DNA from: Streptomyces sp. 11x1
GTDB lineage: Bacteria; Actinomycetota; Actinomycetes; Streptomycetales; Streptomycetaceae
Assembly (NCBI RefSeq): GCF_032598905.1
Contig: NZ_CP122458.1
Coordinates: 7,589,001-7,653,000 of the forward strand
Direction: 5' to 3'
DNA: 64,000 nt
Positions within the stretch are counted from its first letter, which is position 1; each line of letters starts with the position of its first letter. Positions 1 to 64,000 of this stretch are shown piece after piece. The notes under the pieces were generated by a model. That model was not told where the DNA came from. It saw nothing but the letters and a program-made list of their open reading frames with translations, and did no database searches. Made by a program: the position numbers and the translations under genes.

Positions 1-522
1 TACCGCCGCCACGTGGCAGGTCAGTGCGAACAACCGGAGTGCTTCGACGTGTTCGGCGCCAGCTGTGCGCTCCTGTGTGGCCAGCCGGGCGTCCGCGAGT
101 AGTCCGGGCAAGCACTCTCCAAGGCGTGCGAACTGGCAATTCTGAAAGAGCCGCCAGGCTTCGTCAACTGCGAAGGAGAGACGTTCGAGGCGCACGGTTT
201 CACGGCCGTCGTACAGCGAGCCCGCCAGCCGTCGCGACTGCATGAGTGCGGTGCGTATCGCCGGGATGCTGGCCGCGTGACGACCGCGGTCGTCCAAGAG
301 CGTCGGCGTGCCCTGAAGATCCTCAACGTGCACTCGCAGAGCGTGTGCCAGGTCCGCGAGCATCTTCACGTTGTTCACCGGTATGCGGTCGGACTCGATC
401 CGGTACACCCAGTCCTCGGAGCGTCCCAGAAGTTCGCCGAGCTGCCGCTGGCTCAGGCCCCGGCGTTTCCGGTAGAACCGGACTCGCTTGCCGAACGGAA
501 GATGGTCGGTCATTCCCCGCAT
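1..522 (-). CDS. XRE-family HTH regulator, 3' end cut by window edge
   Basis: The reading frame starts at ATG 522 (a second in-frame ATG is at 513) and is still open at base 1, so the C-terminus is missing. Residues about 10-65 form a lambda-repressor-like HTH, with FGKRVRFYRKRRGLSQRQLG leading into a recognition helix and WVYRIES. The part after it is helical and Leu/Ala-rich (DEAWRLFQNCQFARLGECLP), as in Streptomyces XRE regulators that carry a TPR-like sensor half. It is divergent from the DUF218 gene at 686, with about 160 bp between them. A DNA-binding role is well supported; target and ligand are unknown. Confidence 0.85.
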   Translation of the reverse strand, partial: MRGMTDHLPFGKRVRFYRKRRGLSQRQLGELLGRSEDWVYRIESDRIPVNNVKMLADLAHALRVHVEDLQGTPTLLDDRGRHAASIPAIRTALMQSRRLAGSLYDGRETVRLERLSFAVDEAWRLFQNCQFARLGECLPGLLADARLATQERTAGAEHVEALRLFALTCHVAAV

Positions 523-555
523 TGACGTGCTCCCCTCAGCCTGCCCGATCGAGTT

Positions 556-568
556 TCACACGGCGTGA
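556..568. promoter_or_regulatory. candidate operator, imperfect palindrome
   Basis: TCACACGGCGTGA lies 34 bp upstream of the partial XRE gene. Its outer TCAC/GTGA arms resemble the sites found upstream of the two XRE regulators further right (4814-4829 and 7165-7184). The operator role is inferred from position and symmetry only. Confidence 0.35.
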
Positions 569-685
569 GCGCGCGGGACAGGAGAACCGTCATCTGAGGG
601 CGCCTGTTATCTGGAACGTAGGCTGATCCCATCGGAGGGCAACGGCGGGGAGCAGGTCCTCGGCGAACATGGAGGGCGAGAGCAA

Positions 686-1351
686 GTGATCTCAACGCAG
701 GCATGGGCGGATGCCCGGCGGCTGTGGGACTTCCAGCAGATGGGTCACGAGCTGCGACCTTGCTCCGTGGCGATCGGACTCGGCAGCCACGACCTGGGAG
801 TGGCCGACACGACCGCGGACCTCTACCACCGTGGCATGGCGCCGCTCATCGTCTTCACCGGAGCAACGAGCCGTACGACGCGTGAGCGGATGCCCCGAGG
901 TGAGGCCGAACACTACAGGGACCGTGCGGTGGCGCTCGGAGTTCCTGAGAGCGCCATCATCGTCGAACCGAAGGCCCGGAACACGGGCCAGAACATCCGC
1001 TTCTCCCGCGCTCTGCTCGAAGCACTGCGTGTTCCCGTCTCGTCGGTCCTGCTGGTCAGCAAGCCGTACGAGGAGCGACGGGCCTACGCGACGGCGCGAA
1101 AGCTCTGGCCGGATGTCGAGTGGGTGAGCGCCTCCACACCCATGGCGCTCTCCGAGTACGTCGATTCGATCCAGGATGCCCGTCTGGTCATCGACATGCT
1201 GGTGGGGGCCCAGCAGCGGCTCATGGTGTACCCGCAACAAGGGTTCATGATCGAGCAGGAGATTCCCGACGACGTGGCGGCGGCTTTCGAACGGTTGCGT
1301 AGCGACGGCTTCACGAGCCGACTCGTACCGGAAGAGGCGGAACGGGCCTGA
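686..1351 (+). CDS. DUF218 / YdcF-family protein
   Basis: The protein has 221 aa. GTG 686 is preceded by GGAGGGCGAG. The N-terminal block AIGLGSHD, the middle block IVFTGATSRTTRERMPRGEA (Glu of EAEHY) and KARNTGQN followed by VLLVSKPYEERRAYATARKL follow the order of DUF218/YdcF proteins, a cytoplasmic Rossmann-like family whose Glu/Asn residues form the presumed active site. Here there are no transmembrane segments, unlike the membrane-anchored ElyC/SanA members. Substrate is unknown; YdcF binds S-adenosylmethionine, but that cannot be assumed here. It is transcribed away from the XRE regulator. Confidence 0.8.
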   Translation: MISTQAWADARRLWDFQQMGHELRPCSVAIGLGSHDLGVADTTADLYHRGMAPLIVFTGATSRTTRERMPRGEAEHYRDRAVALGVPESAIIVEPKARNTGQNIRFSRALLEALRVPVSSVLLVSKPYEERRAYATARKLWPDVEWVSASTPMALSEYVDSIQDARLVIDMLVGAQQRLMVYPQQGFMIEQEIPDDVAAAFERLRSDGFTSRLVPEEAERA

Positions 1352-1409
1352 GCGTCGGTCCACCCCGCCTCAGATGGGCCCGCACCTGGCGGCAGGCTAC
1401 GGTCGATCT

Positions 1410-2372
1410 ATGTCTGTGGGCGCGAGAATCGCTGTTGTCGGTGGGGGCGTCTCTGGCCTGACCACAGGTGTTGCCCTCCTCGAAGCCGGGTTGTCCGTAC
1501 GCCTGATGGCGGCGGAGGTCCCCGGCCCTACGTCCCTCGCTGCTGGGGCGATGTGGGGGCCGTACCTGGTCGAACCGTGGGCACGAGTACGCGAGTGGAG
1601 TCTCACCTCGCTCAGCGAATTCCGAAGCCTCGCAGGCGACCCCACGACCGGCGTGCGCATGGTCAGCGGGATCGAGGCGGCTCGCAATTCCACGCCAGCG
1701 CCTGAGTGGAGCACGATGCTGCCCGACTTCCGCATGTGCGAACCGGACGAGTTGCCCACCGGTTTCGCAAGCGGCTACCGGTTCACAGTGCCTCTCATCG
1801 ATATGCCGGTCTACCTGGAGTACCTGCTCCGCCGCTTCAGGAAGGCAGGAGGGACGGTGCAGCACGCGACGGTCTGTTCACTGGACGAAGTCGAAGATGC
1901 TTCCGTGATCGTTAACTGTGCCGGTCTGCGAGGCGGGGATCTCGCTGGAGACCTTGATGTCCGACCGATCCGGGGTCAGCACGTGGTCGTGGAGAACCCC
2001 GGCATCACGGAGTTCTTCTCCGAAGACACGGGTCTGTCTTCCGATCTCCTCTGCATCTACCCGCACGGCGACACCGTGGTACTTGGCGGAACCGCGCTCG
2101 ACGGTGAGGCGGGTCTGCAGGACGATGCCAAAGCTGCTCGAGCCATTGTGGACCGCTGTGCTTCGATCAGGCCGGAACTGGCGAAAGCACCCGTCATCGC
2201 CCACCGAGTGGGGGCCAGGCCGACTCGTCCCGAAGTGCGCGTCGAGGCAGAGAACCACGGAAAAAGGATCACCGTGCTTCACAACTACGGACACGGCGGA
2301 AGCGGCGTCACGCTGTCGTGGGGCTGCGCACGCGAGATCGTCGGTATGGTGGCCACGATGAATGCTCCGTGA
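1410..2372 (+). CDS. FAD-dependent D-amino-acid-oxidase-type oxidoreductase
   Basis: The protein has 320 aa from ATG 1410. An upstream in-frame ATG at 1374 would add 12 residues that do not fit the family. The N-terminus RIAVVGGGVSGLTTGVALLE is a Rossmann FAD-binding GxGxxG fold. The C-terminal HNYGHGGSGVTLSWG is the diagnostic D-amino-acid oxidase signature that contacts FAD. Length matches bacterial DAOs (about 320 aa). The expected reaction is oxidative deamination of D-amino acids to 2-oxo acids, ammonia and H2O2 in the cytoplasm; DAO versus a glycine-oxidase-like specificity cannot be settled by eye. It is convergent with the APH gene at 2407. Confidence 0.85.
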   Translation: MSVGARIAVVGGGVSGLTTGVALLEAGLSVRLMAAEVPGPTSLAAGAMWGPYLVEPWARVREWSLTSLSEFRSLAGDPTTGVRMVSGIEAARNSTPAPEWSTMLPDFRMCEPDELPTGFASGYRFTVPLIDMPVYLEYLLRRFRKAGGTVQHATVCSLDEVEDASVIVNCAGLRGGDLAGDLDVRPIRGQHVVVENPGITEFFSEDTGLSSDLLCIYPHGDTVVLGGTALDGEAGLQDDAKAARAIVDRCASIRPELAKAPVIAHRVGARPTRPEVRVEAENHGKRITVLHNYGHGGSGVTLSWGCAREIVGMVATMNAP

Positions 2373-2406
2373 ATTGGTGCCTGACCTTCGAGAGTTCTGT
2401 GCTCTT

Positions 2407-3282
2407 TCAGGCGGCACCCCATTGAGCTTGGGCATCCATGTTTCTGAGCGTCTCTATGCGATACGACAACTGCTGGGCAGCAGCAGTATCTCCTTGATCC
2501 GCACGTCGAATGAAGGACCCGAGTGTGTGAAGGTCTCGGATTTCACAGAGAACCGATTGACCAGACCACTGCCGGATGTCGTAGCCGTACCGTTCGCTGA
2601 AATCATCCAGTTGTCCGACGCTTCGCCCGAAGCGGACTCCTTGGAACGTATTGGCCAAGTCGATCTCTCGCGGGCCGAATGCCGCCTCGTCCCAGTCTCC
2701 GAGCCTGACGTCCTCGCCGTCCCAGAGCGTGTTGCCCGGATACGCGTCGCCGTGGATGTGCCCGTGCCCCAAGGGAAAATCCAGCTGTTCGTATGCGTGG
2801 AGGAGTTCCTGCCTGCGCTCCATGAGCCACGCCCGTTCGTTCGACGCCAGGTAGGTACTGGCTTCCACGGTGGTCTTGAGTGAGGCAAGCGGTTGGTGCC
2901 GCGGCAGGGACACCGGCGGGGACGGTAGGGAATGCAGCGTTCTCAGCAGATCGCCCAACCGCCCGGGCGGAGGTGCGCCGTGTTCAGGTTGCGGGTAGTG
3001 ACGCCAGAACGTGACGACATATGGGTCGTATGCCACAGGCTGGGGTACATCCACAGGCTCTGTCGCCGGGAAGTCGTTCGCGACGAGCCAGCGCGTCAGG
3101 GAGACAGCGGTCGCGAGGCGTTGCTGCTGTGAGGCGGGACTGACGCGCACCACAACGCCTTCCGTGGCAAGAAGGAACACGGAAGTGGCGTGGTGGTGAA
3201 GCGAGACGAGGGAGCGGTCTGTCAGACCTGACGCCTGGCAGGCCTTGCGGGCGGCGGACTCGGGAGAGACCGTCATTGTCAT
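2407..3282 (-). CDS. APH-fold phosphotransferase
   Basis: The protein has 291 aa. The Brenner-type catalytic loop HGDAYPGN is around residue 177 and the metal-binding GDWDEA follows about 16 residues later, in place of the usual DFD. This is the aminoglycoside/choline kinase superfamily. The start ATG overlaps the stop of the upstream XRE regulator (ATGA at 3279-3282), so the two are translationally coupled. Substrate is not deducible: small-molecule kinase, resistance enzyme or protein-fructosamine-like kinase are all possible. Confidence 0.8.
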   Translation of the reverse strand: MTMTVSPESAARKACQASGLTDRSLVSLHHHATSVFLLATEGVVVRVSPASQQQRLATAVSLTRWLVANDFPATEPVDVPQPVAYDPYVVTFWRHYPQPEHGAPPPGRLGDLLRTLHSLPSPPVSLPRHQPLASLKTTVEASTYLASNERAWLMERRQELLHAYEQLDFPLGHGHIHGDAYPGNTLWDGEDVRLGDWDEAAFGPREIDLANTFQGVRFGRSVGQLDDFSERYGYDIRQWSGQSVLCEIRDLHTLGSFIRRADQGDTAAAQQLSYRIETLRNMDAQAQWGAA

Positions 3283-4757
3283 GAGGTGAGGGCCTTCGCT
3301 CTCGTGTCGATCACCTGATAGCCGCGAGTGGCGTCGGCGAGCTCGCGACCAACCCGGCTCCGGGCGAACCGTGGTTCTTCAAGAAGCCTAGCTACTCCCT
3401 GCACGGCGTCGCCGAGCTGTCGGATACGGCGGTCGACCGGCAGCTCCAGGATGGGCTGGAGTTGCTCGCCGGCTCCCTCGATCTCCCCAGCGGTGATGCG
3501 CGCTGTGACGATGTCGAGGCGTGCCAGTGCTTCGTCACCGTACGACCGCTGTTCCTTCGGGCCCATCTCGTACAGATCGATCGCGGCGGCAGCGTGCTGC
3601 TCGGCCCTCTCGTGTTCGCCGAGGAGAGCGTACGTTCCGCCGATGTAGTACTCCTGCTTGGCTTCCGGGAAAGTGAGCAACCCCCCGAATCTGGTGAGTC
3701 CGTTGGGGTCTGTCTGCTGCTCGCGGGCATGCTCAAGTTCCTTGAGCGCTGCCAGGGCCGTGTTCCGGTCTCCGACGCGTGCCGCGGCCCTGGCCCCGAT
3801 CGCCGCGGTTCTGACCCGGGTCTCGCCGACGGGGGCGAATCGGATCGCCTGCTGTGTGTACTCGAGGGCGGTGTGCCGGTGCGTCGACCACTCTGCGATC
3901 AGTGCCGCAGTGCCCTTGACCCATGCCCGGAGATCGTCGTGGTCGGCATGCTCGGCGAGGGTCCCGGCCGTCTGGAGTTGGGCGACAGCGGAGTCCTGGT
4001 CGCCGAGATTCTGTGACGCGTGGGCGAGGAGCAGGCAACTCGTGCCGGCGAGGAGGTACAGCTCGCGGGTTTGGCGCGGGGGTTGGTGGCCGCTCAGCAG
4101 CGAGAAGAGTTGGTCTCTCGTCGTCAGCAGGTCGTGGAAGAGGGGGTACAGCGGAGCATGGACGTAGTCCGTCGCGATCCGGGTGATCCTGGATTCCAGC
4201 CCCTCAAGCTCGACGTCGCTCACGTTGCTCTTCGTGGTCACTTCCGCGAACTGCAGTGACTGGGCCGCAGCTTGTGTCGCGAGCTCGTGGAGGTCTGTTA
4301 CCTGCTCGCCGGTTGCGAGCTGGAGATCGACGGCGGGTGGTCCCGCGTGCGGCAACGGCAGTGGCGTAAGGGCTGCGTGATGCTCACGGAACGGTGGGGG
4401 GAGCAAGGCGTCGGGTGTCTCGATGCCGTTGAGGAACCTCGCGACCTTGTCGAGGTTCGTCAGCCGGCGGGCTCCTGCTTCGAGCATGGACAGGAACCCC
4501 TGGCTGAGCCCCGTCATGTGGGCCATGTCGCCCTGGCGGAGCTTTGCCCGCTCGCGGATGAGACGGCTGGCCCGCCCGAAGTCCCAGGCAGCGATGGCGG
4601 ACTGGACTTCCGGATGCTGCCAGACGGCGTCTGGAACGCGGGGCTGAAGGCGGGTGTCGAGACGCCTGCCGCGCGCGCACGCGGAACACCGGTCCTCATC
4701 GTTGTACTGGCTTAAGCGGCATCCGCAGTCAGCGCATACGCGAGCGTGCCTTGGCAT
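3279..4757 (-). CDS. CxxC-containing XRE regulator with TPR-like C-terminus (paralogue 1)
   Basis: The protein has 492 aa from ATG 4757. The extreme N-terminus CADCGCRLSQYNDEDRCSAC is a four-Cys knuckle, probably zinc-binding. An XRE HTH follows at about residues 55-110 (RERAKLRQGDMAHMTGLSQG, FLSMLEAGARRL). The remaining ~380 residues are helical repeats (TPR-like). It shares its layout and many residues with the 5592-7109 protein, so the two are paralogues. The last codon overlaps the APH gene start. Probable role: ligand- or partner-sensing repressor or activator of its coupled enzyme; the ligand is unknown. Confidence 0.85.
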   Translation of the reverse strand: MPRHARVCADCGCRLSQYNDEDRCSACARGRRLDTRLQPRVPDAVWQHPEVQSAIAAWDFGRASRLIRERAKLRQGDMAHMTGLSQGFLSMLEAGARRLTNLDKVARFLNGIETPDALLPPPFREHHAALTPLPLPHAGPPAVDLQLATGEQVTDLHELATQAAAQSLQFAEVTTKSNVSDVELEGLESRITRIATDYVHAPLYPLFHDLLTTRDQLFSLLSGHQPPRQTRELYLLAGTSCLLLAHASQNLGDQDSAVAQLQTAGTLAEHADHDDLRAWVKGTAALIAEWSTHRHTALEYTQQAIRFAPVGETRVRTAAIGARAAARVGDRNTALAALKELEHAREQQTDPNGLTRFGGLLTFPEAKQEYYIGGTYALLGEHERAEQHAAAAIDLYEMGPKEQRSYGDEALARLDIVTARITAGEIEGAGEQLQPILELPVDRRIRQLGDAVQGVARLLEEPRFARSRVGRELADATRGYQVIDTRAKALTS

Positions 4758-4813
4758 CGCACCCCCGTTTCTCGTCCGCGCCCGACAGCGTAGGCGGGGT
4801 GCGCGCATGCCGG

Positions 4814-4829
4814 TATCACTCATGTAATA
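4814..4829. promoter_or_regulatory. candidate operator upstream of XRE paralogue 1
   Basis: On the minus strand the site reads TATTACATGAGTGATA, about 57 bp upstream of ATG 4757. It matches the TCACTTGCGTGATT site upstream of the paralogous regulator at 10 of 14 aligned positions. A shared operator or promoter element is inferred. Confidence 0.35.
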
Positions 4830-4863
4830 GGGGCAGTTGAGGCGCGCTGGCGGGCAGCCGCGA

Positions 4864-5595
4864 TCAGGCGCGGCCGAGGGCCGTTCTGGCGATCGCGTCC
4901 AGGAGCCGTGGGACGTTTTCGAGACTGTCGAGGACCACGTCGGCTCCGGCTGTGGAGAGTTCGTCGGCAGTGGTCTTGCCGGACGCGACTCCAATCACAG
5001 GAGCGCCACCCTCAAGCCCAGTACGGACGTCTTCGAGGGAATCTCCGATGATGACCGTGTTGGAGCGGCTGAAGGCGGTGGTTCCGTACTTGGCCTGGGC
5101 TCGCTCCTGTGCGACGGAGACGAGAGCCGGGCGGTGGTCGTCGTCCGAGGAGTATCCGCCGATTTCCGTGTCAAGGAACTCGTCGAGGTGGAAGGCTTCG
5201 AGCTTCAGCAGCGCGTTGGGCTTGAGGTTTCCCGTGACGACGGTAGGAACGCAGCCCGGTAGTGCGTGCACGGCTTTGAGGGCGTCCACGGCGCCAGGCA
5301 GGAGGACGCCTTGCTCTCGCAGATCGTCGGTGTGTGCGGCGAGGCGCCGCGGCAGGAGTTCCACCATGCGCGGCACCAGGCCGGGGACGTCTGCCTCGGG
5401 GACGCCGTTGTCCAGGAGCAGGGATCGAATGGCTAGGGGCATGGTGACACCGGTGCCGCGGGCCGGAAGGCGTTCCGCGGGGCGGCCGACGATCTCGGCG
5501 AAGGTCTCCCGGTACACCTGCCGGTCGATGTCACCGACGTACAGCAGAGTGCGGTCGATGTCCCACAGAACGAGGATCTGCCTGGCGTTGGTCAA
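4864..5595 (-). CDS. HAD-superfamily hydrolase (phosphatase)
   Basis: The protein has 243 aa. The start is TTG 5595, chosen because GGAGGGA lies 8 nt upstream and the codon overlaps the stop of the upstream regulator (TTGA). Motif I is WDIDRTLL (nucleophile Asp plus acid/base Asp), motif II is VVTGN, and motif IV is IIGDSLEDVRTG. A helical cap of the phosphoglycolate-phosphatase type lies between motifs I and II. The likely reaction is hydrolysis of a small phosphate ester in the cytosol. It is a translationally coupled partner of the second CxxC-XRE regulator, as the APH gene is of the first. Confidence 0.85.
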   Translation of the reverse strand: MTNARQILVLWDIDRTLLYVGDIDRQVYRETFAEIVGRPAERLPARGTGVTMPLAIRSLLLDNGVPEADVPGLVPRMVELLPRRLAAHTDDLREQGVLLPGAVDALKAVHALPGCVPTVVTGNLKPNALLKLEAFHLDEFLDTEIGGYSSDDDHRPALVSVAQERAQAKYGTTAFSRSNTVIIGDSLEDVRTGLEGGAPVIGVASGKTTADELSTAGADVVLDSLENVPRLLDAIARTALGRA

Positions 5596-7109
5596 GTTCG
5601 GCTCCCTCCTGCCGTCACAGCGGCGCGTCGCTCCAGTACGTCCTGAGCGTACGGGCTGTGGGCGACGGGCTGGAGTTGTTGGATCATGCTCGTGACGTGG
5701 CTGTCGAACCGTGCCGACTGAAGCTTCTCGGCGAGGTCGAGGACCTCGTGTGCCGTGGCGCAGCCGGCTTCGATGTCGCCCTGCTCGACGTGGGCGGTTG
5801 CGGCGCGGGAGAGGAACAGGCCCCTGGTGCGGTGGTCCGCTGGGTTGAGTGCCTCCCGGGCCCTCGTGAAGCTGTCGACGGCATTGCGGGGGTCGCCGAG
5901 GTCGAGATAGCAGCTGCCTGCCTGTCCTTGGATCTCGCCCTCGTTGATCCAGTACAGCCACTGGGGATCGTGCTCTGAGCGTCCTTGAGCACAGAGCTCG
6001 GCGGCTCGTCCGAGTGCGGCGAGGGCCGCTTGCCGCTCGCCGAGTTTCGCGTGGCCGCGGGCCTGCCGGGTCAGCAGCATCGCTTCGAGGGCGGGTACGC
6101 CGAGATTCTTGACCTTTTCCCGGGCTCGTTGTGCTGCTGTGACGGCGTGATGCGGCGCTCCGGTGGAGTAGCCATGGATGGCGATGTAGGACAAGGCGCC
6201 GGCGCCGAGTCGGATGTCTCCCGAGGCCTTGGCCGCGCGGAGCGCGGCATACAGGTACCCGAGCGTCTGGTCATGTTGGCCGGAGTCGAAGACGAACCAA
6301 CCCACCTGGGTGGCGGTGTCGGCGATGATCGCTGCGAGCTGCCGTCCACTCACCTCGTCGTACGAAGTTTGCTCCACGAGGTGCTGGAGGAACTGAAGGT
6401 GCTTATCGCCCAGCGCGGTGAGGGTGCCACTGCCATCGCTCGCGTCCATGGTCCGCAGGCTGTCCGTGGTCCGTTGGAGTCCGTTGAGCAGACTGGGAGA
6501 GAGACGGCTTCCCCCGGCCGCGCGGTAAAGAGGTTCGGCTTCGGCTGCGTCCCACTGATTCACGAAGGCCGTGAGCGCTATGCCGCTCGCGGTGAGGAAT
6601 CGTCGACGGTCCATCGCGCTACCTCCTACCGCAGTCTCCAGTGCTGCCACCATACGGGCCGTGGTCCAGGGCAGGATCGGATCAGCGTCACCAGCGAACT
6701 GGGGCGGGGACGGTTGCGACGCTTGGGCTGTGGTCCGAGGAAGGGGGAGTGGGACGAGTTCAGAAGGCACGTCCAGGCCCGTCAGGAACTCGACGATTTT
6801 GTCGATGTTGGTGAGGCGGCGGCCGCCTGCCTCCAGCATGGACAGGAACGCCTGGCTCAGGCCGGTGAGTTGGGCCATGTCGTCTTGCCGGAGGCCGGCC
6901 TTCTCGCGGACGAGGCGGCTGGCTTGGCCGAAGTCCCATGCGGCGAGCGCGCTGCGGACGTCTGGGTCGAACCAAACGTATTCCGGCACAAGAGGGGTGT
7001 GTTGTTCTAGGACCCGATAGCGAGCGCATGCGAAGCAGAGGGTGTCGGTGTTGTAGCTGCTCAGCTGGCCGCCGCAACGGTCGCAGTTTCGCAGCGACTG
7101 CTGACGCAC
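5592..7109 (-). CDS. CxxC-containing XRE regulator with TPR-like C-terminus (paralogue 2)
   Basis: The protein has 505 aa from GTG 7109, with GGGGAGG six bases upstream. CDRCGGQLSSYNTDTLCFAC is the N-terminal Cys4 knuckle, and the XRE HTH (REKAGLRQDDMAQLTGLSQA) follows. At residue ~166 there is MDRRRFLTASGIALTAFV, which looks like a Tat signal but is internal. The C-terminal half is TPR-like (PRNAVDSFTRAREALNPADH). This is the arrangement of Streptomyces NsdA-like regulators. It is coupled to the HAD gene by a TTGA overlap. Paralogous to the 3279-4757 protein. Confidence 0.85.
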   Translation of the reverse strand: MRQQSLRNCDRCGGQLSSYNTDTLCFACARYRVLEQHTPLVPEYVWFDPDVRSALAAWDFGQASRLVREKAGLRQDDMAQLTGLSQAFLSMLEAGGRRLTNIDKIVEFLTGLDVPSELVPLPLPRTTAQASQPSPPQFAGDADPILPWTTARMVAALETAVGGSAMDRRRFLTASGIALTAFVNQWDAAEAEPLYRAAGGSRLSPSLLNGLQRTTDSLRTMDASDGSGTLTALGDKHLQFLQHLVEQTSYDEVSGRQLAAIIADTATQVGWFVFDSGQHDQTLGYLYAALRAAKASGDIRLGAGALSYIAIHGYSTGAPHHAVTAAQRAREKVKNLGVPALEAMLLTRQARGHAKLGERQAALAALGRAAELCAQGRSEHDPQWLYWINEGEIQGQAGSCYLDLGDPRNAVDSFTRAREALNPADHRTRGLFLSRAATAHVEQGDIEAGCATAHEVLDLAEKLQSARFDSHVTSMIQQLQPVAHSPYAQDVLERRAAVTAGGSRT

Positions 7110-7164
7110 GTCATGCCTCCCCGTGGTGAGCGACTGCAGCCCCAATTACCCCTGGTGGAGCCGC

Positions 7165-7184
7165 AATCACGCAAGTGATATCAC
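7165..7184. promoter_or_regulatory. overlapping palindromes, candidate operator of XRE paralogue 2
   Basis: Two overlapping inverted repeats lie 56-75 bp upstream of GTG 7109: ATCAC-GCAA-GTGAT (7166-7179) and the perfect decamer GTGATATCAC (7175-7184). Two overlapping dyads directly upstream of a DNA-binding regulator suggest autoregulation. The arrangement partly recurs at 4814-4829. Confidence 0.45.
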
Positions 7185-7407
7185 CCTGGGAATGTGTACG
7201 TGGGACGTTTTGCCGCCAGTGTGGGGATCCCGCAGCGCGATGTAGAGACGAACCAACCGAGAGCGTGATCATTCGGTCTACCTGATGCTCATCGCGCTAC
7301 GGGGAACGTGAACCTGTCGTTGATCCCCCCCCCGGAGTCCACGTTGTCCTCCGCCACACGAACAGCGCTGTCCTCGAGCCCGCTGCTGTCCCCCCACGGT
7401 CGACCTC

Positions 7408-7647
7408 ATGAACCTTATCTGGCAGGAACGCCCTGCCGTTGGGTGGTGTGCGGTGGCCATTAGCATCTCCGCCGTCGTGCTCCTGGGCATTCTCGTCTTC
7501 ATTTTCGTCAAGAAGAGTGGACTGAATGCAGCGCACGCCATCGTGTGCAGTCTGTTCGGATTCTTCCTGGCGAGTACGTCGATGGCCCCGAGTATCAGTC
7601 GTTTCGTCACCGGAATTGCCGAGATGATCAGCCAGATTAGTTTTTGA
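7408..7647 (+). CDS. small membrane protein, unknown
   Basis: The protein has 79 aa and two hydrophobic helices, AVAISISAVVLLGILVFIFV (about 15-34) and a C-terminal one (AHAIVCSLFGFFLASTSM, about 43-60), with a KKSG turn between them. No clear Shine-Dalgarno precedes ATG 7408. Codon composition and a clean two-helix topology favour a real gene. It stands alone between the minus-strand regulator and the plus-strand cluster. Function not recognised. Confidence 0.55.
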   Translation: MNLIWQERPAVGWCAVAISISAVVLLGILVFIFVKKSGLNAAHAIVCSLFGFFLASTSMAPSISRFVTGIAEMISQISF

Positions 7648-7868
7648 GGTCGGCCCGTTCTGTGGTCGCGCATCGAATCCGCGTTGCGCTGAAGGCTCAA
7701 ACCTCTTCCATTGAGTGCCGTTCCTCCCTCATTCTCCCGAGGCTCTCTGATGACATTGACCCCTAACCGAAAACGCAGGTTGTATCGCGCTGCACGCGTC
7801 CTTGAGGCGAGTATTGGCGGCGGTTTCCGGTCTTCGAGGTGTGACCATTTGCGATTTGAGGGCTCTTG

Positions 7869-8873
7869 ATGCCTCTTGTGTATCACCCGGCTGGTCACGA
7901 CGATGCCCTGCGGGTGGCTCTGGAGGAACTTGAGGCGGGCCGCTGGCGAACGGCCAAGAAGCTGCTGCTGGACACGGGTACTCACTGGGCGCTGCGGACG
8001 TCGCGTACTCAAATGTTGGCCGTTGCTGCCGCTCGGTCGGACGTGGTCAGCGTGTGGTTGAGCGAAGAGCCCGGCAGCTACGACGCGCAACTGATGAGCG
8101 CGCGCGTGGCCGTCGAGCGCGCGTTGCGTGCGCATCGCCAACAGCACGTCCATGCTTGGGAGTTCGAGGCCAAGGCGAGACGTGAGTCACTGCTCGCCGC
8201 CAACCGTGCACCGTACGACCCCCTGCCTTGGGTGTGCCTCGTGACGTTGGCGCAGATCGACACCCGACAGGTCCGTTCCGAGCATCGCATCGTGCCGGCC
8301 GAGCCCATGCTGCCGCACGGTCCGTGGAGCTTGCTGTACGAGGTCAACCAGCGAGATCCGTACAACCGTGAGGCCTATCACCGGGTGCTGCAGTTTCTGC
8401 TCGACGTTGAAGGACCCGGGGGTGCTTCCTTGGCCGCGGTTTTCGACTTCGCAAGATGGGTGGCGTCGCAGCGGCCAGTGGGATCGCCGCTGCTGCTTCT
8501 GCCCGCGTACGCGCAGATCGAGCAGCGACGTCGATCCCGGGCTGAACCGTTGTGGCGTCAGCAGTGGGCACAGGACTCGACGCTCGGCTACACACTGAGC
8601 GCCTTTTACGAGTGGTTCCGCAAGATTCCCGCTGAACTGTGTTCGGTCGCCGATCTGAACTGTCTCGCATATGCGTTGTGGGCAGGGAGCCAGTATCTGG
8701 AGGCGGCCGAAGTGTTCGCAGCGATGGGTCCGTACGCGGCTCGGGAGCCGTGGGTCTCAGTACACGAGGGTGTCACCGGTCCGGACCCGGGAGAGGCTCT
8801 GCTGCTCCGAGCACGTGCCGAGTCCTTCTCTTACGCCCGCTCTCACGGGCAGCGTGCCGGACCGCATCCCTGA
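7869..8873 (+). CDS. unknown protein, helical-repeat-like
   Basis: The protein has 334 aa from ATG 7869, preceded by TTGAGGG; a TTG at 7866 would add one residue. No enzyme motif, membrane segment or signal peptide is visible. The sequence is Ala/Leu/Trp-rich and helical (EAKARRESLLAANRAPYDPL, then YLEAAEVFAAMGPYAAREPW), reminiscent of TPR-like scaffolds. It is the first gene of the plus-strand run that continues with the permease 73 bp later, so a role with permease and ligase is possible. I do not recognise the family. Confidence 0.7.
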   Translation: MPLVYHPAGHDDALRVALEELEAGRWRTAKKLLLDTGTHWALRTSRTQMLAVAAARSDVVSVWLSEEPGSYDAQLMSARVAVERALRAHRQQHVHAWEFEAKARRESLLAANRAPYDPLPWVCLVTLAQIDTRQVRSEHRIVPAEPMLPHGPWSLLYEVNQRDPYNREAYHRVLQFLLDVEGPGGASLAAVFDFARWVASQRPVGSPLLLLPAYAQIEQRRRSRAEPLWRQQWAQDSTLGYTLSAFYEWFRKIPAELCSVADLNCLAYALWAGSQYLEAAEVFAAMGPYAAREPWVSVHEGVTGPDPGEALLLRARAESFSYARSHGQRAGPHP

Positions 8874-8946
8874 TGGGTGCCCGTCCAACCCGGATTGGCA
8901 TGAACCTGCCCTGCCTTGTTTTTACTGAGTTTATGGAGGTGGTCCT

Positions 8947-10476
8947 GTGTCTCGTGTGGGCGCCAGTCATCGCGCGTCGTTTCGTAAGTCCGACGACGCG
9001 TACTTGCGGGAGCTTGGCTACGAGCCGGTACTGACCCGGCGGATGGGTCCGTTCGGGAATTTCGCGATCTCGTTCAGCGTCATCAGCGTTCTGTCCGGCT
9101 GCATGACCCTGTACGGATTCGGCCTGAACACCGGCGGTCCGTCGGTGATGTTGTGGGGCTGGGTCGTGGTGGGCGCGATGGTGATGTTCATCGGTGCCGC
9201 GCTGGCCGAGGTGACCTCGGCCTATCCGACCTCGGGGGCCTTGTACTACCAGGCGGAGCAGCTCGGCGGGCGGAAGTGGGGCTGGTACACGGGCTGGCTG
9301 AACCTGCTGGGCCTGCTCGGGGCGATCGCCGGCATCGACTATGGGGCCGCGCTGTTCGCGGGCGCCCTGTTCAACCTGCAGTGGGGATTCGTGCCAACGC
9401 CGGGCAAGATCATGGTGATCTTCCTGTGCATCCTTGCTCTGCACCTGGCCCTGAACCTGCTCGGGGTCCGGCTGGTCAGCATCCTCAACAGCATCAGCGT
9501 CTGGTGGCACCTCGGCGGCGTCACTGTGATCGTCGGCGCTCTGGCGATTGTCCCCTCCCACCACCAGTCCTCGGACTTCGTGTTCGGCGAGTTCGTCAAC
9601 AACACCGGCTGGAGCCCCCTCTACGCGGCGGTGCTCGGTCTGCTGCTGGCCCAGTACACGTTCTGCGGTTACGACGCTTCCGCGCACCTGTCGGAGGAGA
9701 CCACCGACGCCCAGGTGTCCGCGTCCCGCGGGATTATCCATGCGATCGGCTGGTCGTGGCTGGCCGGGTTCGTCCTGCTGGCCGGGCTCACGTTCGCGAT
9801 CCAGGACTACGCGGGCACCGTGGGCACGGCGACGGGGGTGCCACCGGCCCAGATCTTCCTGGATGCCCTGGGCGTGGCGGGGGCGAAGGCACTGCTCCTG
9901 GTGGTGATCATCGCGCAGTTGTGCTGTGGCAATGCCGAGACCGCCGCGGCCAGCCGGATGGTGTTCGCGTTCTCGCGTGACGGGGCGCTGCCGGGCTCGC
10001 ACCTGTGGCGGCAGGTCGATCGCCGTACCGGCACTCCGCGTATGGCCGTGCTGCTGGCGGTCGTGTGCGCCGCCGTGCTGGCCCTGCCGAGCCTGTACAG
10101 CCCGGTCGCGTACGCGGCGATCACCAGTATCAACGTGGTCGGCATCACCCCGGCGTACGCGATCCCGATCTACCTGCGCGTCAAGAACCGAGATCGTTTC
10201 CGGCCCGGCCCTTGGAACCTCGGCAACTGGGGCGTGGCCGTCGGCACGATCGCCGTTGTCTGGGTGGTGTTCGTGACGGTGCTGTTCTGTCTGCCGCAGA
10301 CGCGCCCCGCCGACGGCGGCCTGGTGTCCGTGGAGACCTTCAACTACGCGCCGATCGCTCTGCTCGTCGTCCTCGCGCTGGCATGGGCGTGGTGGCGGAA
10401 GCAGGGCAGCTCGTACGAAGTGCCGGCCCAGAACTTCGACCGCTCGGCGGCCACGTACGAAAACGAGGTCGTCTGA
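8947..10476 (+). CDS. APC-superfamily amino acid / polyamine permease
   Basis: The protein has 509 aa from GTG 8947, with GGAGGTGG eight bases upstream. About 12 hydrophobic segments are visible, beginning with NFAISFSVISVLSGCMTLYG. The consensus APC stretch AEVTSAYPTSGALYYQAEQL occurs between helices 2 and 3. The architecture matches bacterial GABA/choline/amino acid permeases (AmaT/BAT1 group). It should import an amino acid or amine across the cell membrane. Its stop overlaps the start of the glutamine-synthetase-like gene (TGATG), suggesting transported substrate is fed to that ligase. Confidence 0.9.
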   Translation: MSRVGASHRASFRKSDDAYLRELGYEPVLTRRMGPFGNFAISFSVISVLSGCMTLYGFGLNTGGPSVMLWGWVVVGAMVMFIGAALAEVTSAYPTSGALYYQAEQLGGRKWGWYTGWLNLLGLLGAIAGIDYGAALFAGALFNLQWGFVPTPGKIMVIFLCILALHLALNLLGVRLVSILNSISVWWHLGGVTVIVGALAIVPSHHQSSDFVFGEFVNNTGWSPLYAAVLGLLLAQYTFCGYDASAHLSEETTDAQVSASRGIIHAIGWSWLAGFVLLAGLTFAIQDYAGTVGTATGVPPAQIFLDALGVAGAKALLLVVIIAQLCCGNAETAAASRMVFAFSRDGALPGSHLWRQVDRRTGTPRMAVLLAVVCAAVLALPSLYSPVAYAAITSINVVGITPAYAIPIYLRVKNRDRFRPGPWNLGNWGVAVGTIAVVWVVFVTVLFCLPQTRPADGGLVSVETFNYAPIALLVVLALAWAWWRKQGSSYEVPAQNFDRSAATYENEVV

Positions 10477-11906
10477 TGACGAGAACCACGAGCGGCAACG
10501 GCACCGTGGCACGCCTGGCTGCCGCGTCCGTCCCCGAGCACGGCGAGCGCTCCGAGAAAGCCTTCGCCCTGTCCGACCTGCGGAACCTCGTCAAGTCGGG
10601 CGCCATCGACACGGTGCTGCTCGCCGTCCCCGATCTACAGGGAAGGTTGAAGGGCAAGCGGTACGACGCCGGTCACTTCCTCCAGCGCGTCGCGCATCAC
10701 GGCGCCGAGGTGTGCGCCTACATCCTGGCGACCGACGTCGACATGAGCCCGGCGGACGGCTTTGAACTGACCTCGTGGGAGACCGGCTATCAGGACCTGA
10801 CGGTGCGGCCGGACCTGGCGACCCTGCGTATCGTGCCGTGGATGCCGCGCACCGTCGTCGTGCTCGGCCACGCCGTACACGAGTGCGGCACCCCCATCGG
10901 TATCGCGCCCCGCCAGATCCTGCAGCATCAGCTGACTCGGTTGGCCCGGCACGGCCTGCACGCCAAGACGGGGATCGAGACCGAGTTCGTCCTCTACAAG
11001 GGCACCTACATGGATGCTGAGCAGGCCGGATACCAAGCCCTGCAGCCCCTATCGACGGAGAACTTGGACTACTCCCTCGACCACGATCCAGTCTCCGACC
11101 GGTTCTTCCGCCGCCTGCACCGCGCGCTCGCCGGGGCTGGCATGCCCGTCGAGGCGATCAAAACCGAGGCGGGCCCCGGCCAGGTCGAGGTGACCTTCCC
11201 CTACGGGCCCGCACTGGCTGCCTGCGACCAGCACCTGCTGTTCAAGCACGCCGTACGAGCCCTGGGCCAACGGGCCCGACTGACACCGACGTTCATGGCC
11301 GCCCCCGAGACCGGCCGGGCCAACGGCATGCATCTGCATGTGTCGCTGTGGTCGAAGAACCTCAGCCAACTCCACGCCCCTGATGATGAGTTCGAGCCTT
11401 CCCCGACCGGAAGGTACGCGATCGCCGGCCTGCTCGCCGGCCTGCCGGAGCTGGGCCCGTTCTACGCGCCGAACGTCAACTCCTACAAGCGGTTCACACC
11501 TGGCTCGTTCGCCCCGACCACTGTCAGCTGGGGACGGGACAACCGTACGTGTGCCGTCCGCGTCGTCGGCCGCGGTGAAGGACTCCATCTGGAGATCCGG
11601 GTACCGGGCGCCGACGCCAACCCGTACCTGGCCCTGTCCGCGGTCCTGGCGGCCATGGACCACGGCATCGAACGCCGGCTGCCCCTCGAAGCAGAAGAGA
11701 TGGGCAACGCCTACCGCACAGGCGGCGCCCCTCTGCCCGCCACGCTCACCGATGCCCTGTCGTCCTTCGAGAACAGTGCCTTCGCGCGTGCGGCGTTCGG
11801 CGATGACGTCATAGAGCATCGCGCCCGGCTCGCCCGCCTGGAACTCGACCACGACCTGCGGACGGTCACCGATGCCGAGCGGCGGCGATGGCTGACCCGC
11901 GCCTGA
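10476..11906 (+). CDS. glutamine-synthetase-like gamma-glutamyl ligase
   Basis: The protein has 476 aa, with ATG 10476 inside the permease stop. Conserved GS residues are present: GIETEFVLYK (metal Glu pair), EAGPGQVEVTF (two Glu), NGMHLHVSLW (His/His), NSYKRF, WGRDNR and EIRVPGADANPYLAL. The N-terminus (LLAVPDLQGRLKGKR) resembles the PuuA/GlnA3-like gamma-glutamylpolyamine synthetase group rather than true GlnA, and the adenylylation Tyr motif is not evident. Expected chemistry: ATP-dependent attachment of glutamate to an amine, with detoxification or assimilation of polyamines the best-known role. A biosynthetic ligase role in this cluster is an alternative. Confidence 0.88.
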   Translation: MTRTTSGNGTVARLAAASVPEHGERSEKAFALSDLRNLVKSGAIDTVLLAVPDLQGRLKGKRYDAGHFLQRVAHHGAEVCAYILATDVDMSPADGFELTSWETGYQDLTVRPDLATLRIVPWMPRTVVVLGHAVHECGTPIGIAPRQILQHQLTRLARHGLHAKTGIETEFVLYKGTYMDAEQAGYQALQPLSTENLDYSLDHDPVSDRFFRRLHRALAGAGMPVEAIKTEAGPGQVEVTFPYGPALAACDQHLLFKHAVRALGQRARLTPTFMAAPETGRANGMHLHVSLWSKNLSQLHAPDDEFEPSPTGRYAIAGLLAGLPELGPFYAPNVNSYKRFTPGSFAPTTVSWGRDNRTCAVRVVGRGEGLHLEIRVPGADANPYLALSAVLAAMDHGIERRLPLEAEEMGNAYRTGGAPLPATLTDALSSFENSAFARAAFGDDVIEHRARLARLELDHDLRTVTDAERRRWLTRA

Positions 11907-11942
11907 CAAGCCCGCCCCGTCTCCCAGAAAGGATCTACAGCT

Positions 11943-12440
11943 GTGAACGCCCGACCGACCCGCCCGCCGGCGACGCTTCCGCTGACACCCGCACAGCTTC
12001 GGATTGTCCGGAAGGTCGCGGACGGCGAGAGCACCAACGCGATCGCCTCCGAGCTGTCCATCAGCGTCGGCACGATCAACGTGCAGCTGAAGCACTGCGG
12101 ACAGAAGCTTGGCGTGAGAGGCAGGGCTGCCGTCGTCCACGCCTGCTTCGTCACCGGGCAACTCCAGCGTCCCGAGACGGCCGCCTCCCCGGAGGTCTTC
12201 TCGGAAACGGAGATCGAGACGTGGCGGATGGTCGCGATCGGTGCGACGTCACAGGAGTTCGCGGACCGGGCCCGCATCAGCCGTGACAGCGCGCTGGCGC
12301 GGGCCAGGGCCCTGCGGGAGCGCGTCAAGGCCGAGAACGACCCGCACCTCGTGACGCTCGGCTGGAGCTGTGAGGTGCTCGATGAGTCCCTGACCGAGAT
12401 GGCCTCCGGGACCGTCCTCCGCGTTCCCACCCCCAGATGA
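11943..12440 (+). CDS. double LuxR-type HTH regulator
   Basis: The protein has 165 aa from GTG 11943; AGAAAGGAT lies upstream. Residues ~13-65 are a LuxR/GerE HTH (LTPAQLRIVRKVADGESTNA followed by IASELSISVGTINVQLKH). Residues ~85-125 look like a second, more divergent copy (FSETEIETWRMVAIGATSQE, then a helix rich in Arg/Ala). There is no receiver or sensor domain, so it is a stand-alone DNA-binding protein. It sits between the GS-like gene and the kinases and probably regulates this cluster. Confidence 0.8.
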   Translation: MNARPTRPPATLPLTPAQLRIVRKVADGESTNAIASELSISVGTINVQLKHCGQKLGVRGRAAVVHACFVTGQLQRPETAASPEVFSETEIETWRMVAIGATSQEFADRARISRDSALARARALRERVKAENDPHLVTLGWSCEVLDESLTEMASGTVLRVPTPR

Positions 12441-12456
12441 CCAGCTCAGGCCGCAC

Positions 12457-12478
12457 TGTCAGTGCCCCCTGGCAAGCT
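12457..12478 (+). promoter_or_regulatory. partial PafBC-type (RecA-independent) promoter
   Basis: TGTCAGTG at 12457-12464 is followed after exactly 8 bp by CAAGCT, compared with the published actinobacterial consensus tTGTCRGTG-N8-TAnnnT. The -35-like half is perfect; the -10 lacks its first T. It lies about 85 bp upstream of the phosphotransferase gene at 12565. The same CACTGTCAGTGCCC string occurs at 18178-18191. Confidence 0.35.
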
Positions 12479-12564
12479 ACCCACCCACAACAGGACACTG
12501 AGTGCATCCGACCCGTCACCCATCGTTTCGCGGTCGGAGGGCTCGGCGAGCGGAAGGGCGCACC

Positions 12565-13458
12565 GTGACCGACATGTCCAGCGCACTCCACCACCTGGTG
12601 GAGTCGGTGACCGACACGTACACGGTGGTCGCCGAGCACCCCAGGCCCGGCGACATCCGGCCTTCCGTCTGGGAGGTCAACGGGCCTGACGGCGAGAGGT
12701 GGTTCGGGAAGCTCCACGCGGGCGCGAAGCTCCACCACCGCGAGGTGACCGCGTACCAGAAGTGGACCGTGGCGCTGGGCGCCGGCCGTGCACCCGAGCT
12801 GGTCGCCTCGGACACGCAGACGCGCACCGCCTTGATCACCGCCGTGCCCGGACGCGGTCTCGACACCCTGCGCCTGCCGGCCGAGCAGGAACGGGCGGCC
12901 TACGAGCAGGCGGGCGAACTGCTCGCCCGGTTCCACACCGCGGCAGCCGACGAGCCGACGCCGGCAGCGACGGAGGAGGCGTGGGACGAGGCGGTCGCCC
13001 AACTGCTGGACCGTACGGCGGCGTACGTGCCGGAGTACGACCTCGCGATCGTGCGCACGCTCGCCGAGGAAGTCCCTCCGAGCCTGCCCCAGGTATCCCA
13101 GCACGGCGACTACATGCCCAAAAACTGGATGTGGGACGAGACCGAACAGCGTCTGCGGATCATCGACTTCGAAAGGGCCGAGCTTCTGCCCGCCGCCTAC
13201 CGGGACCTGAGCCGACTGCGCTACCGGATCCTGCACCACCGCCCGGACCTCAACGCCGCCTTCCACCACGGATACGGTCGGCCCCTCACCACGGAGGAAC
13301 TCGTCGCATGCCGGGCCTACGGGGCACTGGATGCTCTGGACTCGCTGAACTGGGGGATCAAGCACCGCGACGGCGGCCTGGTCGACGAGGCGCACATCAT
13401 GCTGGAGAACCTTCGCCTGGAGACCCGCAAGAGGGTGTGGGGCGGGTGGCGTACGTGA
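12565..13458 (+). CDS. APH-fold phosphotransferase (kinase 1 of cluster)
   Basis: The protein has 297 aa from GTG 12565, with GGAAGGGCG upstream. Catalytic loop QHGDYMPKNWMWD and metal-binding IIDFERAE are intact, and a candidate ATP-lobe lysine sits in ERWFGKLHAG. It belongs to the aminoglycoside/choline/homoserine kinase-like superfamily. A partial DNA-damage promoter lies upstream. The substrate is unknown. Pairing with a second kinase, an exporter and a short ORF suggests modification of a small molecule or peptide, since APH-fold kinases act on Ser/Thr in some RiPP pathways (class V lanthipeptides, thioamitides). Confidence 0.82.
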   Translation: MTDMSSALHHLVESVTDTYTVVAEHPRPGDIRPSVWEVNGPDGERWFGKLHAGAKLHHREVTAYQKWTVALGAGRAPELVASDTQTRTALITAVPGRGLDTLRLPAEQERAAYEQAGELLARFHTAAADEPTPAATEEAWDEAVAQLLDRTAAYVPEYDLAIVRTLAEEVPPSLPQVSQHGDYMPKNWMWDETEQRLRIIDFERAELLPAAYRDLSRLRYRILHHRPDLNAAFHHGYGRPLTTEELVACRAYGALDALDSLNWGIKHRDGGLVDEAHIMLENLRLETRKRVWGGWRT

Positions 13459-13558
13459 ACGTCTTCGCTCGAACGTCCGCGGCTCCGCACCTGTTCGGCG
13501 ATCGTCGCGATGCCTTCACCGTCCTCACCGCCCACTGTGCCTCTGCACGCGAAGGCCT

Positions 13559-14614
13559 GTGATCTTTGTGGACGAAGCAGGCTGGGGCGAGACGTTGACC
13601 GCTGACGTGCTGGAAGACCGGTACGGGCTGGTCGCCGACATCGTCGAACCGGTGCACATGGGTACGGACACCATCAACCGGCGAGTCCTGACGGACGACG
13701 GGCTGCGGCTGTACGTCAAGCAGTACCCCTTGATGGCCGACCTGGACGAGGCGCGCAACGCGTGGGACATGTCGGAATACTGCCGGGCCGCGAAGCTCCC
13801 CGTTCCGCGGGTGTGGCCCGACACCCACGACAACCTGGTCACCATCGCGGGAGGCAGCGCATGGGCCGTGGTCGACGAGGCTCCCGGACGGGTGAACCCC
13901 TCGGCGATGACGGTCCCCCTCGCCGAGCACATCGGCGTCGTCATGGGACGCATGCACCGTGTGCTCGCCGCGTACCCGCTGCCGAAGCGGGTGCAGCAGA
14001 CCCGCTGGCGGACCGAGCCCGTCGAGGACGCCGTAGCGAAGTGCGACGCCGTGATGGCCAGAGCCACGCGCCAAGGCCACGACCGTCTCGACCACCTACG
14101 CGTTGACCTCGACCAGCGGCGTGGGGACCTGCGGGCCCACGTCCACCTGTTGCGGGAACATCTGCCCGAGAGGCTGGCGGAACAGGCACTGCATGCGGAT
14201 CTCAGCCGCACCAACCTGATCACCCTCGCCGACGCTGTCACCGGCGTCATCGACTTCCGCTGCGCCAGCGCTATGCCGGCCTGGGAGTTGGGGCGGGCGG
14301 CGTTCGACCCGCGCACCGTCGCCACCAGCACTGATTGGGCCGCTTGCGCACTGGCGATGGCCAGGGCCTACCGCTCGGAGCACCCCAGCCTCCCGATGCG
14401 GGAGGTGCGGGCATGCGCCCGGATCGCGCTGCTGTACATGCTGTTCAGCTTCTACGGCGCCACGACCGCCGAGTACGACCTGCCGGGGGAAGCGGAGGCG
14501 GATCTGAAGCGGCACTGGCGCGAGCGTCAGATCACCATCCGCCGCCTGCTCAGTGACCTTGAGGGCATCGAAGACGAGCTCACTGGCCTTGAGGCGAACG
14601 GAGACACGTCCTGA
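13559..14614 (+). CDS. APH-fold phosphotransferase (kinase 2 of cluster)
   Basis: The protein has 351 aa from GTG 13559, with GAAGG seven bases upstream. The catalytic loop reads ALHADLSRTNLIT and the metal site GVIDFRCAS; a candidate ATP-lobe lysine is in LYVKQYP. It differs clearly from kinase 1, so this is not a recent tandem duplication. The middle (residues ~160-215) is charged and helical. It ends 82 bp before the small ORF at 14697. Substrate unknown. Confidence 0.82.
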   Translation: MIFVDEAGWGETLTADVLEDRYGLVADIVEPVHMGTDTINRRVLTDDGLRLYVKQYPLMADLDEARNAWDMSEYCRAAKLPVPRVWPDTHDNLVTIAGGSAWAVVDEAPGRVNPSAMTVPLAEHIGVVMGRMHRVLAAYPLPKRVQQTRWRTEPVEDAVAKCDAVMARATRQGHDRLDHLRVDLDQRRGDLRAHVHLLREHLPERLAEQALHADLSRTNLITLADAVTGVIDFRCASAMPAWELGRAAFDPRTVATSTDWAACALAMARAYRSEHPSLPMREVRACARIALLYMLFSFYGATTAEYDLPGEAEADLKRHWRERQITIRRLLSDLEGIEDELTGLEANGDTS

Positions 14615-14696
14615 CTATCCAGCACCTTCCGACTGCGCTGAACGAAACGGCTGACGAGCGACAGCCTCAACCACACACGGCATACAGGGGGACGTC

Positions 14697-14819
14697 TTGG
14701 CGTATCAAACCGCGACCGGTCTGCACCTTGCACTCATCCGCGAACAGCGTGATCCGCTGGGATTCCGTACGACCTCCCTGGCCGGGCACCGCGTTTCGGC
14801 GGAGGGCCGGAGCCGATGA
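14697..14819 (+). CDS. 40-residue ORF translationally coupled to ABC exporter
   Basis: TTG 14697 is preceded by AGGGGGACGTC. The frame runs 40 codons and its TGA overlaps the ATG of the ABC transporter (ATGA at 14816-14819). The peptide begins MAYQTATGLHLALIREQ and ends EGRSR; it has no Cys, several Ser/Thr and an Arg-rich tail. It could be a peptide precursor, a translational-coupling leader, or a degenerate gene end. The start context and exact overlap are seen; any peptide-product role is speculation. Confidence 0.45.
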   Translation: MAYQTATGLHLALIREQRDPLGFRTTSLAGHRVSAEGRSR

Positions 14820-16786
14820 CAACCATCCCGAAGCCCACCGCGACAACCGCGCCGACCGACGAGGCGGAGGTCTCGGATGAGGAACTGAAGTTCGTCATCC
14901 CCGGCGACCGCCGTATCGAGGCCGCCAACGCGATCACGACCCGTGCGATGGCCCGGCGTCTGCCCCAACTGATCCGCCGGTCCCTCGCACTGGGCTGGCA
15001 GGTCGACCGCGCCGCAGTCATCGCCCTGCTGTGCGTGCAACTCCTCTCGGGGGTACTTGAAGCGTTTGGGCTGATGGCCACCACCGGGGTGATCAAGCCG
15101 CTGATCGCCTCGCAGCACATCAGCGGCGACCAGCTCCGCTCCGCCGTACCTTCCCTTGTCGTCCTGTCGGGGGCCATCGGTCTGCGCGCCCTGCTGGGTA
15201 TTGCCTCCACCGCGCTGTCGGCCCGGCTGGCCCCGCGTATCGCCCGGGAGGCCGAACTCGAGCTCCTCGACGCGGCGACCAAGGCGGAACTCGCCGCGTA
15301 CGACAACCCTGGATACAACGACCGCTGGGATGCGGCCGACCGGGGAGTGGAAGTCTCCAGGGACCTCCTCACCCAAGCCCAGTACATCCTCGCCGCATCG
15401 GCATCGCTGATCGCCTCAGCGTTTGTCCTGACCGCTGTGCACCCGATCCTTCTGCCGCTGCTCCTCCTGGCGGCCCTGCCGAAGGGCGTGGCCAGCGTAC
15501 GTGCGGCGCGCATCAGTTACATCGCCTCGCTCGCCACGACCAAGGACCGGCGGCTGCTGGGCATGCTGCGCTGGTACCTGGTCGACAAGCAGATCGCCGA
15601 CCAGGTCCGCTCCGGCACCATGGCACCGTTCCTGCTCGACAAGTACCGCACGGCCGGGGCGCGGATCGACAGGACCACCGACCAGGCCACCTGGCGCTCG
15701 GCCAGGATCTCCCTGGTGGGTGGGGCTGCGGGAGGTCTCGCCCACGCGGTGGTGTGGGTGGCCCTGGCGCTGCTGGTGTCCGCCGGGCAGATCTCGGTCG
15801 CCGCCCTCGGCACCGCGTTCCTCGCATTGGGCCGCGTCAGCGCGGGACTGGACGGGGTCGTCGGCTACGGGGCCCAACTCTTCCGTACCGGAATGTACTT
15901 GGACGACTGGGCGGACTTCATCGACGAAGCCGGCGGGCATCGCATCGACCGTGGCCCTCAGGCGCCGGCCGCCCCAACCGTCGTATGCGCCGAGAACATT
16001 ACCTTCCAGTACCCGAGCGCCGACCGTCCCGCCCTCGACGACGTCTCTTTGGAGGTCCGGCGCGGCGAAGTCATCGCGCTGGTGGGCGAAAACGGCTCCG
16101 GCAAGACCACCCTCAGCAAGATCCTTTCGGCTCTGTACCTGCCCGATCAAGGAGCCGTCTCCTGGGACGGAACCGACACCAGGGACCTGGACGCGCACGC
16201 CACCTGGGAGCGTGTCGCCGTCGTACCGCAGTCCTACGCGAACTGGCCCCTGTCGGCGCGGGAGAACATCACCCTCGGCCAGGCCACCGAGGAAGGGGAC
16301 GCCGCGGTGCTCGCTGCGGCGCATGCCGCAGGCGCCGACGAAGTCATCGACGGGTTGCGCAGCGGGCTGAACACCCTGCTGGCCAAGGAATGGTGGGGTG
16401 GGCAGGAGCTGTCCGGCGGACAGTGGCAGAGGATCGCGCTCGCCCGCGCCTTCCATCGGCCGGCCGGACTGCTCGTCCTGGACGAACCGACCGCCGCCCT
16501 CGACCCAAGGGCCGAGCACCGCATCTTCACCGGGCTGCGTCGGCTTGCCGCCGACCGCGCGGTCGTCCTGGTCACCCACAGACTCACCAACGTGACCATC
16601 GCCGACCGCATCGTCGTTCTGGACAAAGGCCGCGTCATCCAGCACGGCACCCCCGAGGAGCTGCTGGCCCAGAAGGAAGGCTTGTTCCGCGAACTGTGGG
16701 ATCTGCAGAACGAGCGCACCGGGCGCGTACCCGCCCCGACCAACTCCGACCAGCACGTCGAGCCAAATCAGTCTGCCCTGTTCTGA
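14816..16786 (+). CDS. ABC exporter with fused membrane and ATPase domains
   Basis: The protein has 656 aa. The N-terminal ~350 residues hold about six hydrophobic helices (AVIALLCVQLLSGVLEAFGL; FVLTAVHPILLPLLLLAALP; AVVWVALALLVSAG). The ATPase domain has Walker A GENGSGKTT, signature LSGGQWQR, Walker B LLVLDEPTAAL and H-loop VTHR. A homodimeric half-transporter of the peptide/lipid/drug exporter type is expected in the cell membrane. There is no N-terminal C39 peptidase, so it would not itself cleave a leader peptide. It ends region B. Confidence 0.92.
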   Translation: MTTIPKPTATTAPTDEAEVSDEELKFVIPGDRRIEAANAITTRAMARRLPQLIRRSLALGWQVDRAAVIALLCVQLLSGVLEAFGLMATTGVIKPLIASQHISGDQLRSAVPSLVVLSGAIGLRALLGIASTALSARLAPRIAREAELELLDAATKAELAAYDNPGYNDRWDAADRGVEVSRDLLTQAQYILAASASLIASAFVLTAVHPILLPLLLLAALPKGVASVRAARISYIASLATTKDRRLLGMLRWYLVDKQIADQVRSGTMAPFLLDKYRTAGARIDRTTDQATWRSARISLVGGAAGGLAHAVVWVALALLVSAGQISVAALGTAFLALGRVSAGLDGVVGYGAQLFRTGMYLDDWADFIDEAGGHRIDRGPQAPAAPTVVCAENITFQYPSADRPALDDVSLEVRRGEVIALVGENGSGKTTLSKILSALYLPDQGAVSWDGTDTRDLDAHATWERVAVVPQSYANWPLSARENITLGQATEEGDAAVLAAAHAAGADEVIDGLRSGLNTLLAKEWWGGQELSGGQWQRIALARAFHRPAGLLVLDEPTAALDPRAEHRIFTGLRRLAADRAVVLVTHRLTNVTIADRIVVLDKGRVIQHGTPEELLAQKEGLFRELWDLQNERTGRVPAPTNSDQHVEPNQSALF

Positions 16787-16900
16787 GCAGGCGGTGCGGA
16801 TAGGGAGTTCCGCGAGATCGGGTTGGCCGACGGCGGGCGCATACGTCTTCGAGCACACAGTGCCGCGGCGCCGTTGGCGGCCCGGACGAGAAGACAGTTG

Positions 16901-16917
16901 CAGTGAACTGTTCACTG
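16901..16917. promoter_or_regulatory. perfect 17-bp palindrome at regulator start
   Basis: CAGTGAACTGTTCACTG is an 8+1+8 perfect dyad, ending 15 bp before ATG 16933 of the HTH regulator. Its location at the expected promoter/leader position, beside a DNA-binding gene, makes it a strong operator candidate. If it is an operator, the alternative GTG start at 16903 inside it is unlikely. Confidence 0.6.
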
Positions 16918-16932
16918 AGATTTGCTAGGGGC

Positions 16933-18159
16933 ATGGCGCAGTCAATCTCTCCCCAGGCCCTGGTACGCCAGCGACTGTTCAGGGACATGAGCGTGGAGGA
17001 GCTCGCTGCGGCCGTCGGTGTCACGTCACGTGCCGTGCGCCACTGGGAGACGGGAGCACGGGCCGTTGGCGATCGGGCTTTCGGACGGCTGCTGGAGGTG
17101 TTGCGCTGTGATGCTCGGGAGTTGACGGGCAACGAGCCAGGCACCGAGACCCTCGCGGACCTGCGCCGCGTCGCGGGCATCAGCACGGAAGAGGCCGCCT
17201 CAGTTCTGCGGCGCAAGCGGGGCGCACAGGGTCTGCATCTCAGCGCGGAGAAGATCCGGGACCTGGAACGCGGCCGGCACGTACGCGGCTGGATGTGGCG
17301 CTCTCCCGAAACCCTGGGGCAGGTGGCGCGCATATTGGCCCAGGTCTACGGGGTTCCCGTCCGGGTGGTGATGGACGCCTGGCACCGCAGCCGCCCGGAC
17401 GACCCCCTCCCGGTACTTCCCGCGCGGCAGGCACGAAGGCCGTCCGAGGAATCGATGACCGCCTGGCAGGGTCTCAACGACCGGCAGCGCACCTACCTGA
17501 CCTGCATCTTCCATCAGGACCAAGAGGCCGAGGAGGAGCAGCGGCAGAACCGCTACGTGGGAGCACGGCGCCAGCCGGCAGTCGAGTGGCGGCGTATGAC
17601 GCTTGCCCTCTCCGTCCCGTCCGACGTTGTCGGCTACACCCGCATTCAGGAGCGGCTGCGCGAGGCCGGGGTGCATGATCCGGGAGCCGGATCTTCCGTG
17701 GCTGCTCTGGAGCGACGCGGCCTGATCCGCGTGTACCGGGACCGGGTGCATCTCGACGGACTAGGGGACGTGCCACGCACCAGGGTTGAGATGACCCGGC
17801 GTGGCAGGGCGGTGACCCGCGTGGCGCTCGGTGTCTCCCGCGAAGCGGGACCGCCCGCGCCGCTCCTGTCGCCGTGGTTGTGGAAGATCATGGTCCGTGT
17901 CGCACGCGCCGGGGTGCAGGGAGTGGACGGCAGTCTCGCCGGACGTGGACCGCACTACCTCGCGGTGGGGCAGAGCCCCGACGGGCGTACCCCGAGCAGG
18001 GGCTTCATCGTCCTTCGGCATCCGGACGGAGTGGCCCACGGGCCATACCGGTGGCTTCTCACCGACTCCGGTCGGCGCCACATCACCGACCACCTCGACG
18101 CCTACCGTGCCCTGTATCCCGGTATCGACACCCAGGGGCTCGAAGGTGTTTTCGATTAA
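16933..18159 (+). CDS. HTH regulator next to the pPIWI-RE island
   Basis: The protein has 408 aa from ATG 16933 (AGGGG just upstream); GTG 16903 would add 10 residues but lies in a palindrome. An XRE HTH at about 12-65 (SVEELAAAVGVTSRAVRHWE) is followed by a second XRE-like unit (LADLRRVAGISTEEAASVL). A later winged-helix-like segment is IQERLREAGVHDPGAGSSVA then ALERRGLIRVYRDRVHL. The C-terminal ~90 residues have no recognised fold. It ends 51 bp before the first pPIWI-RE gene, which has its own promoter. A regulator of the island is the natural inference. Confidence 0.78.
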   Translation: MAQSISPQALVRQRLFRDMSVEELAAAVGVTSRAVRHWETGARAVGDRAFGRLLEVLRCDARELTGNEPGTETLADLRRVAGISTEEAASVLRRKRGAQGLHLSAEKIRDLERGRHVRGWMWRSPETLGQVARILAQVYGVPVRVVMDAWHRSRPDDPLPVLPARQARRPSEESMTAWQGLNDRQRTYLTCIFHQDQEAEEEQRQNRYVGARRQPAVEWRRMTLALSVPSDVVGYTRIQERLREAGVHDPGAGSSVAALERRGLIRVYRDRVHLDGLGDVPRTRVEMTRRGRAVTRVALGVSREAGPPAPLLSPWLWKIMVRVARAGVQGVDGSLAGRGPHYLAVGQSPDGRTPSRGFIVLRHPDGVAHGPYRWLLTDSGRRHITDHLDAYRALYPGIDTQGLEGVFD

Positions 18160-18180
18160 GGTCTTCGGGGGAAGGGCCAC

Positions 18181-18202
18181 TGTCAGTGCCCTGTCGTAGG
18201 GT
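18181..18202 (+). promoter_or_regulatory. PafBC/RecA-independent DNA-damage promoter of the pPIWI-RE operon
   Basis: TGTCAGTG (18181-18188), 8 bp, then TAGGGT (18197-18202). This matches the mycobacterial RecA-NDp consensus tTGTCRGTG-N8-TAnnnT in both boxes and spacing except the lower-case first T. The -10 ends 8 bp before GTG 18211, so transcription should begin at or within about two bases of the start codon, giving a leaderless mRNA. Consistently, no Shine-Dalgarno precedes GTG 18211. In actinobacteria this promoter class is activated by PafBC after DNA damage. Confidence 0.75.
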
Positions 18203-18210
18203 TCCGGCTC

Positions 18211-19464
18211 GTGAAGCAAGCTGATGACACGACAGGCATTCAGCAGACACATGCCCTGCTGGAAATCGTCAAGGCGTTCGCCGTGTGTGAGCACGCGATG
18301 GCCAGCGAGGAGCTGGACGGCCCGAAGCGTCTGGACCGGCTCATCGAGGCCCACGGGATCCTGATGGCGGCGTGCGGCCCCGGGCATCTGATCCGCTTCG
18401 AGGAACTGCTGGGGAGGCTCACCGGTGACCGGGCAGGCTCCCTGGAGGGGCTGCTGCCTGACTGGATCGACACTCAGGCTCTCGCCGGCGTGCGGTTGAT
18501 GGACAGTGAGGGGGTCGCCACCGAGGACGGGTTCGACTTCCGGCACGAAGCCCAGCGCGTCATGCGGGCCGCGCAGAAGGTCGGCAAGTTCAGCGGCCAG
18601 GTGACGAAACCCAAGCTGGATGACGAGTACAGCCAGGAAGCCGTCTTCAGCGCGATCAAAGGCCCCTTCTACGAGAGGCACCGCACCACGCTGGTGGAGA
18701 ACCCGACGGTCCTGAAGGGCGGTCTCCCCGACCTCAAGCTGCCGTCCCGGGCGAACGACTTCTACAAGCCGATCTCCCAGTACGCGCAGTACAACGGTTG
18801 GTGGTGGCCTTGTCCCGCCTGCCAGTGGCCGATGAAGGTGGCAGCCACTCGTTCTGGTGCACGCATCCAGGGCAGGGTGCGGTGCCTGTATCCCTGGCAC
18901 GAGGAGACCGGCGCGTCCTACGAGTTCGTCGTGACCGCTCGGAAGAAGTCGGCACCCACCCTGAGCCCGACGTTTGGGTGCAGAGTCCCGTCCGGACGCT
19001 TCGCGGCACTGTGGACCGGGGCTCTACCGCAGGTGCCGGAGGCCAAGCCCGTCGAGGAGTACGTGGCGTTGGTGCGGCCGGTGTGGCGCTACACCGTGGT
19101 CCCCGGCCTCCCCGAACTGGCTCTTCACCGGGCTGTCTCAGCGGACCTTGAGGGCACGGCTTGGACGTCACACCTGTGGCCCAACGGAGACCAGTGCGAT
19201 CACTGGATCACCCACCCGAACAGCGGGAAGCCGGCGTTCCCCGCCGACTTCAAGGACTACACGTGGGTGAACCATCTGGTCAGCAAACTCCACATGGACG
19301 GTGGCGACCGAGGAGGAGCGGATTACCTGGTCGTGCCTGACCACCGCCAGGAGCAGGTGGCCCAACTCGACATGGTGTGCCGCACGTACGGGATGAAGGC
19401 GGCGATGACCGCCACCGACTACGTCGAGATGGTCATCACGGGAGTCAAGGAGGGCCGGGTGTGA
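18211..19464 (+). CDS. pPIWI-RE island restriction-endonuclease-fold protein
   Basis: The protein has 417 aa from GTG 18211. The N-terminal ~150 residues are helical. A CPAC pair with a later RCLYPWHEE suggests a zinc ribbon in the middle. The C-terminal part contains ADFKDYTWVNHL with D346-x-K348 and an upstream Asp (GDQCDHWI), a plausible PD-(D/E)xK active site, then DYLVVPDHRQEQ. This fits the REase-domain partner, with an accessory N-terminal domain, described for the three-gene pPIWI-RE islands. It is first in the operon and overlaps the helicase start by 4 bp. A DNA nuclease role is inferred. Confidence 0.72.
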   Translation: MKQADDTTGIQQTHALLEIVKAFAVCEHAMASEELDGPKRLDRLIEAHGILMAACGPGHLIRFEELLGRLTGDRAGSLEGLLPDWIDTQALAGVRLMDSEGVATEDGFDFRHEAQRVMRAAQKVGKFSGQVTKPKLDDEYSQEAVFSAIKGPFYERHRTTLVENPTVLKGGLPDLKLPSRANDFYKPISQYAQYNGWWWPCPACQWPMKVAATRSGARIQGRVRCLYPWHEETGASYEFVVTARKKSAPTLSPTFGCRVPSGRFAALWTGALPQVPEAKPVEEYVALVRPVWRYTVVPGLPELALHRAVSADLEGTAWTSHLWPNGDQCDHWITHPNSGKPAFPADFKDYTWVNHLVSKLHMDGGDRGGADYLVVPDHRQEQVAQLDMVCRTYGMKAAMTATDYVEMVITGVKEGRV

Positions 19465-22400
19465 GCGGGGAGATGACAGGGCGGGAAGCCGGTCTGGCGG
19501 GGGCACTCGCACTGGCGGCGCACTACTTTCCGCGTAAGGACGACGAGGGCCGGGTGCTGGCCGGTTTCGAAGAGGCTTCCTTCTTCGCCCACCGCAAGCC
19601 GCGGGCGTGGTCGGAATGGGCGGGCCTGCCGGTGGCCGAGAGGAACGTCATCCGTCAGGTGATGGTCCTGATGTCGCCGGAGTGGACGGACCCGAAGAAG
19701 CTCAAGTCGGCGGCCCTCGCGTTGCTCGGAGCCTTCGCTCCCGATGCCGACACGGCCGACAGGACAGGTGGTTCGCTGCGACTGCCGACCAGGGAACCCG
19801 AAACGGCCGACGCCGTGATTCCCCGGGTGGGAGGGAACTGCCTCGACTATGCGCGGCGTGTTGTCGGCCCCTTCTTCACCTTCGGCAAGCGCCCCAAGGC
19901 GCAGGCGTTCGTCGGTCCCGGCACGCACAGGACGAGAACCGCCTACCTGGGCAAGGAGCACGGCACGACCAGCCGTGACATCCACATCCAGGAGACCCCC
20001 GGCTTCCTTGAAGCGCCCGGTCACGAGGCTCTGCCACAGGTGAGGACCCGTCCGCAGCGCGACCGTGTGGCACCGACGGTGAAGGAACTCCTGAAGGTTG
20101 CCAAGATCCTCAGCGGCCGGAACAAGAGCGTCGCCTACCTCCACAAGACCCTGAAGCGCTTCTTCAAGGGCATGAAGACCACCGACGGCGCGCTGACGGA
20201 ACTCGACCTGTCCTCGGGGGACCTCCAGGTCCTCAACGCCCCGACGGGAAGCGGCAAGACGGTCCTGGTGCGGGTCATGGCGTCCTGGGCGGCGCTCAAC
20301 GACGTCCGTATCGCCCTGGCGGTCACCGACGTCCGCGCAACCCTCGACATGGCCTGGGACATCAACAACGACCTGGCCTACCTGCACAGGGAGAGACATC
20401 TCCCCGAGCCCGCTCACTGCACTCCTCTGATGTCGCCGACGAGCATGCACCGACGGGCCATGGACTACGCGGCCCTCAGCCCCTCCACCCAGATCGACCA
20501 GTGGGATCGTCGTGCCAGGACCGACATCGGGCTCCTGTCGGCCGGCTGCGCGCAGCGGGCCCTCATGGACCCACCGAACCTGTACCCGTACGGCGAGGAG
20601 AACTGCACGTCGCTGACCTCCGCCGTCACCGGATCCACCCGGCACACCTGCTCCTTCGCCCCGGTGTGCGGCAAGTTCCAGCAGTTCTACCAGGCCGCCG
20701 ACGCGGCCGTGATCGTCACCAACCACGCGAACCTGCTGGAAGGCCGGACCCGCATCGGCGTCGTGCTGGACGGGCAGGAGTTCCGTGGCAAGGCGCGCGG
20801 TACGAGGGGCATGAGCGTGCTGGAGATGACGCTGCGGGTCTGCGACGTGATGCTGATCGACGAGATCGACGCCTTCCAGACGGCCGCCGTCAGCCGCTGC
20901 ACCTCGGAGATCACCTTGGCGTCCCGGAAGCGGACGACCGCTCTTCGGGAGATCGACCAGGACGCCAAGAACCTTCCCATCGTCCACGAGATGGACCTGG
21001 TGTCTCCGGTCAGCCACGCCCGCCTGATGGCCGAGATGCTGCTGCTGTGGCTCTGCTCCGGCAGCGGGTTGAAGCTGAACCCGGGCAACGAGACGGACAA
21101 CCCCGACGGAGCCAGCCGCGACAACACCGGCTGGCGCCTGGCCCGTTCCCGGGACCGCGAAATCCTCCAGCTCCTCTTCCCCGACCAGACGGCCGGCGAG
21201 GACATCCCCCCGGACCTCTTCGCCCTTCTCGAAGAGGTCATGCCCGCCCACCGGCATGAGTCCGAGTTTTATGAGGAGACCGAACTCCCCGAGGGAGCCG
21301 ACTGGGAGGCCGTCCAGACAGCCCTGACAGTGCTTACCGCCCAGCGGGGCCAAGACCATCTCACCGACACGCGCGAGGAGATGCGTAAGCTCCTGGCAGG
21401 CATCGTGCCGGATGCGTACAAGCGGTCAGCGGTGGTGAACCTACTGGTCACTCGTACTGTGCTCCGGGAACTCGACGCTGCGCTGGACAGTCTGCGCGAG
21501 CGGGCACAGACCCTGCGTTACCTGGACCTCGGGTCAGTCCGCAAGATCCTCGAAACCATGCGCAGCAGTACGGTCGCCACCCTCTACCCCCTGGCGATGC
21601 TGGGCCGGTCCATCCACGGCTACCAGGTGAAGGGAATGGACAACAAGGAGAAGGAGGCGGAACTCCTCTCCCGTTCCTTCGGTGGCGATCCGCACACCTT
21701 TGTCTCCGAACTCGGCGGCCTCACCGCCCTGCTGACCGCCGGAGTGCAGCGACCGGTCATGGGCCTGTCCGCGACCGCCTACCTTCCTCAGGCCGTACAG
21801 GAGCACATCCATGCCCCCGTGCGCTGGTGGCTGCCCGACACCCGCCCCGAGTCCATCGTCACCGTCCCCACCCCGGTTCGAGGCCGCAACGGCGACGCCA
21901 TGAGAATCGGAGGACTCCCGCCCGAACTGAAACCCAACGCTCTGCGCGACCTCGGCAGGGGCCTGTACGAGCAGCAACTCGCCAAGAGCCTCGCCCGCCT
22001 GGAGAAACAGGAACCGGAACGAGCCCGCGTCATCCTCGCTGTCAACTCCTACGAGCAGGCCGCCTACCTCGCCTCGGGGGTGGCACAGGCAGACGGCCTG
22101 AACCATCGGGTCTGCCTGCTGGTGAAGAAACCGGAGAAGCAGAACTACGAGGAGCATCTCCCCGCCCACGTGGACAGGATGGTCCGGGAGGAGCTGAAGG
22201 AGTTCCCCGACCGCGGTGAGATCCTGATCGCCCCGCTCGCAGTCATCGGGCGAGGCCTGAACATCGTGGTCGGTACCCGCTCGGCGGTCCGCGACATTTA
22301 CCTGTGCGTCCGGCCCGTCCTCAGCATCGAGGACACCGACTGGATGCATGCGAGCGTCAACGCCGCTGGAGTCAACGCCCTTCCCATAGAGGGCAGTGAT

Positions 22401-22760
22401 GAGCCGCTTCCAGTCCTGCGGAAGGCCAGCGAAGCCTCGTGGAAGCAGCTCTCCAAGATCCTTCGTTCGCCGGCCCGGTTCTCCAACATGGACCACGACC
22501 TCCGCAAGGAACTCGTGGCAGGCATGCTCGTGCTGCTCATCCAACTCGCCGGCCGAGCCCGCCGCGGCGAGACCGACATGACCCTCCACATCGTGGACCA
22601 CTCCATCCACGACAAGAAGTTCAGTTCGGACCTGGCCACGATCATCAAACAGATCTACGCCGACTGGAATCCGGAGCAGCGCGAGATCATGAACGAGCTC
22701 TACGGTCAAGCGCTTCAGGCATTCCTGACCTATGCGGGACTCGACCGCGACATGATTTGA
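19461..22760 (+). CDS. DinG/XPD-type Fe-S superfamily 2 helicase of the pPIWI-RE island
   Basis: The protein has 1099 aa. GTG 19461 was chosen because GGAGGG lies 6 bp upstream and it overlaps the preceding stop (GTGA); ATG 19473 is the alternative. Walker A APTGSGKT is at ~260-267 and the DEID box at 467-470. Cys363, Cys382, Cys397 and Cys403 lie between them, where XPD/DinG helicases ligate a 4Fe-4S cluster. VIVTNHANLL is a family motif. The first ~230 residues are an additional domain. Expected role: 5'-3' unwinding of DNA or R-loops in concert with the PIWI protein. Confidence 0.85.
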   Translation: MSGEMTGREAGLAGALALAAHYFPRKDDEGRVLAGFEEASFFAHRKPRAWSEWAGLPVAERNVIRQVMVLMSPEWTDPKKLKSAALALLGAFAPDADTADRTGGSLRLPTREPETADAVIPRVGGNCLDYARRVVGPFFTFGKRPKAQAFVGPGTHRTRTAYLGKEHGTTSRDIHIQETPGFLEAPGHEALPQVRTRPQRDRVAPTVKELLKVAKILSGRNKSVAYLHKTLKRFFKGMKTTDGALTELDLSSGDLQVLNAPTGSGKTVLVRVMASWAALNDVRIALAVTDVRATLDMAWDINNDLAYLHRERHLPEPAHCTPLMSPTSMHRRAMDYAALSPSTQIDQWDRRARTDIGLLSAGCAQRALMDPPNLYPYGEENCTSLTSAVTGSTRHTCSFAPVCGKFQQFYQAADAAVIVTNHANLLEGRTRIGVVLDGQEFRGKARGTRGMSVLEMTLRVCDVMLIDEIDAFQTAAVSRCTSEITLASRKRTTALREIDQDAKNLPIVHEMDLVSPVSHARLMAEMLLLWLCSGSGLKLNPGNETDNPDGASRDNTGWRLARSRDREILQLLFPDQTAGEDIPPDLFALLEEVMPAHRHESEFYEETELPEGADWEAVQTALTVLTAQRGQDHLTDTREEMRKLLAGIVPDAYKRSAVVNLLVTRTVLRELDAALDSLRERAQTLRYLDLGSVRKILETMRSSTVATLYPLAMLGRSIHGYQVKGMDNKEKEAELLSRSFGGDPHTFVSELGGLTALLTAGVQRPVMGLSATAYLPQAVQEHIHAPVRWWLPDTRPESIVTVPTPVRGRNGDAMRIGGLPPELKPNALRDLGRGLYEQQLAKSLARLEKQEPERARVILAVNSYEQAAYLASGVAQADGLNHRVCLLVKKPEKQNYEEHLPAHVDRMVREELKEFPDRGEILIAPLAVIGRGLNIVVGTRSAVRDIYLCVRPVLSIEDTDWMHASVNAAGVNALPIEGSDEPLPVLRKASEASWKQLSKILRSPARFSNMDHDLRKELVAGMLVLLIQLAGRARRGETDMTLHIVDHSIHDKKFSSDLATIIKQIYADWNPEQREIMNELYGQALQAFLTYAGLDRDMI

Positions 22761-22853
22761 ACCACCCACTGCCAGTCTCCGCCTTTTCGAGACGGAGTTG
22801 CGACCGCTTCCCTCTGCCCGGGGAGAAAGACCAGAAAGACGAGGTAACGCCCA

Positions 22854-25832
22854 ATGGGGCGAAGCAACAACCAGCGGGATCTCACCGCGCGCACCACCTC
22901 GATCAGGTGCACCAGGGAACTCCTGGACGGCATGACTGCCATGGTCTGGGACTTCGGGGACTACCACTCGCCTACACGCAGGGCGTGGAGGGAACTGAGG
23001 GGTACAGCCGCGCAGAACAGCAAATGGATCAAGAACGAACAGGAATCCGACCCGTTTCTCGTTCCGTACTCCATCGCCGTCACCGTTCTCCAGCAGATCA
23101 CTGACGGCTACGTCTACCTGGACAAGAACCTGGCGTTCATGGTGACGCTCAACCCCGTGAAGCCCGAGATCCTCAGGGATGTCTTCGCCTACCTGGAAGG
23201 AGTCGTCCGCAAGGTTCCTGTGGACGAGATCCCTTTGAGGGATGTCCCCGACCTGGCCAAGCGCATCGCGGAGACCACTCCCCAACGCCTGAGTCTCGCC
23301 GACAACATCCTGCCCAAGGACGACGGCAAGCCCGCCAGCCCCGACAGCTGGGCCTACGAGGCGGTGAGGTGGCACATCGCCAAGAAGCTGGCTTCCGTGT
23401 CGTTCCAGGACCGGGAGATGGAGCCGGTCCTTGAGGAGTACGAGGGGAAGAACGGTGAGACCAAGCACAGGACCGTCGACTGGCAGCCCTCAGGGAACGT
23501 CGCATCGTTGGACTACCGACCTGTCAGCAACGGTGACCTGATCGCCTGGGACAACCCCATCGGTCCGGTCTTCGCCGGTCTTGCCCACCCGGTGGACCTC
23601 GGTGATGCGGTCAAGGCCCGGCCTGAGAACCCCACCCGGGCACAGGTCCAGTACGCGCTCTCCCGCCTGTCGGTCAAGATGGCCACCTACACGGCCGAAC
23701 CCAACCCCGTCCTGAACCTGAACGCGCACATCCGCCGTGTCAACAACACCGTGATCCACTCCAGCACCGTCCTGGTGGACCAGGGGAAGGACCGGCCGCT
23801 GCTCTCCCTGTCGTTAGACGGACGTGGCCTGCGTCAGACGAACAGGCACGCGTTGGAGATCCTGGCGAAGATGGACGCCGACAGGACCTCGCTCAACGCC
23901 ATCGAGGAACGCGTCACCCACGAGCGAAGCCTGCTCAACGCCAGGGACGAGAACGGCAAAAGGATCGACATCCTGACGCCACCGCCCGGAACGATCCGGC
24001 CCACGATGCCGAAGACGGACTCCTTCGCCGTCGGCACCGGCGCAGGCACCCACCACCTGGCGCTGCTCCAGGAGCACATCGGTCGTGCTCTTGGTGACAA
24101 GGTGTCCGCCCTTGAGCTGAAGTCGAAGGGGAACATCTTCGGCAAGCGAGCCCATGAGCCGGCCACCTCCGCCGAGGGCAGGGACAAGACGCGGAAGAAG
24201 GAGAGCGGCGAGTACGTCGATCTCGTCGGCAAGCCCTCGCCCGAGAGCATCCGTCGCTCAATCGAGACGGCCGGGTACAAGACCCTGCGCATCCTGTGCT
24301 TGTGGTACCGGGACGAGACCCGGATGCGGATGATCCACGGCCTGGCCCACCCCTACGGCCTCGACCCGGACGAACTCGACCCCATCGAGGGTGAATCCGT
24401 CCCCCTCGCGCCTGGCTTCGAGGTCGTCTTCTGCAACGCCGAGGAGCTTCTGGCACACGGTCCCGCTACCCAGCGGGCCTCGGACACAGAAAAGATCACC
24501 AGCCGGTTCGCGGAGCCCGGCGTTCTTCTCGCCGCCTGGTGCGAGACTGAGATCCCCGTGCGAGGCGAAGAGCACGAGGGAATGAAGCCCGCCGACGTGA
24601 AGAAGGCCCTTGAGGAAAGCGACGCCAAGCACCAGGTCGTGCGCGAACTGGCCAAGGTCACGGCGCCGTCCCAGTTCCTCGTCGGCCGCGTGTACGACCC
24701 CTTCACCAAGACCTTCAGCATCGTCAAGAGGCCCAAGAAGGCCTTTGAGGACCACCGCGTCTACATGGGCCTGCTGGATCTCTACCGGTCGTGCGGAGTC
24801 GTGGACGACCGCTTCGAGCGAGCCCTTTACCCTGACGACGACCCCTACCCGCTGCCCCGCATGGCGTTCGTCGGTATCCACATCCGCAAGCAGGCCACCG
24901 ATCGCAGGTTCAAGGGAGAGCCAAAGAGGATCATCTGCGCCAGCGCGATCATCCCCTCCCGGGAACCCGGCGGCCCCTGGCGCATGCTCGGCTGGAGCAA
25001 CATCCACCCGGAGTGGGAGCACTACGCCTTGGCGCAGAGCAACTTCCACGCCGCCAACTACCCCCTTCACACGGAGGACGGGGACAGCGATTTCCAGCGC
25101 TGGGCACAGGCTGGCGAAGACGTCCAAGAGGCTCTCAAAAACCTTCACGACGAACTCGACGGACTCCCGTATGCCCTGATGATCGACGGCCACGCATGCC
25201 GCCGCGTATGGCCTGGCCTCCAGAACAAGAAGCAGGGCCTCAGCAAGGACACCGACGACCCTCGCCTGTGGCTTCCCGGAACCGGGCTTCCTCTTTCCTG
25301 GAACCCCGTCAGCATCCTTCGGATGAACTGCATGCAAGCAGAGATGCCGCGACTGGTCTCCGTCACCGAGAAACAGAAGAACGGCAAGACCGTCACCCTC
25401 AAGACCTCAAGCGACCTGTATTACCCGGAAGACCGGCCTGAAGGCCACCCCTGGTTCCTGTTCACCGTGCCCCGCAACTACGGCAAGAAGCGCCACGGAC
25501 AGTGGAAGACCCGCTGGCGTGCCGACCCGGGCAAGGCGTCGAAGAACGCCGATGAGCGCAGGGAGAACGAGCTGAACTCGCCGTGGTACAGCATGACCAC
25601 GCGCGAGATCACCCCCATGTACACGCGGAAAGGCTACGACCGGGAAATCCTGGCCGTCGCCGCGGCCCGGCTCAGCCACCAGGCCATCTCCTGGTCAGAC
25701 CGGACCCGATACCCCGCTCCGCTCCACGCGGCGCTCCAGATGGACCTCGGCCACCCCCAGTACCGACGCTCGGCGCCGAAGGACCCCGAGAGCGTCGAGA
25801 TCCTGAACGCAGCCAACGGCATCGACGCGTAG
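22854..25832 (+). CDS. prokaryotic PIWI protein, pPIWI-RE class
   Basis: The protein has 992 aa from ATG 22854, with GAGG upstream. Length, partner genes and the C-terminal blocks (LPYALMIDGHACRRVWPGLQ near 773, then PVSILRMNCMQAEMPRLVSV) match the pPIWI-RE family, which is defined by a conserved Arg and Glu; R823 and E830 are the best candidates. The N-terminal ~450 residues fit the pPIWI-RE N-terminal module, followed by MID and RNase-H-fold PIWI regions. Family prediction: guide nucleic-acid binding, possibly R-loop recognition, in anti-plasmid/phage defence. Residue 321 is encoded by TTA (23814-23816). No classical PAZ domain is apparent. Confidence 0.82.
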   Translation: MGRSNNQRDLTARTTSIRCTRELLDGMTAMVWDFGDYHSPTRRAWRELRGTAAQNSKWIKNEQESDPFLVPYSIAVTVLQQITDGYVYLDKNLAFMVTLNPVKPEILRDVFAYLEGVVRKVPVDEIPLRDVPDLAKRIAETTPQRLSLADNILPKDDGKPASPDSWAYEAVRWHIAKKLASVSFQDREMEPVLEEYEGKNGETKHRTVDWQPSGNVASLDYRPVSNGDLIAWDNPIGPVFAGLAHPVDLGDAVKARPENPTRAQVQYALSRLSVKMATYTAEPNPVLNLNAHIRRVNNTVIHSSTVLVDQGKDRPLLSLSLDGRGLRQTNRHALEILAKMDADRTSLNAIEERVTHERSLLNARDENGKRIDILTPPPGTIRPTMPKTDSFAVGTGAGTHHLALLQEHIGRALGDKVSALELKSKGNIFGKRAHEPATSAEGRDKTRKKESGEYVDLVGKPSPESIRRSIETAGYKTLRILCLWYRDETRMRMIHGLAHPYGLDPDELDPIEGESVPLAPGFEVVFCNAEELLAHGPATQRASDTEKITSRFAEPGVLLAAWCETEIPVRGEEHEGMKPADVKKALEESDAKHQVVRELAKVTAPSQFLVGRVYDPFTKTFSIVKRPKKAFEDHRVYMGLLDLYRSCGVVDDRFERALYPDDDPYPLPRMAFVGIHIRKQATDRRFKGEPKRIICASAIIPSREPGGPWRMLGWSNIHPEWEHYALAQSNFHAANYPLHTEDGDSDFQRWAQAGEDVQEALKNLHDELDGLPYALMIDGHACRRVWPGLQNKKQGLSKDTDDPRLWLPGTGLPLSWNPVSILRMNCMQAEMPRLVSVTEKQKNGKTVTLKTSSDLYYPEDRPEGHPWFLFTVPRNYGKKRHGQWKTRWRADPGKASKNADERRENELNSPWYSMTTREITPMYTRKGYDREILAVAAARLSHQAISWSDRTRYPAPLHAALQMDLGHPQYRRSAPKDPESVEILNAANGIDA

Positions 25833-25855
25833 ACGCCAGGCATTGACACACGGCA

Positions 25856-25882
25856 GCCCGTGTCCCGCATCGGGGCACGGGC
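25856..25882 (+). terminator. hairpin terminator after the pPIWI-RE gene
   Basis: GCCCGTGTCCCG, loop CAT, CGGGGCACGGGC form a 12-bp stem with one G-U type pair, starting 23 bp after the PIWI stop. There is no U-tract, as is usual in high-GC actinobacteria. It would close the three-gene operon. Confidence 0.65.
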
Positions 25883-25951
25883 GCGCTCGTGCATGGTCGT
25901 GAAGGGACTCTGACCTGCAGGTGAGGAGATGGGTTGGAGCATGCGGCAGAA

Positions 25952-26392
25952 CTAGGCGGCAGCTCTGGCGTTCCCCGGTTGGGAGGAGCTCACCTGCCCC
26001 ATGGCCCGGTCGATCGTGATCTCGACCACCACGCGCTCCGGATCCGGAGAAGGCGTCCGCCCGTACCGCTTCCCGTAGCGCGCCACAGCATCCTCTACTG
26101 CGGCTGGGTGCGTGCGGACTTCGGCCGTGCCCTCCAGCGTTGCCCAGCGTCCTCCGTCCACTTGGCAGACGGCGACGCGTGCCTTGCCGGGGAGCGCTGC
26201 CTGAACGTTGGCGACTTTCCTGCTTGATTTGCGGGTGATAACCCGAGCGATACCGGCGTCGACGTCCACGGTGACTCCAACCGGCACGACGTGGGGGCGG
26301 CCATCAGGCCGGAGCGTCGTCAGGGTGCACAGATGGTACTCGCTCCAGAACTCCACGTAGCCATTTTCCTGGCTCTGCATCTCGGTGCGCAT
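25952..26392 (-). CDS. PPOX-class (pyridoxamine-5'-phosphate-oxidase-like) flavin/F420 protein
   Basis: The protein has 146 aa from ATG 26392 (ATG 26380 also possible; neither has a clear Shine-Dalgarno). LCTLTTLRPDGRPHVVPVGV is the typical split-barrel strand pair that binds FMN or F420, followed by ARVITRKSSRKVANVQA and RWATLEGTAEVRTHPAAVED. Length fits the actinobacterial F420-dependent PPOX family. A redox or cofactor-carrier role in the cytoplasm is expected. It is convergent with the pPIWI-RE operon. Confidence 0.82.
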   Translation of the reverse strand: MRTEMQSQENGYVEFWSEYHLCTLTTLRPDGRPHVVPVGVTVDVDAGIARVITRKSSRKVANVQAALPGKARVAVCQVDGGRWATLEGTAEVRTHPAAVEDAVARYGKRYGRTPSPDPERVVVEITIDRAMGQVSSSQPGNARAAA

Positions 26393-26434
26393 GGCTGGAA
26401 GCGTAATCGCGAATCACGTCCCGACTGGCCGAAA

Positions 26435-26448
26435 GTGGCCATGGCCAC
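26435..26448. promoter_or_regulatory. perfect 14-bp palindrome upstream of PPOX gene
   Basis: GTGGCCATGGCCAC is perfectly self-complementary and lies 43 bp upstream of the PPOX start. An operator role is possible; the regulator is unknown. Confidence 0.35.
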
Positions 26449-26970
26449 ATCTCGTCGTCTGCTGCGTGGACTGGGAATTTCACTGCCTTCCATTACTAAA
26501 TGGCCGATTTGTAAGCAGTGAAAATATCTCGGATTGGTAACGAACCTGAGGCCTCCCGGTGCACTTGGCGTGGGCGCGTCATCCCTGAGAACTGCCAGTT
26601 CAAAAGCATGATCTACAGCCGTGTGCGTTATTTTGGTGCGATTTGTTGGGTCGCAGTTGAGGGGTGCTTTTCAGTCAGGTCTTGGTGTGGGCTTCGCGTA
26701 GTCTCCGATGCTGTTCCCAAAGCCTGCTGCGGACGCTTTGCGATGTGTCATCGACTGTTCACGCTAGCGACGTTCGGCACCAGGTGAATCTTGGGCGCGC
26801 ACTCGTGTGGTCCAAGGATCGGGGTGTTCGCGGCAAGGGCCGCGTACTGCTCTCGCTCCCCGGAGCACCTCGGCTGCGTGGTGCAGCGGGGACTGGACAT
26901 CGTAGAAACGGCGCGGCCGTCGCCCGGCTCCGTCTCGGAGTCATCCACGGCTGGTACGGAGGGATCACCG
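26449..26970. other. gene-free interval with AT-richer core and nested inverted repeat
   Basis: No supported gene. From about 26470 to 26690 the base composition is clearly more AT-rich than the flanks. TTTCACTGC (26478-26486) pairs perfectly with GCAGTGAAA (26515-26523), enclosing a second hairpin CCATT-ACTA-AATGG (26490-26503). It contains the promoter region of the metallopeptidase gene, whose ribosome site GGAGGG is at 26958. A short plus-strand frame (26518-26787) is Cys/Arg/Trp-rich and not gene-like. Confidence 0.5.
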
Positions 26971-27612
26971 ATGTGGCCTGGAAGAAGTGACCGCGACGCA
27001 GCTCAGCCCAAGGCTCCTGCGGAGGAGGGAGTGAGCCGCAGGCGGTTGGGACGGTGGCGTACCGCTCCGAAGCGAACGGTGGAGCGAGACCTGCACCGCC
27101 GACTACGGCGAGAGCTTCAGAGTCTCGGCATACAGCCGCCGCTGGACGTGAAGGAGTTGTGCCGGGCGCTCGGCGAGAGGCGTGGGCGCCCGATTGTCCT
27201 GCGGCCTTTCCCACTGGAGAAACCCGGACCATCGGGGCTGTGGGTCGACATGCCGCAGATGGACGTGGTCCTCTACCAGCAGGAAACGACCCCCCTGCAT
27301 CAGGACCACATCATCCTGCACGAAGCGTTCCACATCATCGTGGCCGAGGACGAGCCGGTCGAGGAGGGGCAGGAAGCTCCGGACGACTTCGTCGAAGGCT
27401 GGGCCACGATGATCCCGGTGCTTGATCCCGCCCTGATCCGGCGTGTGGCCCGCCGGTGTTCGTACGACGACGGGGAAGAGTGCGCTGTCGAACTCGCGGC
27501 CACGATCATCCTGGAGTGGTCGTCGGTGCTTGATCACGTCACCCCGCTCTCCGAGGATCCCTCCGTTCGACGGGTTCAGGCGGCGCTGGGTGACCGGCGA
27601 GGGTGGCTGTGA
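26971..27612 (+). CDS. ImmA/IrrE-like zinc metallopeptidase
   Basis: The protein has 213 aa. ATG 26971 was chosen for GGAGGG 7 bp upstream; the frame is open further upstream but without a good start. ILHEAFHIIV supplies the HExxH zinc motif at about residue 114, with further acidic residues (ECAVELAATIILEW) as the third ligand region. In IrrE/ImmA-type pairs such peptidases cleave an XRE repressor. Here an XRE regulator (29996-30895) lies three genes downstream and is the obvious candidate target. It is linked closely to the MAB_1171c-like gene (3-bp gap). Confidence 0.78.
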   Translation: MWPGRSDRDAAQPKAPAEEGVSRRRLGRWRTAPKRTVERDLHRRLRRELQSLGIQPPLDVKELCRALGERRGRPIVLRPFPLEKPGPSGLWVDMPQMDVVLYQQETTPLHQDHIILHEAFHIIVAEDEPVEEGQEAPDDFVEGWATMIPVLDPALIRRVARRCSYDDGEECAVELAATIILEWSSVLDHVTPLSEDPSVRRVQAALGDRRGWL

Positions 27613-27615
27613 CCC

Positions 27616-28731
27616 GTGACCGAAGTGATCCTCCTGGGCCTCGCGGTCGCCGTTGTGTGGAAGTTGTACCAGTGGTCGCGAGCGCCTCATGACGCGCCGC
27701 TTCGTTCCGTCACGTTGTGCCTGCTGAGCGCGGCGCTGTCGTATCCCCTGGCCATGCCTGGCGGTGCCTCGGGCGTCGACACCGTGGCCGGGCACGGCAC
27801 CGCGAAGCTGGTGCAGAACGTGCTGCTTCTGCTGACGGTCTACTTCCTGATGTGCTTCTACCTGTACTCGGCTGACGGGCAGGCCGGTCGGCTCCGCGCC
27901 AGGCGGGAAGCCCTCCTTGTGGCAGCCGTGGCAGTGGCGATCACGGTCGCCGCGCTGTCGGTCCCGCACAACGTGTTCGCCGGCTCCTTCAGCACGGCGG
28001 ACATGACGATTCCGCAGATCGCCTTCTTCTACGGCGGCGCCGGCCTGTACCTCATGTACGCCCTCGGCGCCGCCGGCCGCTGGACCCGACGCTATGCCCG
28101 CATGTCACGGCGACCGCACGCCACGGGTCTGTGGATGGCCGCCGTCGGCCTCAGCACGATGGCGGTGGCCTGCGCTGTCCGAGCGGTCTTCGTCGCCATC
28201 CGGTGGAGCGGCGGGACCGTGCCACAGCCGCTCATGGCAGGTGTCGCGTTCCTGCTCGTGGTGTCCATCCTGCTCTTCTTCGTGGGCGTCACCTATCCGG
28301 GGGCCCGCTCGAGGGTGACGTCGGCGCGGCTCTGGATGCGGCGCCGTCGTGACCACCGTCGGCTGGCTCCGCTGTGGCAGCTGCTCGCCGAGGCATATCC
28401 CGAGAACGTGCTGCGGCCCGCTTCGTCCGGGCTGTGGGACCGGTGGCGGGCGCGCGGCGTGCACCGCCGCTACCACCGACGGATAGTGGAGTGCCGTGAC
28501 GGACTGGTCGATGTCAGCCCGCACCTGGCCGACGCGTCGGAGGGCATCGAAGTGCTCGATCTGCCCCCGGCCGTGCTGGCGGACCGCCTTCGGCACGCTG
28601 TGGACACGATCGGAAAGGGAGCCCTTGTGCCTCGTCCGGCGGTACCGCTGGCGGTGCCCAAGGAGGCCGACCGGGAAGCAGACGTCCGCCAACTGATCGC
28701 CGTGTCGGACGCACTGCGCCTGTCCGCCTGA
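27616..28731 (+). CDS. MAB_1171c-type polytopic membrane protein (DUF6545)
   Basis: The protein has 371 aa from GTG 27616. About seven hydrophobic segments lie in the first 230 residues (EVILLGLAVAVVW; LVQNVLLLLTVYFLMCFYLY; AVAVAITVAALSV; PQIAFFYGGAGLYLMYALG; LLVVSILLFFVGV). They are followed by a ~140-residue basic cytoplasmic tail. This is the layout of the MAB_1171c putative transporter family, which commonly neighbours an ImmA/IrrE peptidase and XRE regulator in actinobacteria. The true activity is unknown. Confidence 0.8.
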   Translation: MTEVILLGLAVAVVWKLYQWSRAPHDAPLRSVTLCLLSAALSYPLAMPGGASGVDTVAGHGTAKLVQNVLLLLTVYFLMCFYLYSADGQAGRLRARREALLVAAVAVAITVAALSVPHNVFAGSFSTADMTIPQIAFFYGGAGLYLMYALGAAGRWTRRYARMSRRPHATGLWMAAVGLSTMAVACAVRAVFVAIRWSGGTVPQPLMAGVAFLLVVSILLFFVGVTYPGARSRVTSARLWMRRRRDHRRLAPLWQLLAEAYPENVLRPASSGLWDRWRARGVHRRYHRRIVECRDGLVDVSPHLADASEGIEVLDLPPAVLADRLRHAVDTIGKGALVPRPAVPLAVPKEADREADVRQLIAVSDALRLSA

Positions 28732-28756
28732 CCAACGAAGATCAAGGAGAGACCAG

Positions 28757-29953
28757 ATGCTCATCACCGCAGGCCGAGTCCTCGTCGGCTCCGGGACGTA
28801 CCTGGACGACGGTGCCATTCTCGTCGAGGGTGATTCGATCACGGCGGTGGGGCCGCGCGCGCAGGTCGCTGAGCAGGCAGGTCAGGACGTGGTGCGCCTC
28901 GCGTTCCCCGAGGGCACGATCGTGCCTGGTCTTATCGACGCGCATGTCCACCTCGCGTTCGACGGAGGCGCGGACCCCGTGGCCACGCTCCACGAGTCCA
29001 GCGACGACACCCTGCTGACGGACATGCGGCGCCGTGCGGAGCAGCTCCTGCACAGTGGGGTGACGACGACCCGGGACCTCGGCGATCGCAACGGCCTCGC
29101 CCTCCGCCTGGACGAGGAGATCGCCCGCGGCATTACTCCGGGCCCGCGGATCGTCTCGGCGGGCACGCCCGCGACCCCACCCGGCGGGCACTGCCACTTC
29201 CTCGGGGGCGAGGTCTCCGGCGTCGCCGAGGTCCGCGACCTCGTACGGCGCAACGTCACGGCGGGTGCCGGAGTGATCAAGGCAATGGTCACAGGAGGCG
29301 GTCTGACCAAGGACGGGCCGAAGAGCTGGCAGAGCCAGTTCACCCCGGAGGAACTTCAGGCCTTGGTGGACGAGGCCCATCAGGCCGGCGTGCCGGTGGC
29401 AGCCCACGCTCACGGTACGGACGGCATTGCCGCGGCCGTGGAAGCAGGTGTCGACACGATCGAGCACTGCACGTGGATGACGAACGACGGCTTCGACCTG
29501 CGTCAGGACGTCCTGAAGCAGATCATCGACCGGGACATCGCAGTCTGCCCGGCCGTCAGTCCTCACTGGCAGATGCTCCCCCGCTTCTTCGGCGAGGAGC
29601 GCGCGGCTGCCATGTTCGACCTCGTACGGCAGATGGCCGAGGCCGGCGCCAAGCTCATCGCCGGAACCGACGCCGGAGTCCAGCGCGCAGGGTTCGACGG
29701 ACTGGTGCCTGCCCTGGCGTTCTACGCGCACCTGGGTCTGCCGAACAGCAAGATCCTCGATATGGCGACCGCCGACGCAGCTGGCGCGCTGGGGCTGGGC
29801 GATACGACGGGGCGAATCGCTCACGGGTTCCGGGCGGACCTGCTGGTGGTCGACGGAGATCCCCTTGAGGATCTCACCGCGTTGAAGGCGGTCCGGACGG
29901 TGGTGGCCGCAGGGCAGCGGCACGAGCCGCGCGAGACGACCGCACAGCCGTAG
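28757..29953 (+). CDS. amidohydrolase (imidazolonepropionase/prolidase-like)
   Basis: The protein has 398 aa from ATG 28757 with AAGGAGAG upstream. GLIDAHVHL carries the HxH metal pair of the TIM-barrel amidohydrolase fold. Further ligand candidates are VIKAMVTGG (Lys), AAHAHG, IEHCTWM and IAGTDAG. The C-terminal HGFRADLLVVDGDPLEDL is the usual return to the small beta-domain. Hydrolysis of a cyclic amide, dipeptide or lactam-like substrate is expected. It follows the membrane protein by 25 bp and ends convergent with the XRE regulator, so it may be cargo of this signalling module. Confidence 0.88.
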   Translation: MLITAGRVLVGSGTYLDDGAILVEGDSITAVGPRAQVAEQAGQDVVRLAFPEGTIVPGLIDAHVHLAFDGGADPVATLHESSDDTLLTDMRRRAEQLLHSGVTTTRDLGDRNGLALRLDEEIARGITPGPRIVSAGTPATPPGGHCHFLGGEVSGVAEVRDLVRRNVTAGAGVIKAMVTGGGLTKDGPKSWQSQFTPEELQALVDEAHQAGVPVAAHAHGTDGIAAAVEAGVDTIEHCTWMTNDGFDLRQDVLKQIIDRDIAVCPAVSPHWQMLPRFFGEERAAAMFDLVRQMAEAGAKLIAGTDAGVQRAGFDGLVPALAFYAHLGLPNSKILDMATADAAGALGLGDTTGRIAHGFRADLLVVDGDPLEDLTALKAVRTVVAAGQRHEPRETTAQP

Positions 29954-29995
29954 GTGACAGCACGTCCGGGGCTCTTCGGAGTCCCGGACAGGGCG

Positions 29996-30895
29996 CTACT
30001 CGTTCGCCTCCGGTTCTCTCTGCTCCAGCTCCGTGACCAGGTCGTTGACGAATTCCATGACGTTCGCTGGCAAACCCTGGGTGCCCGTCCCCCGACCTCT
30101 GACCCGGCCCACGGCCCCGCTCCTCGACGCTGACAGGAGCCGGAGGCCCTCGTAGACCTGACGGGCCACGGCGTCGTCCGGCTGAAAGTACATCGGGGAC
30201 ACGCCGAAGAAGGCGGCCAAGCCCTCAAGAACGACGGGCGAAGCCATTTCCGCGCCGCCGATCCGGAGATCCCGGACACCCTCCCAGGTGATGACCTTCG
30301 ACCCGGCATGAGAATTGACGGCGTCGGCGATCTCCGAGTCCGTCGGCGGCCCCTGCTGCCCGGGGTACGAGCGCTCCAGGATCAAAGTGATCTTCTCGCT
30401 CAGCGTGCCGGGCGCCCCCGCAGAGGCCGGGACGATCCCCGCATCCTCGGCGGATTGGCCTCCTCGGGTCTCCTGAGCCTTGGCGATTGAACGGGCCTCT
30501 GCCCGCCGGAGCTCTTCCTCGCTCACCCGGTATGCCGCCGCCAGGTCCGGAACGTACTTGTCCTTGAGTCGCCGCTCGCCGCGTTCGGCTCCCGCCACCG
30601 GCCCGGCGCTCTTGGTGCCGATCAGCGCTGCCGTCTCGTACTGGTAGTAGCCGGCATCGCACCGCAGGTCCGTCAGATCGGGCAGTCCGGTACGCGGGAA
30701 CAGGTCGTTCAGTTCTCGGTTGAGGACGCGGGCCAGCGCGGGCAACTTCTCCGCATCGGGGATCGCATCCCCGGATTCCCAGCCGGCGACCGTCGAGTCG
30801 GCCACGCCGAGGGCCGCAGCCACCTCGGCCTGCGAGATCTCGGCAGCTCGCCGCACCGTGCGCACACGGTGTCGGTCGAAGTGACGAGCAGACAT
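29996..30895 (-). CDS. XRE regulator with second EspR-like HTH
   Basis: The protein has 299 aa from ATG 30895 (GAGG 6 bp upstream); ATG 30916 is a weaker alternative. A classical XRE HTH at ~10-65 (SQAEVAAALGVADSTVAGWE) is followed by a linker. A second unit at ~170-250 (SEIADAVNSHAGSKVITWEG then LRIGGAEMASPVVLEGLAAF and FGVSPMYF) is typical of the regulators that accompany MAB_1171c and ImmA/IrrE genes. Likely a repressor of the module and possible peptidase target. Confidence 0.82.
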   Translation of the reverse strand: MSARHFDRHRVRTVRRAAEISQAEVAAALGVADSTVAGWESGDAIPDAEKLPALARVLNRELNDLFPRTGLPDLTDLRCDAGYYQYETAALIGTKSAGPVAGAERGERRLKDKYVPDLAAAYRVSEEELRRAEARSIAKAQETRGGQSAEDAGIVPASAGAPGTLSEKITLILERSYPGQQGPPTDSEIADAVNSHAGSKVITWEGVRDLRIGGAEMASPVVLEGLAAFFGVSPMYFQPDDAVARQVYEGLRLLSASRSGAVGRVRGRGTGTQGLPANVMEFVNDLVTELEQREPEANE

Positions 30896-31307
30896 CTCAT
30901 CCTCGTTTTTCGTCAAACCGAAGGAATATCGGCGCGTTGACTTTTTTGTTGAGTCGGAATAGCTTCAGCCTAGCGAAAAACGGGGGGCTTCGCACGCTTA
31001 CTCGATCTTCGCCTTCGGTCTCTCCGTGATGCCTCCGGATAAGGCTGGATCTTGGCGCGACCTGCGCATATGTTCGTCGTCGCTCGCCGGGCAGCCCGCC
31101 TGGGGGGCGACGGTAAGAAGGAGACACGTATACGAGACGGGCAGACCGACCGGGCCGGATAAGCCCGGAACTACACCGGCGCCCGGGAGCTACCAACTCC
31201 TGGACGCCGGGCGGGCACCCCGAGGGGCGCCGATTCACATCTCGCGGGCAGCGGGGCTTTTGCACGAGAACCGCCACACCGCGCTCCTACGAACAACGGA
31301 GTATCGC
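30896..31307. other. intergenic, divergent promoter region; possible left side of mobile element
   Basis: Separates the XRE regulator from the first replication-type gene. It begins AT-rich (30900-30985). AAGGAG at about 31119-31124 looks like a ribosome site, but no ATG/GTG follows at a suitable distance. No integrase, att duplication or tRNA end was recognised. Confidence 0.4.
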
Positions 31308-31628
31308 ATGCTCGCCACGCCGAGCGGCACCCTGGCATGCCCGGATACGGCCCGCCAGCACCGCCTCGCGGCCCAGCTCGCCGACATGATCCCCGGGGCG
31401 GCCACCATCCGCGTCAGCCTCACCGCCCCCGCGCAGAAGTGGCCTCACCCGCACACCGTCGCCAAGGACGCGGGCGGGGTAACGGTCGAGCTGAGCCGGA
31501 CGACCGCCAGGGTCGCGGCACGCTGGATCATGCGGGTCTGGCCGGACGCGAACTGGACCCGCCCTCACACCCTCGACCTCATCACCGCGACCCTCACCCG
31601 CAGCGATCTCGTCGGTCGGGGCCGCTGA
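31308..31628 (+). CDS. small protein at head of replication block, unknown
   Basis: The protein has 106 aa from ATG 31308 with GGAG 6 bp upstream; the frame is open further 5' but that part is not gene-like. The C-terminal half (TVELSRTTARVAARWIMRVW) looks like a compact alpha/beta domain. It sits one base before the replication-protein gene and is likely co-transcribed. No function recognised. Confidence 0.6.
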   Translation: MLATPSGTLACPDTARQHRLAAQLADMIPGAATIRVSLTAPAQKWPHPHTVAKDAGGVTVELSRTTARVAARWIMRVWPDANWTRPHTLDLITATLTRSDLVGRGR

Positions 31629-31629
31629 C

Positions 31630-32649
31630 ATGGCACGGATCCGGACCATCAAGCCGGAGGCGTTCTTCTCCGAGTCGCTCGCCGAGGTGAGCGTCGAGGC
31701 GGAGCGGACGTTCTTCGGCCTCCTCACCCAGGCGGACGACCACGGCCGACATCGCGACAACGCCGCGATCATCGCGGGGCTGCTCTGGCCCCTGCGGGCC
31801 GAGCACACGTCGGTCCACGTCGAGGACGACCTCCAGCAGCTTGCCGACGCCGGCCTGCTGTGCAGGTACACCGGCTGCGACGGTCGCCGCTACCTCCATG
31901 TCGTGACGTGGTCCGAGCACCAGAAGATCGACAAGCCCAGCCAGTCCCGACTGCCCTCCTGCCCGCAGCACCACGCGGGGGCCCGGTGCGGTCCTTGCAA
32001 GGGGACCTGCACTCGGCACCCCGAAGCGTGGCCCACCCCTCCCCGAGGACTCGCCGAGACTTCGCCGAACGCTCCCCGAACCCTCGATCTGCCCGCGCAG
32101 TCCGCTCCGACGCCTCCCATGCCCCGGAGCGGGACCCCGGCCGCCCGGCAGGACCCCTTGGTCGGCCTCGACGGCACCCCTGATCGCAGTGACGAGAAAG
32201 CCGCAGGTCGGGAGGCATTCGCCGGGGGCTCCCCGAAGCCTCCCCGAAGCGTCGGAGAGGGCTCGGCGCCTGGATCAAGGATCTTGGATCCTGGATCTTC
32301 ATTCCCTACGGGGCGCACAGCGCCCGCCGCCACCGTCTCGGCCAACGACCTGATCGGCGAGTACGTCGCCGCGTGCGACGAGCGACCGCCCAGCGACGTG
32401 ATCGGACACCTCGGCCGCATCGCCAAGAAGCTCCTCGGCGAGGGCATCGCCCCGGAGCACGTCCGCGCCGGACTGCGGCGCTTCGCGGAGATCCAGGGCC
32501 ACCCCAGCCGCCTGCCGAGCCTGGTCAACGACGCCATGAACGCACGAGCGGCCGGTTTGGCGCGGCCGGGAAACCGGCCTAACGTGCCCGCTCACCAGGC
32601 GTGGACCAACCCGGTCGACGCTGCCGCCGCCTACGCCGAGGAGCTGTGA
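31630..32649 (+). CDS. phage/plasmid-type replication protein with HTH
   Basis: The protein has 339 aa from ATG 31630. The N-terminus (ARIRTIKPEAFFSESLAEVS then FFGLLTQADDHGRHRDNAAI) matches the winged-helix start of phage replisome-organiser proteins. A C-terminal helical region (YVAACDERPPSDVIGHLGRI) may be DnaD/primosome-like. A Pro/Arg/Ser-rich linker of ~100 residues joins them. It precedes a DnaC-like helicase loader with a TGATG overlap, the usual initiator-loader pairing. Predicted role: origin or primosome assembly for the element. Confidence 0.68.
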   Translation: MARIRTIKPEAFFSESLAEVSVEAERTFFGLLTQADDHGRHRDNAAIIAGLLWPLRAEHTSVHVEDDLQQLADAGLLCRYTGCDGRRYLHVVTWSEHQKIDKPSQSRLPSCPQHHAGARCGPCKGTCTRHPEAWPTPPRGLAETSPNAPRTLDLPAQSAPTPPMPRSGTPAARQDPLVGLDGTPDRSDEKAAGREAFAGGSPKPPRSVGEGSAPGSRILDPGSSFPTGRTAPAATVSANDLIGEYVAACDERPPSDVIGHLGRIAKKLLGEGIAPEHVRAGLRRFAEIQGHPSRLPSLVNDAMNARAAGLARPGNRPNVPAHQAWTNPVDAAAAYAEEL

Positions 32650-33356
32650 TGCGCACCCGTACCCGCGACCCGCAGACGCTCGGCGGCGCAGGCACCCTGG
32701 ACCGGATGGCCCGGATCCTGGCCGCCCGCAACATCGACCCGGCAGCCGTCGCCGCTCTGGTCGACGAGCCCGAGTCCTTCTCCCCGCTGGACGCCCTGCT
32801 GGCCGCGATGCCCCCGCGCTACCAGGGCGCGGTCGCCGACCATCCGCAGGTCCTGGACTGGGTCCGGGACGTCGCCCACCAGGCCGTCGCACCCAGCCTG
32901 GGAGCCCGGCGGCAGGTCACCACCGGCCCGAGTCTGCTGATGGCCGGGGTGGTCGGCGCGGGCAAGACACACCAGGCGTACGGGGCGGTCCGACGGCTGG
33001 TGCAGACCGGGGTGGGCGTGCGGTGGCGCGCGACCACGGCCGCCGACCTGTACGCCGACCTGCGCCCTCGCCCCGGGGTGGACAGCGAGCGGGAGCTGGC
33101 GGACGTCAGCCGGTGCCCGCTGCTGATCATCGACGACCTCGGCGCGGCCAAGGCGTCCGAGTGGGTCGAGGAAGTGACGTACCGGCTGATCAACCGCCGG
33201 TACAACCACATGCTCCCGACGCTGATCACCACCAACCTGGCGATCAAGGACCTCCGGGCCCACCTCGGCGACCGCGTCACCTCCCGACTCGCGCAGATGA
33301 CCACCCGGGTCGAGTTCGAGCCGGTCGACCGCAGACGCCACCGCCCCGCCGCCTGA
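32649..33356 (+). CDS. DnaC/IstB-like AAA+ helicase loader
   Basis: The protein has 235 aa, starting within the upstream stop. Walker A is GVVGAGKTHQAYG at ~95-108, Walker B CPLLIIDDLGAAKASEW, sensor-1 region LITTNLAIKDL, and arginine-finger region GDRVTSRLAQM. This is the DnaC/IstB ATPase core. Without a transposase nearby, a replication-loader role is more likely than IstB of an insertion sequence. It works with the preceding replication protein. Confidence 0.85.
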   Translation: MRTRTRDPQTLGGAGTLDRMARILAARNIDPAAVAALVDEPESFSPLDALLAAMPPRYQGAVADHPQVLDWVRDVAHQAVAPSLGARRQVTTGPSLLMAGVVGAGKTHQAYGAVRRLVQTGVGVRWRATTAADLYADLRPRPGVDSERELADVSRCPLLIIDDLGAAKASEWVEEVTYRLINRRYNHMLPTLITTNLAIKDLRAHLGDRVTSRLAQMTTRVEFEPVDRRRHRPAA

Positions 33357-33473
33357 CCCACCGCCGGCCGTACCGCCGGGCCGCGCCTCCAGCGCGTCGC
33401 CCCATGCACCTCCCGACCCAGCGCACCCCTCCGCTGACGCCCCTGCGCGCGGAGAGCGATCGGAGCAACCCGC

Positions 33474-34040
33474 ATGACCACCACGACGATCAGCCCTGCC
33501 CGCCACCGGTCGCTCGGTGACCACACCTGGCAGGACCAGGCCGTCTGCCAGAGCACCGAGTACAACCCGGTGGACCCCGACATGTTCTTCCCCGAGCCCG
33601 ACGAGACCGCCAAGATCGCCGCAGCGAAGTCGCTGTGCGGCCAGTGCCCGGTCCGCCGCACCTGCCTGGACGCCGCCCTGGAAGGCGGCGACACCCACGG
33701 CATACGGGGCGGGATGACCGAGGAGGAGCGCGGTCCGCTGCACGAGAACATCGCCAGCCGACTCGACTACAGCCGGGTCAACGCCACCGTCGCCGGGCGC
33801 GACGTCCACCTCACCAAGGCCGAGCGCCGAGCGGTCGTCCGTGCTGCCTTTCGCCACGGCCTCACCGAACAACGCCTGGCCTGGCTCCTGAAGATCAGCG
33901 AGGAGCACGCCCAGAAGCTCTACCGCGAAACCCGCCGAGCCCTGCGCAACCGAGACCTGGAGCAGACCACGCAGAACACCCCACCCCCTGAGACCGACGG
34001 CAAGCAGCTGGGCCGCGACGACTTCGGGACGGCGGCGTGA
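33474..34040 (+). CDS. WhiB-like (Wbl) 4Fe-4S regulator
   Basis: The protein has 188 aa from ATG 33474 with GGAG upstream. Four Cys follow the Wbl pattern: AVCQSTEYN, then CGQCPVRRTC. The helix-loop motif is GIRGGMTEEER, the family's G(V/I)xGG turn. A C-terminal extension (KAERRAVVRAAFRHGLTEQR) resembles an HTH and is unusual for short Wbl proteins. Wbl proteins act with sigma factors in redox- or development-linked control; element-borne copies are common. Its stop overlaps the DUF2637 start (GTGA). Confidence 0.92.
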   Translation: MTTTTISPARHRSLGDHTWQDQAVCQSTEYNPVDPDMFFPEPDETAKIAAAKSLCGQCPVRRTCLDAALEGGDTHGIRGGMTEEERGPLHENIASRLDYSRVNATVAGRDVHLTKAERRAVVRAAFRHGLTEQRLAWLLKISEEHAQKLYRETRRALRNRDLEQTTQNTPPPETDGKQLGRDDFGTAA

Positions 34041-35104
34041 CCATCGCGAGCGCGCCGAGCACGGCGCATGTCACCGGGTGGGACCGCGCGGTCGTCATCG
34101 CCCTCGGTGGTGCGGGATGCGCCCTGTCGTACGACGCCCTGCAGCAGATGGCCGTCGCCATCCACGTCCGGGGGCTGCTGACCTACCTCTTCCCCCTGGT
34201 GATTGACGGGTTCATCGCGTACGGCATCCGCGCCCTGCTGGTCCTGCGCGACGCACCGCTGCGCGCCCGGCTCTACGTCTGGACGCTCTTCGGCACGGCC
34301 ACCGCCGCCAGCATCTGGGCCAACGCGTTGCACGCGGTCAGGCTCAACGAAGAGAACACCTCGGCCACCGGGCTGCGGCTTGGAGACACGGTGGTCGCGG
34401 TGCTGTCCACCATCGCCCCGCTGGCCCTGGCCGGAGCGGTGCACCTGTACATCCTCATCGCCCGGGGGCCGGTCAAGGCCAGCGACCGAAGTGACCGTGA
34501 TGGCCTCGGTCAGCTCGGTCACCCCGGTCAGCCCGAGCGTCTCCCGGTCACTCGGACTGACCGGGTCGGCCGTCGGCAGCAGTCGCCCGGTCAGGTCAGC
34601 GCCGGACAGCCGGCCACCGCCCTGACCGACCGGCCCCGCCCGTCCCTGGACAAGCAGACCCTGGTTACCTGGACACTGACCGGGGACAGCGCCCCGGCGG
34701 ACAGCGGCATCCCGGACAGCAGCCATCGCGACAGGGAGCCCAAGGCTGCTGACCTGGGCGGACAGCCGGACACCACCCCGGCGGTCAGTGACCGACAGAC
34801 CGTCACCGAGCCGGTCAACGGCCACCCGGACAACCTCCCGTCGGCGACTGACCGGCCGGTCACTCCGCCACCGGTCACTGACGGCACTCCCCGGGCAACC
34901 GGTGGCCGGCGACCTGACCCGGACACCGAGGAGCTGCTGGAGATCGCCCGGTCAGCGGTCAGGGCCGAGGACAAACTGACCCGCAAGGTGGTCGCCCAGG
35001 CGATCCGCGGTCAGCAGATCCCGCTCTCCAGCGACACGCTGACCGCCCTGATGGTCCAGCTGCGCCAGCAGCACGGCCAGTCGGTCACCGCCCCCCGGAA
35101 CTGA
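34037..35104 (+). CDS. DUF2637 membrane protein with long disordered tail
   Basis: The protein has 355 aa from GTG 34037. The first ~145 residues hold about four hydrophobic helices (VVIALGGAGCALSYDALQQM; GLLTYLFPLVIDGFIAYGI; YVWTLFGTATAASIWANAL; VVAVLSTIAPLALAGAVHLY), as in DUF2637 proteins of Streptomyces plasmids and integrative elements. Residues ~150-290 are low-complexity (Pro/Asp/Thr/Gln). A final helical part (EELLEIARSAVRAEDKLTRK) resembles a DNA-binding C-terminus. The tail's DNA carries a dense CGGTCA repeat array, so its composition may be dictated by the DNA rather than the protein. Confidence 0.8.
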   Translation: MTIASAPSTAHVTGWDRAVVIALGGAGCALSYDALQQMAVAIHVRGLLTYLFPLVIDGFIAYGIRALLVLRDAPLRARLYVWTLFGTATAASIWANALHAVRLNEENTSATGLRLGDTVVAVLSTIAPLALAGAVHLYILIARGPVKASDRSDRDGLGQLGHPGQPERLPVTRTDRVGRRQQSPGQVSAGQPATALTDRPRPSLDKQTLVTWTLTGDSAPADSGIPDSSHRDREPKAADLGGQPDTTPAVSDRQTVTEPVNGHPDNLPSATDRPVTPPPVTDGTPRATGGRRPDPDTEELLEIARSAVRAEDKLTRKVVAQAIRGQQIPLSSDTLTALMVQLRQQHGQSVTAPRN

Positions 35105-35152
35105 CCGCACACCCCATGGGGCGGTGACCGAGCCGGACACCTCGGCCGGTCA
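34470..35152. repeat. iteron-like array of CGGTCA / TGACCG
   Basis: I count 15 CGGTCA and 9 TGACCG in 683 bp (for example 34470, 34507, 34516, 34525, 34545, 34588, 34782, 34812, 34857, 34872, 34949, 34956; reverse at 34492, 34558, 34677, 34789, 34849). Fewer than one would be expected by chance at this GC. The hexamer falls in different codon frames, so it is not a protein repeat. CCGGACA/GCGGACA variants are also frequent. It lies between replication genes and the candidate oriT. Role inferred: recognition array for an initiator or DNA translocase. Confidence 0.6.
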
Positions 35153-35207
35153 CCCGCCCCGGACAGCCCGCCCCACAACGTCCTCCCGTGAACCGGAGAG
35201 CACTGCC

Positions 35208-35432
35208 ATGCGCACGAAACCCGCGACACCCGCCGAGGTGGACACCTGGCTGACCGTCCTGCACCAGCGCGGCCACCTCCACTGCGCCGAATCCGGTCCC
35301 GACAACACCTGGACCGTGCAACGGTGCCCACACAGCCGCCCCTGGACCCTGCACCACCCGGTCCTGGCCATGGACTGGATCGAGGACATCGTCCGCGACA
35401 TCCGTCAGCAGGACGCGGAGACGGGCCGGTGA
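35208..35432 (+). CDS. small protein, unknown
   Basis: The protein has 74 aa from ATG 35208 with GGAGAG upstream; GTG 35124 would extend it by 28 low-complexity residues. TPAEVDTWLTVLHQRGHLHC and PWTLHHPVLAMDWIEDIVRD give a compact helical domain. It directly precedes the candidate oriT. No recognised family. Confidence 0.6.
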   Translation: MRTKPATPAEVDTWLTVLHQRGHLHCAESGPDNTWTVQRCPHSRPWTLHHPVLAMDWIEDIVRDIRQQDAETGR

Positions 35433-35507
35433 CCGCCAACGACCCGGCGGCCACCACGTCCGGACCGCAGCGTGACCCCAACTCGGCTTCAGGCGGAGCA
35501 AGTTGTC

Positions 35508-35612
35508 GCATACGACGGTCCTACGGCCCGTCGTATGCACTTGCCCCCGCCCAGGGGAGCGGAGGAAGTCCGGCTGGTCCCCGAGCGAGGGCGCGCGGGG
35601 ACCAGCCGGACT
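35508..35612. other. candidate oriT: two perfect inverted repeats upstream of mobC/relaxase
   Basis: IR1: GCATACGACGG (35508-35518) with CCGTCGTATGC (35528-35538), 11-bp arms and 9-bp loop. IR2: AGTCCGGCTGGTCCCC (35567-35582) with its exact complement (35597-35612), 16-bp arms and 14-bp spacer. Both fall between the small gene ending at 35432 and the conserved part of MobC, immediately 5' of the relaxase genes, where MOBP-type origins lie. The nick site itself cannot be assigned. Confidence 0.62.
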
Positions 35613-35635
35613 CCCGGCACCAGGGGGCGCCCGTC

Positions 35636-36094
35636 GTGGGAGGAGAAGCAGACGACCGCGCCCCGCGCGAGCAGCAGAGCCCGAGCCAACCTGCGTTCCC
35701 CGACCGCAAGCCGCGCCGCCGCACCCGCAACCCGAGCCAGCGCACCCACAAGACGACCACCCGCCTGTCCGACACCGAGAAGACCGAGATCACCGCTGCC
35801 GCCAAGCAGCGCGCCGTCACCGTCGCCCGTTTCCTCGCCGCCGCCGGCCTCGCCGTCGCCCGCGGATCGACCATCGTGCACACCAACGAACAGCTCGACG
35901 CCGCCATCGACGAGCTGGCCGCCCTGCGCACCGCCATCTCCCGTGTCGGCAACAACATCAACCAGATCGCCTTCGTCTACAACGCCGGAGGACAGCCCCT
36001 CCCCGGCGAACTCGACCGCGCCCTGACTACCGTGAACCGCGTCCTGACCCGCGTGGACGACACGGCCGACACCCTGGTGAAGAAGCGCCTCTGA
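35636..36094 (+). CDS. mobC: MobC-type relaxosome accessory protein
   Basis: The protein has 152 aa from GTG 35636 (AGGGGG 8 bp upstream). A farther GTG at 35429 overlaps the previous stop but would place the long inverted repeats inside low-complexity coding. The N-terminus is basic (RKPRRRTRNPSQRTHKTTTR), followed by a ribbon-helix-helix-like region (LSDTEKTEITAAAKQRAVTV). The typical MobC end is LRTAISRVGNNINQIAFVYN. MobC proteins open DNA at oriT to help the relaxase. Its stop overlaps the relaxase start (TGATG). Confidence 0.8.
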   Translation: MGGEADDRAPREQQSPSQPAFPDRKPRRRTRNPSQRTHKTTTRLSDTEKTEITAAAKQRAVTVARFLAAAGLAVARGSTIVHTNEQLDAAIDELAALRTAISRVGNNINQIAFVYNAGGQPLPGELDRALTTVNRVLTRVDDTADTLVKKRL

Positions 36095-37866
36095 TGGTCC
36101 CCAAAATCCGACGCGGCTCGCGCACCCACGGCCTGCTCGTCTATCTGTACGGCCCCGGCAAGCGCGACGAGCACACAGACCCCCACCTCGTCGGCAGTTG
36201 GGACGGCTTCGCCCCCGACCCCGGTCGCGACACGAGCCCCGACCCCGACCCCAAGGCCACCCTGGCCCGGCTCGCCGCCGCCCTGGACCTGCGGGTAAAG
36301 CAGGCCGGCGACAAGGCCCCGGCCCAACACGTCTGGCACTGCTCGGTCCGTACCGACCCCGGCGACCGGACCCTGACCGACGACGAGTGGAACACCGTCG
36401 CCCGCCGCCTGGTCCACGCGGTCAACCTCGCCCCCGAGGGCGATCCTGACGGCTGCCGCTGGGTCGCGGTGCGCCACGCCGACGACCACATCCACATCCT
36501 GGCCACCATGGTCCGAGGCGACCTGCGCCGGCCGAGGATGAACTACGACTTCAAGAAGGCCCAGGCCGAATGCCGTCGCATCGAACAGGAGATGGGCCTG
36601 CGTCGGCTCAAGCCCGGCGACGGCACCGGAGCCAAGAAACCCACCAGCGCCGAGCGCTTCAAAGCCGAGCGGACCGGCCGACCCGAGACACCGCGCGAGA
36701 CGCTGCGCGAAGCCGTCCGCCAGGCCGTCGCCGGAGCCGCCAGCGAAGCCGAGTTCTTCACCCGCCTTCGCGAAGCCGGCCTGCGCGTCAAGCTCCGACA
36801 CGCCCCCTCCGGGGACGTCCTCGGCTACACGGTCGCGCTGCCCGGAGACCGCAACCGCGACCGTGAGCCGGTCTGGTTCGCAGGCTCGACCCTGGCCCCC
36901 GACCTCTCCTATCCGAAGATCCAGCGCCGCCTCGCCGACGGAACCCCCGAGACGGGCCCGCTGCTGCCGGAAGCCGACAGCGTCCGGTCGGACTGGTCGC
37001 CGCCCGCACGGGGGCGACGCACCGCGACCGGGGTCGCCGAGCGCGCCGCGATCCTCCTGGACAGCGACGACGACGATGCCGCAGCCCAACTCGTCGGAGT
37101 CGGCGAACTCCTGGACGCGGTCGCCCAGACCTCCCCGGCCGCCACCCGCGCCGAACTTGGCGCCGCCGCTCGCTCCTTCGAACGTGCCACCCGCAGCCAC
37201 GTCCGAGCCGAACGCGCCGACACCCGGGCGATCCGCTCGGCGGCTCGGGGCATCATCCAGGCCGGAGGCGCGCTCGGCCGAGGAGAAGACGGCGGCACCA
37301 CCGCCATGCTCGTCTCCACCCTGGTCCTGGTGGCGCTGGCCGCAGCACGCTGGCACTCCGCACGCGGTCACGCCCAGCAGGCCGAAGCCTCCCGTCAGAC
37401 CGCCGAGCACCTTCGAGCCGCCTACCGCCAGGCCGCCGCCGCACCCATGCAGGCCCTGCGCGACCAGGGCCGAGCCTTGCCCGAAGCCCAGCGCCGCGCC
37501 TACGAGACCACCATCCGCGCCGCCCTGCCCGGGAACCGCACCCGCCCCGGCACGAGCACGAAGAACGACGCCCTGGCCGCCACCCTGGCTCAGGCCGAGC
37601 AGGCAGGCCACGACCCGAAGGCCCTCCTGCAGGAGGCCATCGCCATGCGCGAACTCGACACGGCCGAGGACGTGAACGACGTCCTGGTCTGGCGACTGCG
37701 CCGCCTCGCCCAGCTCCCCGCCCACCCGGGCGAAGCCACTCGACGCCCGCAGGTCGGCACCGGTCGCGCCACGCCTCCCGCCAACCCGGCCAGCGTCCGG
37801 ACCGCGCCCCCGGCCTCGCCGAGGCCCACCGCACCGGACCCGCGCAACCGCCCGCCGCGCCGCTGA
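36094..37866 (+). CDS. HUH relaxase / mobilisation nuclease (MOBP-like)
   Basis: The protein has 590 aa. The N-terminal domain carries LLVYLYGPGKRDEH (motif I region) and RHADDHIHIL with H128, H132 and H134, the metal-binding triad of VirD2-like relaxases. The C-terminal ~300 residues are Ala/Arg-rich helices with one hydrophobic stretch (TTAMLVSTLVLVALAAARW). It should nick oriT, stay covalently bound through a Tyr and pilot the strand to the coupling protein. It acts with MobC upstream and probably with the VirD4-like protein at 54.9-56.7 kb. Confidence 0.85.
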   Translation: MVPKIRRGSRTHGLLVYLYGPGKRDEHTDPHLVGSWDGFAPDPGRDTSPDPDPKATLARLAAALDLRVKQAGDKAPAQHVWHCSVRTDPGDRTLTDDEWNTVARRLVHAVNLAPEGDPDGCRWVAVRHADDHIHILATMVRGDLRRPRMNYDFKKAQAECRRIEQEMGLRRLKPGDGTGAKKPTSAERFKAERTGRPETPRETLREAVRQAVAGAASEAEFFTRLREAGLRVKLRHAPSGDVLGYTVALPGDRNRDREPVWFAGSTLAPDLSYPKIQRRLADGTPETGPLLPEADSVRSDWSPPARGRRTATGVAERAAILLDSDDDDAAAQLVGVGELLDAVAQTSPAATRAELGAAARSFERATRSHVRAERADTRAIRSAARGIIQAGGALGRGEDGGTTAMLVSTLVLVALAAARWHSARGHAQQAEASRQTAEHLRAAYRQAAAAPMQALRDQGRALPEAQRRAYETTIRAALPGNRTRPGTSTKNDALAATLAQAEQAGHDPKALLQEAIAMRELDTAEDVNDVLVWRLRRLAQLPAHPGEATRRPQVGTGRATPPANPASVRTAPPASPRPTAPDPRNRPPRR

Positions 37867-37936
37867 CCAGCAGGCCCGCCACCGGCCCGCCGACTGTGCG
37901 AAACCCCTGGACAACCGATTCCACCGGCTGTTACGG

Positions 37937-38356
37937 ATGAAGAGAAGGCCCCGCGACCGGGAGATGACGCTCGTGCTCAGAACGACCGACCACCACGTAG
38001 AGTTGCCCCCCGCCCCCGCCGGAAACGATCCGCTGGCGCAACTCCAATACGAGACACAGTCGCCCAGCGGACCCGGCGCAACCCGCTGCCTCAGCCACCC
38101 GCCGGAGCTGTCCCTGCGCGGCATCCCCGTGCTGTGCTCGGCCTGCAGGGCCCGGCGCGACTGGCTGCTCATCAACCACGGCCGCAACGTCTGGGTCCGC
38201 TGCCGCTGCGGCAACCAGTGGCTCGAGCCCGAGATCAGCCGTGCCGACTTCGACGCCATGATCGCCATCCCGGAAGACACGACCTACCCCAGCGTCGAAC
38301 AGGGCCTGATCGCACTCGGTTTCGACGGCGCATTCGCCGGCACCTACCTGGGGTAA
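37937..38356 (+). CDS. small zinc-knuckle protein, unknown
   Basis: The protein has 139 aa from ATG 37937; ATG 37964 is an alternative. LCSACRARRDWLLINHGRNV and WVRCRCGNQWLEP supply a CxxC and a CxC, probably one zinc site. The rest is acidic/helical. It is the last plus-strand gene of the mobilisation block. Function unknown. Confidence 0.65.
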   Translation: MKRRPRDREMTLVLRTTDHHVELPPAPAGNDPLAQLQYETQSPSGPGATRCLSHPPELSLRGIPVLCSACRARRDWLLINHGRNVWVRCRCGNQWLEPEISRADFDAMIAIPEDTTYPSVEQGLIALGFDGAFAGTYLG

Positions 38357-38471
38357 TGAGCAGGATGTCCCCCATACAACAGAGACCAGCCCCTCGCCCG
38401 CGAAGATCCCCTGGAGTGGGTACAGCGCAGGCAGCCCGGCAAGGATGATTGGAATTGAGAGAGAGTCGGTG

Positions 38472-41156
38472 TCACCTGGACAGGTGCCAGGCAGGGGAGG
38501 GCGTGCCGTCCGGGTCGAGGCCGTAAGGCCATTGTGCGGCTACCTGGGCAGGCAGCCATTCGCCATATGTCACGTCTGAGTAACCTGGGTTGGTAAAGAC
38601 TCCGCCGTCAGCGGCTTGACGCGCGTACTTCTCGGCGCCGTTGATGTCTCCCGATTTCTCGCTTTGCTCGGCGACCCACAGCAGCGCCTCGGCATTGCCC
38701 AGACGGCCTGCTTGCAGGGCCAGCGCCTCGGCTCCTGCCGCGTCTCCGGCGTTCATCCGGAACTCCGCCAGGGTCAGCAAGCCGTCGGTGTCTCCTGCGG
38801 CGGCTGCCTCCTGCGCCAAGGCCTCGGCTTCTGCGGGATTGCCTGCTTCCTCGTGGGCCCCGGCTACCAAGAGCAGGGCAAGCGTGTCGCCTGCTGCAGC
38901 CGCTTTCCTTGCGAATATCTCTGCTTCCGCGACATCTCCTGTCTCGAGGCGGAGATCGACGAGTTCGCCCCACGCCTCTGCCTCCCCCGCCGCCGTAGCC
39001 TCAAGAGCAAAGCCGTCGGCTGCGGTCTTGTCCCCTCGGTGGTACATCTCCTCAGCGATCCGGGTGAGCGTGACGGGACCTGGCCAACCGACGGTGCGGT
39101 GGACCAGGTCCTCAGGCGCACTGGTGCGGTCGGCATCCCGCCGCACGCCTGCGTAGTAGAGCATCCCAGGAAGGCCGCACGCGACAGCGACCTGCCATCC
39201 GACCTGCGCAAACTGCTCCTCATCGCTTTCCTCTTGTAGCAGTGTGAGGAAGCGCCCAAGGCCTGCGAGGCTGCCTTGCTCGGCCGCTTCACGGACAGCG
39301 TCCATCTCGTTGGCCGTGTCTCCCTCCGAGCGGAAGGCGTCAGCAAGGAGTAGGAGCGCCTGTTCGTGTCCGTGATCGGCTGCCTGGCAGATAAGCTCGT
39401 TGGCCCCTTCACGGTCGCCTGCGTCTTCCCGGATGTGCCCCAGGTAGTACAGGCCTTCGGGGTCGTCGGCATCGGCCGCGCGTCGGGCATAGACCTCGGC
39501 TGTTTCCAGGTCGTTGTCACGCCAGCTAACCCGCGCCAGATGGAGCATGGCCCACGTCTCCCCTTCTTCAGCGGCCCACGTTACGACGGCCTCAGCAGCC
39601 GCGCCCGTCAGTTGAGCCACGACGAACTTACCCACGCAGTCCTCGCCCAGGTCGCGGTAGCAGCCAGAGCGTTGGTGCAGAAGAAAGGCCCAGCGCAGCC
39701 GGTAGCGAGCCAGAGCCGCCTCGGCCAGCCGGGCGAGGTCTTCGTGATTGTCCATGTGCACCCACGCTGCGTGCCAGAACGACTCAGGTGGGCACTGCAT
39801 GCGTCGTGTGGTACGGCCGTGCTGCTCCAAGTAGTCGGCGAGCCGATACACAGGGCACGTGCTGTCTGGGGTGGGCGCCTCGGCGAGACCGAGCCGACGT
39901 GACGGTCGAGGGCGGACGCGACGCAGCGCGGCGAGGTTGCCGCGTACCAACTGGTTTGCGTCGGCCAAGGCTTGTTCGAACCAGTTGTCGGGGAGCAGGT
40001 CGTACTGGGCGTCGGTGAGGTAGCCCTCCACCGCGTCGGCAAGAAAGTCGTGGGGGATGTGCAGGCCGATGCCGAGGCGGCGCGCGTCCATGGCGGCGGT
40101 CACGACGGCGCGGGCCGCCGGGGCTATCGAGTTGTACCGGTGGACAAGCTCGGGACCCCCGGCGAGGTCCTGCGTCACGCAGCCCTCGGGCGCGCGCTCC
40201 AGCGCCTGAAGCAGCAGGTCGTCGTTCACCGCGGCCGTCCGGGCCTTGTCCAGCGTGGCAGCGTCAAACCGGTCCGGGACATCGAGTCGCCGGTGGCTCA
40301 ATAGCGCCCTGACTTGAGGATGTGTGTCCTCCGCGTCGGGCCTCGGGAGGGCGGTGTAGGCGTCGACGTAGTCAGGCCACAGCGTGCCCAGGATCAAGAT
40401 GGGGCCGCGGGTAGGGTCTTGGAGGAGCGTGGTGAGTGCAGCGGCGAGACGTTCCCCTGAGCCTTGACGGGCCCCGAGGTAATGCTGGGCCTCGTTGAGC
40501 CAGATCACGGTTCGGGGACCGATGCGCTGCAGTCCGGCGAGGGCGGCTTCGGCACGGGTGGGGTCGAAGGGGTGCCATAGCAGCCAGCCTTCCTCTGCAA
40601 GGGGCTGAATGGCCTCCCAGCACGCTCTCGTCTTCCCCGTGGAGGAGGTGCCGACAAGGACGGCCATGCGGCTCTGGCCGGCCTTCGCCTCGCGGACGAT
40701 CTCAGCAAGGCGATCGTCGTGCGGCCTGGGCACGTACGTCGGTAGACCTGCGCGCTTCGGATGTGAGGCCCGTGGCGTAGCTGGGGCGGCTGCCGGATGG
40801 ACTTCGAGTTCCAGCGGGTCGCATTCCGCGATCGGGCGTCCTGGGACACCGTCAGCTTCACAGTCCCCGAGGACCTCAGGAGACGGCGTGCTCCGGGCTG
40901 TCCGCAGCAGTGCGAGCAGTGGGTCTGGATCGAGTCGTAATGCCTGTGCCAGAGCGGTGATGGTGTTCACGCTGGGGGCGGGCGCGGTGTGGCTCAGGGC
41001 CCGGTTGACAGTCGAGCGCGCAAGGCTTGCTCGCTTGGCCAGTTGCGTCTGGTCGCATTGGGCCTTGGCCCGGGCCGCATCGAGACGGTCACGTAGTTCG
41101 GCAAGCGCCGATTCCCGGCCATCGAACTCCTGCGCCTCCGGCTGGTCGTCGGTCAT
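38472..41156 (-). CDS. HTH - P-loop NTPase (STAND-like) - TPR/Sel1-repeat protein
   Basis: The protein has 894 aa from ATG 41156, with GGGGAAG 5 bp upstream. An XRE HTH is at ~20-80 (CDQTQLAKRASLARSTVNRA). A P-loop at ~165-180 (VLVGTSSTGKTRACWEAI) with putative Walker B TVIWLNEAQHYL forms the NTPase. From ~480 to the end there are tandem ~33-residue helical repeats (AEAEALAQEAAAAGDTDGLL). The HTH-NTPase-repeat order is that of signal-transduction ATPases with numerous domains. Such proteins include regulators and abortive-infection sensors; which one applies here is not known. Confidence 0.75.
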   Translation of the reverse strand: MTDDQPEAQEFDGRESALAELRDRLDAARAKAQCDQTQLAKRASLARSTVNRALSHTAPAPSVNTITALAQALRLDPDPLLALLRTARSTPSPEVLGDCEADGVPGRPIAECDPLELEVHPAAAPATPRASHPKRAGLPTYVPRPHDDRLAEIVREAKAGQSRMAVLVGTSSTGKTRACWEAIQPLAEEGWLLWHPFDPTRAEAALAGLQRIGPRTVIWLNEAQHYLGARQGSGERLAAALTTLLQDPTRGPILILGTLWPDYVDAYTALPRPDAEDTHPQVRALLSHRRLDVPDRFDAATLDKARTAAVNDDLLLQALERAPEGCVTQDLAGGPELVHRYNSIAPAARAVVTAAMDARRLGIGLHIPHDFLADAVEGYLTDAQYDLLPDNWFEQALADANQLVRGNLAALRRVRPRPSRRLGLAEAPTPDSTCPVYRLADYLEQHGRTTRRMQCPPESFWHAAWVHMDNHEDLARLAEAALARYRLRWAFLLHQRSGCYRDLGEDCVGKFVVAQLTGAAAEAVVTWAAEEGETWAMLHLARVSWRDNDLETAEVYARRAADADDPEGLYYLGHIREDAGDREGANELICQAADHGHEQALLLLADAFRSEGDTANEMDAVREAAEQGSLAGLGRFLTLLQEESDEEQFAQVGWQVAVACGLPGMLYYAGVRRDADRTSAPEDLVHRTVGWPGPVTLTRIAEEMYHRGDKTAADGFALEATAAGEAEAWGELVDLRLETGDVAEAEIFARKAAAAGDTLALLLVAGAHEEAGNPAEAEALAQEAAAAGDTDGLLTLAEFRMNAGDAAGAEALALQAGRLGNAEALLWVAEQSEKSGDINGAEKYARQAADGGVFTNPGYSDVTYGEWLPAQVAAQWPYGLDPDGTPSPAWHLSR

Positions 41157-41284
41157 TCGCTTCCCCTCGCGATGCGCTGTGCTGGGTGTCGGTCGTTGTC
41201 CGTCATTGTTCGCGCGGCCCATGACGGACATCTGGTGCACCAGATTCGACTCGTCAACCACAAATTGTGAAGGAGCGACGGGCT

Positions 41285-41488
41285 ATGTCTGTGCAGGTGT
41301 TCATGGTGCTGGTCGGCTGTGCGCTGGCGGTGCTGTTCGGAGTGCTGGCCGGAATAGGTGCCGGGTATCTGGCCCGCCGGGACGGGGCATCGTATCCGGC
41401 GGCTGTAGGCAGGGCAGCCGCCGCGTTCGCCGCGACGCTGATGTTGGCCACGGCCGTGACGGCAGCGCTCGGCGGGCTGACGGGGTGA
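41285..41488 (+). CDS. small membrane protein, two helices
   Basis: The protein has 67 aa from ATG 41285, with GAAGGAG further upstream (GTG 41267 also possible). Two hydrophobic segments, VFMVLVGCALAVLFGVLAGI and AAFAATLMLATAVTAALGG, are joined by a basic turn. It is divergent from the STAND-like gene. Function unknown. Confidence 0.55.
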   Translation: MSVQVFMVLVGCALAVLFGVLAGIGAGYLARRDGASYPAAVGRAAAAFAATLMLATAVTAALGGLTG

Positions 41489-41801
41489 GAGTCCGACGGA
41501 CGAGAGGCTTCCCGGCCCGTTGCCGTGTCAGTCGGCGACTGCCCTCACTGCAACCTCACACTGTCCGGCGGGCAACGTGTCGATCGCTGTAGGAAGCCTT
41601 GCGGTCGCCGCCGCGAACCCTGCGCCAAACCACGGCGGAGGCACGCGATTCCCAGCTTGGTGGTCTCCAATCAGCTACGCGCTCAGAGTGGAACAGAACC
41701 CGAAGTCGACCATGCTGGTGCGGTGAGTGGCGCGAACGCTTGGCGAGCTGCGGGCCCCGGAATCCAGTGCCGGTTCAGGCAGCTTGATTCAGTGTCCACC
41801 C
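41489..41801. other. gene-free interval
   Basis: Between convergent genes. The short open frames here lack ribosome sites and have the wrong codon-position GC pattern. I see no clear terminator or repeat. Confidence 0.5.
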
Positions 41802-42188
41802 TCAGCGCCCGCGAAAGCTATTGAGCGTTGTCCCGGCGCCGCTGGCCGACTTCAGGTACTCGTTCTCCGCCACCGATTCCGCCAGCTCAACCAGCAGTCC
41901 GCCAGCCATAGACCTCAGTTCCTTGTTCTTCCAGGTGAGCACCCCAATAGCGGTGGCAGCTAGGAAGCCGAGGCAGACCTCAGCCGCGACCCTGCCTTTG
42001 CCGGACTTGCCTTCGGGTGGCTCGGCCTCTTCCACAGCGTCAGCGACCTCGGCGGTTTCGATGCCGTCCTCCTCGAGAATGCCGTTCTTCTCGCGGATGC
42101 CGACGTGGCCCGTCTGGTGCGAGTGCTGTTGAAGCTGATCGCGGTCGTTGCTCCCGTAGGAGCAAGACCCGCATTGATAGTCGGTCAC
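41802..42188 (-). CDS. C2H2-like zinc-finger membrane protein
   Basis: The protein has 128 aa. The N-terminus YQCGSCSYGSNDRDQLQQHS with QTGH gives a C-x2-C ... H-x4-H finger, resembling eukaryote-style C2H2 fingers found sporadically in bacteria. An acidic linker follows, then one hydrophobic helix (AAEVCLGFLAATAIGVLTW) and a helical tail. A membrane-tethered zinc-finger protein is predicted. No partner is obvious. Confidence 0.65.
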   Translation of the reverse strand: MTDYQCGSCSYGSNDRDQLQQHSHQTGHVGIREKNGILEEDGIETAEVADAVEEAEPPEGKSGKGRVAAEVCLGFLAATAIGVLTWKNKELRSMAGGLLVELAESVAENEYLKSASGAGTTLNSFRGR

Positions 42189-42278
42189 CAGTCAATCCTC
42201 TCGCTCCACGAAGTGGAAATAGTGGACGGGGATGCAACCACATCAATCCCAGCTTCCACCCACACTAGTTGGCTGCCC

Positions 42279-42512
42279 TCAGCTGCGGTTGCTGTGCTTG
42301 GGAAGCCGGCCTCGGAAGTCGCAGCCAGGGCACTCGTCCTCGCCCTGGACATGGCCCTCGTACCAGCCGTGGACGGCTGCGTGGAGGATCGCCTCCTCCA
42401 CCGAGGCTTCGCCGCTGCGGACCGACGCGATGGCGTTGCCGACAATCAGCCGGAGCACGGCGCTGTCTGGCGAGGGGAACGGCGGGGACGGCATCGGCGA
42501 GTCGGTCGTCAT
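42279..42512 (-). CDS. small protein with C-terminal CxxC, unknown
   Basis: The protein has 77 aa starting at ATG 42512. A Pro/Ser-rich start is followed by VLRLIVGNAIASVRSGEASV, then DECPGCDFRG, a single CxxC. Looks like a genuine small actinobacterial protein. No function assigned. Confidence 0.5.
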   Translation of the reverse strand: MTTDSPMPSPPFPSPDSAVLRLIVGNAIASVRSGEASVEEAILHAAVHGWYEGHVQGEDECPGCDFRGRLPKHSNRS

Positions 42513-42836
42513 GGCCGCAGCCTATGGGTGGGATCGGCTGCCGGTCAGCCGGATGCCATGCCGTCGGGCCGGGCGGTGCCGTGCAGGTTGCTGTGGAACC
42601 CCGGTTGGCCGGCTGCCAGTCCAGGAAGGTGGCGTGCCTCCAGCGCAGCCGGTCGGGCACGCTGTTGACGTCGGGCTCCGGCAGACTGCACCGGCTCTTG
42701 CGGCTGCGGGCTGCCCGGGCGCGGATGCCCAGGGGGCGGCACCTCCGGATACCCCCAGGCCGTTGGTCGTTGGCCGTCCTGTCTACTCGCTCGCCGGTGA
42801 TGAGCGTACGTACCCTCTGGACGGGTGTACGGCGGA
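42513..42836. other. gene-free interval
   Basis: About 320 bp between the small CxxC protein and the terminator of the next minus-strand unit. No open frame with a credible start; no repeat noticed. It should contain the promoter of the 42279-42512 gene. Confidence 0.45.
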
Positions 42837-42865
42837 GGCCGCCCCTGCCGTGGGCGGGGGCGGCC
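42837..42865. terminator. strong GC hairpin terminator
   Basis: GGCCGCCCC (42837-42845) pairs with GGGGCGGCC (42857-42865). The hairpin lies 16 bp beyond the stop of the 42881 gene and ends the long minus-strand run that begins near 59.2 kb. Confidence 0.6.
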
Positions 42866-42880
42866 TTCTGCGGATGGCGG

Positions 42881-43210
42881 TCAGACCTCGGCGAGGCGGT
42901 TGGAGAGGTCCAGGGCGCTGGTGGCGACGGCGAGGGCGGCGCACAGGCCAGTCACCTCGTGGACGGTGGGGCGGACCAGGCGCGGCCAGCCGTCGGGGGC
43001 GGCGGGCCAGGAGGCGAGGAGGACCTCGGTGGTGGCCAGGCCGAGGTGGGCGGTGACGTCCCAGCCCGCGTGGGAGGCAGGCTCCCAGTGCAGGCGGATA
43101 CGGCCGAGCGGGAGTTCGGTGGTGCCCGCCGGGAGCCAGGAGACGTCGAGCGGTCCCTCCGGGAGGGCGGAGACGCGCTGGACCAGTGCGCCGCGCACTC
43201 CCAGCGGCAT
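42881..43210 (-). CDS. unknown protein at end of accessory operon
   Basis: The protein has 109 aa from ATG 43210 (GTG 43219 two codons earlier is possible). The frame is open further upstream and AGGAGG occurs at about 43271-43276, but no ATG/GTG follows at a suitable spacing, so the start is uncertain. LPLGRIRLHWEPASHAGWDV and VHEVTGLCAALAVATSALDL suggest an alpha/beta domain. Function unknown. Confidence 0.55.
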   Translation of the reverse strand: MPLGVRGALVQRVSALPEGPLDVSWLPAGTTELPLGRIRLHWEPASHAGWDVTAHLGLATTEVLLASWPAAPDGWPRLVRPTVHEVTGLCAALAVATSALDLSNRLAEV

Positions 43211-43301
43211 GGGCCGCACGGCGAGGGTGTGCAGCGGGTAGGCGGTGGAAGGGTGGGGTTGCGGTGAGATCGGGGCCTCCTGGACAGGTCCGTACGGCGG
43301 G

Positions 43302-43592
43302 TCAGGCCCAGGCGAGGGCGTTGCGGACCGATGCCGGGAGGTAGCCCTCTTGGCCGTCTTCGGCGATGAACGCCATGCCGTCGCCCACGACGACGTCGGT
43401 GCCGAGGTAGTGGGCAAAGGGCCAGTCGGGGTTGACGGCCAGGCGGATCGGCAGGTCGGGGTCGAGGTTCTGAAGTTGGCGGAGCAAGTGGCCGACGGTC
43501 AGGTGCTGGGGCAACGGGGAGCCTCCGGGATCGAGGGTGAAGCGGTGTGGTGATAGAGCGTCAGGGGTGTCGAAGCAGAGTTGGTCGCGCAA
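43302..43592 (-). CDS. small protein, unknown
   Basis: The protein has 96 aa from TTG 43592, without a good ribosome site. TVGHLLRQLQNLDPDLPIRL and VVVGDGMAFIAEDGQEGYLP look like a compact globular domain. It follows the DUF317 gene by 18 bp, so it is probably co-transcribed. Confidence 0.5.
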   Translation of the reverse strand: MRDQLCFDTPDALSPHRFTLDPGGSPLPQHLTVGHLLRQLQNLDPDLPIRLAVNPDWPFAHYLGTDVVVGDGMAFIAEDGQEGYLPASVRNALAWA

Positions 43593-43610
43593 GACCGGCT
43601 GCTGGGTGGC

Positions 43611-43952
43611 TCAGCGGCTTGCGATGAGCGCGGCGAGGAAACCGGCCACGGCCTCGGAGGGGGTATCGGGGCCGAACTCCTGGATCCAGGGCTCGGCGTC
43701 GGAGGGGCAGACCCGGACCTGCCAGACGATGCCGCGCTTCCAGGCGGCGGTGTCCTCGGGGAGCCAGCCGACGTACACCCGACCGTCCGGGCTGGTGCAG
43801 TGCACGTTGGCCTCCGGGGTGTCGACGATCGCCCAGCCGAGCCCGCCGAGCAGTTCGAGTACCGGGCTCGCACAGTGGTCGCTGGAGAGCCAGGCGCGTT
43901 CCTCCACGGCGGGGCGGACGACGGCTGGCAGGAGGGTGCTGGAGGCGTTCAC
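43611..43952 (-). CDS. DUF317-family protein
   Basis: The protein has 113 aa from GTG 43952. GWAIVDTPEANVHCTSPDGR, YVGWLPEDTAAW and the C-terminal TPSEAVAGFLAALIA are the usual DUF317 blocks (beta-rich domain, then the hallmark helix). DUF317 proteins are restricted to Streptomyces-type actinobacteria, cluster in mobile regions, and have no known activity. Confidence 0.8.
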   Translation of the reverse strand: MNASSTLLPAVVRPAVEERAWLSSDHCASPVLELLGGLGWAIVDTPEANVHCTSPDGRVYVGWLPEDTAAWKRGIVWQVRVCPSDAEPWIQEFGPDTPSEAVAGFLAALIASR

Positions 43953-44171
43953 GAGTGGGCGTCCCTTCGTTGACCTGCGGGTTTTCCCGACGTCCGTACG
44001 TTGACATGCGGTGTGCCGAAGTACGTAGTCGTTTCGGGGAAGGTGGGGTCTGCCGTGGGCGAACTGGCCGCCGAGGGGGGAGGAGGCCTGCGGGCCGGGG
44101 AATGGATCGGCGCGTCCGGTTGTCGTAACCGGATTGCGGCGCGGGGCCGTACAGAGCAGAAGGGGCAGGTC

Positions 44172-44438
44172 ATGGCGGAGTCGAGCAGACACTGGGACGG
44201 TGCCGGGCTGGAGCGCAAGATCCGTGGCGCCGGGCGGCCGTGGACGGTGGGCGACATAGCGATGGTGGCCGACGGGCAGTGGGCCGTGGGCATCCAGGCG
44301 CGGAGGCAGCGTGGCGGGGAAGCCGTGGTGGAGCGTCGGATCGCGGACGGGCGGCGCGTCGAGCTGACGTTGGTGGAGCTGGCCCGCGCGATGGACTCCC
44401 GGTTCGGCGTGGCCCATCGCGACGAAGACTCCCGCTGA
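44172..44438 (+). CDS. small basic protein, unknown
   Basis: The protein has 88 aa from ATG 44172 with GGGGCAGG upstream. RPWTVGDIAMVADGQWAVGI and RVELTLVELARAMDSRFGVA suggest a small beta-helix domain. It is the only plus-strand candidate in this stretch and converges on the 44443 gene. Confidence 0.45.
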   Translation: MAESSRHWDGAGLERKIRGAGRPWTVGDIAMVADGQWAVGIQARRQRGGEAVVERRIADGRRVELTLVELARAMDSRFGVAHRDEDSR

Positions 44439-44442
44439 CCGG

Positions 44443-44931
44443 TTACCTTCCGGGCCCGGTCGTGGCCACCGTGGGGCGGACAGCGGCCGACGGGGCGGGC
44501 TGGTCCGGTGGTTGGCCCAGGGCACGCGGCGTGTGCGCGGAGCGGGCGACAGCGGCCTGGGCCAGGCTGAGCGACGGTGCCCGGTCCGTGGTCACGGCGG
44601 CTTCGCGGGCCTCGATCACGTGGCTGATCGCCTGCAGGGCTATGCGGCTCTCGGCCTGCGCGACGCGCAGGTCCACCGCCGAGCTGGTGATCCGCTCCAG
44701 GTCGTGGAAGGCCGACACATGACCGGGCTGGGTGAGGGCGTGCAGGCGGTCCTGGTGGACGGCGACCGCGTTGTTCGAGACGACGAGGCTCGAACGGATA
44801 TGCATCGCCGAGCGCAGGAGCGGATCCTCGACGGGGCGGCGGACCGCGAGGGTTTCCAGCGCCTCGATGGGGCGGCCCCAGGCTTTCTCGATCATCGCGT
44901 CGGCCTGGTCGAGTGCGGTGGCGTCGGGCAT
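44443..44931 (-). CDS. unknown helical protein
   Basis: The protein has 162 aa from ATG 44931. Mostly helical (SSAVDLRVAQAESRIALQAI) with a disordered Pro/Ala tail. No motif recognised. Part of the minus-strand accessory run. Confidence 0.6.
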   Translation of the reverse strand: MPDATALDQADAMIEKAWGRPIEALETLAVRRPVEDPLLRSAMHIRSSLVVSNNAVAVHQDRLHALTQPGHVSAFHDLERITSSAVDLRVAQAESRIALQAISHVIEAREAAVTTDRAPSLSLAQAAVARSAHTPRALGQPPDQPAPSAAVRPTVATTGPGR

Positions 44932-45002
44932 GGCGGAACTCCCGGTATTCGGAGGTGCTGCTTCGGTCAGAGGCGACGTCTCGGAGGGGCTGGGGGCGGG
45001 AG

Positions 45003-45947
45003 TCAGCGGCTGTGCCGTGGGGCCGACGGGCTGGCCGGCGGCCTGGCCGCGGCTGCGTGTGCGAGGTTGCCCGACAGATTCTGTGTCGAAGTCGCGGTGC
45101 GACTGCGAGCGGCCACCACGCGGAGGTCGGCTGCTGTCTGCGGGGCGCGTGCGGCGCGGTGGACGGCCTGGGCGACAGCGGTGCGGCGCACGTCGAGTGG
45201 GGTCGGAGCACGAGAGATCTGAGGATCGGCGGCTTGGCCGACCGGGGCCAGTGTGACCAGGTGCTCCACCTTGCGGTTGATCTGGTGCCGCTCACGAATC
45301 GCCGGGGCTGAGTCCGACATGGCGGCTGCGGTCGCCGCGATCAGGTGGGTCGGGGTGCGGGCTGTGAAGACCGCTTCCGCGCGCGTGCCCCAACCCGGAG
45401 GACCGGCCCACAGCCTGACGGTTTCGTCGTCCCAGTCAGAGAGGCGGTTGTCGATCAGAACGCCCGCTTGTCCGTCGGGGGCGATGATCTCGACAGTGCC
45501 GCGCTCGGCCGCCCCGTCGCGGGTCCAGCCGGCATTGGTCAGCGGCTGGACGGCACCAGCCCAGTACAACGACGGGCTCGTCAAGAAGCGCGCGTTGCCT
45601 TCGGTGGCCTCGGCTTCGGCGTAGTCGCGGGCCAGAGCGCTGGTGAGCCCGGCGACGATCTCGGCCGGGGTGACGTGGTTGAAGGTTGCCGTCCAGCGGG
45701 GTGCAGAGACGGCGTCCTCGGCGGCGGTGATCTTCCACAGTTCGAAGTCGTCGCCGAACCAGCCGATCCGTATTCGCTGGTCGGGCGAGGTGACGAGGAG
45801 CTGGCAGGGGCCCTCGTCGAGATAGTGGTGCGGCCAGTGACTGACAGGGGCGAAGCCAGCGTCCCCGGTCCCGTTGGAGCCGGCCAGGTACATGGGGCTG
45901 ACCAGTACCTCTTGATAGGGATGCTGGTCGTAGGGCTGGGTGTTCAC
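45003..45947 (-). CDS. tandem DUF317 protein
   Basis: The protein has 314 aa from GTG 45947 with GGAG 8 bp upstream. Two DUF317 units are visible: one with QRIRIGWFGDDFELWKITAA and TPAEIVAGLTSALARDYAEA, the second with GVLIDNRLSDWDDETVRLW and TPTHLIAATAAAMSDSAPAI. A basic, Ala-rich tail of ~90 residues follows. Activity unknown. Paralogous in fold to the single-domain protein at 43.6 kb. Confidence 0.8.
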   Translation of the reverse strand: MNTQPYDQHPYQEVLVSPMYLAGSNGTGDAGFAPVSHWPHHYLDEGPCQLLVTSPDQRIRIGWFGDDFELWKITAAEDAVSAPRWTATFNHVTPAEIVAGLTSALARDYAEAEATEGNARFLTSPSLYWAGAVQPLTNAGWTRDGAAERGTVEIIAPDGQAGVLIDNRLSDWDDETVRLWAGPPGWGTRAEAVFTARTPTHLIAATAAAMSDSAPAIRERHQINRKVEHLVTLAPVGQAADPQISRAPTPLDVRRTAVAQAVHRAARAPQTAADLRVVAARSRTATSTQNLSGNLAHAAAARPPASPSAPRHSR

Positions 45948-46067
45948 GGTCGAGACTCCGAGGTGTAGGAGGGGAACGCGCCTACGTGCGCAGAGGAACG
46001 AACGGCTGGACTGCACGGGGGCGCCGTGGCAACGGCGTGAAGCGGCTGGCTCTCAGTGCCACCCGGA

Positions 46068-46905
46068 TCACCGGCCCCGGGAGGAGGCCGACTGAGCGGC
46101 CACGGCCACCGGTACCCGCGGTTGTGGCTGCGGGGCGTGGCTGAACAGGGAGCGGGGCGCGGCGGTGCTCCGCCGCAGGGCCGCTGAGGTACGGATGCCG
46201 TCCGACCCCGGCGGGATGCCCGTGTGGGTGCGGGTGGCCGCCGCGACCCGGACAGGGGCGGGACGTGGTGCGGCGACGGGGTTGCTCCAGTGCTCGATGG
46301 CTGCGTAGACCGGGCCCAGTGCCCCGTCCGGCTGCGGTCAGGACGTACGGATCGCCGTGGCGCGGTCCGGTGCGGGTGACTAGGCCGTCGAGCTGAAGCC
46401 GGATCAGACGCTGCCGGGTGAAGCTGTTGTCCAGTCCTGCCTGTTGGGCGATGTGGACGAACCGCCTGGGCCCGCCCGCGTCGAGGACCTGGATCACGGC
46501 GGTCGAGTAGCGAAGGTGCAGCCGGCGCACGGCGTCCTCGACGCGCTCGGCACCGGCCACCTTGCCGAGCGGCAGGTGCGCGTGGGACCAGTCGGACTGT
46601 GCCCGGTGTACTGAGGACAGGGCGTTGCCGAACCCACTGAGCTGGTACGGGGCACCGTGGCGATCACCGGCTCGGATCACCAGCCCGTCATCGTGCATCT
46701 GGGCCAGCCGCTTGCCGACGAACTGCTCGCTGACGAAGGGGAGGCGGGCGGCGACATCACGCACACGCATGGGGCCGCCCTGCTGGGCCAGGGTCTGTGC
46801 CGACCAGGTGGTCCACTTCGGCGCTATCAGGGACAGTGCCTTCTCGACGCGCTGGGCGTCGACGAAGCCGATCTGGGAGGTTGCGGGTTGTGCGGGGGTG
46901 GACAT
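46068..46905 (-). pseudogene. double winged-helix (HxlR/MarR-like) regulator with frameshift
   Basis: The frame from ATG 46905 gives two related winged-helix units (VRDVAARLPFVSEQFVGKRL and FVHIAQQAGLDNSFTRQRLI, each ending DGLV-R-G-RHG-PY-L). It then switches to an implausible His/Arg/Pro-rich sequence after LTAAGR. Removing one base in the CCCC run at 46322-46325 restores GRALGPVYAAIEHWSNPV and a stop at 46068 (about 279 aa). As written, the frame runs on to 45982 and overlaps the DUF317 gene region upstream. Either a true mutation or a sequence error. Confidence 0.68.
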
Positions 46906-46954
46906 GGCGGTAACTCCGTTATGGCGAAGGGTGAATCGATCGGCGGGGTGCGGA

Positions 46955-47500
46955 TCAGTGAAGGTCGCGTTCGGCGCGGAGACGCTGGAGCACCGTGCCG
47001 AGGCGGCGGTTGCTGACGTGGACGCCGCGGGCGCGCAGGCCCTGGCGCAGGGCTTCGCGGTTGAGCCGGGGCAGACGGGCGGCGACCTGGCGGGCTACGG
47101 CCATGAGGTCCTCATCGCCCGGCGCGGGGCCGGTTCGCCGGGCGGTCGAAGGCCGGCGGGCGGCAGGCTGGTCCAGGAGGAGGCGGACGTCCAGCAGGTC
47201 CCAGACCGCCTCGGCTTCCGACTGCTCCTGGCGTTCGAGGTCCACGACTTCGGCCGCGTACCGCAGCACGAGGTCGTCGAGGGCGTGTTCGCCGGAGCGG
47301 CAGCGCTGCCAGACCGCGTCGAGATTGCGGCGGGCGGCACGGGCATGGGCGTTCGTCTCGGCCAGACCACCGAGCCGCCGCAGCACGATCGGCAGAACGG
47401 GATCGCCCGAGCCGTCGTGCGCGCCGTCGCGCCGGAGGTCCTCCAGCGGGCGGCCGTACCGGTGCTCGACCAGGTGGCGGGTGTAGATCACGGTGGACAT
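46955..47500 (-). CDS. unknown protein with C-terminal HTH-like region
   Basis: The protein has 181 aa from ATG 47500 with GGAAG upstream. A helical body (LDDLVLRYAAEVVDLERQEQ) is followed by LNREALRQGLRARGVHVSNR and RLGTVLQRLRAERD, which resembles the HTH tail of actinobacterial plasmid proteins. DNA binding is possible. Co-directional with neighbours. Confidence 0.62.
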   Translation of the reverse strand: MSTVIYTRHLVEHRYGRPLEDLRRDGAHDGSGDPVLPIVLRRLGGLAETNAHARAARRNLDAVWQRCRSGEHALDDLVLRYAAEVVDLERQEQSEAEAVWDLLDVRLLLDQPAARRPSTARRTGPAPGDEDLMAVARQVAARLPRLNREALRQGLRARGVHVSNRRLGTVLQRLRAERDLH

Positions 47501-47522
47501 GGGGGTCTTCCTTCTGGGGATT

Positions 47523-47675
47523 TCAGCGGGAGCGGGAGGGCTTGGCGGTCGTGCCGGCGGGGGAACGCGGTTCGCGGGGTGGATGGCCGTCCCTCAGCGC
47601 CAAGGGGTCCTCGACGCAGAACTCCTCGGCGACCAGGTGCGCGCCGGGCCGCTTCGCCATGTCATGGGGGTTCAT
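47523..47675 (-). CDS. 50-residue ORF overlapping upstream stop
   Basis: ATG 47675 overlaps the TGA of the 47672-48340 gene (ATGA). The frame encodes MNPHDMAKRPGAHLVAEEF followed by a Pro/Ser/Arg tail and stops at 47523, 22 bp before the next start. Exact coupling on both sides argues for a translated small protein. No function recognised. Confidence 0.5.
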   Translation of the reverse strand: MNPHDMAKRPGAHLVAEEFCVEDPLALRDGHPPREPRSPAGTTAKPSRSR

Positions 47676-48340
47676 TCGGCAGCGTCCATTCGGGCGAGCA
47701 GGGAGCGCACCAGAGTGGGCAGGCTGTCGGGGCCCTCGCCGATTCGGACATGGTCGGTTGCCTCGCCGAGGACGTACGCGGCGTCTTCGAGGAGGCCGCT
47801 GGAGATCTCCATGCAGGCGTCGGTGATCCGGGAGGCGGCGAGCAGGGACCGGGAGAGCACCTCGACGTAGTCGCCGGGGCTGAGGTCGGCAGCCTCGGCG
47901 GCTGTGCGGACGGCGGCCAACTCCAGCGCGCTAAACGCGAAGTCGAACTCCTCGTCCTGCTCCGCCAGCGAGGGTGCGACGAAGGCCGGGTCCGGCGGCT
48001 CGGCGGTGATGCCGACGCGCGTGCAGATCTGGTCCACGGAGGCGGTCAGCTCGGCGAGGGACTCGGTGAGCCAGCCGAGCGCGGAAGCGTAGGACGCCAG
48101 GGTGAACAGACCGGCGGGGGTGGAAGGCAGCGGCTCCTCGACGACGAACTCTTCGAGCCGGTCGTTCAGTTCGCGGACCACCCGGGGACCGGCGGAAAGC
48201 GCGCCGAGGACGGGATGCAGGTAGGAGCGGCCGGCGGAGGTGGGGATTTCGGTCGTGAGGACCTCCGAAACGCTCCGCGCGGCGTCGGTGAGCAGCCCGG
48301 CCAGTTCGGTGCGGTCGAGGGACGCACGGTCGGCGGTCAT
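47672..48340 (-). CDS. unknown helical protein
   Basis: The protein has 222 aa from ATG 48340, overlapping the RelE-like gene stop (ATGA). All-helical and acidic: LAGLLTDAARSVSEVLTTEI, ASALGWLTESLAELTASVDQ, LARSLLAASRITDACMEISS-type segments. No motif recognised. Tight overlaps on both sides imply co-translation with the RelE-like protein, so an antitoxin or partner role is conceivable but not shown. Confidence 0.62.
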   Translation of the reverse strand: MTADRASLDRTELAGLLTDAARSVSEVLTTEIPTSAGRSYLHPVLGALSAGPRVVRELNDRLEEFVVEEPLPSTPAGLFTLASYASALGWLTESLAELTASVDQICTRVGITAEPPDPAFVAPSLAEQDEEFDFAFSALELAAVRTAAEAADLSPGDYVEVLSRSLLAASRITDACMEISSGLLEDAAYVLGEATDHVRIGEGPDSLPTLVRSLLARMDAAE

Positions 48341-48825
48341 CGGATGGTGGCCTTTCGGGAAGCGGCCGGGGCGGCGGGGTTGGCTGCCGCCGGCGCGGTG
48401 GCCGGGAGGGACGCGGTGGGGTCGATCGCGTGGGGGGATCGGGACCGGGCCGCCTGGACTCGGGCCTCGGCCGCCGCGTCGGTGCCCTCGTGCCGGTTGG
48501 GGCCGGTGCGGTTGGTGCGGAGCTGGGCCGTGCGGTAGACCGCGTAGTCCTCCCGGGCACCGGCCGCGACGAGGTAGATCTCGCGTTTGTGGGTCGAGGT
48601 GGGTGGGGCCGGGCGGAACTGGATGACCATCCGGTAGGAGACGGCCGGGTCGACGTACACCTTGTGGAAGCCCGCGAGGCGGCCGGTCAGCGGCAGGCAG
48701 TCGTCGCTGCCGTGGACCAGGTTCTGCAGTTCCAGCAGTGCCAGGTCGCGGATTTCGTCGGGGAGTTGGCGCAGGTCCGCGATGGCGTCCGGGTGGGCGG
48801 CGAAGGCGAAGCGGGCGCGGCTCAC
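48337..48825 (-). CDS. RelE/ParE-like fold protein
   Basis: The protein has 162 aa. The first ~110 residues (HPDAIADLRQLPDEIRDLAL, TGRLAGFHKVYVDPAVSYRM, YLVAAGAREDYAVYRTAQLR) have the helix-beta-sheet order of RelE-type mRNA interferases, including the terminal Tyr/Arg region. An Ala/Pro/Arg tail of ~50 residues is atypical. No ribbon-helix-helix antitoxin is adjacent; the overlapping genes on both sides are the only candidates. Confidence 0.6.
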   Translation of the reverse strand: MSRARFAFAAHPDAIADLRQLPDEIRDLALLELQNLVHGSDDCLPLTGRLAGFHKVYVDPAVSYRMVIQFRPAPPTSTHKREIYLVAAGAREDYAVYRTAQLRTNRTGPNRHEGTDAAAEARVQAARSRSPHAIDPTASLPATAPAAANPAAPAASRKATIR

Positions 48826-49589
48826 ATCGGCCTCCGAGGGTTCGGGCGCTGACCCGTTCCTGCCGACGGCGCGTTGCCCGTGTCGAGGCCGGCTTTCGGG
48901 ACCGCGGAGGCACCCGATGACCGGGTGAGGGCGGCGCGGGTCAGCCGGGCGGCGGCCTCACCGCGGTAGTCCGGCGGCTGGGGCAGCGGACTGCTGCGGT
49001 CTTCCAGCCAGTGCCGGGCGGCGGCCTCGTCGGCGAAGGCGCCCTCGCGCATCGTGTACGTGTGGGCGTCGGGGTTCCCCTCTTCGAGGAAGACGCGAAT
49101 CGGTGCCTGAGCGGCGCTGGAGTCACGGGTCAACGTCCACGTCTCGCACGCGGCGAAGTCCGAGGTCCAGCTGTCGAGGACCTCGTAGCGAGAGCCTGAC
49201 TCCCGGATCTGCTGCTCGACCCAGAGGGTGAGATCGTCGGCAGGCTTCATGGAGTCCCCGCCGGCCTGGGCGATCCGCTCGGGCGGGCAGCCACGCTCGA
49301 TCAGCCAGTTCTGGGCGAAGGCCAGACCGGCGTGGTTCGCGGTCTCGAAGGTGAACGTGCGCTCGCGTAGGTCCCGCGTGATCTTGATGGCGACGAGCTG
49401 TGGTTCGCCGGGGACGCCCCAGGCCGCCGACCCGTCGTGGGCGACGAGGTAGCTGTGCGTCCCCTCCGGGGTGGTGTGGTGCTCGGCCAGTACGGTCAGG
49501 TCTCCGGCCCAGATGCTGCTCTCGACGAGTTCGGAGGCGGCGTCGGCAGGCTCGAAGTCGGCGAGGCGGAAGTCGAGTCCGGTGGTCAC
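48822..49589 (-). CDS. unknown protein of accessory operon
   Basis: The protein has 255 aa from GTG 49589, overlapping the DUF4913 stop (GTGA), with GGGAG upstream. Two alpha/beta halves (GVPGEPQLVAIKITRDLRER and APIRVFLEEGNPDAHTYTMR) look like internal duplication of one fold. The C-terminus is disordered. Not recognised. Confidence 0.62.
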   Translation of the reverse strand: MTTGLDFRLADFEPADAASELVESSIWAGDLTVLAEHHTTPEGTHSYLVAHDGSAAWGVPGEPQLVAIKITRDLRERTFTFETANHAGLAFAQNWLIERGCPPERIAQAGGDSMKPADDLTLWVEQQIRESGSRYEVLDSWTSDFAACETWTLTRDSSAAQAPIRVFLEEGNPDAHTYTMREGAFADEAAARHWLEDRSSPLPQPPDYRGEAAARLTRAALTRSSGASAVPKAGLDTGNAPSAGTGQRPNPRRPM

Positions 49590-50182
49590 GGTGTGGCTCC
49601 CGTCAGCTCGGGAGCCGGGGTGGCCAGTACGCGGTGGTTGGGCCGGGTCGGGCTCGTCGTGCATGCGGCGAAGGGGCCGTCGGGGGCTCGGAGATGAACC
49701 AGGGCCTGGTCAAGGTGGTCGCGGTGCCACGTTGAGGGACCCGTAAGGCCGGCCTCGGCGTCAGTGAGCTGCTGCCACGCGAGCCAGAGCGCGTGCAGCC
49801 GGGCAACGGCCTCGGGGTGCTCGTGCCACTGGTCGCACCACGGCCGGGTAGTGCTGATCTCCCGTCCGTAGACGGGCAGGAACAGGTGGTTCACCCAGTC
49901 GCTGAGCGCGGCCAGCTCGACGGCGTACGCCTCGCCGCCCAGGGCGAGGATGAACACCGAGGCCGGGGCGGCGGCCTTGTCGGCGCCGGCAGCGCCTGCG
50001 GTGGAGGCGTCTGCGGTGGGCTGAGGGGTGGAGACGGGCTCGGAGCCGAGGCGGTCGAGGATGACGCCGTGCTGGCGTACCTCCGCCATGGTCTTGGCGA
50101 GGGTGCTGGCGAGATCGTCGAGATCGCCGTCGGGAACGCGGAACGGCTCGGGCTCGGGGGTGGCCTTGCTGGGGTCGGACAT
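49586..50182 (-). CDS. DUF4913-family protein
   Basis: The protein has 198 aa from ATG 50182. LSDWVNHLFLPVYGREISTT, RPWCDQWHEHPEAVARLHAL and WLAWQQLTDAEAGLTGPS form the Trp-rich DUF4913 core seen in actinobacterial plasmid and integrative-element genes. The first ~75 residues are disordered. Activity unknown. Its 5' region is duplicated upstream of the coupling-protein gene. Confidence 0.75.
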   Translation of the reverse strand: MSDPSKATPEPEPFRVPDGDLDDLASTLAKTMAEVRQHGVILDRLGSEPVSTPQPTADASTAGAAGADKAAAPASVFILALGGEAYAVELAALSDWVNHLFLPVYGREISTTRPWCDQWHEHPEAVARLHALWLAWQQLTDAEAGLTGPSTWHRDHLDQALVHLRAPDGPFAACTTSPTRPNHRVLATPAPELTGATP

Positions 50183-50247
50183 AGCGGATCCAAGGGAGTG
50201 AGCGAGCAGGGCGGGGGCGAAGTGCGGCGCGCTCTTCTGGAGGTCAC
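50179..50247 (-). repeat. leader repeat, copy 1 (5' of DUF4913 gene)
   Basis: This ~69-bp leader closely resembles 56647-56717. Both contain, on the plus strand, GCTCTTCTGG followed by GGTCA, and TCCAAGG just before the complement of ATG. On the minus strand each starts with an ACC-codon pair and AGAAGAGCGC after a Shine-Dalgarno-like GGGAG/AGGAG and ends with CTTGGA six bases before the real ATG. Confidence 0.55.
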
Positions 50248-50281
50248 GGCGGTGCTCCCTTCGCGGGTCGGCATGGGCAAG

Positions 50282-50317
50282 AGGATGCGGAGATTCCGCG
50301 ATTTGGTGTGGCCGGGG
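50282..50317. repeat. 36-bp dispersed element, copy 1
   Basis: Shares AGGAT, then CCGCGATTTGG and GGCCGG-G with 58847-58882. Copy 1 lies between the broken methyltransferase and the DUF4913 leader; copy 2 lies in the relaxase-like remnant region. Role unknown; promoter or recombination remnant possible. Confidence 0.4.
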
Positions 50318-50335
50318 AAACCGGGTAATGGGGCG

Positions 50336-51533
50336 CTACGGCGCGGTGCAGCGGAGGCAGCCTGGGAAGGGAGGTGCCAGCAACTGCACTGCGCGGGCGG
50401 CCTGTTGGGGGACCACGCCGTTGCCGAGCGCGGTGAGCTGAGCCGGTCGGCCGAGTCCCGGAGTGGCGGTCACCCAGCCGGGGGCCAAGCCCTGCATCCA
50501 CTCCACGAAGTCGGCGCGCAGACGTCCGGCAGCGTCGGTGGGCGCCGGCGCGGGGCGGGTGAGGTTCTCCCATCGGGCGATGGCGGAGGCGTACGCTCCC
50601 CATCGCCCGTCGTTACCTCCGCTTCCGGGGCCGCCTCCGCCCACAGCGGCAGGACCACGGCCGACAGGGGCGGGCGCCAGCCCTTGCCCGGACGGCGGCC
50701 CGGGGTGCCGGTGTCGCTCGCCCTCGGGGTGGGCAGCAGCGACGCTGCCGCGCTCGGCAGCGTCATGTCCCCGTTGCCGTGCCGCTGGTTCGGCGAGCCC
50801 TTGATCCCGTCCGACGCCTTCGGCGTGGGCAGCAGCCACTCCACCTCGTCGGCCAGGTTCGGGCCGTGGCCGCCGCTCTTCCTCTTCGACGGGTGCTGGG
50901 AGCCGCCGTTCTTGCCGATGTTGCTCGTCGGGGTCTTGAGCAGGGTGCTCGGCGGGCCAGGCGGTGAGGAAGGTCCGCTCGCGACGATGGGGGGCTCCGA
51001 CGTCGGAGGCACGAAGCACGAGCCACCTCGCGTCGTACCGGATATCGGCCAGGGAGCCGAGTACGGCACCAAGTGCCCGCACAGGAGGCTGGGTTGGGTC
51101 GTCTCCCAGACACCACGGGCAGAATTCCACGTCGCCAGGGGAACCGGCGGGCGAGGTGAGGAGACCTCGGACATTCTCGATCACCACCAAGCAGGGGCGG
51201 AGGGCTTCGACCGCACGGGCGACGTGCAGCCACAGCCCCGAGCGGGTGTGGGGGTTGAGTCCGGCCCGGCGGCCGGCGACGGAGACGTCTTTGACAGGGG
51301 AAGCCGGCCGTCAGGACACACACCCGAGGCACATCGGCCCAGTCGACGGCGGTGATGTCCCGCAGATTGGGCACGCCGGGCCAGTGCCGGGCCAGGATGC
51401 GCGCTGCGTCGGGGTTGATCTCGGCGTGCCAGGCCACGGTGCCGCCGAGCGCGGTCTGGACCCCGAGGTCCAGACCGCCGTAACCCGAGCAGAGCGAGCC
51501 GATCAACGGCGTTCGCGTGGTGGTGGGTTCCAT
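50336..51533 (-). pseudogene. DNA (cytosine-5) methyltransferase, three frame disruptions
   Basis: From ATG 51533 the frame gives motif I (LCSGYGGLDLGVQTALGG) and motif IV (LTAGFPCQ), then shifts at the TTT run 51290-51292. The next frame supplies ENVRGLL (motif VI) and APHRRERTFL (motif VIII). From ~50960 to ~50620 a different frame carries the expected variable region (LLKTPTSNIGKNGGSQ; LLPTPRASDTGTPGRRPG; LPLWAEAA). The original frame then returns for DGRWGAYASAIARWE and ALGNGVVPQQAARAVQLL (motif X). The protein should be ~400 aa, of phage-type Dcm. As written it is non-functional. Confidence 0.72.
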
Positions 51534-51534
51534 G

Positions 51535-52119
51535 TCACCGGCCACGTGCGATTCGGTCCGAGGGGGCCGCCACCGCCGTGGCGACGTTGGGCGGCGGCGA
51601 ACCCGAAGAACGCGCGGTGGTCGCGGACCGGCTGCGGGCAGCCTGGAGCCGCGCCGACGGGGGAGAGACCGTTGCCGATGCGGCGTACAGGGAGTTGGCC
51701 CCGTCGTGCAGTGCCGCACCGGCGGTGGCGAGTGCTTCCTCCATCACCCGTACCGCTGCCTCCCGGGCATCCTTGGCGTCGGGCTGGTCGCGCAGACTCT
51801 CGGTCTGGTTCAGGAAGGCAAGTTGGTGGGCCACCGCTCCCAGGGCGGAAGCCGCTTCGCCCGCGGGCTCGACGGCGGCGGCGAAGTTAGTGATCACGCG
51901 AGCGGTGTGGGGCGCCTGGTCCTGGTCGGCGGCACGGAAGAGGACCTCGTCGCCCAGATCGGTGACCAGCTTTCCGAGCTCGGAGATCTGGCGGGCGACG
52001 GCGACGACATCGGGTGAGCGGTGGGGGTCTCCCGGCACCGGCAGCTTGCCGCGCTGGGCGTCGAAGGCGGAGGCCGTGGAGCGCAGGGCCAGGGCGTCGG
52101 AGAGTGGGGTGTTGTCCAT
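51535..52119 (-). CDS. unknown helical protein
   Basis: The protein has 194 aa from ATG 52119, preceded by CTTGGA as in two other genes of this run. Helical: DVVAVARQISELGKLVTDLG and LAFLNQTESLRDQPDAKDAR. Serine/proline-rich tail. Ends one base before the methyltransferase start. Not recognised. Confidence 0.6.
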   Translation of the reverse strand: MDNTPLSDALALRSTASAFDAQRGKLPVPGDPHRSPDVVAVARQISELGKLVTDLGDEVLFRAADQDQAPHTARVITNFAAAVEPAGEAASALGAVAHQLAFLNQTESLRDQPDAKDAREAAVRVMEEALATAGAALHDGANSLYAASATVSPPSARLQAARSRSATTARSSGSPPPNVATAVAAPSDRIARGR

Positions 52120-52189
52120 GGGGAGTTCCAAGGTGGGGACAGTCGGATGGGCTGGGTCGGTTGGTGAGTGGGCGAGGACGGAGGACGGC

Positions 52190-53353
52190 TCAGCCGTGGG
52201 TGCGCGAGGGCGGTCGTGCGGCTGATGATGTGGAGGCAGAGCCTGGGCATTCCGAGGGCCGTGCGGCCGGTCGCGCCGTGCTGCGGGCGAGGGCGGCGTG
52301 GACCTGCGCCTTCGGGGGCCCCTCGGTCGGCGGCGCGGGGGGCGGCGCCGGAGCGCCGTTCGCGGTCTGCCAGCGGGCGCGCACTTCGTCGAGCGGCCCG
52401 AGCGCGTGCAGGGCGTGGCTGATGAGCCGTCCGGGGGCCAGGGTCTCGTTCTCGGCCAGGGCGCGGATGGCGCGGGCGGAGGCGGCGGCCGTACGGGCGA
52501 CGGAGGAACGCATGATCTGCTCGCCGAGCCACTCGGCGCTGCCGGGGCCGACGCCGTCGTAGATGGCGGTGAGCTGTTCGGTGGTCAGCGTGCCGTCGGC
52601 GAGCAGACCGCGCCGCTGGGCTTCCCACAGCACGGTGATCCGGTCGATGGGTTCGCTGCGGTGGTGCAGCGCTCCCAGGCAGCGGTAGAGCTGGCCGTGG
52701 GCGGGGTCGGCGAAGTCGCCGGGTCGCAGCCAGCCGACGACTTCGTCCATCGCCTTCGGCCGCTCGACCAGGACCGCCAGCAGGATCTGCTCGTCCTCGG
52801 CGACCTGTTCCGCTCGTACCGACGGCGGCGCGACGGGAGCTGTGGGCGGCGGTGTCGTCGGGGCGGCCGGGCGCGGTTCGGACCCCCAGCGGCGCGCGAG
52901 GTCTTCGAGCACCCCGGCCAGGACGTCCGCATGGTGCAGCGCCCCTTCCACCTCACCCTGGAGGGCGCCGGCGCGGGCTGCCTGGTGAAGGCGGATCGCG
53001 TGCGCGGTCACGCTGCGGTGGATCGCTCCCTCCAGCACCATCCGGCCGTACACCGGGGCGTGCTCGGGCCGCGGGCAGGCCGAGATCAGGGTGTGGGGAT
53101 ACACCACCGTCAGCCCCCGGACATGGTTGCCGGCCTCCGCGACGGCGTCCGTCACCCAGGACAGCGGCACACGTCCTCCGGTCGCCACGGCGGGATGGTT
53201 CTCGGTCCGGAGCTTGCGCAAGGCGGCGAACAGCGCCTGGTGGATGGGCCGGTAGAAGTGATCGGGCGCGAGCCAGTCCAGGTGCGCGAGCTGGCCGGGG
53301 TCGAGCAGCACCGCGCCGAGCACCGCCTGCTCGGCACTCAGCAGCGGGTTCAT
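52190..53353 (-). CDS. two DnaB N-terminal-like domains without helicase core
   Basis: The protein has 387 aa from ATG 53353. Residues ~3-110 (LLSAEQAVLGAVLLDPGQLA, HFYRPIHQALFAALRKLRTE) are a DnaB_N helical domain. Residues ~180-290 (AEDEQILLAVLVERPKAMDE, GQLYRCLGALHHRSEPIDRI) are a second copy. No RecA-like ATPase follows; the tail is Pro/Ala-rich. DnaB_N domains mediate ring assembly and primase/loader contacts, so this could modulate host or element helicase loading. Overlaps the upstream gene (ATGA). Confidence 0.75.
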   Translation of the reverse strand: MNPLLSAEQAVLGAVLLDPGQLAHLDWLAPDHFYRPIHQALFAALRKLRTENHPAVATGGRVPLSWVTDAVAEAGNHVRGLTVVYPHTLISACPRPEHAPVYGRMVLEGAIHRSVTAHAIRLHQAARAGALQGEVEGALHHADVLAGVLEDLARRWGSEPRPAAPTTPPPTAPVAPPSVRAEQVAEDEQILLAVLVERPKAMDEVVGWLRPGDFADPAHGQLYRCLGALHHRSEPIDRITVLWEAQRRGLLADGTLTTEQLTAIYDGVGPGSAEWLGEQIMRSSVARTAAASARAIRALAENETLAPGRLISHALHALGPLDEVRARWQTANGAPAPPPAPPTEGPPKAQVHAALARSTARPAARPSECPGSASTSSAARPPSRTHG

Positions 53354-53595
53354 CGCCGCCGCCCGGGGCGGGGAGTCGGCGGGTCGTCCTGCTGCGAGTG
53401 GAGATCGGCGACGGCCTGGTCGGCGGCGGTCATCGCGTCGGCGAAGCGGTCCAGCTCGGTGGTGAACGTCGGGTCTGTGGCGAGGATCGATTCGGAACCG
53501 GTGACGAGCCACCACTGGCCACCGCGTCGGACGACCGGTGACCGGGCGAGGCGTTCGGAACGCGTCGGAGGAGGGGACGGAGTGCGCGAGGACAT
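53350..53595 (-). CDS. small protein coupled to DnaB_N-like gene
   Basis: The protein has 81 aa from ATG 53595, overlapping the next start by ATGA. GGQWWLVTGSESILATDPTF and TTELDRFADAMTAADQAVAD; Arg-rich end. No motif recognised. Confidence 0.55.
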   Translation of the reverse strand: MSSRTPSPPPTRSERLARSPVVRRGGQWWLVTGSESILATDPTFTTELDRFADAMTAADQAVADLHSQQDDPPTPRPGRRR

Positions 53596-53854
53596 GAGGG
53601 GACTCCTGAGCAGGTAGAGGGGAGGGGCAGGCCGTGAGGTCGACGTCGGCCCGGACGGGGGTGCCGGAGCGGCAGGACCAGGCGGGAAGCCGTCCGGATG
53701 GCCGTTCTCCGGTTCGGCGTCCGTGAGCGCGTCGGAGATGTCGCCCTGACGTCCGGACCACTCGTGTGGGCGGTGCCCCGGTCGATCGGTGCCTGGTCCA
53801 GAGGCCGGCGACTGCGGTGCGGATACGCCGGGCCGAGTAGCGGCGTGGCCTCCG

Positions 53855-54871
53855 TCAGCGGCGACGGCCGCGGTCGAGAGCCGTCTGCGCGGACGCCGGG
53901 AGGGACGACGTGGCGGGCGGTGGGGTGTGCTGTGTGGGGCGGTGGGGTGTCGTGGTCCGTGTGGTGGCGGCTCGGACTCGTGGGGAGGTGTCGTCGGTGT
54001 GCTGGAGGGCGTTGGCGGTGTCGGTGAAGCGGCGCCAGGCGTAGTCGGAGCGGTCCGCGGTCCAGGCTGGCGCCCGGGCGACGAGGGCTTCGGCGAGGGC
54101 GGCGACGTCGTTCTCGGGTGCGGTGCCGCTTGCGAGGAGGGGGCCGGCGGGGGACCACAGGTCGATACGCCATTCGTCGCCGAGCCGGACGGCGGTGACG
54201 AAGCCGTCGTCGGGTGCCGGCTGGTAGGTCCACATGTGGGCGTGGACTGTCCAGCCGGGTCCGACGAAGGCGGGTGGGGCGGGCTCGGGCAGCGGTTCGG
54301 GTGTGCCGACCTCGAACAGGTCGAGCAGCGGTCCGTCGTTGAGAGCCGCGTCCATGAGCCGCAGCGCGTCGTCCGTGGAGACGTCCCGGCGTCCCTTGAG
54401 CGCGGCGAGGACGGTGCGCAGGGCGCTGAGGTGTTCCCGGGCGTCGCCGGGGTCGAGCCGGTCCTCGGCGGGCCCGTCCTGGCGTAGCCAGTGCCGCACC
54501 GACGCCGCCTGGGACCGCAGCGATTCGATGTCCCTGGCGGAGAGCCGTTCCGGCAGGTGTTCGACGCGGTGGACCAATCGCCAGTAGGGCTTGAGGTGTT
54601 CGTTGACGACGTGGCGGGCGATGCGGTCGATCTGGGGGCGGAAGCCGGCCACGGCCCCGGCGCGGACGTGGTCGTCGTGGTGGCGTAGATCGGTGAGCAA
54701 GCGCATGTAGGCGTCGTGGGTGTCGATCCGGTCGCGGACGACGGACTCGTAGGCCCGGTTGAGGAGTTCCAGATCCGACAGTTCCCGCGCTCCGGACTCG
54801 GGGTGGTGGGCTGCTTCGCGCCGCAGGGCGGCGACGCGTTCGGCGGCGGGGACGTCCCAGACCCCGCTCAT
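53855..54871 (-). CDS. unknown protein coupled to the VirD4-like gene
   Basis: The protein has 338 aa from ATG 54871, overlapping the coupling-protein stop (ATGA). The N-terminal ~175 residues are long charged helices (YMRLLTDLRHHDDHVRAGAV; YWRLVHRVEHLPERLSARDI). Residues ~200-290 (GWTVHAHMWTYQPAPDDGFV, EWRIDLWSPAGPLLASG) are a small beta domain resembling the DUF317-like fold. Function unknown; co-translation suggests a transfer-related role. Confidence 0.65.
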   Translation of the reverse strand: MSGVWDVPAAERVAALRREAAHHPESGARELSDLELLNRAYESVVRDRIDTHDAYMRLLTDLRHHDDHVRAGAVAGFRPQIDRIARHVVNEHLKPYWRLVHRVEHLPERLSARDIESLRSQAASVRHWLRQDGPAEDRLDPGDAREHLSALRTVLAALKGRRDVSTDDALRLMDAALNDGPLLDLFEVGTPEPLPEPAPPAFVGPGWTVHAHMWTYQPAPDDGFVTAVRLGDEWRIDLWSPAGPLLASGTAPENDVAALAEALVARAPAWTADRSDYAWRRFTDTANALQHTDDTSPRVRAATTRTTTPHRPTQHTPPPATSSLPASAQTALDRGRRR

Positions 54872-56652
54872 GCCGCACGCCCGAGGCCGGAGTTGGTCGC
54901 CTTCGCGAGTGCGCGGTCGGTGATGGTGGCCGTGGCGGCGGCGGAGGCAGGCGCGATGGTCTTCGCTGACGGCTCCTTGTACCAGGGCTTGAGGTCGAGC
55001 AGCGCGATGCGTAGGCCGGTGGCCAGCAGGAGTGCCTTGCCCTTGGGCAGCGCACGGATCGCGTCGGGGGCGAGGATCCGCTCGGTGCGCATGGACACGG
55101 ACGTCGACTTGCCGCTGTCGGAGTGGGAGACGGAGACGGTCCGTACCTCGTGCTCCCCGATCGCGCGGCTCAGCTTGTCGGCGAAGTCGATGTCGTCGAT
55201 GCCGGAGCCGACGATCTTGACCGTGGCGGCGCTCCAGAGTGCGTCCATGCCGGCCTCGCCCCAGCAGCGCTGGCCCTGCCGGTAGGACTGCAGGATCGTC
55301 ATCGGGATCACGCCCCGTGAGCCCAGGTGGCTGTACAGGTCGGGGAGATCGGAGATCTTGCACACGTTGGCGGCCTCGTCGAGGACGCACAGGGCGGGCG
55401 GGTCGAGCCGCCCGCCGGAGCGCTCGGCGACGACCACGGCCGCGCGCATCACCGCGTCGGCCGCCGCCGCGATGATCGCCGATGCCGAGCCGCCGCCGTC
55501 CTTGCTGAGCAGGTACAGCGTGTCGCGGGAGGTGGCGAACGCGGAGGGCTTGAACTCGGGAAGGCGCTTGTCGGGTGTGACCCAGGCGGCGATGTCCGGG
55601 TCGAGCAGGCAGCTCGCGTACTGCCGCGCGGTCTCGTAGATGCCGTCCCGCGTTTCCGTGGCCCCGCTGACGGTGCCCTGGAGCTGGGCGGCGACCGCCT
55701 CGTGGCCGGCATCGGTGAGCAGGTCCACCGGAGTGCGGTCAGCTGGGGAGGCGAGCCAGGCCAGGACATCGGTGATCGGGCGCCGGTGGCTGGCGGCGGC
55801 CAGGAACAGCGCGCCCAGAGTGTTGCTCGCGGCGGTGGACCAGAAGTCGGCGCCGCTGGACTCGTCGACGCTGGCGGCGACGAAGTGCCCGGCCAAACGT
55901 TTCGCCCCGGCCAGGTCGCGGGCGTCAGCCAGGATGTCCCACCACATCTCGCGCGGGTGGTGGGCGATCTGCTGCGGGTCGAGCGTCCAGATCGTGCCGA
56001 CCTCGGCGCGGGCGTCCACTGTCGCGGTGAAGGCGTCGTTCGCCGCCTTGTTCGAGGTGAGCAGTACCGGGCCGGGAGCGGCGAGGATCGCGGGGATCGC
56101 CAGCCCGGACGTCTTGCCGGAGCGCGGGGCCATGATCGCGACGATCACGTCCTCCCAGGAGGCGCGGACCTCGGCCCGGCCCGGGGAGTGCGTGCCGACG
56201 AGGATCCCGCGGTCCGCGGGAGCGACCTCCTTCGGTTCGAGGCCGGACAGGCTCGGCCGCAGGCTCTTCGCCTTGGCGGCGATCTCCTTGTTCATCAGAG
56301 GGGCGAGATCCCGCCTGCGGGCGAGGCCGTTCTTCGCACCGCCGCGCAGCCGCAGCCACACAACCAGGCCGGTGACGGTGAGGCAGACGGAGAGCAGCCC
56401 GGGAACGAGCCGCGCGCCGACCAGCAGAGCGGTGGGGCTCAGGTGCGGCCACAGCACGTTGGGGTGCAACAGCGCGTTGGTGGCCTCGAACGGGGCCCAG
56501 GGGCCGGTGCCGACGAGAGAGTTGGTGAGGTTGCCGGTCAGCCAGGCGAGGGAACCGAAGGCGATGCCGACGCCGAGGACGCCGAACAGGAGGTAAAGGA
56601 GCGCGTCGGAGCCGGTGGTGGTCGAGGGCGCGCTGGTACGTGGTGCGGACAT
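54868..56652 (-). CDS. VirD4/TraG-type type IV coupling protein
   Basis: The protein has 594 aa from ATG 56652. Two N-terminal membrane helices (LLYLLFGVLGVGIAFGSLAW; LVPGLLSVCLTVTGLVVWL) are followed by Walker A VAIMAPRSGKTSGLAIPAIL, Walker B LCVLDEAANVCKISDLPDLY and the GSRGVIPMTILQSYRQGQRC helix typical of TraG/VirD4. It forms the membrane hexamer that receives relaxase-bound DNA. This is unlike the TraB/FtsK translocase of classical Streptomyces elements. Its 5' leader is duplicated at 50.2 kb. Confidence 0.9.
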   Translation of the reverse strand: MSAPRTSAPSTTTGSDALLYLLFGVLGVGIAFGSLAWLTGNLTNSLVGTGPWAPFEATNALLHPNVLWPHLSPTALLVGARLVPGLLSVCLTVTGLVVWLRLRGGAKNGLARRRDLAPLMNKEIAAKAKSLRPSLSGLEPKEVAPADRGILVGTHSPGRAEVRASWEDVIVAIMAPRSGKTSGLAIPAILAAPGPVLLTSNKAANDAFTATVDARAEVGTIWTLDPQQIAHHPREMWWDILADARDLAGAKRLAGHFVAASVDESSGADFWSTAASNTLGALFLAAASHRRPITDVLAWLASPADRTPVDLLTDAGHEAVAAQLQGTVSGATETRDGIYETARQYASCLLDPDIAAWVTPDKRLPEFKPSAFATSRDTLYLLSKDGGGSASAIIAAAADAVMRAAVVVAERSGGRLDPPALCVLDEAANVCKISDLPDLYSHLGSRGVIPMTILQSYRQGQRCWGEAGMDALWSAATVKIVGSGIDDIDFADKLSRAIGEHEVRTVSVSHSDSGKSTSVSMRTERILAPDAIRALPKGKALLLATGLRIALLDLKPWYKEPSAKTIAPASAAATATITDRALAKATNSGLGRAA

Positions 56653-56717
56653 GGCGGGTCCAAGGAGGGAGAGCGGACAAGGCGGGGCGGGGCGCGCGGC
56701 GCTCTTCTGGTGGTCAT
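56647..56717 (-). repeat. leader repeat, copy 2 (5' of coupling-protein gene)
   Basis: Homologous to 50179-50247. From ATG 56717, with AGGAG upstream, a 59-codon frame (start MTTRRAPRAPPRLVRSPS) runs into the coupling-protein gene and ends at a TGA about 120 bp inside it. It may be a coupling leader peptide. Confidence 0.5.
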
Positions 56718-56767
56718 CGGGCAGCTCCTGTCGGGGCAGGGGACGGCAGTTGGGGGTCAAGCCGAGG

Positions 56768-57442
56768 TCATCGGGTGCGTGGCGGCCGGGGCGGTAGGGC
56801 GCTGGTGGGTGGTTCGGATGCCGCGCCGACGGAGGGCGCGGTCCGCTGAGCGCCGACGTGTGGGGAGGAAGCACGGGCGGCTCGGCGTCGGTCCGCTTCC
56901 GGGTTCCGGGAGGCGGGCGGCTCGTTGTCCGCGACCGCGTCGTTGCCGACGACATCGCTGAGCGGCTCCCTGGTCCGCAGGGCGGGCACCTCGTCGCGGT
57001 ACCTGGGGTCGCTGAGTTGCACAGGGCACGCGGCGATCATGTCCTCGGCGACCTCCAGCTCCTCCTGGACGTCCCGCAGCATGCGGGTGGCGGCGGCCAG
57101 CCGTGTCCACGTCTCGAAGGCCGGGTTGTGGTGCGGGTTCTCGAAGGTCAGACGGGCTCGGGTCCAGTCGGCCGCTGCGGCCACGAGTTCGGTCAGCTGG
57201 GGCAGGGCCCCGAGCGCTCCGTTGACCCTCTCGATGATTCCGGCGATCTCATGGGGAGTTGCTGTCTCCGTGATCCGGGCGATCATCCCCGGGACGGAGT
57301 ACGGGTCGACCGACGGGTGCGGCAGGCGTCGGGCCTGCAGGGACGCGTCGGGGCCGGACGCCTTGCCGCCGTAGGCAAGCCGGATGTTGTGCTGCATCTC
57401 GGCGCCTACGGCCTCGCCGATGCTCGGGTAGAACTCGGGCAC
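56768..57442 (-). CDS. unknown protein of transfer operon
   Basis: The protein has 224 aa from GTG 57442 with AGGAGG 5 bp upstream. EFYPSIGEAVGAEMQHNIRL, then helices (IAGIIERVNGALGALPQLTE; RMLRDVQEELEVAEDMIAAC). The C-terminal ~70 residues are disordered. It precedes the coupling-protein gene. No family recognised. Confidence 0.65.
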   Translation of the reverse strand: MPEFYPSIGEAVGAEMQHNIRLAYGGKASGPDASLQARRLPHPSVDPYSVPGMIARITETATPHEIAGIIERVNGALGALPQLTELVAAAADWTRARLTFENPHHNPAFETWTRLAAATRMLRDVQEELEVAEDMIAACPVQLSDPRYRDEVPALRTREPLSDVVGNDAVADNEPPASRNPEADRRRAARASSPHVGAQRTAPSVGAASEPPTSALPPRPPRTR

Positions 57443-57512
57443 TGTTCCTCCTTGGGCGGGGTGTCGGGTCGGTGCCGGGTGGGTTGGACAGATCCCTCGG
57501 ACCTTGGCCGGT

Positions 57513-58256
57513 CTAACGGGTTCGAGGGCTGGCGACCTGCGGCGCACCCACGGCGGTACCGCCCTCCGGAGACGGAGTCCCGAGCGCCGAAGACGCCTTG
57601 GCCCTCTCCGCCGCGGGCGACGTGGCGAGAGCCGCACTTCGTGCGTCGGGCGGGGCTGGGGACTGTGTCTGCGCCCCGGCGTGGTCCTGCCGCGAGTCGT
57701 TGACACGGTGCAGTTCGCGTCCCGCTCCGACGAGTTCTGATTGCGCCGCGCTGACGAACTCCGCGGCGAAGCCGAACCGGTCGGCGAGCGCGTACGCCTC
57801 GTCGTCGAGGTCGGTGATCTGTTCGCCTGCCGTCTCCAGAGCTTCCCGGAGGCGTTCCAGGACGCCGTGCTCAGGATGAAGGAGGTGATCGACCGCCTGG
57901 GCAAGGCCTGCACCGTTCTCGGCGGCCCTGATCTGGTCGGTCAGCCGGAGGACTTCGGCTCCGGCGGTGTAGGGCCCGAGAGGGTTGGCCGGGCTGGTCG
58001 ACCGGCTCGTGTCGAGGTCGGGGTCCAGATCGACGCTGTACCGGGCGGCGCGGAGCATCTCGGCTGCGTGGGAGGCGATGGCGACGCGCTCAGCCTGCGG
58101 GGTGGTGGTCGCCAGGCGGTGGCGGCGGCCGTACCAGTCCTCGATCTGCTGGAAACCGGCGTGCTTGAGGAACGTGGCGGACAGGTCGTCGCTGGCGCCC
58201 TTCGCCGAGACGCTGCCGCTGGGCTCTGCGCTGATGGTGATGTAGGGGGCAGACAC
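57513..58256 (-). CDS. unknown protein following relaxase-like remnant
   Basis: The protein has 247 aa from GTG 58256 with AGGAG 7 bp upstream. Starts with a short beta segment (SAPYITISAEPSGSVSAKG), then DDLSATFLKHAGFQQIEDWY and helical stretches (RLREALETAGEQITDLDDEA). The frame is also open upstream into the relaxase-like remnant. Probably a relaxosome or transfer accessory protein by position; no motif supports an activity. Confidence 0.65.
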   Translation of the reverse strand: MSAPYITISAEPSGSVSAKGASDDLSATFLKHAGFQQIEDWYGRRHRLATTTPQAERVAIASHAAEMLRAARYSVDLDPDLDTSRSTSPANPLGPYTAGAEVLRLTDQIRAAENGAGLAQAVDHLLHPEHGVLERLREALETAGEQITDLDDEAYALADRFGFAAEFVSAAQSELVGAGRELHRVNDSRQDHAGAQTQSPAPPDARSAALATSPAAERAKASSALGTPSPEGGTAVGAPQVASPRTR

Positions 58257-58785
58257 GTGGTTCTCCTGGGCGCGGGGTGTCGGGCGCGGGGTCGGGGGCA
58301 GGTGGCCGAGTTCGCTGGCGATGCGGTGGCACTCGGTCTGGAGACGGAAGGCGTCGCGGTAGGTGGAGGCTGCCGTCCTCGCGGGCGAGGGTGGCCACGA
58401 CGTGCACTTGCCGTGCTTGGTTGCGCACGGCGATCCACCGGCAGGCGTCCGGATCGCCCTCCGGCGCGATGCCGGTGGCCGCCACGATCCGGCGGGCCAC
58501 GTCGGCCCACTGCGCGTCGGTCGGGTCGGGGTGCCGGGGATCGGAGCGGACCGAGCAGACCCACACTGGCCGCTCGGGAGCTCGGGTCCCGAGGCGCTCG
58601 ACGGGTGCGTCGAGGGCGTGGGCCAGGTACGCCGGTGCGTCGGTCTGGGCGAGCATCTCGATCGGGGCACCGTGGCCGTCCCCCGCGATCAGACGGGGGT
58701 TGGTGTGGTTGCCGCGCTCGCCTGGCCCGTACAGGTACTCAAGGAGGCCGACGGTATGGCTGGCACGCTGCAGGTGGGCGATCAC
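58257..58785 (-). pseudogene. relaxase-like remnant, frameshifted, catalytic histidines lost
   Basis: From GTG 58785 (GAGGT 8 bp upstream) the frame encodes HTVGLLEYLYGPGERGNHTN and later PVWVCSVRSDPRHPDPTDAQ and GIAPEGDPDACRWIAVRN, clearly homologous to the intact relaxase at 36.1 kb. The HUH site HADDHIH is replaced by NQARQVH. Near 58370 the homologous continuation (TYRDAFRLQTECHRIASELG) moves to another frame. A degraded duplicate is the simplest view; a non-catalytic DNA-binding paralogue is an alternative. Confidence 0.6.
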
Positions 58786-58790
58786 GGCGT

Positions 58791-59234
58791 CTACCTCGAA
58801 GGGGAGTGGTGAACGGGAGCCCGGGTGGTCGGGCCGTCGGGGAGAGAGGATCCGCGGAATCCGCGATTTGGCCCGGCCGGAGATGGGTGGTAGACGCCTG
58901 AGCTCACTGCGGCTCGTCGAGGCCTTGGTCGTAGGAGGAGTCCGCGCAGGTTGAGTGCGCGAGGTACGTCGTTGTGCAGCCGGGCCCAGCGGCCGTCCTG
59001 GCGGGGGACGTTGGCGACGATGTCGAGTCCGTTGGCCTGGTAGCGCAGGGCGGCCCACCGGCAGGCGGCCGGGTCGTCGTCCGGCTCGATGCCGGTGGCG
59101 TTGAGGACCTCGCGCGTCAGCTCGAACCAGTCGTCGTCGAGTTCCACGCCGGTGGTGTTGCGGATCGCGCAGTGCCAGGTGAGCCGCTGGGACGCGATGT
59201 GCCCGGTGCTCTGCTCCTCCAACCACCCATCCAT
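58791..59234 (-). CDS. relaxase-like fragment without HUH motif
   Basis: The protein has 147 aa from ATG 59234. TWHCAIRNTTGVELDDDWFE, ATGIEPDDDPAACRWAALRY and IVANVPRQDGRWARLHNDVP align with the relaxase core, but the histidine triad region reads YQANGLDI, so metal binding is lost. The first ~50 relaxase residues are missing. The C-terminal ~50 residues look frame-shifted. Together with the next gene it may be a remnant of an older relaxase gene pair. Confidence 0.5.
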   Translation of the reverse strand: MDGWLEEQSTGHIASQRLTWHCAIRNTTGVELDDDWFELTREVLNATGIEPDDDPAACRWAALRYQANGLDIVANVPRQDGRWARLHNDVPRALNLRGLLLRPRPRRAAVSSGVYHPSPAGPNRGFRGSSLPDGPTTRAPVHHSPSR

Positions 59235-60154
59235 AAACCGGTCACGACGTCACGCCATGCGCGAGAGCCGCGAACTGGGGTCGTGTCCCGCAATGTGGTG
59301 TAGCAGCGATCACGGCGAAGATGCAGGTTACGTGCTCAATCAGCCTGCACGACACTCTTGCCGACCTGACTGGCCATCAGGTGAGGGGGCCTGGCCGAGG
59401 CGGCTGGCGCGGAGCCCATGGCCTTGGCCTCGGAGAAGGTCGCGTCAAGGTCGGCAGCGCCGTGCCGCAGGCGGGACCAACTGACGTAGCGTCAGGTCTG
59501 TCCGGTCGGCGGGTGCCAGAATCTGGCCTCCGACCTGCACTTTCGCGGTGATCGCTGTTACACCACTCGGGGGGACGCCATCCGAACTGGACGACTCGCG
59601 ATCACGCAATGCCCCTGCCGGTGGCGGTGTGAGTGGCGCCGTCACCGATATCGGTAACCGTGTCAGCGTTGATGCGACGGGCGGGGGCTCGCAGAAGATA
59701 CCCTTCAAAGTGATGGGTGAGTAGCTATGCCCGACGTTGAGGATGTCGCTCCGGGTGCATGCAAGGGTGGCCCGGTTGCAGCTCCATCCGGAGCAGTTCA
59801 TTCAGTTCCCGGTCCCAGGCTTCCGTGGGCGATCATTCTGCACACCGGTGAGCTGTCCACAGGGCGACCGCCACATGCGGCGCGGGCACACCTTCGCGTG
59901 GCATCCCCGCGAGACCGCCTCCAGCCCCGCAGCGGCCCAGGTTACACCCACCCTCACCAGGCCGCTGACCAGGACAAACAAAGAACTGTCACTGGAGTGC
60001 TACGTCGAACGGCGCGGCTCCGGATCGACACGGAACACGAGAACGAACCACATTTCCTTCCCCACCCGCACCTCCCCTCCACCGCAGGACCGGCCGACCC
60101 GCTACGTGACGAGGGCGAATCCCCAGGCGCGAGCAACGCGGCCGAGCGTCGGCG
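59235..60154. other. 920-bp interval without a convincing gene; right side of mobile region
   Basis: Several short frames exist, none with both a ribosome site and consistent codon bias. On the minus strand TAITAKVQVGGQILAPADRT followed by DLTLRQLV (about 59470-59560) is protein-like and could be a decayed gene, with a continuation (SEAKAMGSAPAASAR) in another frame. It contains the palindrome at 59641-59658. It marks the change from element genes to the GHKL-ATPase locus. Confidence 0.45.
59641..59658. promoter_or_regulatory. 18-bp near-perfect palindrome, candidate operator
   Basis: GTCACCGATATCGGTAAC contains the perfect 12-mer ACCGATATCGGT (59644-59655), and two further pairs outside one mismatch. 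It is the most symmetrical site in this gene-free interval. The regulated gene is unclear. Confidence 0.4.
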
Positions 60155-62581
60155 TCACCGGTCGGCCCTGTCTGCGGGTTGGGGAAGGTCGAGGTGTACA
60201 TGCACTCCCCGCAGGGTCGGGTGTGCGTCTCCTGCGGGTCCGAGGGTGATTTCGGCGGGGCCCTCGGCCACGTCGGCCAGGATGCTGCGTACCTGGTGCA
60301 GCCCGTGCCCCCGGTCGGGTCCCTTGGTCGTGCGTCCCTTCCGGAACACCAGGGTGGGGCGGTCCTGGAACTGTCCTACGAGTCCCTCCCCGCTGTCGAG
60401 GACATCGACGACGAGGTCGGGTTCGTCGATCTGGACGATGACCTGTACGGTTCCGCCGCCGGTGGAGGACACGGATTCGGCCGCGTTCTCCAGGATTTCG
60501 TAGAAGACCACTCGCAGGGCGTCCGCAGAGAGGGCGGCGTGCGCGTCGGCAGGGCAGCGGATGTCGACCTCCACCTGCGCGTGGGCCGCGCTCAGTTCGG
60601 CCGCCAGTTCCCTGAGCACCTGGTCCAGCAGTGAGGTTCCGTCAGGCGCGAGCCGGTCTCCGGCCTCCGTCTGGGCGAGCACCCGGCGGGCGGTGGAGAG
60701 CAGTTCGTCGCGGTCCGTGAAGTCCGCTCCGGTCAGGGACTGGTAGGCAGCGAAGTCGGGGGCGAGGCGGTGCCGGTTGATGTGCCAGCCGGTGAGCTGC
60801 GCGAGCAGGGCCGACTGCGCGTCCGCGGGTTCGGCGGCCGTCGCGACGGGAAGGCGCGCGATGGCACGGGTCAGCCGTTCCTCGGCGCGCTGGGCGAGCA
60901 TGCCGAGGACCTTCGCCTGGGGCAGCAGCCGGAGGTCGTCCTCGCCGTCCGGGCGGAGGAATCCGTCGGCGGCCAGTGCGGCCGCTCCGGCGGCCACTGC
61001 GGTTGCGGTGTCCTTCCCAGTGGCCACCATGGCGGCCACCGCTCGAACGTCGTCCATGCGAACGCGGCCGTCGGGTTCCGCGACGTACAGCGCCGCCCAC
61101 AGAGTGGCCAGGGCGGCCTCGTCCTGGCAGCGGCCCGCCAGGTGCTCCTCCATCGCGCGCACCAGGTCGGTGTCGCCCTGCCACGAGGCGAAGCGGCCGC
61201 CCGGGAGCAGGGCGGTCCGGGGCTGGCCGGGCGCGACCCGGTGCAGCATGGTGTGCAGCAGGCCGGTGTCGAAGCCGGTCGCCGACTCCATTTCGTCGAC
61301 GACTACGGCGTCGCCGAGGCCCGCGAGGTCGACAATCCAGCGGAGGCGCTGCCACCGGGTCTCGCCGCTGCCCAGTAGCCGATCGAGATCCTTGGGGCTC
61401 CGGCCGGCGAGGACGGCCAGCGGCCACTGCCTGGCCAGCAGACGGAGCATCGCGATGGGCCGGTGTGCGGTGAGGGGAAGCAGCCGCAGCAGGTCGCGGG
61501 TGGACAGCACGGCGCAGGGTTCTCCGCCGAGGTATCCCGAGGGCTCGAGGCCACGTCCGACCGCGACGCACTGCTGCAGCCCGGCGAGGTCGCTCGGCAG
61601 GCCCGGGCTGTTCGGTGCCGCGACGAACAGGTCGACACGGCCAGTTTCGTGGAAGTGGCGCAGCGGGTCCTCAGCGAAGAGCCCGTCGAAGGAGGTCATG
61701 AATCCGGCGCCGTCCGAGCGGGCGGTGACCGGCGCGAGCTGGTCGCCTGTCCCGAGGAAGCGGCCTAGCGCAGAGGTGAACGCGACCACTGCCTGCCGGG
61801 TGCAGCCCATCTCGGACATCAGGTCGTCGTAAGCGTCCAGCAGCGCTCGGGCAGCTGGGTCGGTGGGCTCCCACCGCTGGTACTCCGCCACCCGCGGGGC
61901 GCTTGGGTCCACCAGGACCTGCCGGACCACCTCGGGGTCGAACGCCGCGCGCCATGGCGGGAGTTGCGGAACCGCCTCCGGCAGCAGCGCACCGGGCGGC
62001 TCCCGTTCCAGTACGGCGCGGGCGACCCTCAGCTGGCCGGCGGTGAGGAGGTCGTTCAAGTAGGCGGTCTGGGCAGGGCTCCGCTCGTCGGCACCGGTGC
62101 TCCCACGCAGTGCGTCGACGGCGGTCGCGATGTCTTGGTCCAGGATCTTCTCGTACTGCGCCAGCCGAGTCGCGACGGGGGCGGTGCGGAGGCGCGCGCG
62201 TTCTCTGAGCTCGTCAATGTCCAGTCCGGGGGGCGGCGCGATGTCCGCGTCCTCGGCCCGCCGCTGCAGTTCACCGACCTTCAACCGCACCGCTTCGTCG
62301 GCCGCCGCGCGGGCGCTGCCGAGTGCCTGCCGGAAGCGGGCGGCGCCGTCGCGGAGCTCACGGCAGTCCGTCAGCATGCCGTTGGCAAGCTCGAACTCGC
62401 CGGCCTCGAGAAGGCAGTGGTACACCTCGGTCGGGGTGGCCGGGCTGTGGTAGGTGTCGAGCAGGGCCATGGCCAACTGCCTGGGGTCGGGATCCGTGTC
62501 CGCCGCGAGTGCGACCAGAACGGCCTGGTGCCGGAATCGGTCGGGCCAGTCGGTGAGCAGGTCACGCAGCGGCATGCTCAT
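60155..62581 (-). CDS. large GHKL-ATPase (HATPase_c) protein
   Basis: The protein has 808 aa from ATG 62581 with AGGAGA upstream. The C-terminal ~130 residues form an HATPase_c domain: N-box FYEILENAAES, G1 VDVLDSGEGL, G2 GPDRGHGLHQVRS. The preceding ~650 residues are helical with no membrane segment, receiver or recognisable H-box, so this is not an ordinary sensor kinase. The middle region (RWIVDLAGLGDAVVVDEMES) has no known motif. It resembles Hsp90/MORC/histidine-kinase-type ATPases attached to a large sensor or effector; role unknown. The stop-to-start gap with the upstream gene is 78 bp. Confidence 0.75.
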   Translation of the reverse strand: MSMPLRDLLTDWPDRFRHQAVLVALAADTDPDPRQLAMALLDTYHSPATPTEVYHCLLEAGEFELANGMLTDCRELRDGAARFRQALGSARAAADEAVRLKVGELQRRAEDADIAPPPGLDIDELRERARLRTAPVATRLAQYEKILDQDIATAVDALRGSTGADERSPAQTAYLNDLLTAGQLRVARAVLEREPPGALLPEAVPQLPPWRAAFDPEVVRQVLVDPSAPRVAEYQRWEPTDPAARALLDAYDDLMSEMGCTRQAVVAFTSALGRFLGTGDQLAPVTARSDGAGFMTSFDGLFAEDPLRHFHETGRVDLFVAAPNSPGLPSDLAGLQQCVAVGRGLEPSGYLGGEPCAVLSTRDLLRLLPLTAHRPIAMLRLLARQWPLAVLAGRSPKDLDRLLGSGETRWQRLRWIVDLAGLGDAVVVDEMESATGFDTGLLHTMLHRVAPGQPRTALLPGGRFASWQGDTDLVRAMEEHLAGRCQDEAALATLWAALYVAEPDGRVRMDDVRAVAAMVATGKDTATAVAAGAAALAADGFLRPDGEDDLRLLPQAKVLGMLAQRAEERLTRAIARLPVATAAEPADAQSALLAQLTGWHINRHRLAPDFAAYQSLTGADFTDRDELLSTARRVLAQTEAGDRLAPDGTSLLDQVLRELAAELSAAHAQVEVDIRCPADAHAALSADALRVVFYEILENAAESVSSTGGGTVQVIVQIDEPDLVVDVLDSGEGLVGQFQDRPTLVFRKGRTTKGPDRGHGLHQVRSILADVAEGPAEITLGPAGDAHPTLRGVHVHLDLPQPADRADR

Positions 62582-62659
62582 GTTGTCTCCTGTGTCGATC
62601 TGCCGCCGCTTCGTGCGACGCGTTCCGCTTGATGACTCCGATGGGCCGGCTCCGCTCTC

Positions 62660-63946
62660 TCATTCGACTCCCGCGGCGCGATTCAGCGGGCGCAGGCGGT
62701 GCAGCAGGGCGAGGGCGGGCTGTGCGTGCAACGGGCCCAGGGCCTCCGCCTCCCGGAACAGCTCGTCCCAGCGCTCGCGGATGAGCCGGGTGACCTCGTG
62801 ATGGTGACCGTCGGTGTCTGCGCTGCTGTCCGGGGTCGTGGCGAGTTCCTCCATGAGCGCGACGACCTCGCGGGCGTTGTCGACGATGCCGCCGGCCCGA
62901 TCCGCGTAGCGCATCAGGTTGTAGTTGGTCCACTGGATCGCGGGGTGGTGGCCATCGGCGACGATCTCGTCGAGGTACAGGAGGATGTCCGGGCCGGGCG
63001 GTAGGGCCGACCCGAGTTCCGCGTACGCGTCGGCGGTGCCCGGGCCTGGGGCTCCGGCAACTGCCTGGATGCGGGTCATCAGCCCGTCCGCGGCGAACAG
63101 CTGATCGTGCAGGTAGTAGCCGCCGCGGAAGGCGAAGGTCTGCCGGGCGGGGCGGAAGTCCTCGACGCGCTGCGCCAGTACGTGCCGGGCCTGGGCGACC
63201 TGCTCGGCGCGCCGGGTGCGTTCGGCTTCCGAGGCCAGCTGTCGCAGCGGCAGTGCCCGTCCGGTGGCCTCGTGGTAGGCGACGGCTCTTTCGCCGAGTT
63301 CGCGCCAGACGGCGGGCAGGGGGACCTCAGTGGCATTCGCCGACAGCTCCGCGTAGACGTCCGCGCCCGCCGGGCCGCCCCACAGCAGGAGTTCGGCGAT
63401 GGCCCCGGCCAGGCCCACGGCCCGCTCCTCGCGCCGAGCGGGGAGGCCGAGCGCCGCGTAGTAGAGCGAATCTCCCGTCGGGCCGTATTCGACCGGCACG
63501 GCGACGGTGCTCAGCTCGGGCGACACCGGGCCCGTGCCCGCCGTCAGCGGCGCGAGCAGGTGGGCTTCCACGAAGGCGTGGCGGCGCCAGGCGTCCTCGA
63601 CCAGCCAGTTCGCCCAGCGCTGCCATTGCGGTTCTTCCTGGGACCGGGAGAGGAGCGTCCTGACGGCCTGTCCGCGCAGTTCGACCCATGACTCCGGGGC
63701 CTGCAGGAGTTCCTCCAGGTCCGCCCAGGCGCGGTCCTCCGCCGCTTGGGCCGGTGCTGTCGGCGCGTCCTCGGCCGGTGCGCCGTACCAGTCGGCAATG
63801 CCGAGTTCATGGGTGTGGCGGGCAGCGAAGTCCGCGCTGAGGATCTGCAGGCCGACGTGTCCGCTGAGCATGTCGGCGTCCGTCCGGTGGGATCGGCGGA
63901 CGAGCGGTGAGCAGCTGCCGACGACGACCGCCCGGTCGCACACCAC
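62660..63946 (-). CDS. unknown protein, 5' end uncertain at window edge
   Basis: The protein has at least 428 aa from GTG 63946, but the frame stays open to base 64000, so the true start may lie outside the window. No signal, membrane or catalytic motif is seen. ALPPGPDILLYLDEIVADGH and IQWTNYNLMRYADRAGGIVD are followed by helical segments. It is directly upstream of the GHKL-ATPase gene on the same strand, so a two-gene operon is likely. Not recognised. Confidence 0.65.
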   Translation of the reverse strand: MVCDRAVVVGSCSPLVRRSHRTDADMLSGHVGLQILSADFAARHTHELGIADWYGAPAEDAPTAPAQAAEDRAWADLEELLQAPESWVELRGQAVRTLLSRSQEEPQWQRWANWLVEDAWRRHAFVEAHLLAPLTAGTGPVSPELSTVAVPVEYGPTGDSLYYAALGLPARREERAVGLAGAIAELLLWGGPAGADVYAELSANATEVPLPAVWRELGERAVAYHEATGRALPLRQLASEAERTRRAEQVAQARHVLAQRVEDFRPARQTFAFRGGYYLHDQLFAADGLMTRIQAVAGAPGPGTADAYAELGSALPPGPDILLYLDEIVADGHHPAIQWTNYNLMRYADRAGGIVDNAREVVALMEELATTPDSSADTDGHHHEVTRLIRERWDELFREAEALGPLHAQPALALLHRLRPLNRAAGVE

Positions 63947-64000
63947 CGACCGTGTAGTCGCCCTGCCGTGGCGCAGTGTCCTTGTGCGGCGGACGGCGGC

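Follow-up and report, generated by a model that had tools for sequence, protein, structure and literature searches.

The window analyzed here, a 64,000-nucleotide stretch from Streptomyces sp. 11x1, contains a pPIWI-RE locus that can be read, with a chance that we judge to be about even, as a horizontally moving, damage-inducible module for the guide- or hybrid-directed restriction of DNA. Based on DNA comparison, the module is composed of four genes: an XRE-type HTH regulator gene and a triad encoding an REase-fold nuclease, a DinG-like Fe-S helicase, and a pPIWI-RE protein, which is related to Argonaute of RNA interference (Table 1). In the proposed mechanism, the HTH protein would keep promoter P1 down through a palindrome, while damaged or single-stranded DNA (for example, in phage or plasmid replication) would raise REase, DinG, and PIWI from promoter P2. 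A non-cutting PIWI would then use its MID pocket to anchor a short guide by the 5' end and, on the invading DNA, would mark an RNA-DNA (or guide-DNA) hybrid; the helicase would open or move along the marked site, and the PD-(D/E)xK REase would make the break. A wider reading, put forward only tentatively, is that pPIWI-RE in Streptomyces forms a modular non-cutting platform with a constant PIWI-DinG core and with cutting and control components that are exchanged from one clade to another. An intact REase would be licensed by an XRE autorepressor and a damage promoter in the clade of the window; a second clade would have gained a Cas4/AddB-like Fe-S nuclease, which would replace a dead REase in one branch. 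If this were true, the same damage signal that raises recA would also turn on defense in the window's clade. A PIWI-based system would then answer to the DNA-damage response, and the nuclease serving as effector in PIWI systems would be exchangeable between relatives.

The pPIWI-RE systems have been a computational prediction since 2013, when they were proposed to serve defense by restricting invading DNA under the direction of RNA or a hybrid (Burroughs, Iyer, and Aravind 2013, PMC3702460). The first-pass annotation of this DNA knew of little experimental work; some does exist, in the one biochemical study found (Huang 2022, PMC10991935). With its unbroken operon, defined ends, candidate operator, damage-type promoter, and proposed division of labor between PIWI and nuclease, the window offers a testable case.

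Table 1. Positions of the genes and regulatory elements of the module within the window.
Feature	Position	Strand	Details
Promoter P1 of HTH gene	16897..16932	+	TTGCAG 16898-16903 (-35-like), 17-nt spacer, TTTGCT 16921-16926 (-10-like)
Palindrome AGTGAACTGTTCACT, probable operator of HTH protein	16902..16916		between P1 -35 and -10
XRE-type HTH regulator gene	16933..18159	+	408 aa, start ATG 16933
Promoter P2 of triad	18181..18202	+	TGTCAG-N10-TA-N3-T, RecA-independent/PafBC-type DNA-damage motif
REase-fold nuclease gene	18211..19464	+	417 aa; Zn ribbon C201, C204, C225; active-site residues E302, D327/D330, D346-x-K348
DinG-like Fe-S SF2 helicase gene	19461..22760	+	1099 aa
pPIWI-RE gene	22854..25832	+	992 aa; X domain, MID region, RNase H-like domain 673-969

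Gene content and boundaries

The open reading frames of 417, 1099, and 992 aa lie where the first-pass annotation had placed them, and profile matches for all three proteins support its assignment to a pPIWI-RE triad in a Streptomyces genome. The REase-DinG-PIWI grouping recurs in 99 of the 101 loci compared (window included), and in all 99 loci having the three genes, as in the window, these lie on a single strand in this order. At the level of sequence, neither of the two outcomes that the annotation had named as refuting it was observed. The available text of PMC3702460 describes the same strict order of Zn-ribbon REase, Fe-S DinG-like helicase, and PIWI, together with patchy horizontal spread and conserved MID residues. 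The "overlapping operon" that had been described applies to the REase and DinG genes, which share 4 nt, but not to the DinG and PIWI genes, which are 93 nt apart; a guide RNA encoded in this gap was considered and rejected, the gap having no Rfam match and being only partially conserved. Long frames on the opposite strand (646 and 644 aa) were rejected as genes because the plus-strand frames match protein families.

The triad is complete and in the published order, as claimed, but a three-gene island is too small a unit, with the HTH gene and the two promoters traveling along. Eight loci whose flanks are unrelated share DNA similarity with the window from 16894-16914 to 25819-25834, placing the start of the transferable unit at the promoter of the HTH gene, ~1.3 kb upstream of the island noted earlier. 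The HTH gene is counted in the unit because of this similarity across unrelated flanks and because it is present, adjoining the REase gene on its upstream side, in 22/22 loci of the window's clade. The available text of PMC3702460 reports HTH domains fused to some REases, whereas in the window the XRE-HTH gene is separate and under a promoter of its own, and a damage-type promoter precedes the REase.

Distribution and mobility

The PIWI gene is patchily distributed, occurring in 111 of 392 genomes of the genus, and 15 relatives are found on plasmids, all from Streptomyces and all below 60% identity. Within the window's clade, pairwise distances of HTH, REase, DinG, and PIWI are correlated at r 0.97-0.99 (17 of the 22 loci, omitting L070, L073, L074, L088, and L121), and none of 999 permutations reached such values, although this comparison is optimistic because related loci were shuffled. 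Two loci (L153 and L154) retain the ABC-transporter flank on the left, with similarity stopping before the module, at ~16786 and 16737, respectively. A search for an empty site using two flank proteins (61 genomes each) and these two fetched loci revealed no genome with both flanks joined. The phage records, the IMG/VR database searched with PIWI and DinG alignments, and plasmids searched with the PIWI of a non-Streptomyces locus all gave zero matches. No source of guides was found, and the 16-27 kb region of the window has no Rfam family. The classical Argonaute domain PF02171 gave zero matches in the Streptomyces sp. 11x1 genome and in all 394 genomes of the class that were sampled, which may make pPIWI-RE the principal PIWI system in Streptomyces.

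The sampled loci were picked by hand from a score-ordered list of matches in the genus (102 chosen, 100 fetched), with several genomes contributing two loci. Fragments, one of two equal-scoring G332 copies, G028:C747, and several weaker but long matches (e.g., G238:C5, G294, G386, G172, G169, and G079:C1:7191348) were left out, and divergent copies are therefore under-represented. Three loci fetched later (G013 and G263, the last two of the 102 chosen, and the non-Streptomyces G729), which stand outside the counts of 101, all have the triad. Streptomyces is named among the hosts of stand-alone pPIWI-RE in the available text of PMC3702460, whereas all but two of the 101 copies sampled here belong to triads; these two (L125 and L129), which lack REase and DinG, may be decaying, as judged from their short open frames of 755 and 734 aa.

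Promoters and proposed damage control

The HTH protein matches the profiles HTH_31 (5.9e-8) and HTH_3 (1.2e-7); its predicted structure was unusable (pLDDT 51.9). The start listed by the ORF finder (GTG 16903) falls inside the probable operator; ATG 16933 was used, from which a leaderless or nearly leaderless transcript would arise at P1. The P1 hexamers were assigned by eye and from conservation, and a generic sigma-70 scan of 16700-26500 listed zero promoters; the conservation shared with loci of unrelated flanks starts in this region. The HTH protein likely represses its own promoter, since the exact pattern of the palindrome in P1 occurs only once in the 10.67-Mb genome (with up to two mismatches allowed, 0.09 occurrences would be expected by chance in the window). 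Among the 17 clade loci with a resolved start, a palindrome lies directly 3' of the TTGC box in 13, with letters varying between subclades, and two more have a different palindrome; in L086 and L092 there is no palindrome whose arms reach 5. The palindrome at P1 is missing in 3 of 10 close relatives (L038-L040).

The P2 sequence, CTGTCAGTGCC-N6-TAGGGT, differs by two letters from the actinobacterial RecA-independent promoter of S. rimosus recA in the form cited in PMC2375139 (TTGTCAGTGGC-N6-TAGggT); the motif is also given as tTGTCRgtg-8nt-TannnT (PMC5656591) and TGTCAG-N10-TA-N3-T (PMC8151990). P2 matches the RecA-independent (RecA-NDp/PafBC-type) damage promoter motif, suggesting that the triad is induced by damage. 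The distance from the motif start to the start codon is 30 nt at the REase GTG and 29 nt at recA of the same genome; P2 itself precedes not a repair gene but a pPIWI-RE triad. TGTCRGTG-N8-TANNNT is present at 51 places in the genome (versus 0 for the reversed pattern); of these, 20 were fetched, 15 of which have a spacing of 27-31 nt to script-predicted starts. The ten genes scanned encode RecA, RadA, DnaX, S6, a PcrA-like and a YoaA/DinG-like protein, one ABC transporter, and three proteins without a match. In the stretch lying 1,050-1,500 bp before the stop codon of the REase gene, the P2 motif occurs in 19 of 22 loci of the window's clade; a reversed-pattern control gave 1 match in the corresponding windows of 99 loci. 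Damage control appears to be a trait of this clade and not of pPIWI-RE at large, since the motif is found in 0 of 51 loci of the type with a PDDEXK_1 gene and in only 4 of the 26 remaining loci. Counting against this reading of P2, an initial search of S. venezuelae with the M. smegmatis PafBC motif suggested non-conservation (PMC9380542).

The company that P2 keeps in the genome (recA, radA, dnaX, and the PcrA-like and YoaA/DinG-like helicase genes) would also fit an acquired aid to repair or replication that resolves R-loops or stalled forks after damage, with the REase trimming structures, and the reported ciprofloxacin phenotype of a psPIWI-RE knockout is compatible with such genome maintenance too. 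We consider this explanation unlikely, given the patchy occurrence, the movement of the unit into unrelated flanks and the presence of relatives on plasmids, as well as a promoter of its own with a probable operator and an intact restriction-type nuclease.

Helicase and nucleases

The helicase matches PADLOC PprDinG (5.2e-94), while in Pfam no DinG helicase family was found at E<=1 and its best match was DUF7159 (4.4e-4, below the cut-off of that family). The longest frame is 1127 aa, the 1099 aa being counted from GTG 19461. The Walker A, DEID, and four Fe-S cysteines read from the sequence earlier correspond to K266, D467-E468-D470, and C363/C382/C397/C403, invariant in 99/99 loci; Walker A/B, motif VI, and the cysteines are likewise kept in 99/99. 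A search of solved structures with the single protein gave zero matches, and one with a profile matched only the ATPase core of other proteins.

The REase matches PF18154 (E 9e-19, above the cut-off) and PADLOC (4.3e-28), and the DxK motif noted previously is real (D346-x-K348). The Zn-ribbon cysteines are invariant in 99/99 loci, and the EDDDK active-site set is intact in 86 of 99 overall and in 22/22 of the window's clade. R158, with a conservation of 1.0, may correspond to the published helical-domain Arg. Four matches in a search of solved structures were all at chance level. In 51 of the 101 loci, a PF12705 (PDDEXK_1) gene adjoins the REase gene upstream (three members scanned), the place held by the HTH gene in the window, where no such Fe-S PD-(D/E)xK nuclease is found. 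The PF12705 genes have four invariant Cys, placed as in Fe-S PD-(D/E)xK nucleases, which resemble Cas4/AddB. In a sister clade of 12 loci the REase is dead, and the active-site residues of the PDDEXK_1 gene in the operon are intact in 12/12, which is what a constant requirement for a separate nuclease would predict.

This sister clade also bears on whether the module serves suicide or addiction, in which damage or repressor loss would lead the REase to destroy the cell's own DNA (abortive infection) or to kill cells that lose the module. An autorepressor-type promoter and a damage promoter directly ahead of a nuclease gene fit a triggered toxin, but the sister clade has kept the rest of the operon with a dead REase, and no antitoxin-like partner or methylase is among the four genes of the unit, making this explanation quite improbable.

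The PIWI protein

The HMM comparison proposed for the 992-aa protein gave strong matches to the pPIWI_RE RNase H family (PF13032, 6.1e-70, 236.7 bits versus a cut-off of 25) and X family (PF13111, 8.5e-14, 51.9 bits versus 30.5), and PADLOC PprPIWI matched at 7.8e-114. Among the families expected for the triad, PF18154, PF13032, and PF13111 were above the cut-off, but the MID family PF18157 was below it (E 0.02, 15.6 bits versus 26.6). The PF02171 Piwi domain was absent among matches at E<=1. The predicted structure was unusable (pLDDT 31.8; input of 9 sequences, eight of which share 77-98% identity with the first), and searches of solved structures gave zero matches with the single protein and chance-level matches only with a profile of 11 PIWIs.

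Residues R541/E564/D590/K592/Q607 of the MID region are kept together in 99 of 101 PIWI copies and may form a 5'-guide pocket. His676 appears to occupy the first catalytic Asp position of the RNase H-like domain, as judged from the domain start and spacing. Across the 101 copies, this position is H in 57, W in 40, and Y in 4, and never Asp. The lack of Asp in all copies and the retention of the MID-region set suggest that binding was kept and cutting lost, making the PIWI protein probably nuclease-dead and not the cutter. Both active and inactive PIWI versions are mentioned in the available text of PMC3702460, with the Streptomyces sample differing in lacking Asp at the presumptive first catalytic position throughout. 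A dead PIWI is no rule of the family, since PsPIWI-RE of Pseudomonas stutzeri, in a triad, does cut (RNA-guided on DNA and DNA-guided on RNA; PMC10991935). PsPIWI-RE likewise clusters with DinG and a nuclease gene, and the available text mentions no HTH gene or damage promoter; its D525/D610 are present and active, where the window's protein has, at presumably equivalent positions, His676/D778, which could still bind metal. That the PIWI protein remains the cutter through a metal site rebuilt from His676 and Asp778 is very improbable: Asp778 is kept in 22/22 loci of the window's clade and PsPIWI-RE cuts, but W or Y occupies position 676 in 44 of 101 copies, and 59 of 101 lack Asp at position 778, so the site is not under catalytic constraint in the whole sample.

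The family pair of arginine and glutamate had been placed at R823 and E830. R823 stands (87/101), but E830, 7 residues past it, was rejected, being conserved in 77/101 versus 93/101 for E918, which is probably the glutamate of the family. R823 and E918 occur together in 81/101, so the pair is not absolute in the sample; it is the likely family pair as judged from conservation and spacing, E918 following R823 by 95 residues, compared with 79 for R639-E718 in PsPIWI-RE.

Identity and extent of the module

The genome measures 10.67 Mb, and the window spans positions 7,589,001-7,653,000 of its contig 1. An ORF search recovered, at the same coordinates, the three ORFs that the first-pass annotation had described as a complete three-gene pPIWI-RE island. 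Using hmmscan, the REase was matched to PF18154 (9e-19) and the PIWI protein to PF13032 (6.1e-70) and PF13111 (8.5e-14), with the MID match falling below threshold. PADLOC profiles recognized all three proteins (pPIWI_RE_REase, 4.3e-28; PprDinG, 5.2e-94; PprPIWI, 7.8e-114); a search of NCBIfam at E<=1 left the REase and the PIWI protein without a match. The system clearly belongs to pPIWI-RE. Its PIWI protein shares 98-99% identity with the Streptomyces caniscabiei and S. stelliscabiei proteins, on which basis we regard the host as a Streptomyces. The joint occurrence of the three genes elsewhere, which the annotation had expected, is confirmed by the presence of REase and DinG genes in 99 of the 101 PIWI loci compared (100 fetched places plus the window). 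Wherever both are present, the order is REase-DinG-PIWI on a single strand; L125 and L129 lack both.

The triad thus stands as annotated, but the size of the unit does not, since an HTH gene travels along and makes four genes. This upstream ORF accompanies the triad in all 12 named relatives, although 10 of them gave no hit to any of the 11 further window genes that served as queries. Against eight loci whose flanks are unrelated (L034, L035, L036, L038, L039, L040, L043 and L044, some of which are near-copies of one another), DNA similarity starts at 16894-16914 and ends at 25819-25834; the outer ends of L041 and L042 are comparable, with internal interruptions. The HTH gene lies directly upstream of the REase gene in 22/101 loci, which form a single clade in trees of 99 loci (support 1.0 for PIWI, 1.0 for DinG, 0.99 for REase and 1.0 jointly), and the distances of the HTH, REase, DinG and PIWI proteins correlate at 0.97-0.99 (17 of the 22 loci). 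Shared unit ends, a single clade and correlated distances together argue that the four genes are inherited together within the window's clade. Weaker, differently placed HTH matches occur outside it in L125, L133 and L138.

Features of the module and its flanks (window coordinates)
Feature	Position	Description
Left flank	12565-16786	two adjacent APH-type phosphotransferase genes and an ABC exporter
P1	16897-16932	predicted promoter of the HTH gene; conservation starts with GTTGC at 16897
P1 -35-like box	16898-16903	TTGCAG; 17-nt spacer
P1 -10-like box	16921-16926	TTTGCT
P1 palindrome	between the two boxes	AGTGAACTGTTCACT, perfect; candidate operator
HTH gene	16933-18159	+ strand
P2	18181-18202	CTGTCAGTGCCCTGTCGTAGGGT; predicted promoter of the triad in the HTH-REase gap, ends 8 nt before REase start codon
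REase gene	18211-19464	+ strand
DinG-like helicase gene	19461-22760	+ strand
PIWI gene	22854-25832	+ strand; 992 aa
Element genes	32646-56652	include IstB-like ATPase, WhiB, DUF2637
Relaxase gene	36094-37866	
TraG/TraD-like coupling protein gene	54868-56652	

Within the genus, PF13032 matches were present in 111/392 genomes, compared with 6/396 genomes in a phylum-wide sample, five of these six hits (window genome included) being in the same genus. A second, sub-threshold match in the window genome (C1:9511639-9511767; 21.8 bits, cut-off 25) is perhaps a remnant or a chance hit. The close relatives L041 and L042 have split DinG and PIWI frames, and L042 carries ~1.3 kb of additional DNA within the PIWI gene.

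A damage-type motif at P2

P2 matches the PafBC motif TGTCAG-N10-TA-N3-T (PMC8151990). It differs by one letter from the mycobacterial consensus tTGTCRgtg-8nt-TannnT (PMC5656591) and by two from the UV-inducible recA promoter of S. rimosus, TTGTCAGTGGC-N6-TAGggT (as cited in PMC2375139). The pattern TGTCRGTG-N8-TANNNT occurs at 51 sites in the window genome versus none for the reversed pattern. Twenty of these sites were fetched, downstream ORFs were predicted by script, and 10 of the 20 were scanned: RecA, RadA, DnaX and ribosomal protein S6 exceeded curated cut-offs, PcrA-like and YoaA/DinG-like helicases fell below them (the stretches end at ~1.5 kb), one gene encoded an ABC transporter, and three gave no match at E<=1e-20. 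With recA, radA, dnaX, rpsF and the two helicase genes downstream, the sites may mark a RecA-independent damage regulon in a Streptomyces. Measured from the first base of the motif, the start codon lies 30 nt away at P2, 29 nt away at recA, and 27-31 nt away in 15 of the 20 sites.

The core motif was sought in 99 loci in the stretch 1,050-1,500 bp before the REase stop codon, i.e., approximately at the REase start. It was found in 19/22 HTH-type loci, in 4/26 loci in which neither the HTH nor the PDDEXK_1 gene immediately precedes the REase gene, and in 0/51 loci of the PDDEXK_1 type; the reversed pattern matched once in the same windows. Over entire loci and both strands, the motif gave 31 matches versus 4 for the reversed pattern. 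Counting against this reading of P2, a first search using the M. smegmatis motif pointed to a lack of conservation in S. venezuelae (PMC9380542). PafBC is the presumed activator at P2.

P1 and a candidate operator

The HTH gene is taken as 408 codons because ATG 16933 is kept in 10 aligned relatives; the GTG start proposed by the ORF finder, which falls inside the candidate operator, was rejected. P1 was not among the promoters listed by a generic sigma-70 scan. Its palindrome occurs once in the whole genome, and the core GTGAACTGTTCAC is present in 7/10 aligned relatives (missing from L038-L040). Across the clade, the palindrome stays in a fixed position and varies in sequence: the window's subclade has GTGAAC/GTTCAC, L095 and L102 have GGAAC/GTTCC, and L080, L087, L088, L090, L108 and L109 have TGAAG/CTTCA. 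A palindrome with arms of at least 5 immediately follows a TTGC box in 13 of the 17 clade loci with a resolved start (5/22 being unresolved); L075 and L121 show other palindromes, and L086 and L092 have none with such arms. The argument rests on the fixed place, since some single palindromes were weak in shuffle tests (P 0.1-0.16). The simplest reading would be that a repressor and its operator changed together.

Residues and proposed mechanism

To judge from where the domain starts (residue 673 in the Pfam match) and from spacing, PIWI positions 676 and 778 would be equivalent to D525 and D610 of PsPIWI-RE, the active Pseudomonas stutzeri member. Position 676 belongs to the first few residues of the RNase H-like domain; among 101 copies, it is H in 57, W in 40, Y in 4 and D in none, and position 778 is D in 42 and H in 33; the window's clade has H and D, respectively, in 22/22. 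At the first position, Lys occurs in L155, a non-Streptomyces actinobacterial triad, and Trp in the further Streptomyces loci L156 and L157. The MID-region residues R541, E564, D590, K592 and Q607 are retained together in 99/101 copies. REase residues E302, D327, D330, D346 and K348 are intact in 86/99 loci (22/22 in the window's clade), and both the REase Zn-ribbon cysteines and the DinG motifs with their four cysteines in 99/99.

Content, gene order, unit ends, motifs and residues are the observed features of the module. In the proposed mechanism, the HTH protein would act by repression, the operon would be induced, a guide would be bound and a target chosen, and the REase would do the cutting. 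No link of pPIWI-RE to a damage promoter was found among the papers listed from the open-licence PMC literature; a preprint or subscription report could exist. In the same literature, PIWI-RE appeared together with Streptomyces only in PMC3702460, and with DinG in PMC3702460, PMC10991935, PMC10573157 and PMC12564509, among others. Of the papers listed, the one that mentions PafBC uses 'Piwi-re' for Piwi-related Argonautes.

A sister type with a PDDEXK_1 gene

Another gene lies directly upstream of the REase gene in 51/101 loci, never alongside the HTH gene. The three members scanned were all PDDEXK_1 (1.8e-19, 4.6e-21 and 1.2e-23), and D410, E423, K425, Q443 and cysteines C296, C516, C519 and C525 are invariant in 51/51. 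We take this protein to resemble Cas4/AddB. Of these loci, 49 form one clade (support 1.0 jointly, 0.97 for PIWI, 0.99 for DinG and only 0.56 for REase), with L112 and L119 placed elsewhere.

Nested within the 49 is a clade of 12 loci (L059, L065, L066, L069, L071, L076-L079, L084, L085 and L111; support 1.0 in all four trees) in which the REase lacks D327, D330, D346 and K348, PIWI R823 is replaced by Leu, and the DinG motifs and PDDEXK_1 residues are intact. As a side observation, this combination of a dead REase and an intact PDDEXK_1 protein appears to be a natural nuclease swap. The REase set is partly altered in L072. Recurrent neighbors upstream of the PDDEXK_1 gene, assigned by gene family with one member of each scanned, include a divergent Ser/Thr kinase, an N6 DNA methylase and a SARP/NB-ARC/TPR regulator (L045-L069 and others); three conserved neighbor proteins in L091-L106 (F9-F11) had no Pfam match.

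Mobility and flanks

No recombinase gene lies inside the unit. PIWI relatives occur on 15 Streptomyces plasmids, one over at least 80% of its length, and L041, L042 and L043 carry, close to the module, a region similar to the relaxase gene of the window (36.1-37.7 kb). By gene family, relaxase-region homologs also lie near the module in L089, L131, L132, L134 and L136, the L089 member (580 aa) having no Pfam match at E<=0.05. In the window, genes of a conjugative or mobilizable element begin ~7 kb downstream of the module, and phosphotransferase and exporter genes occupy its left flank.
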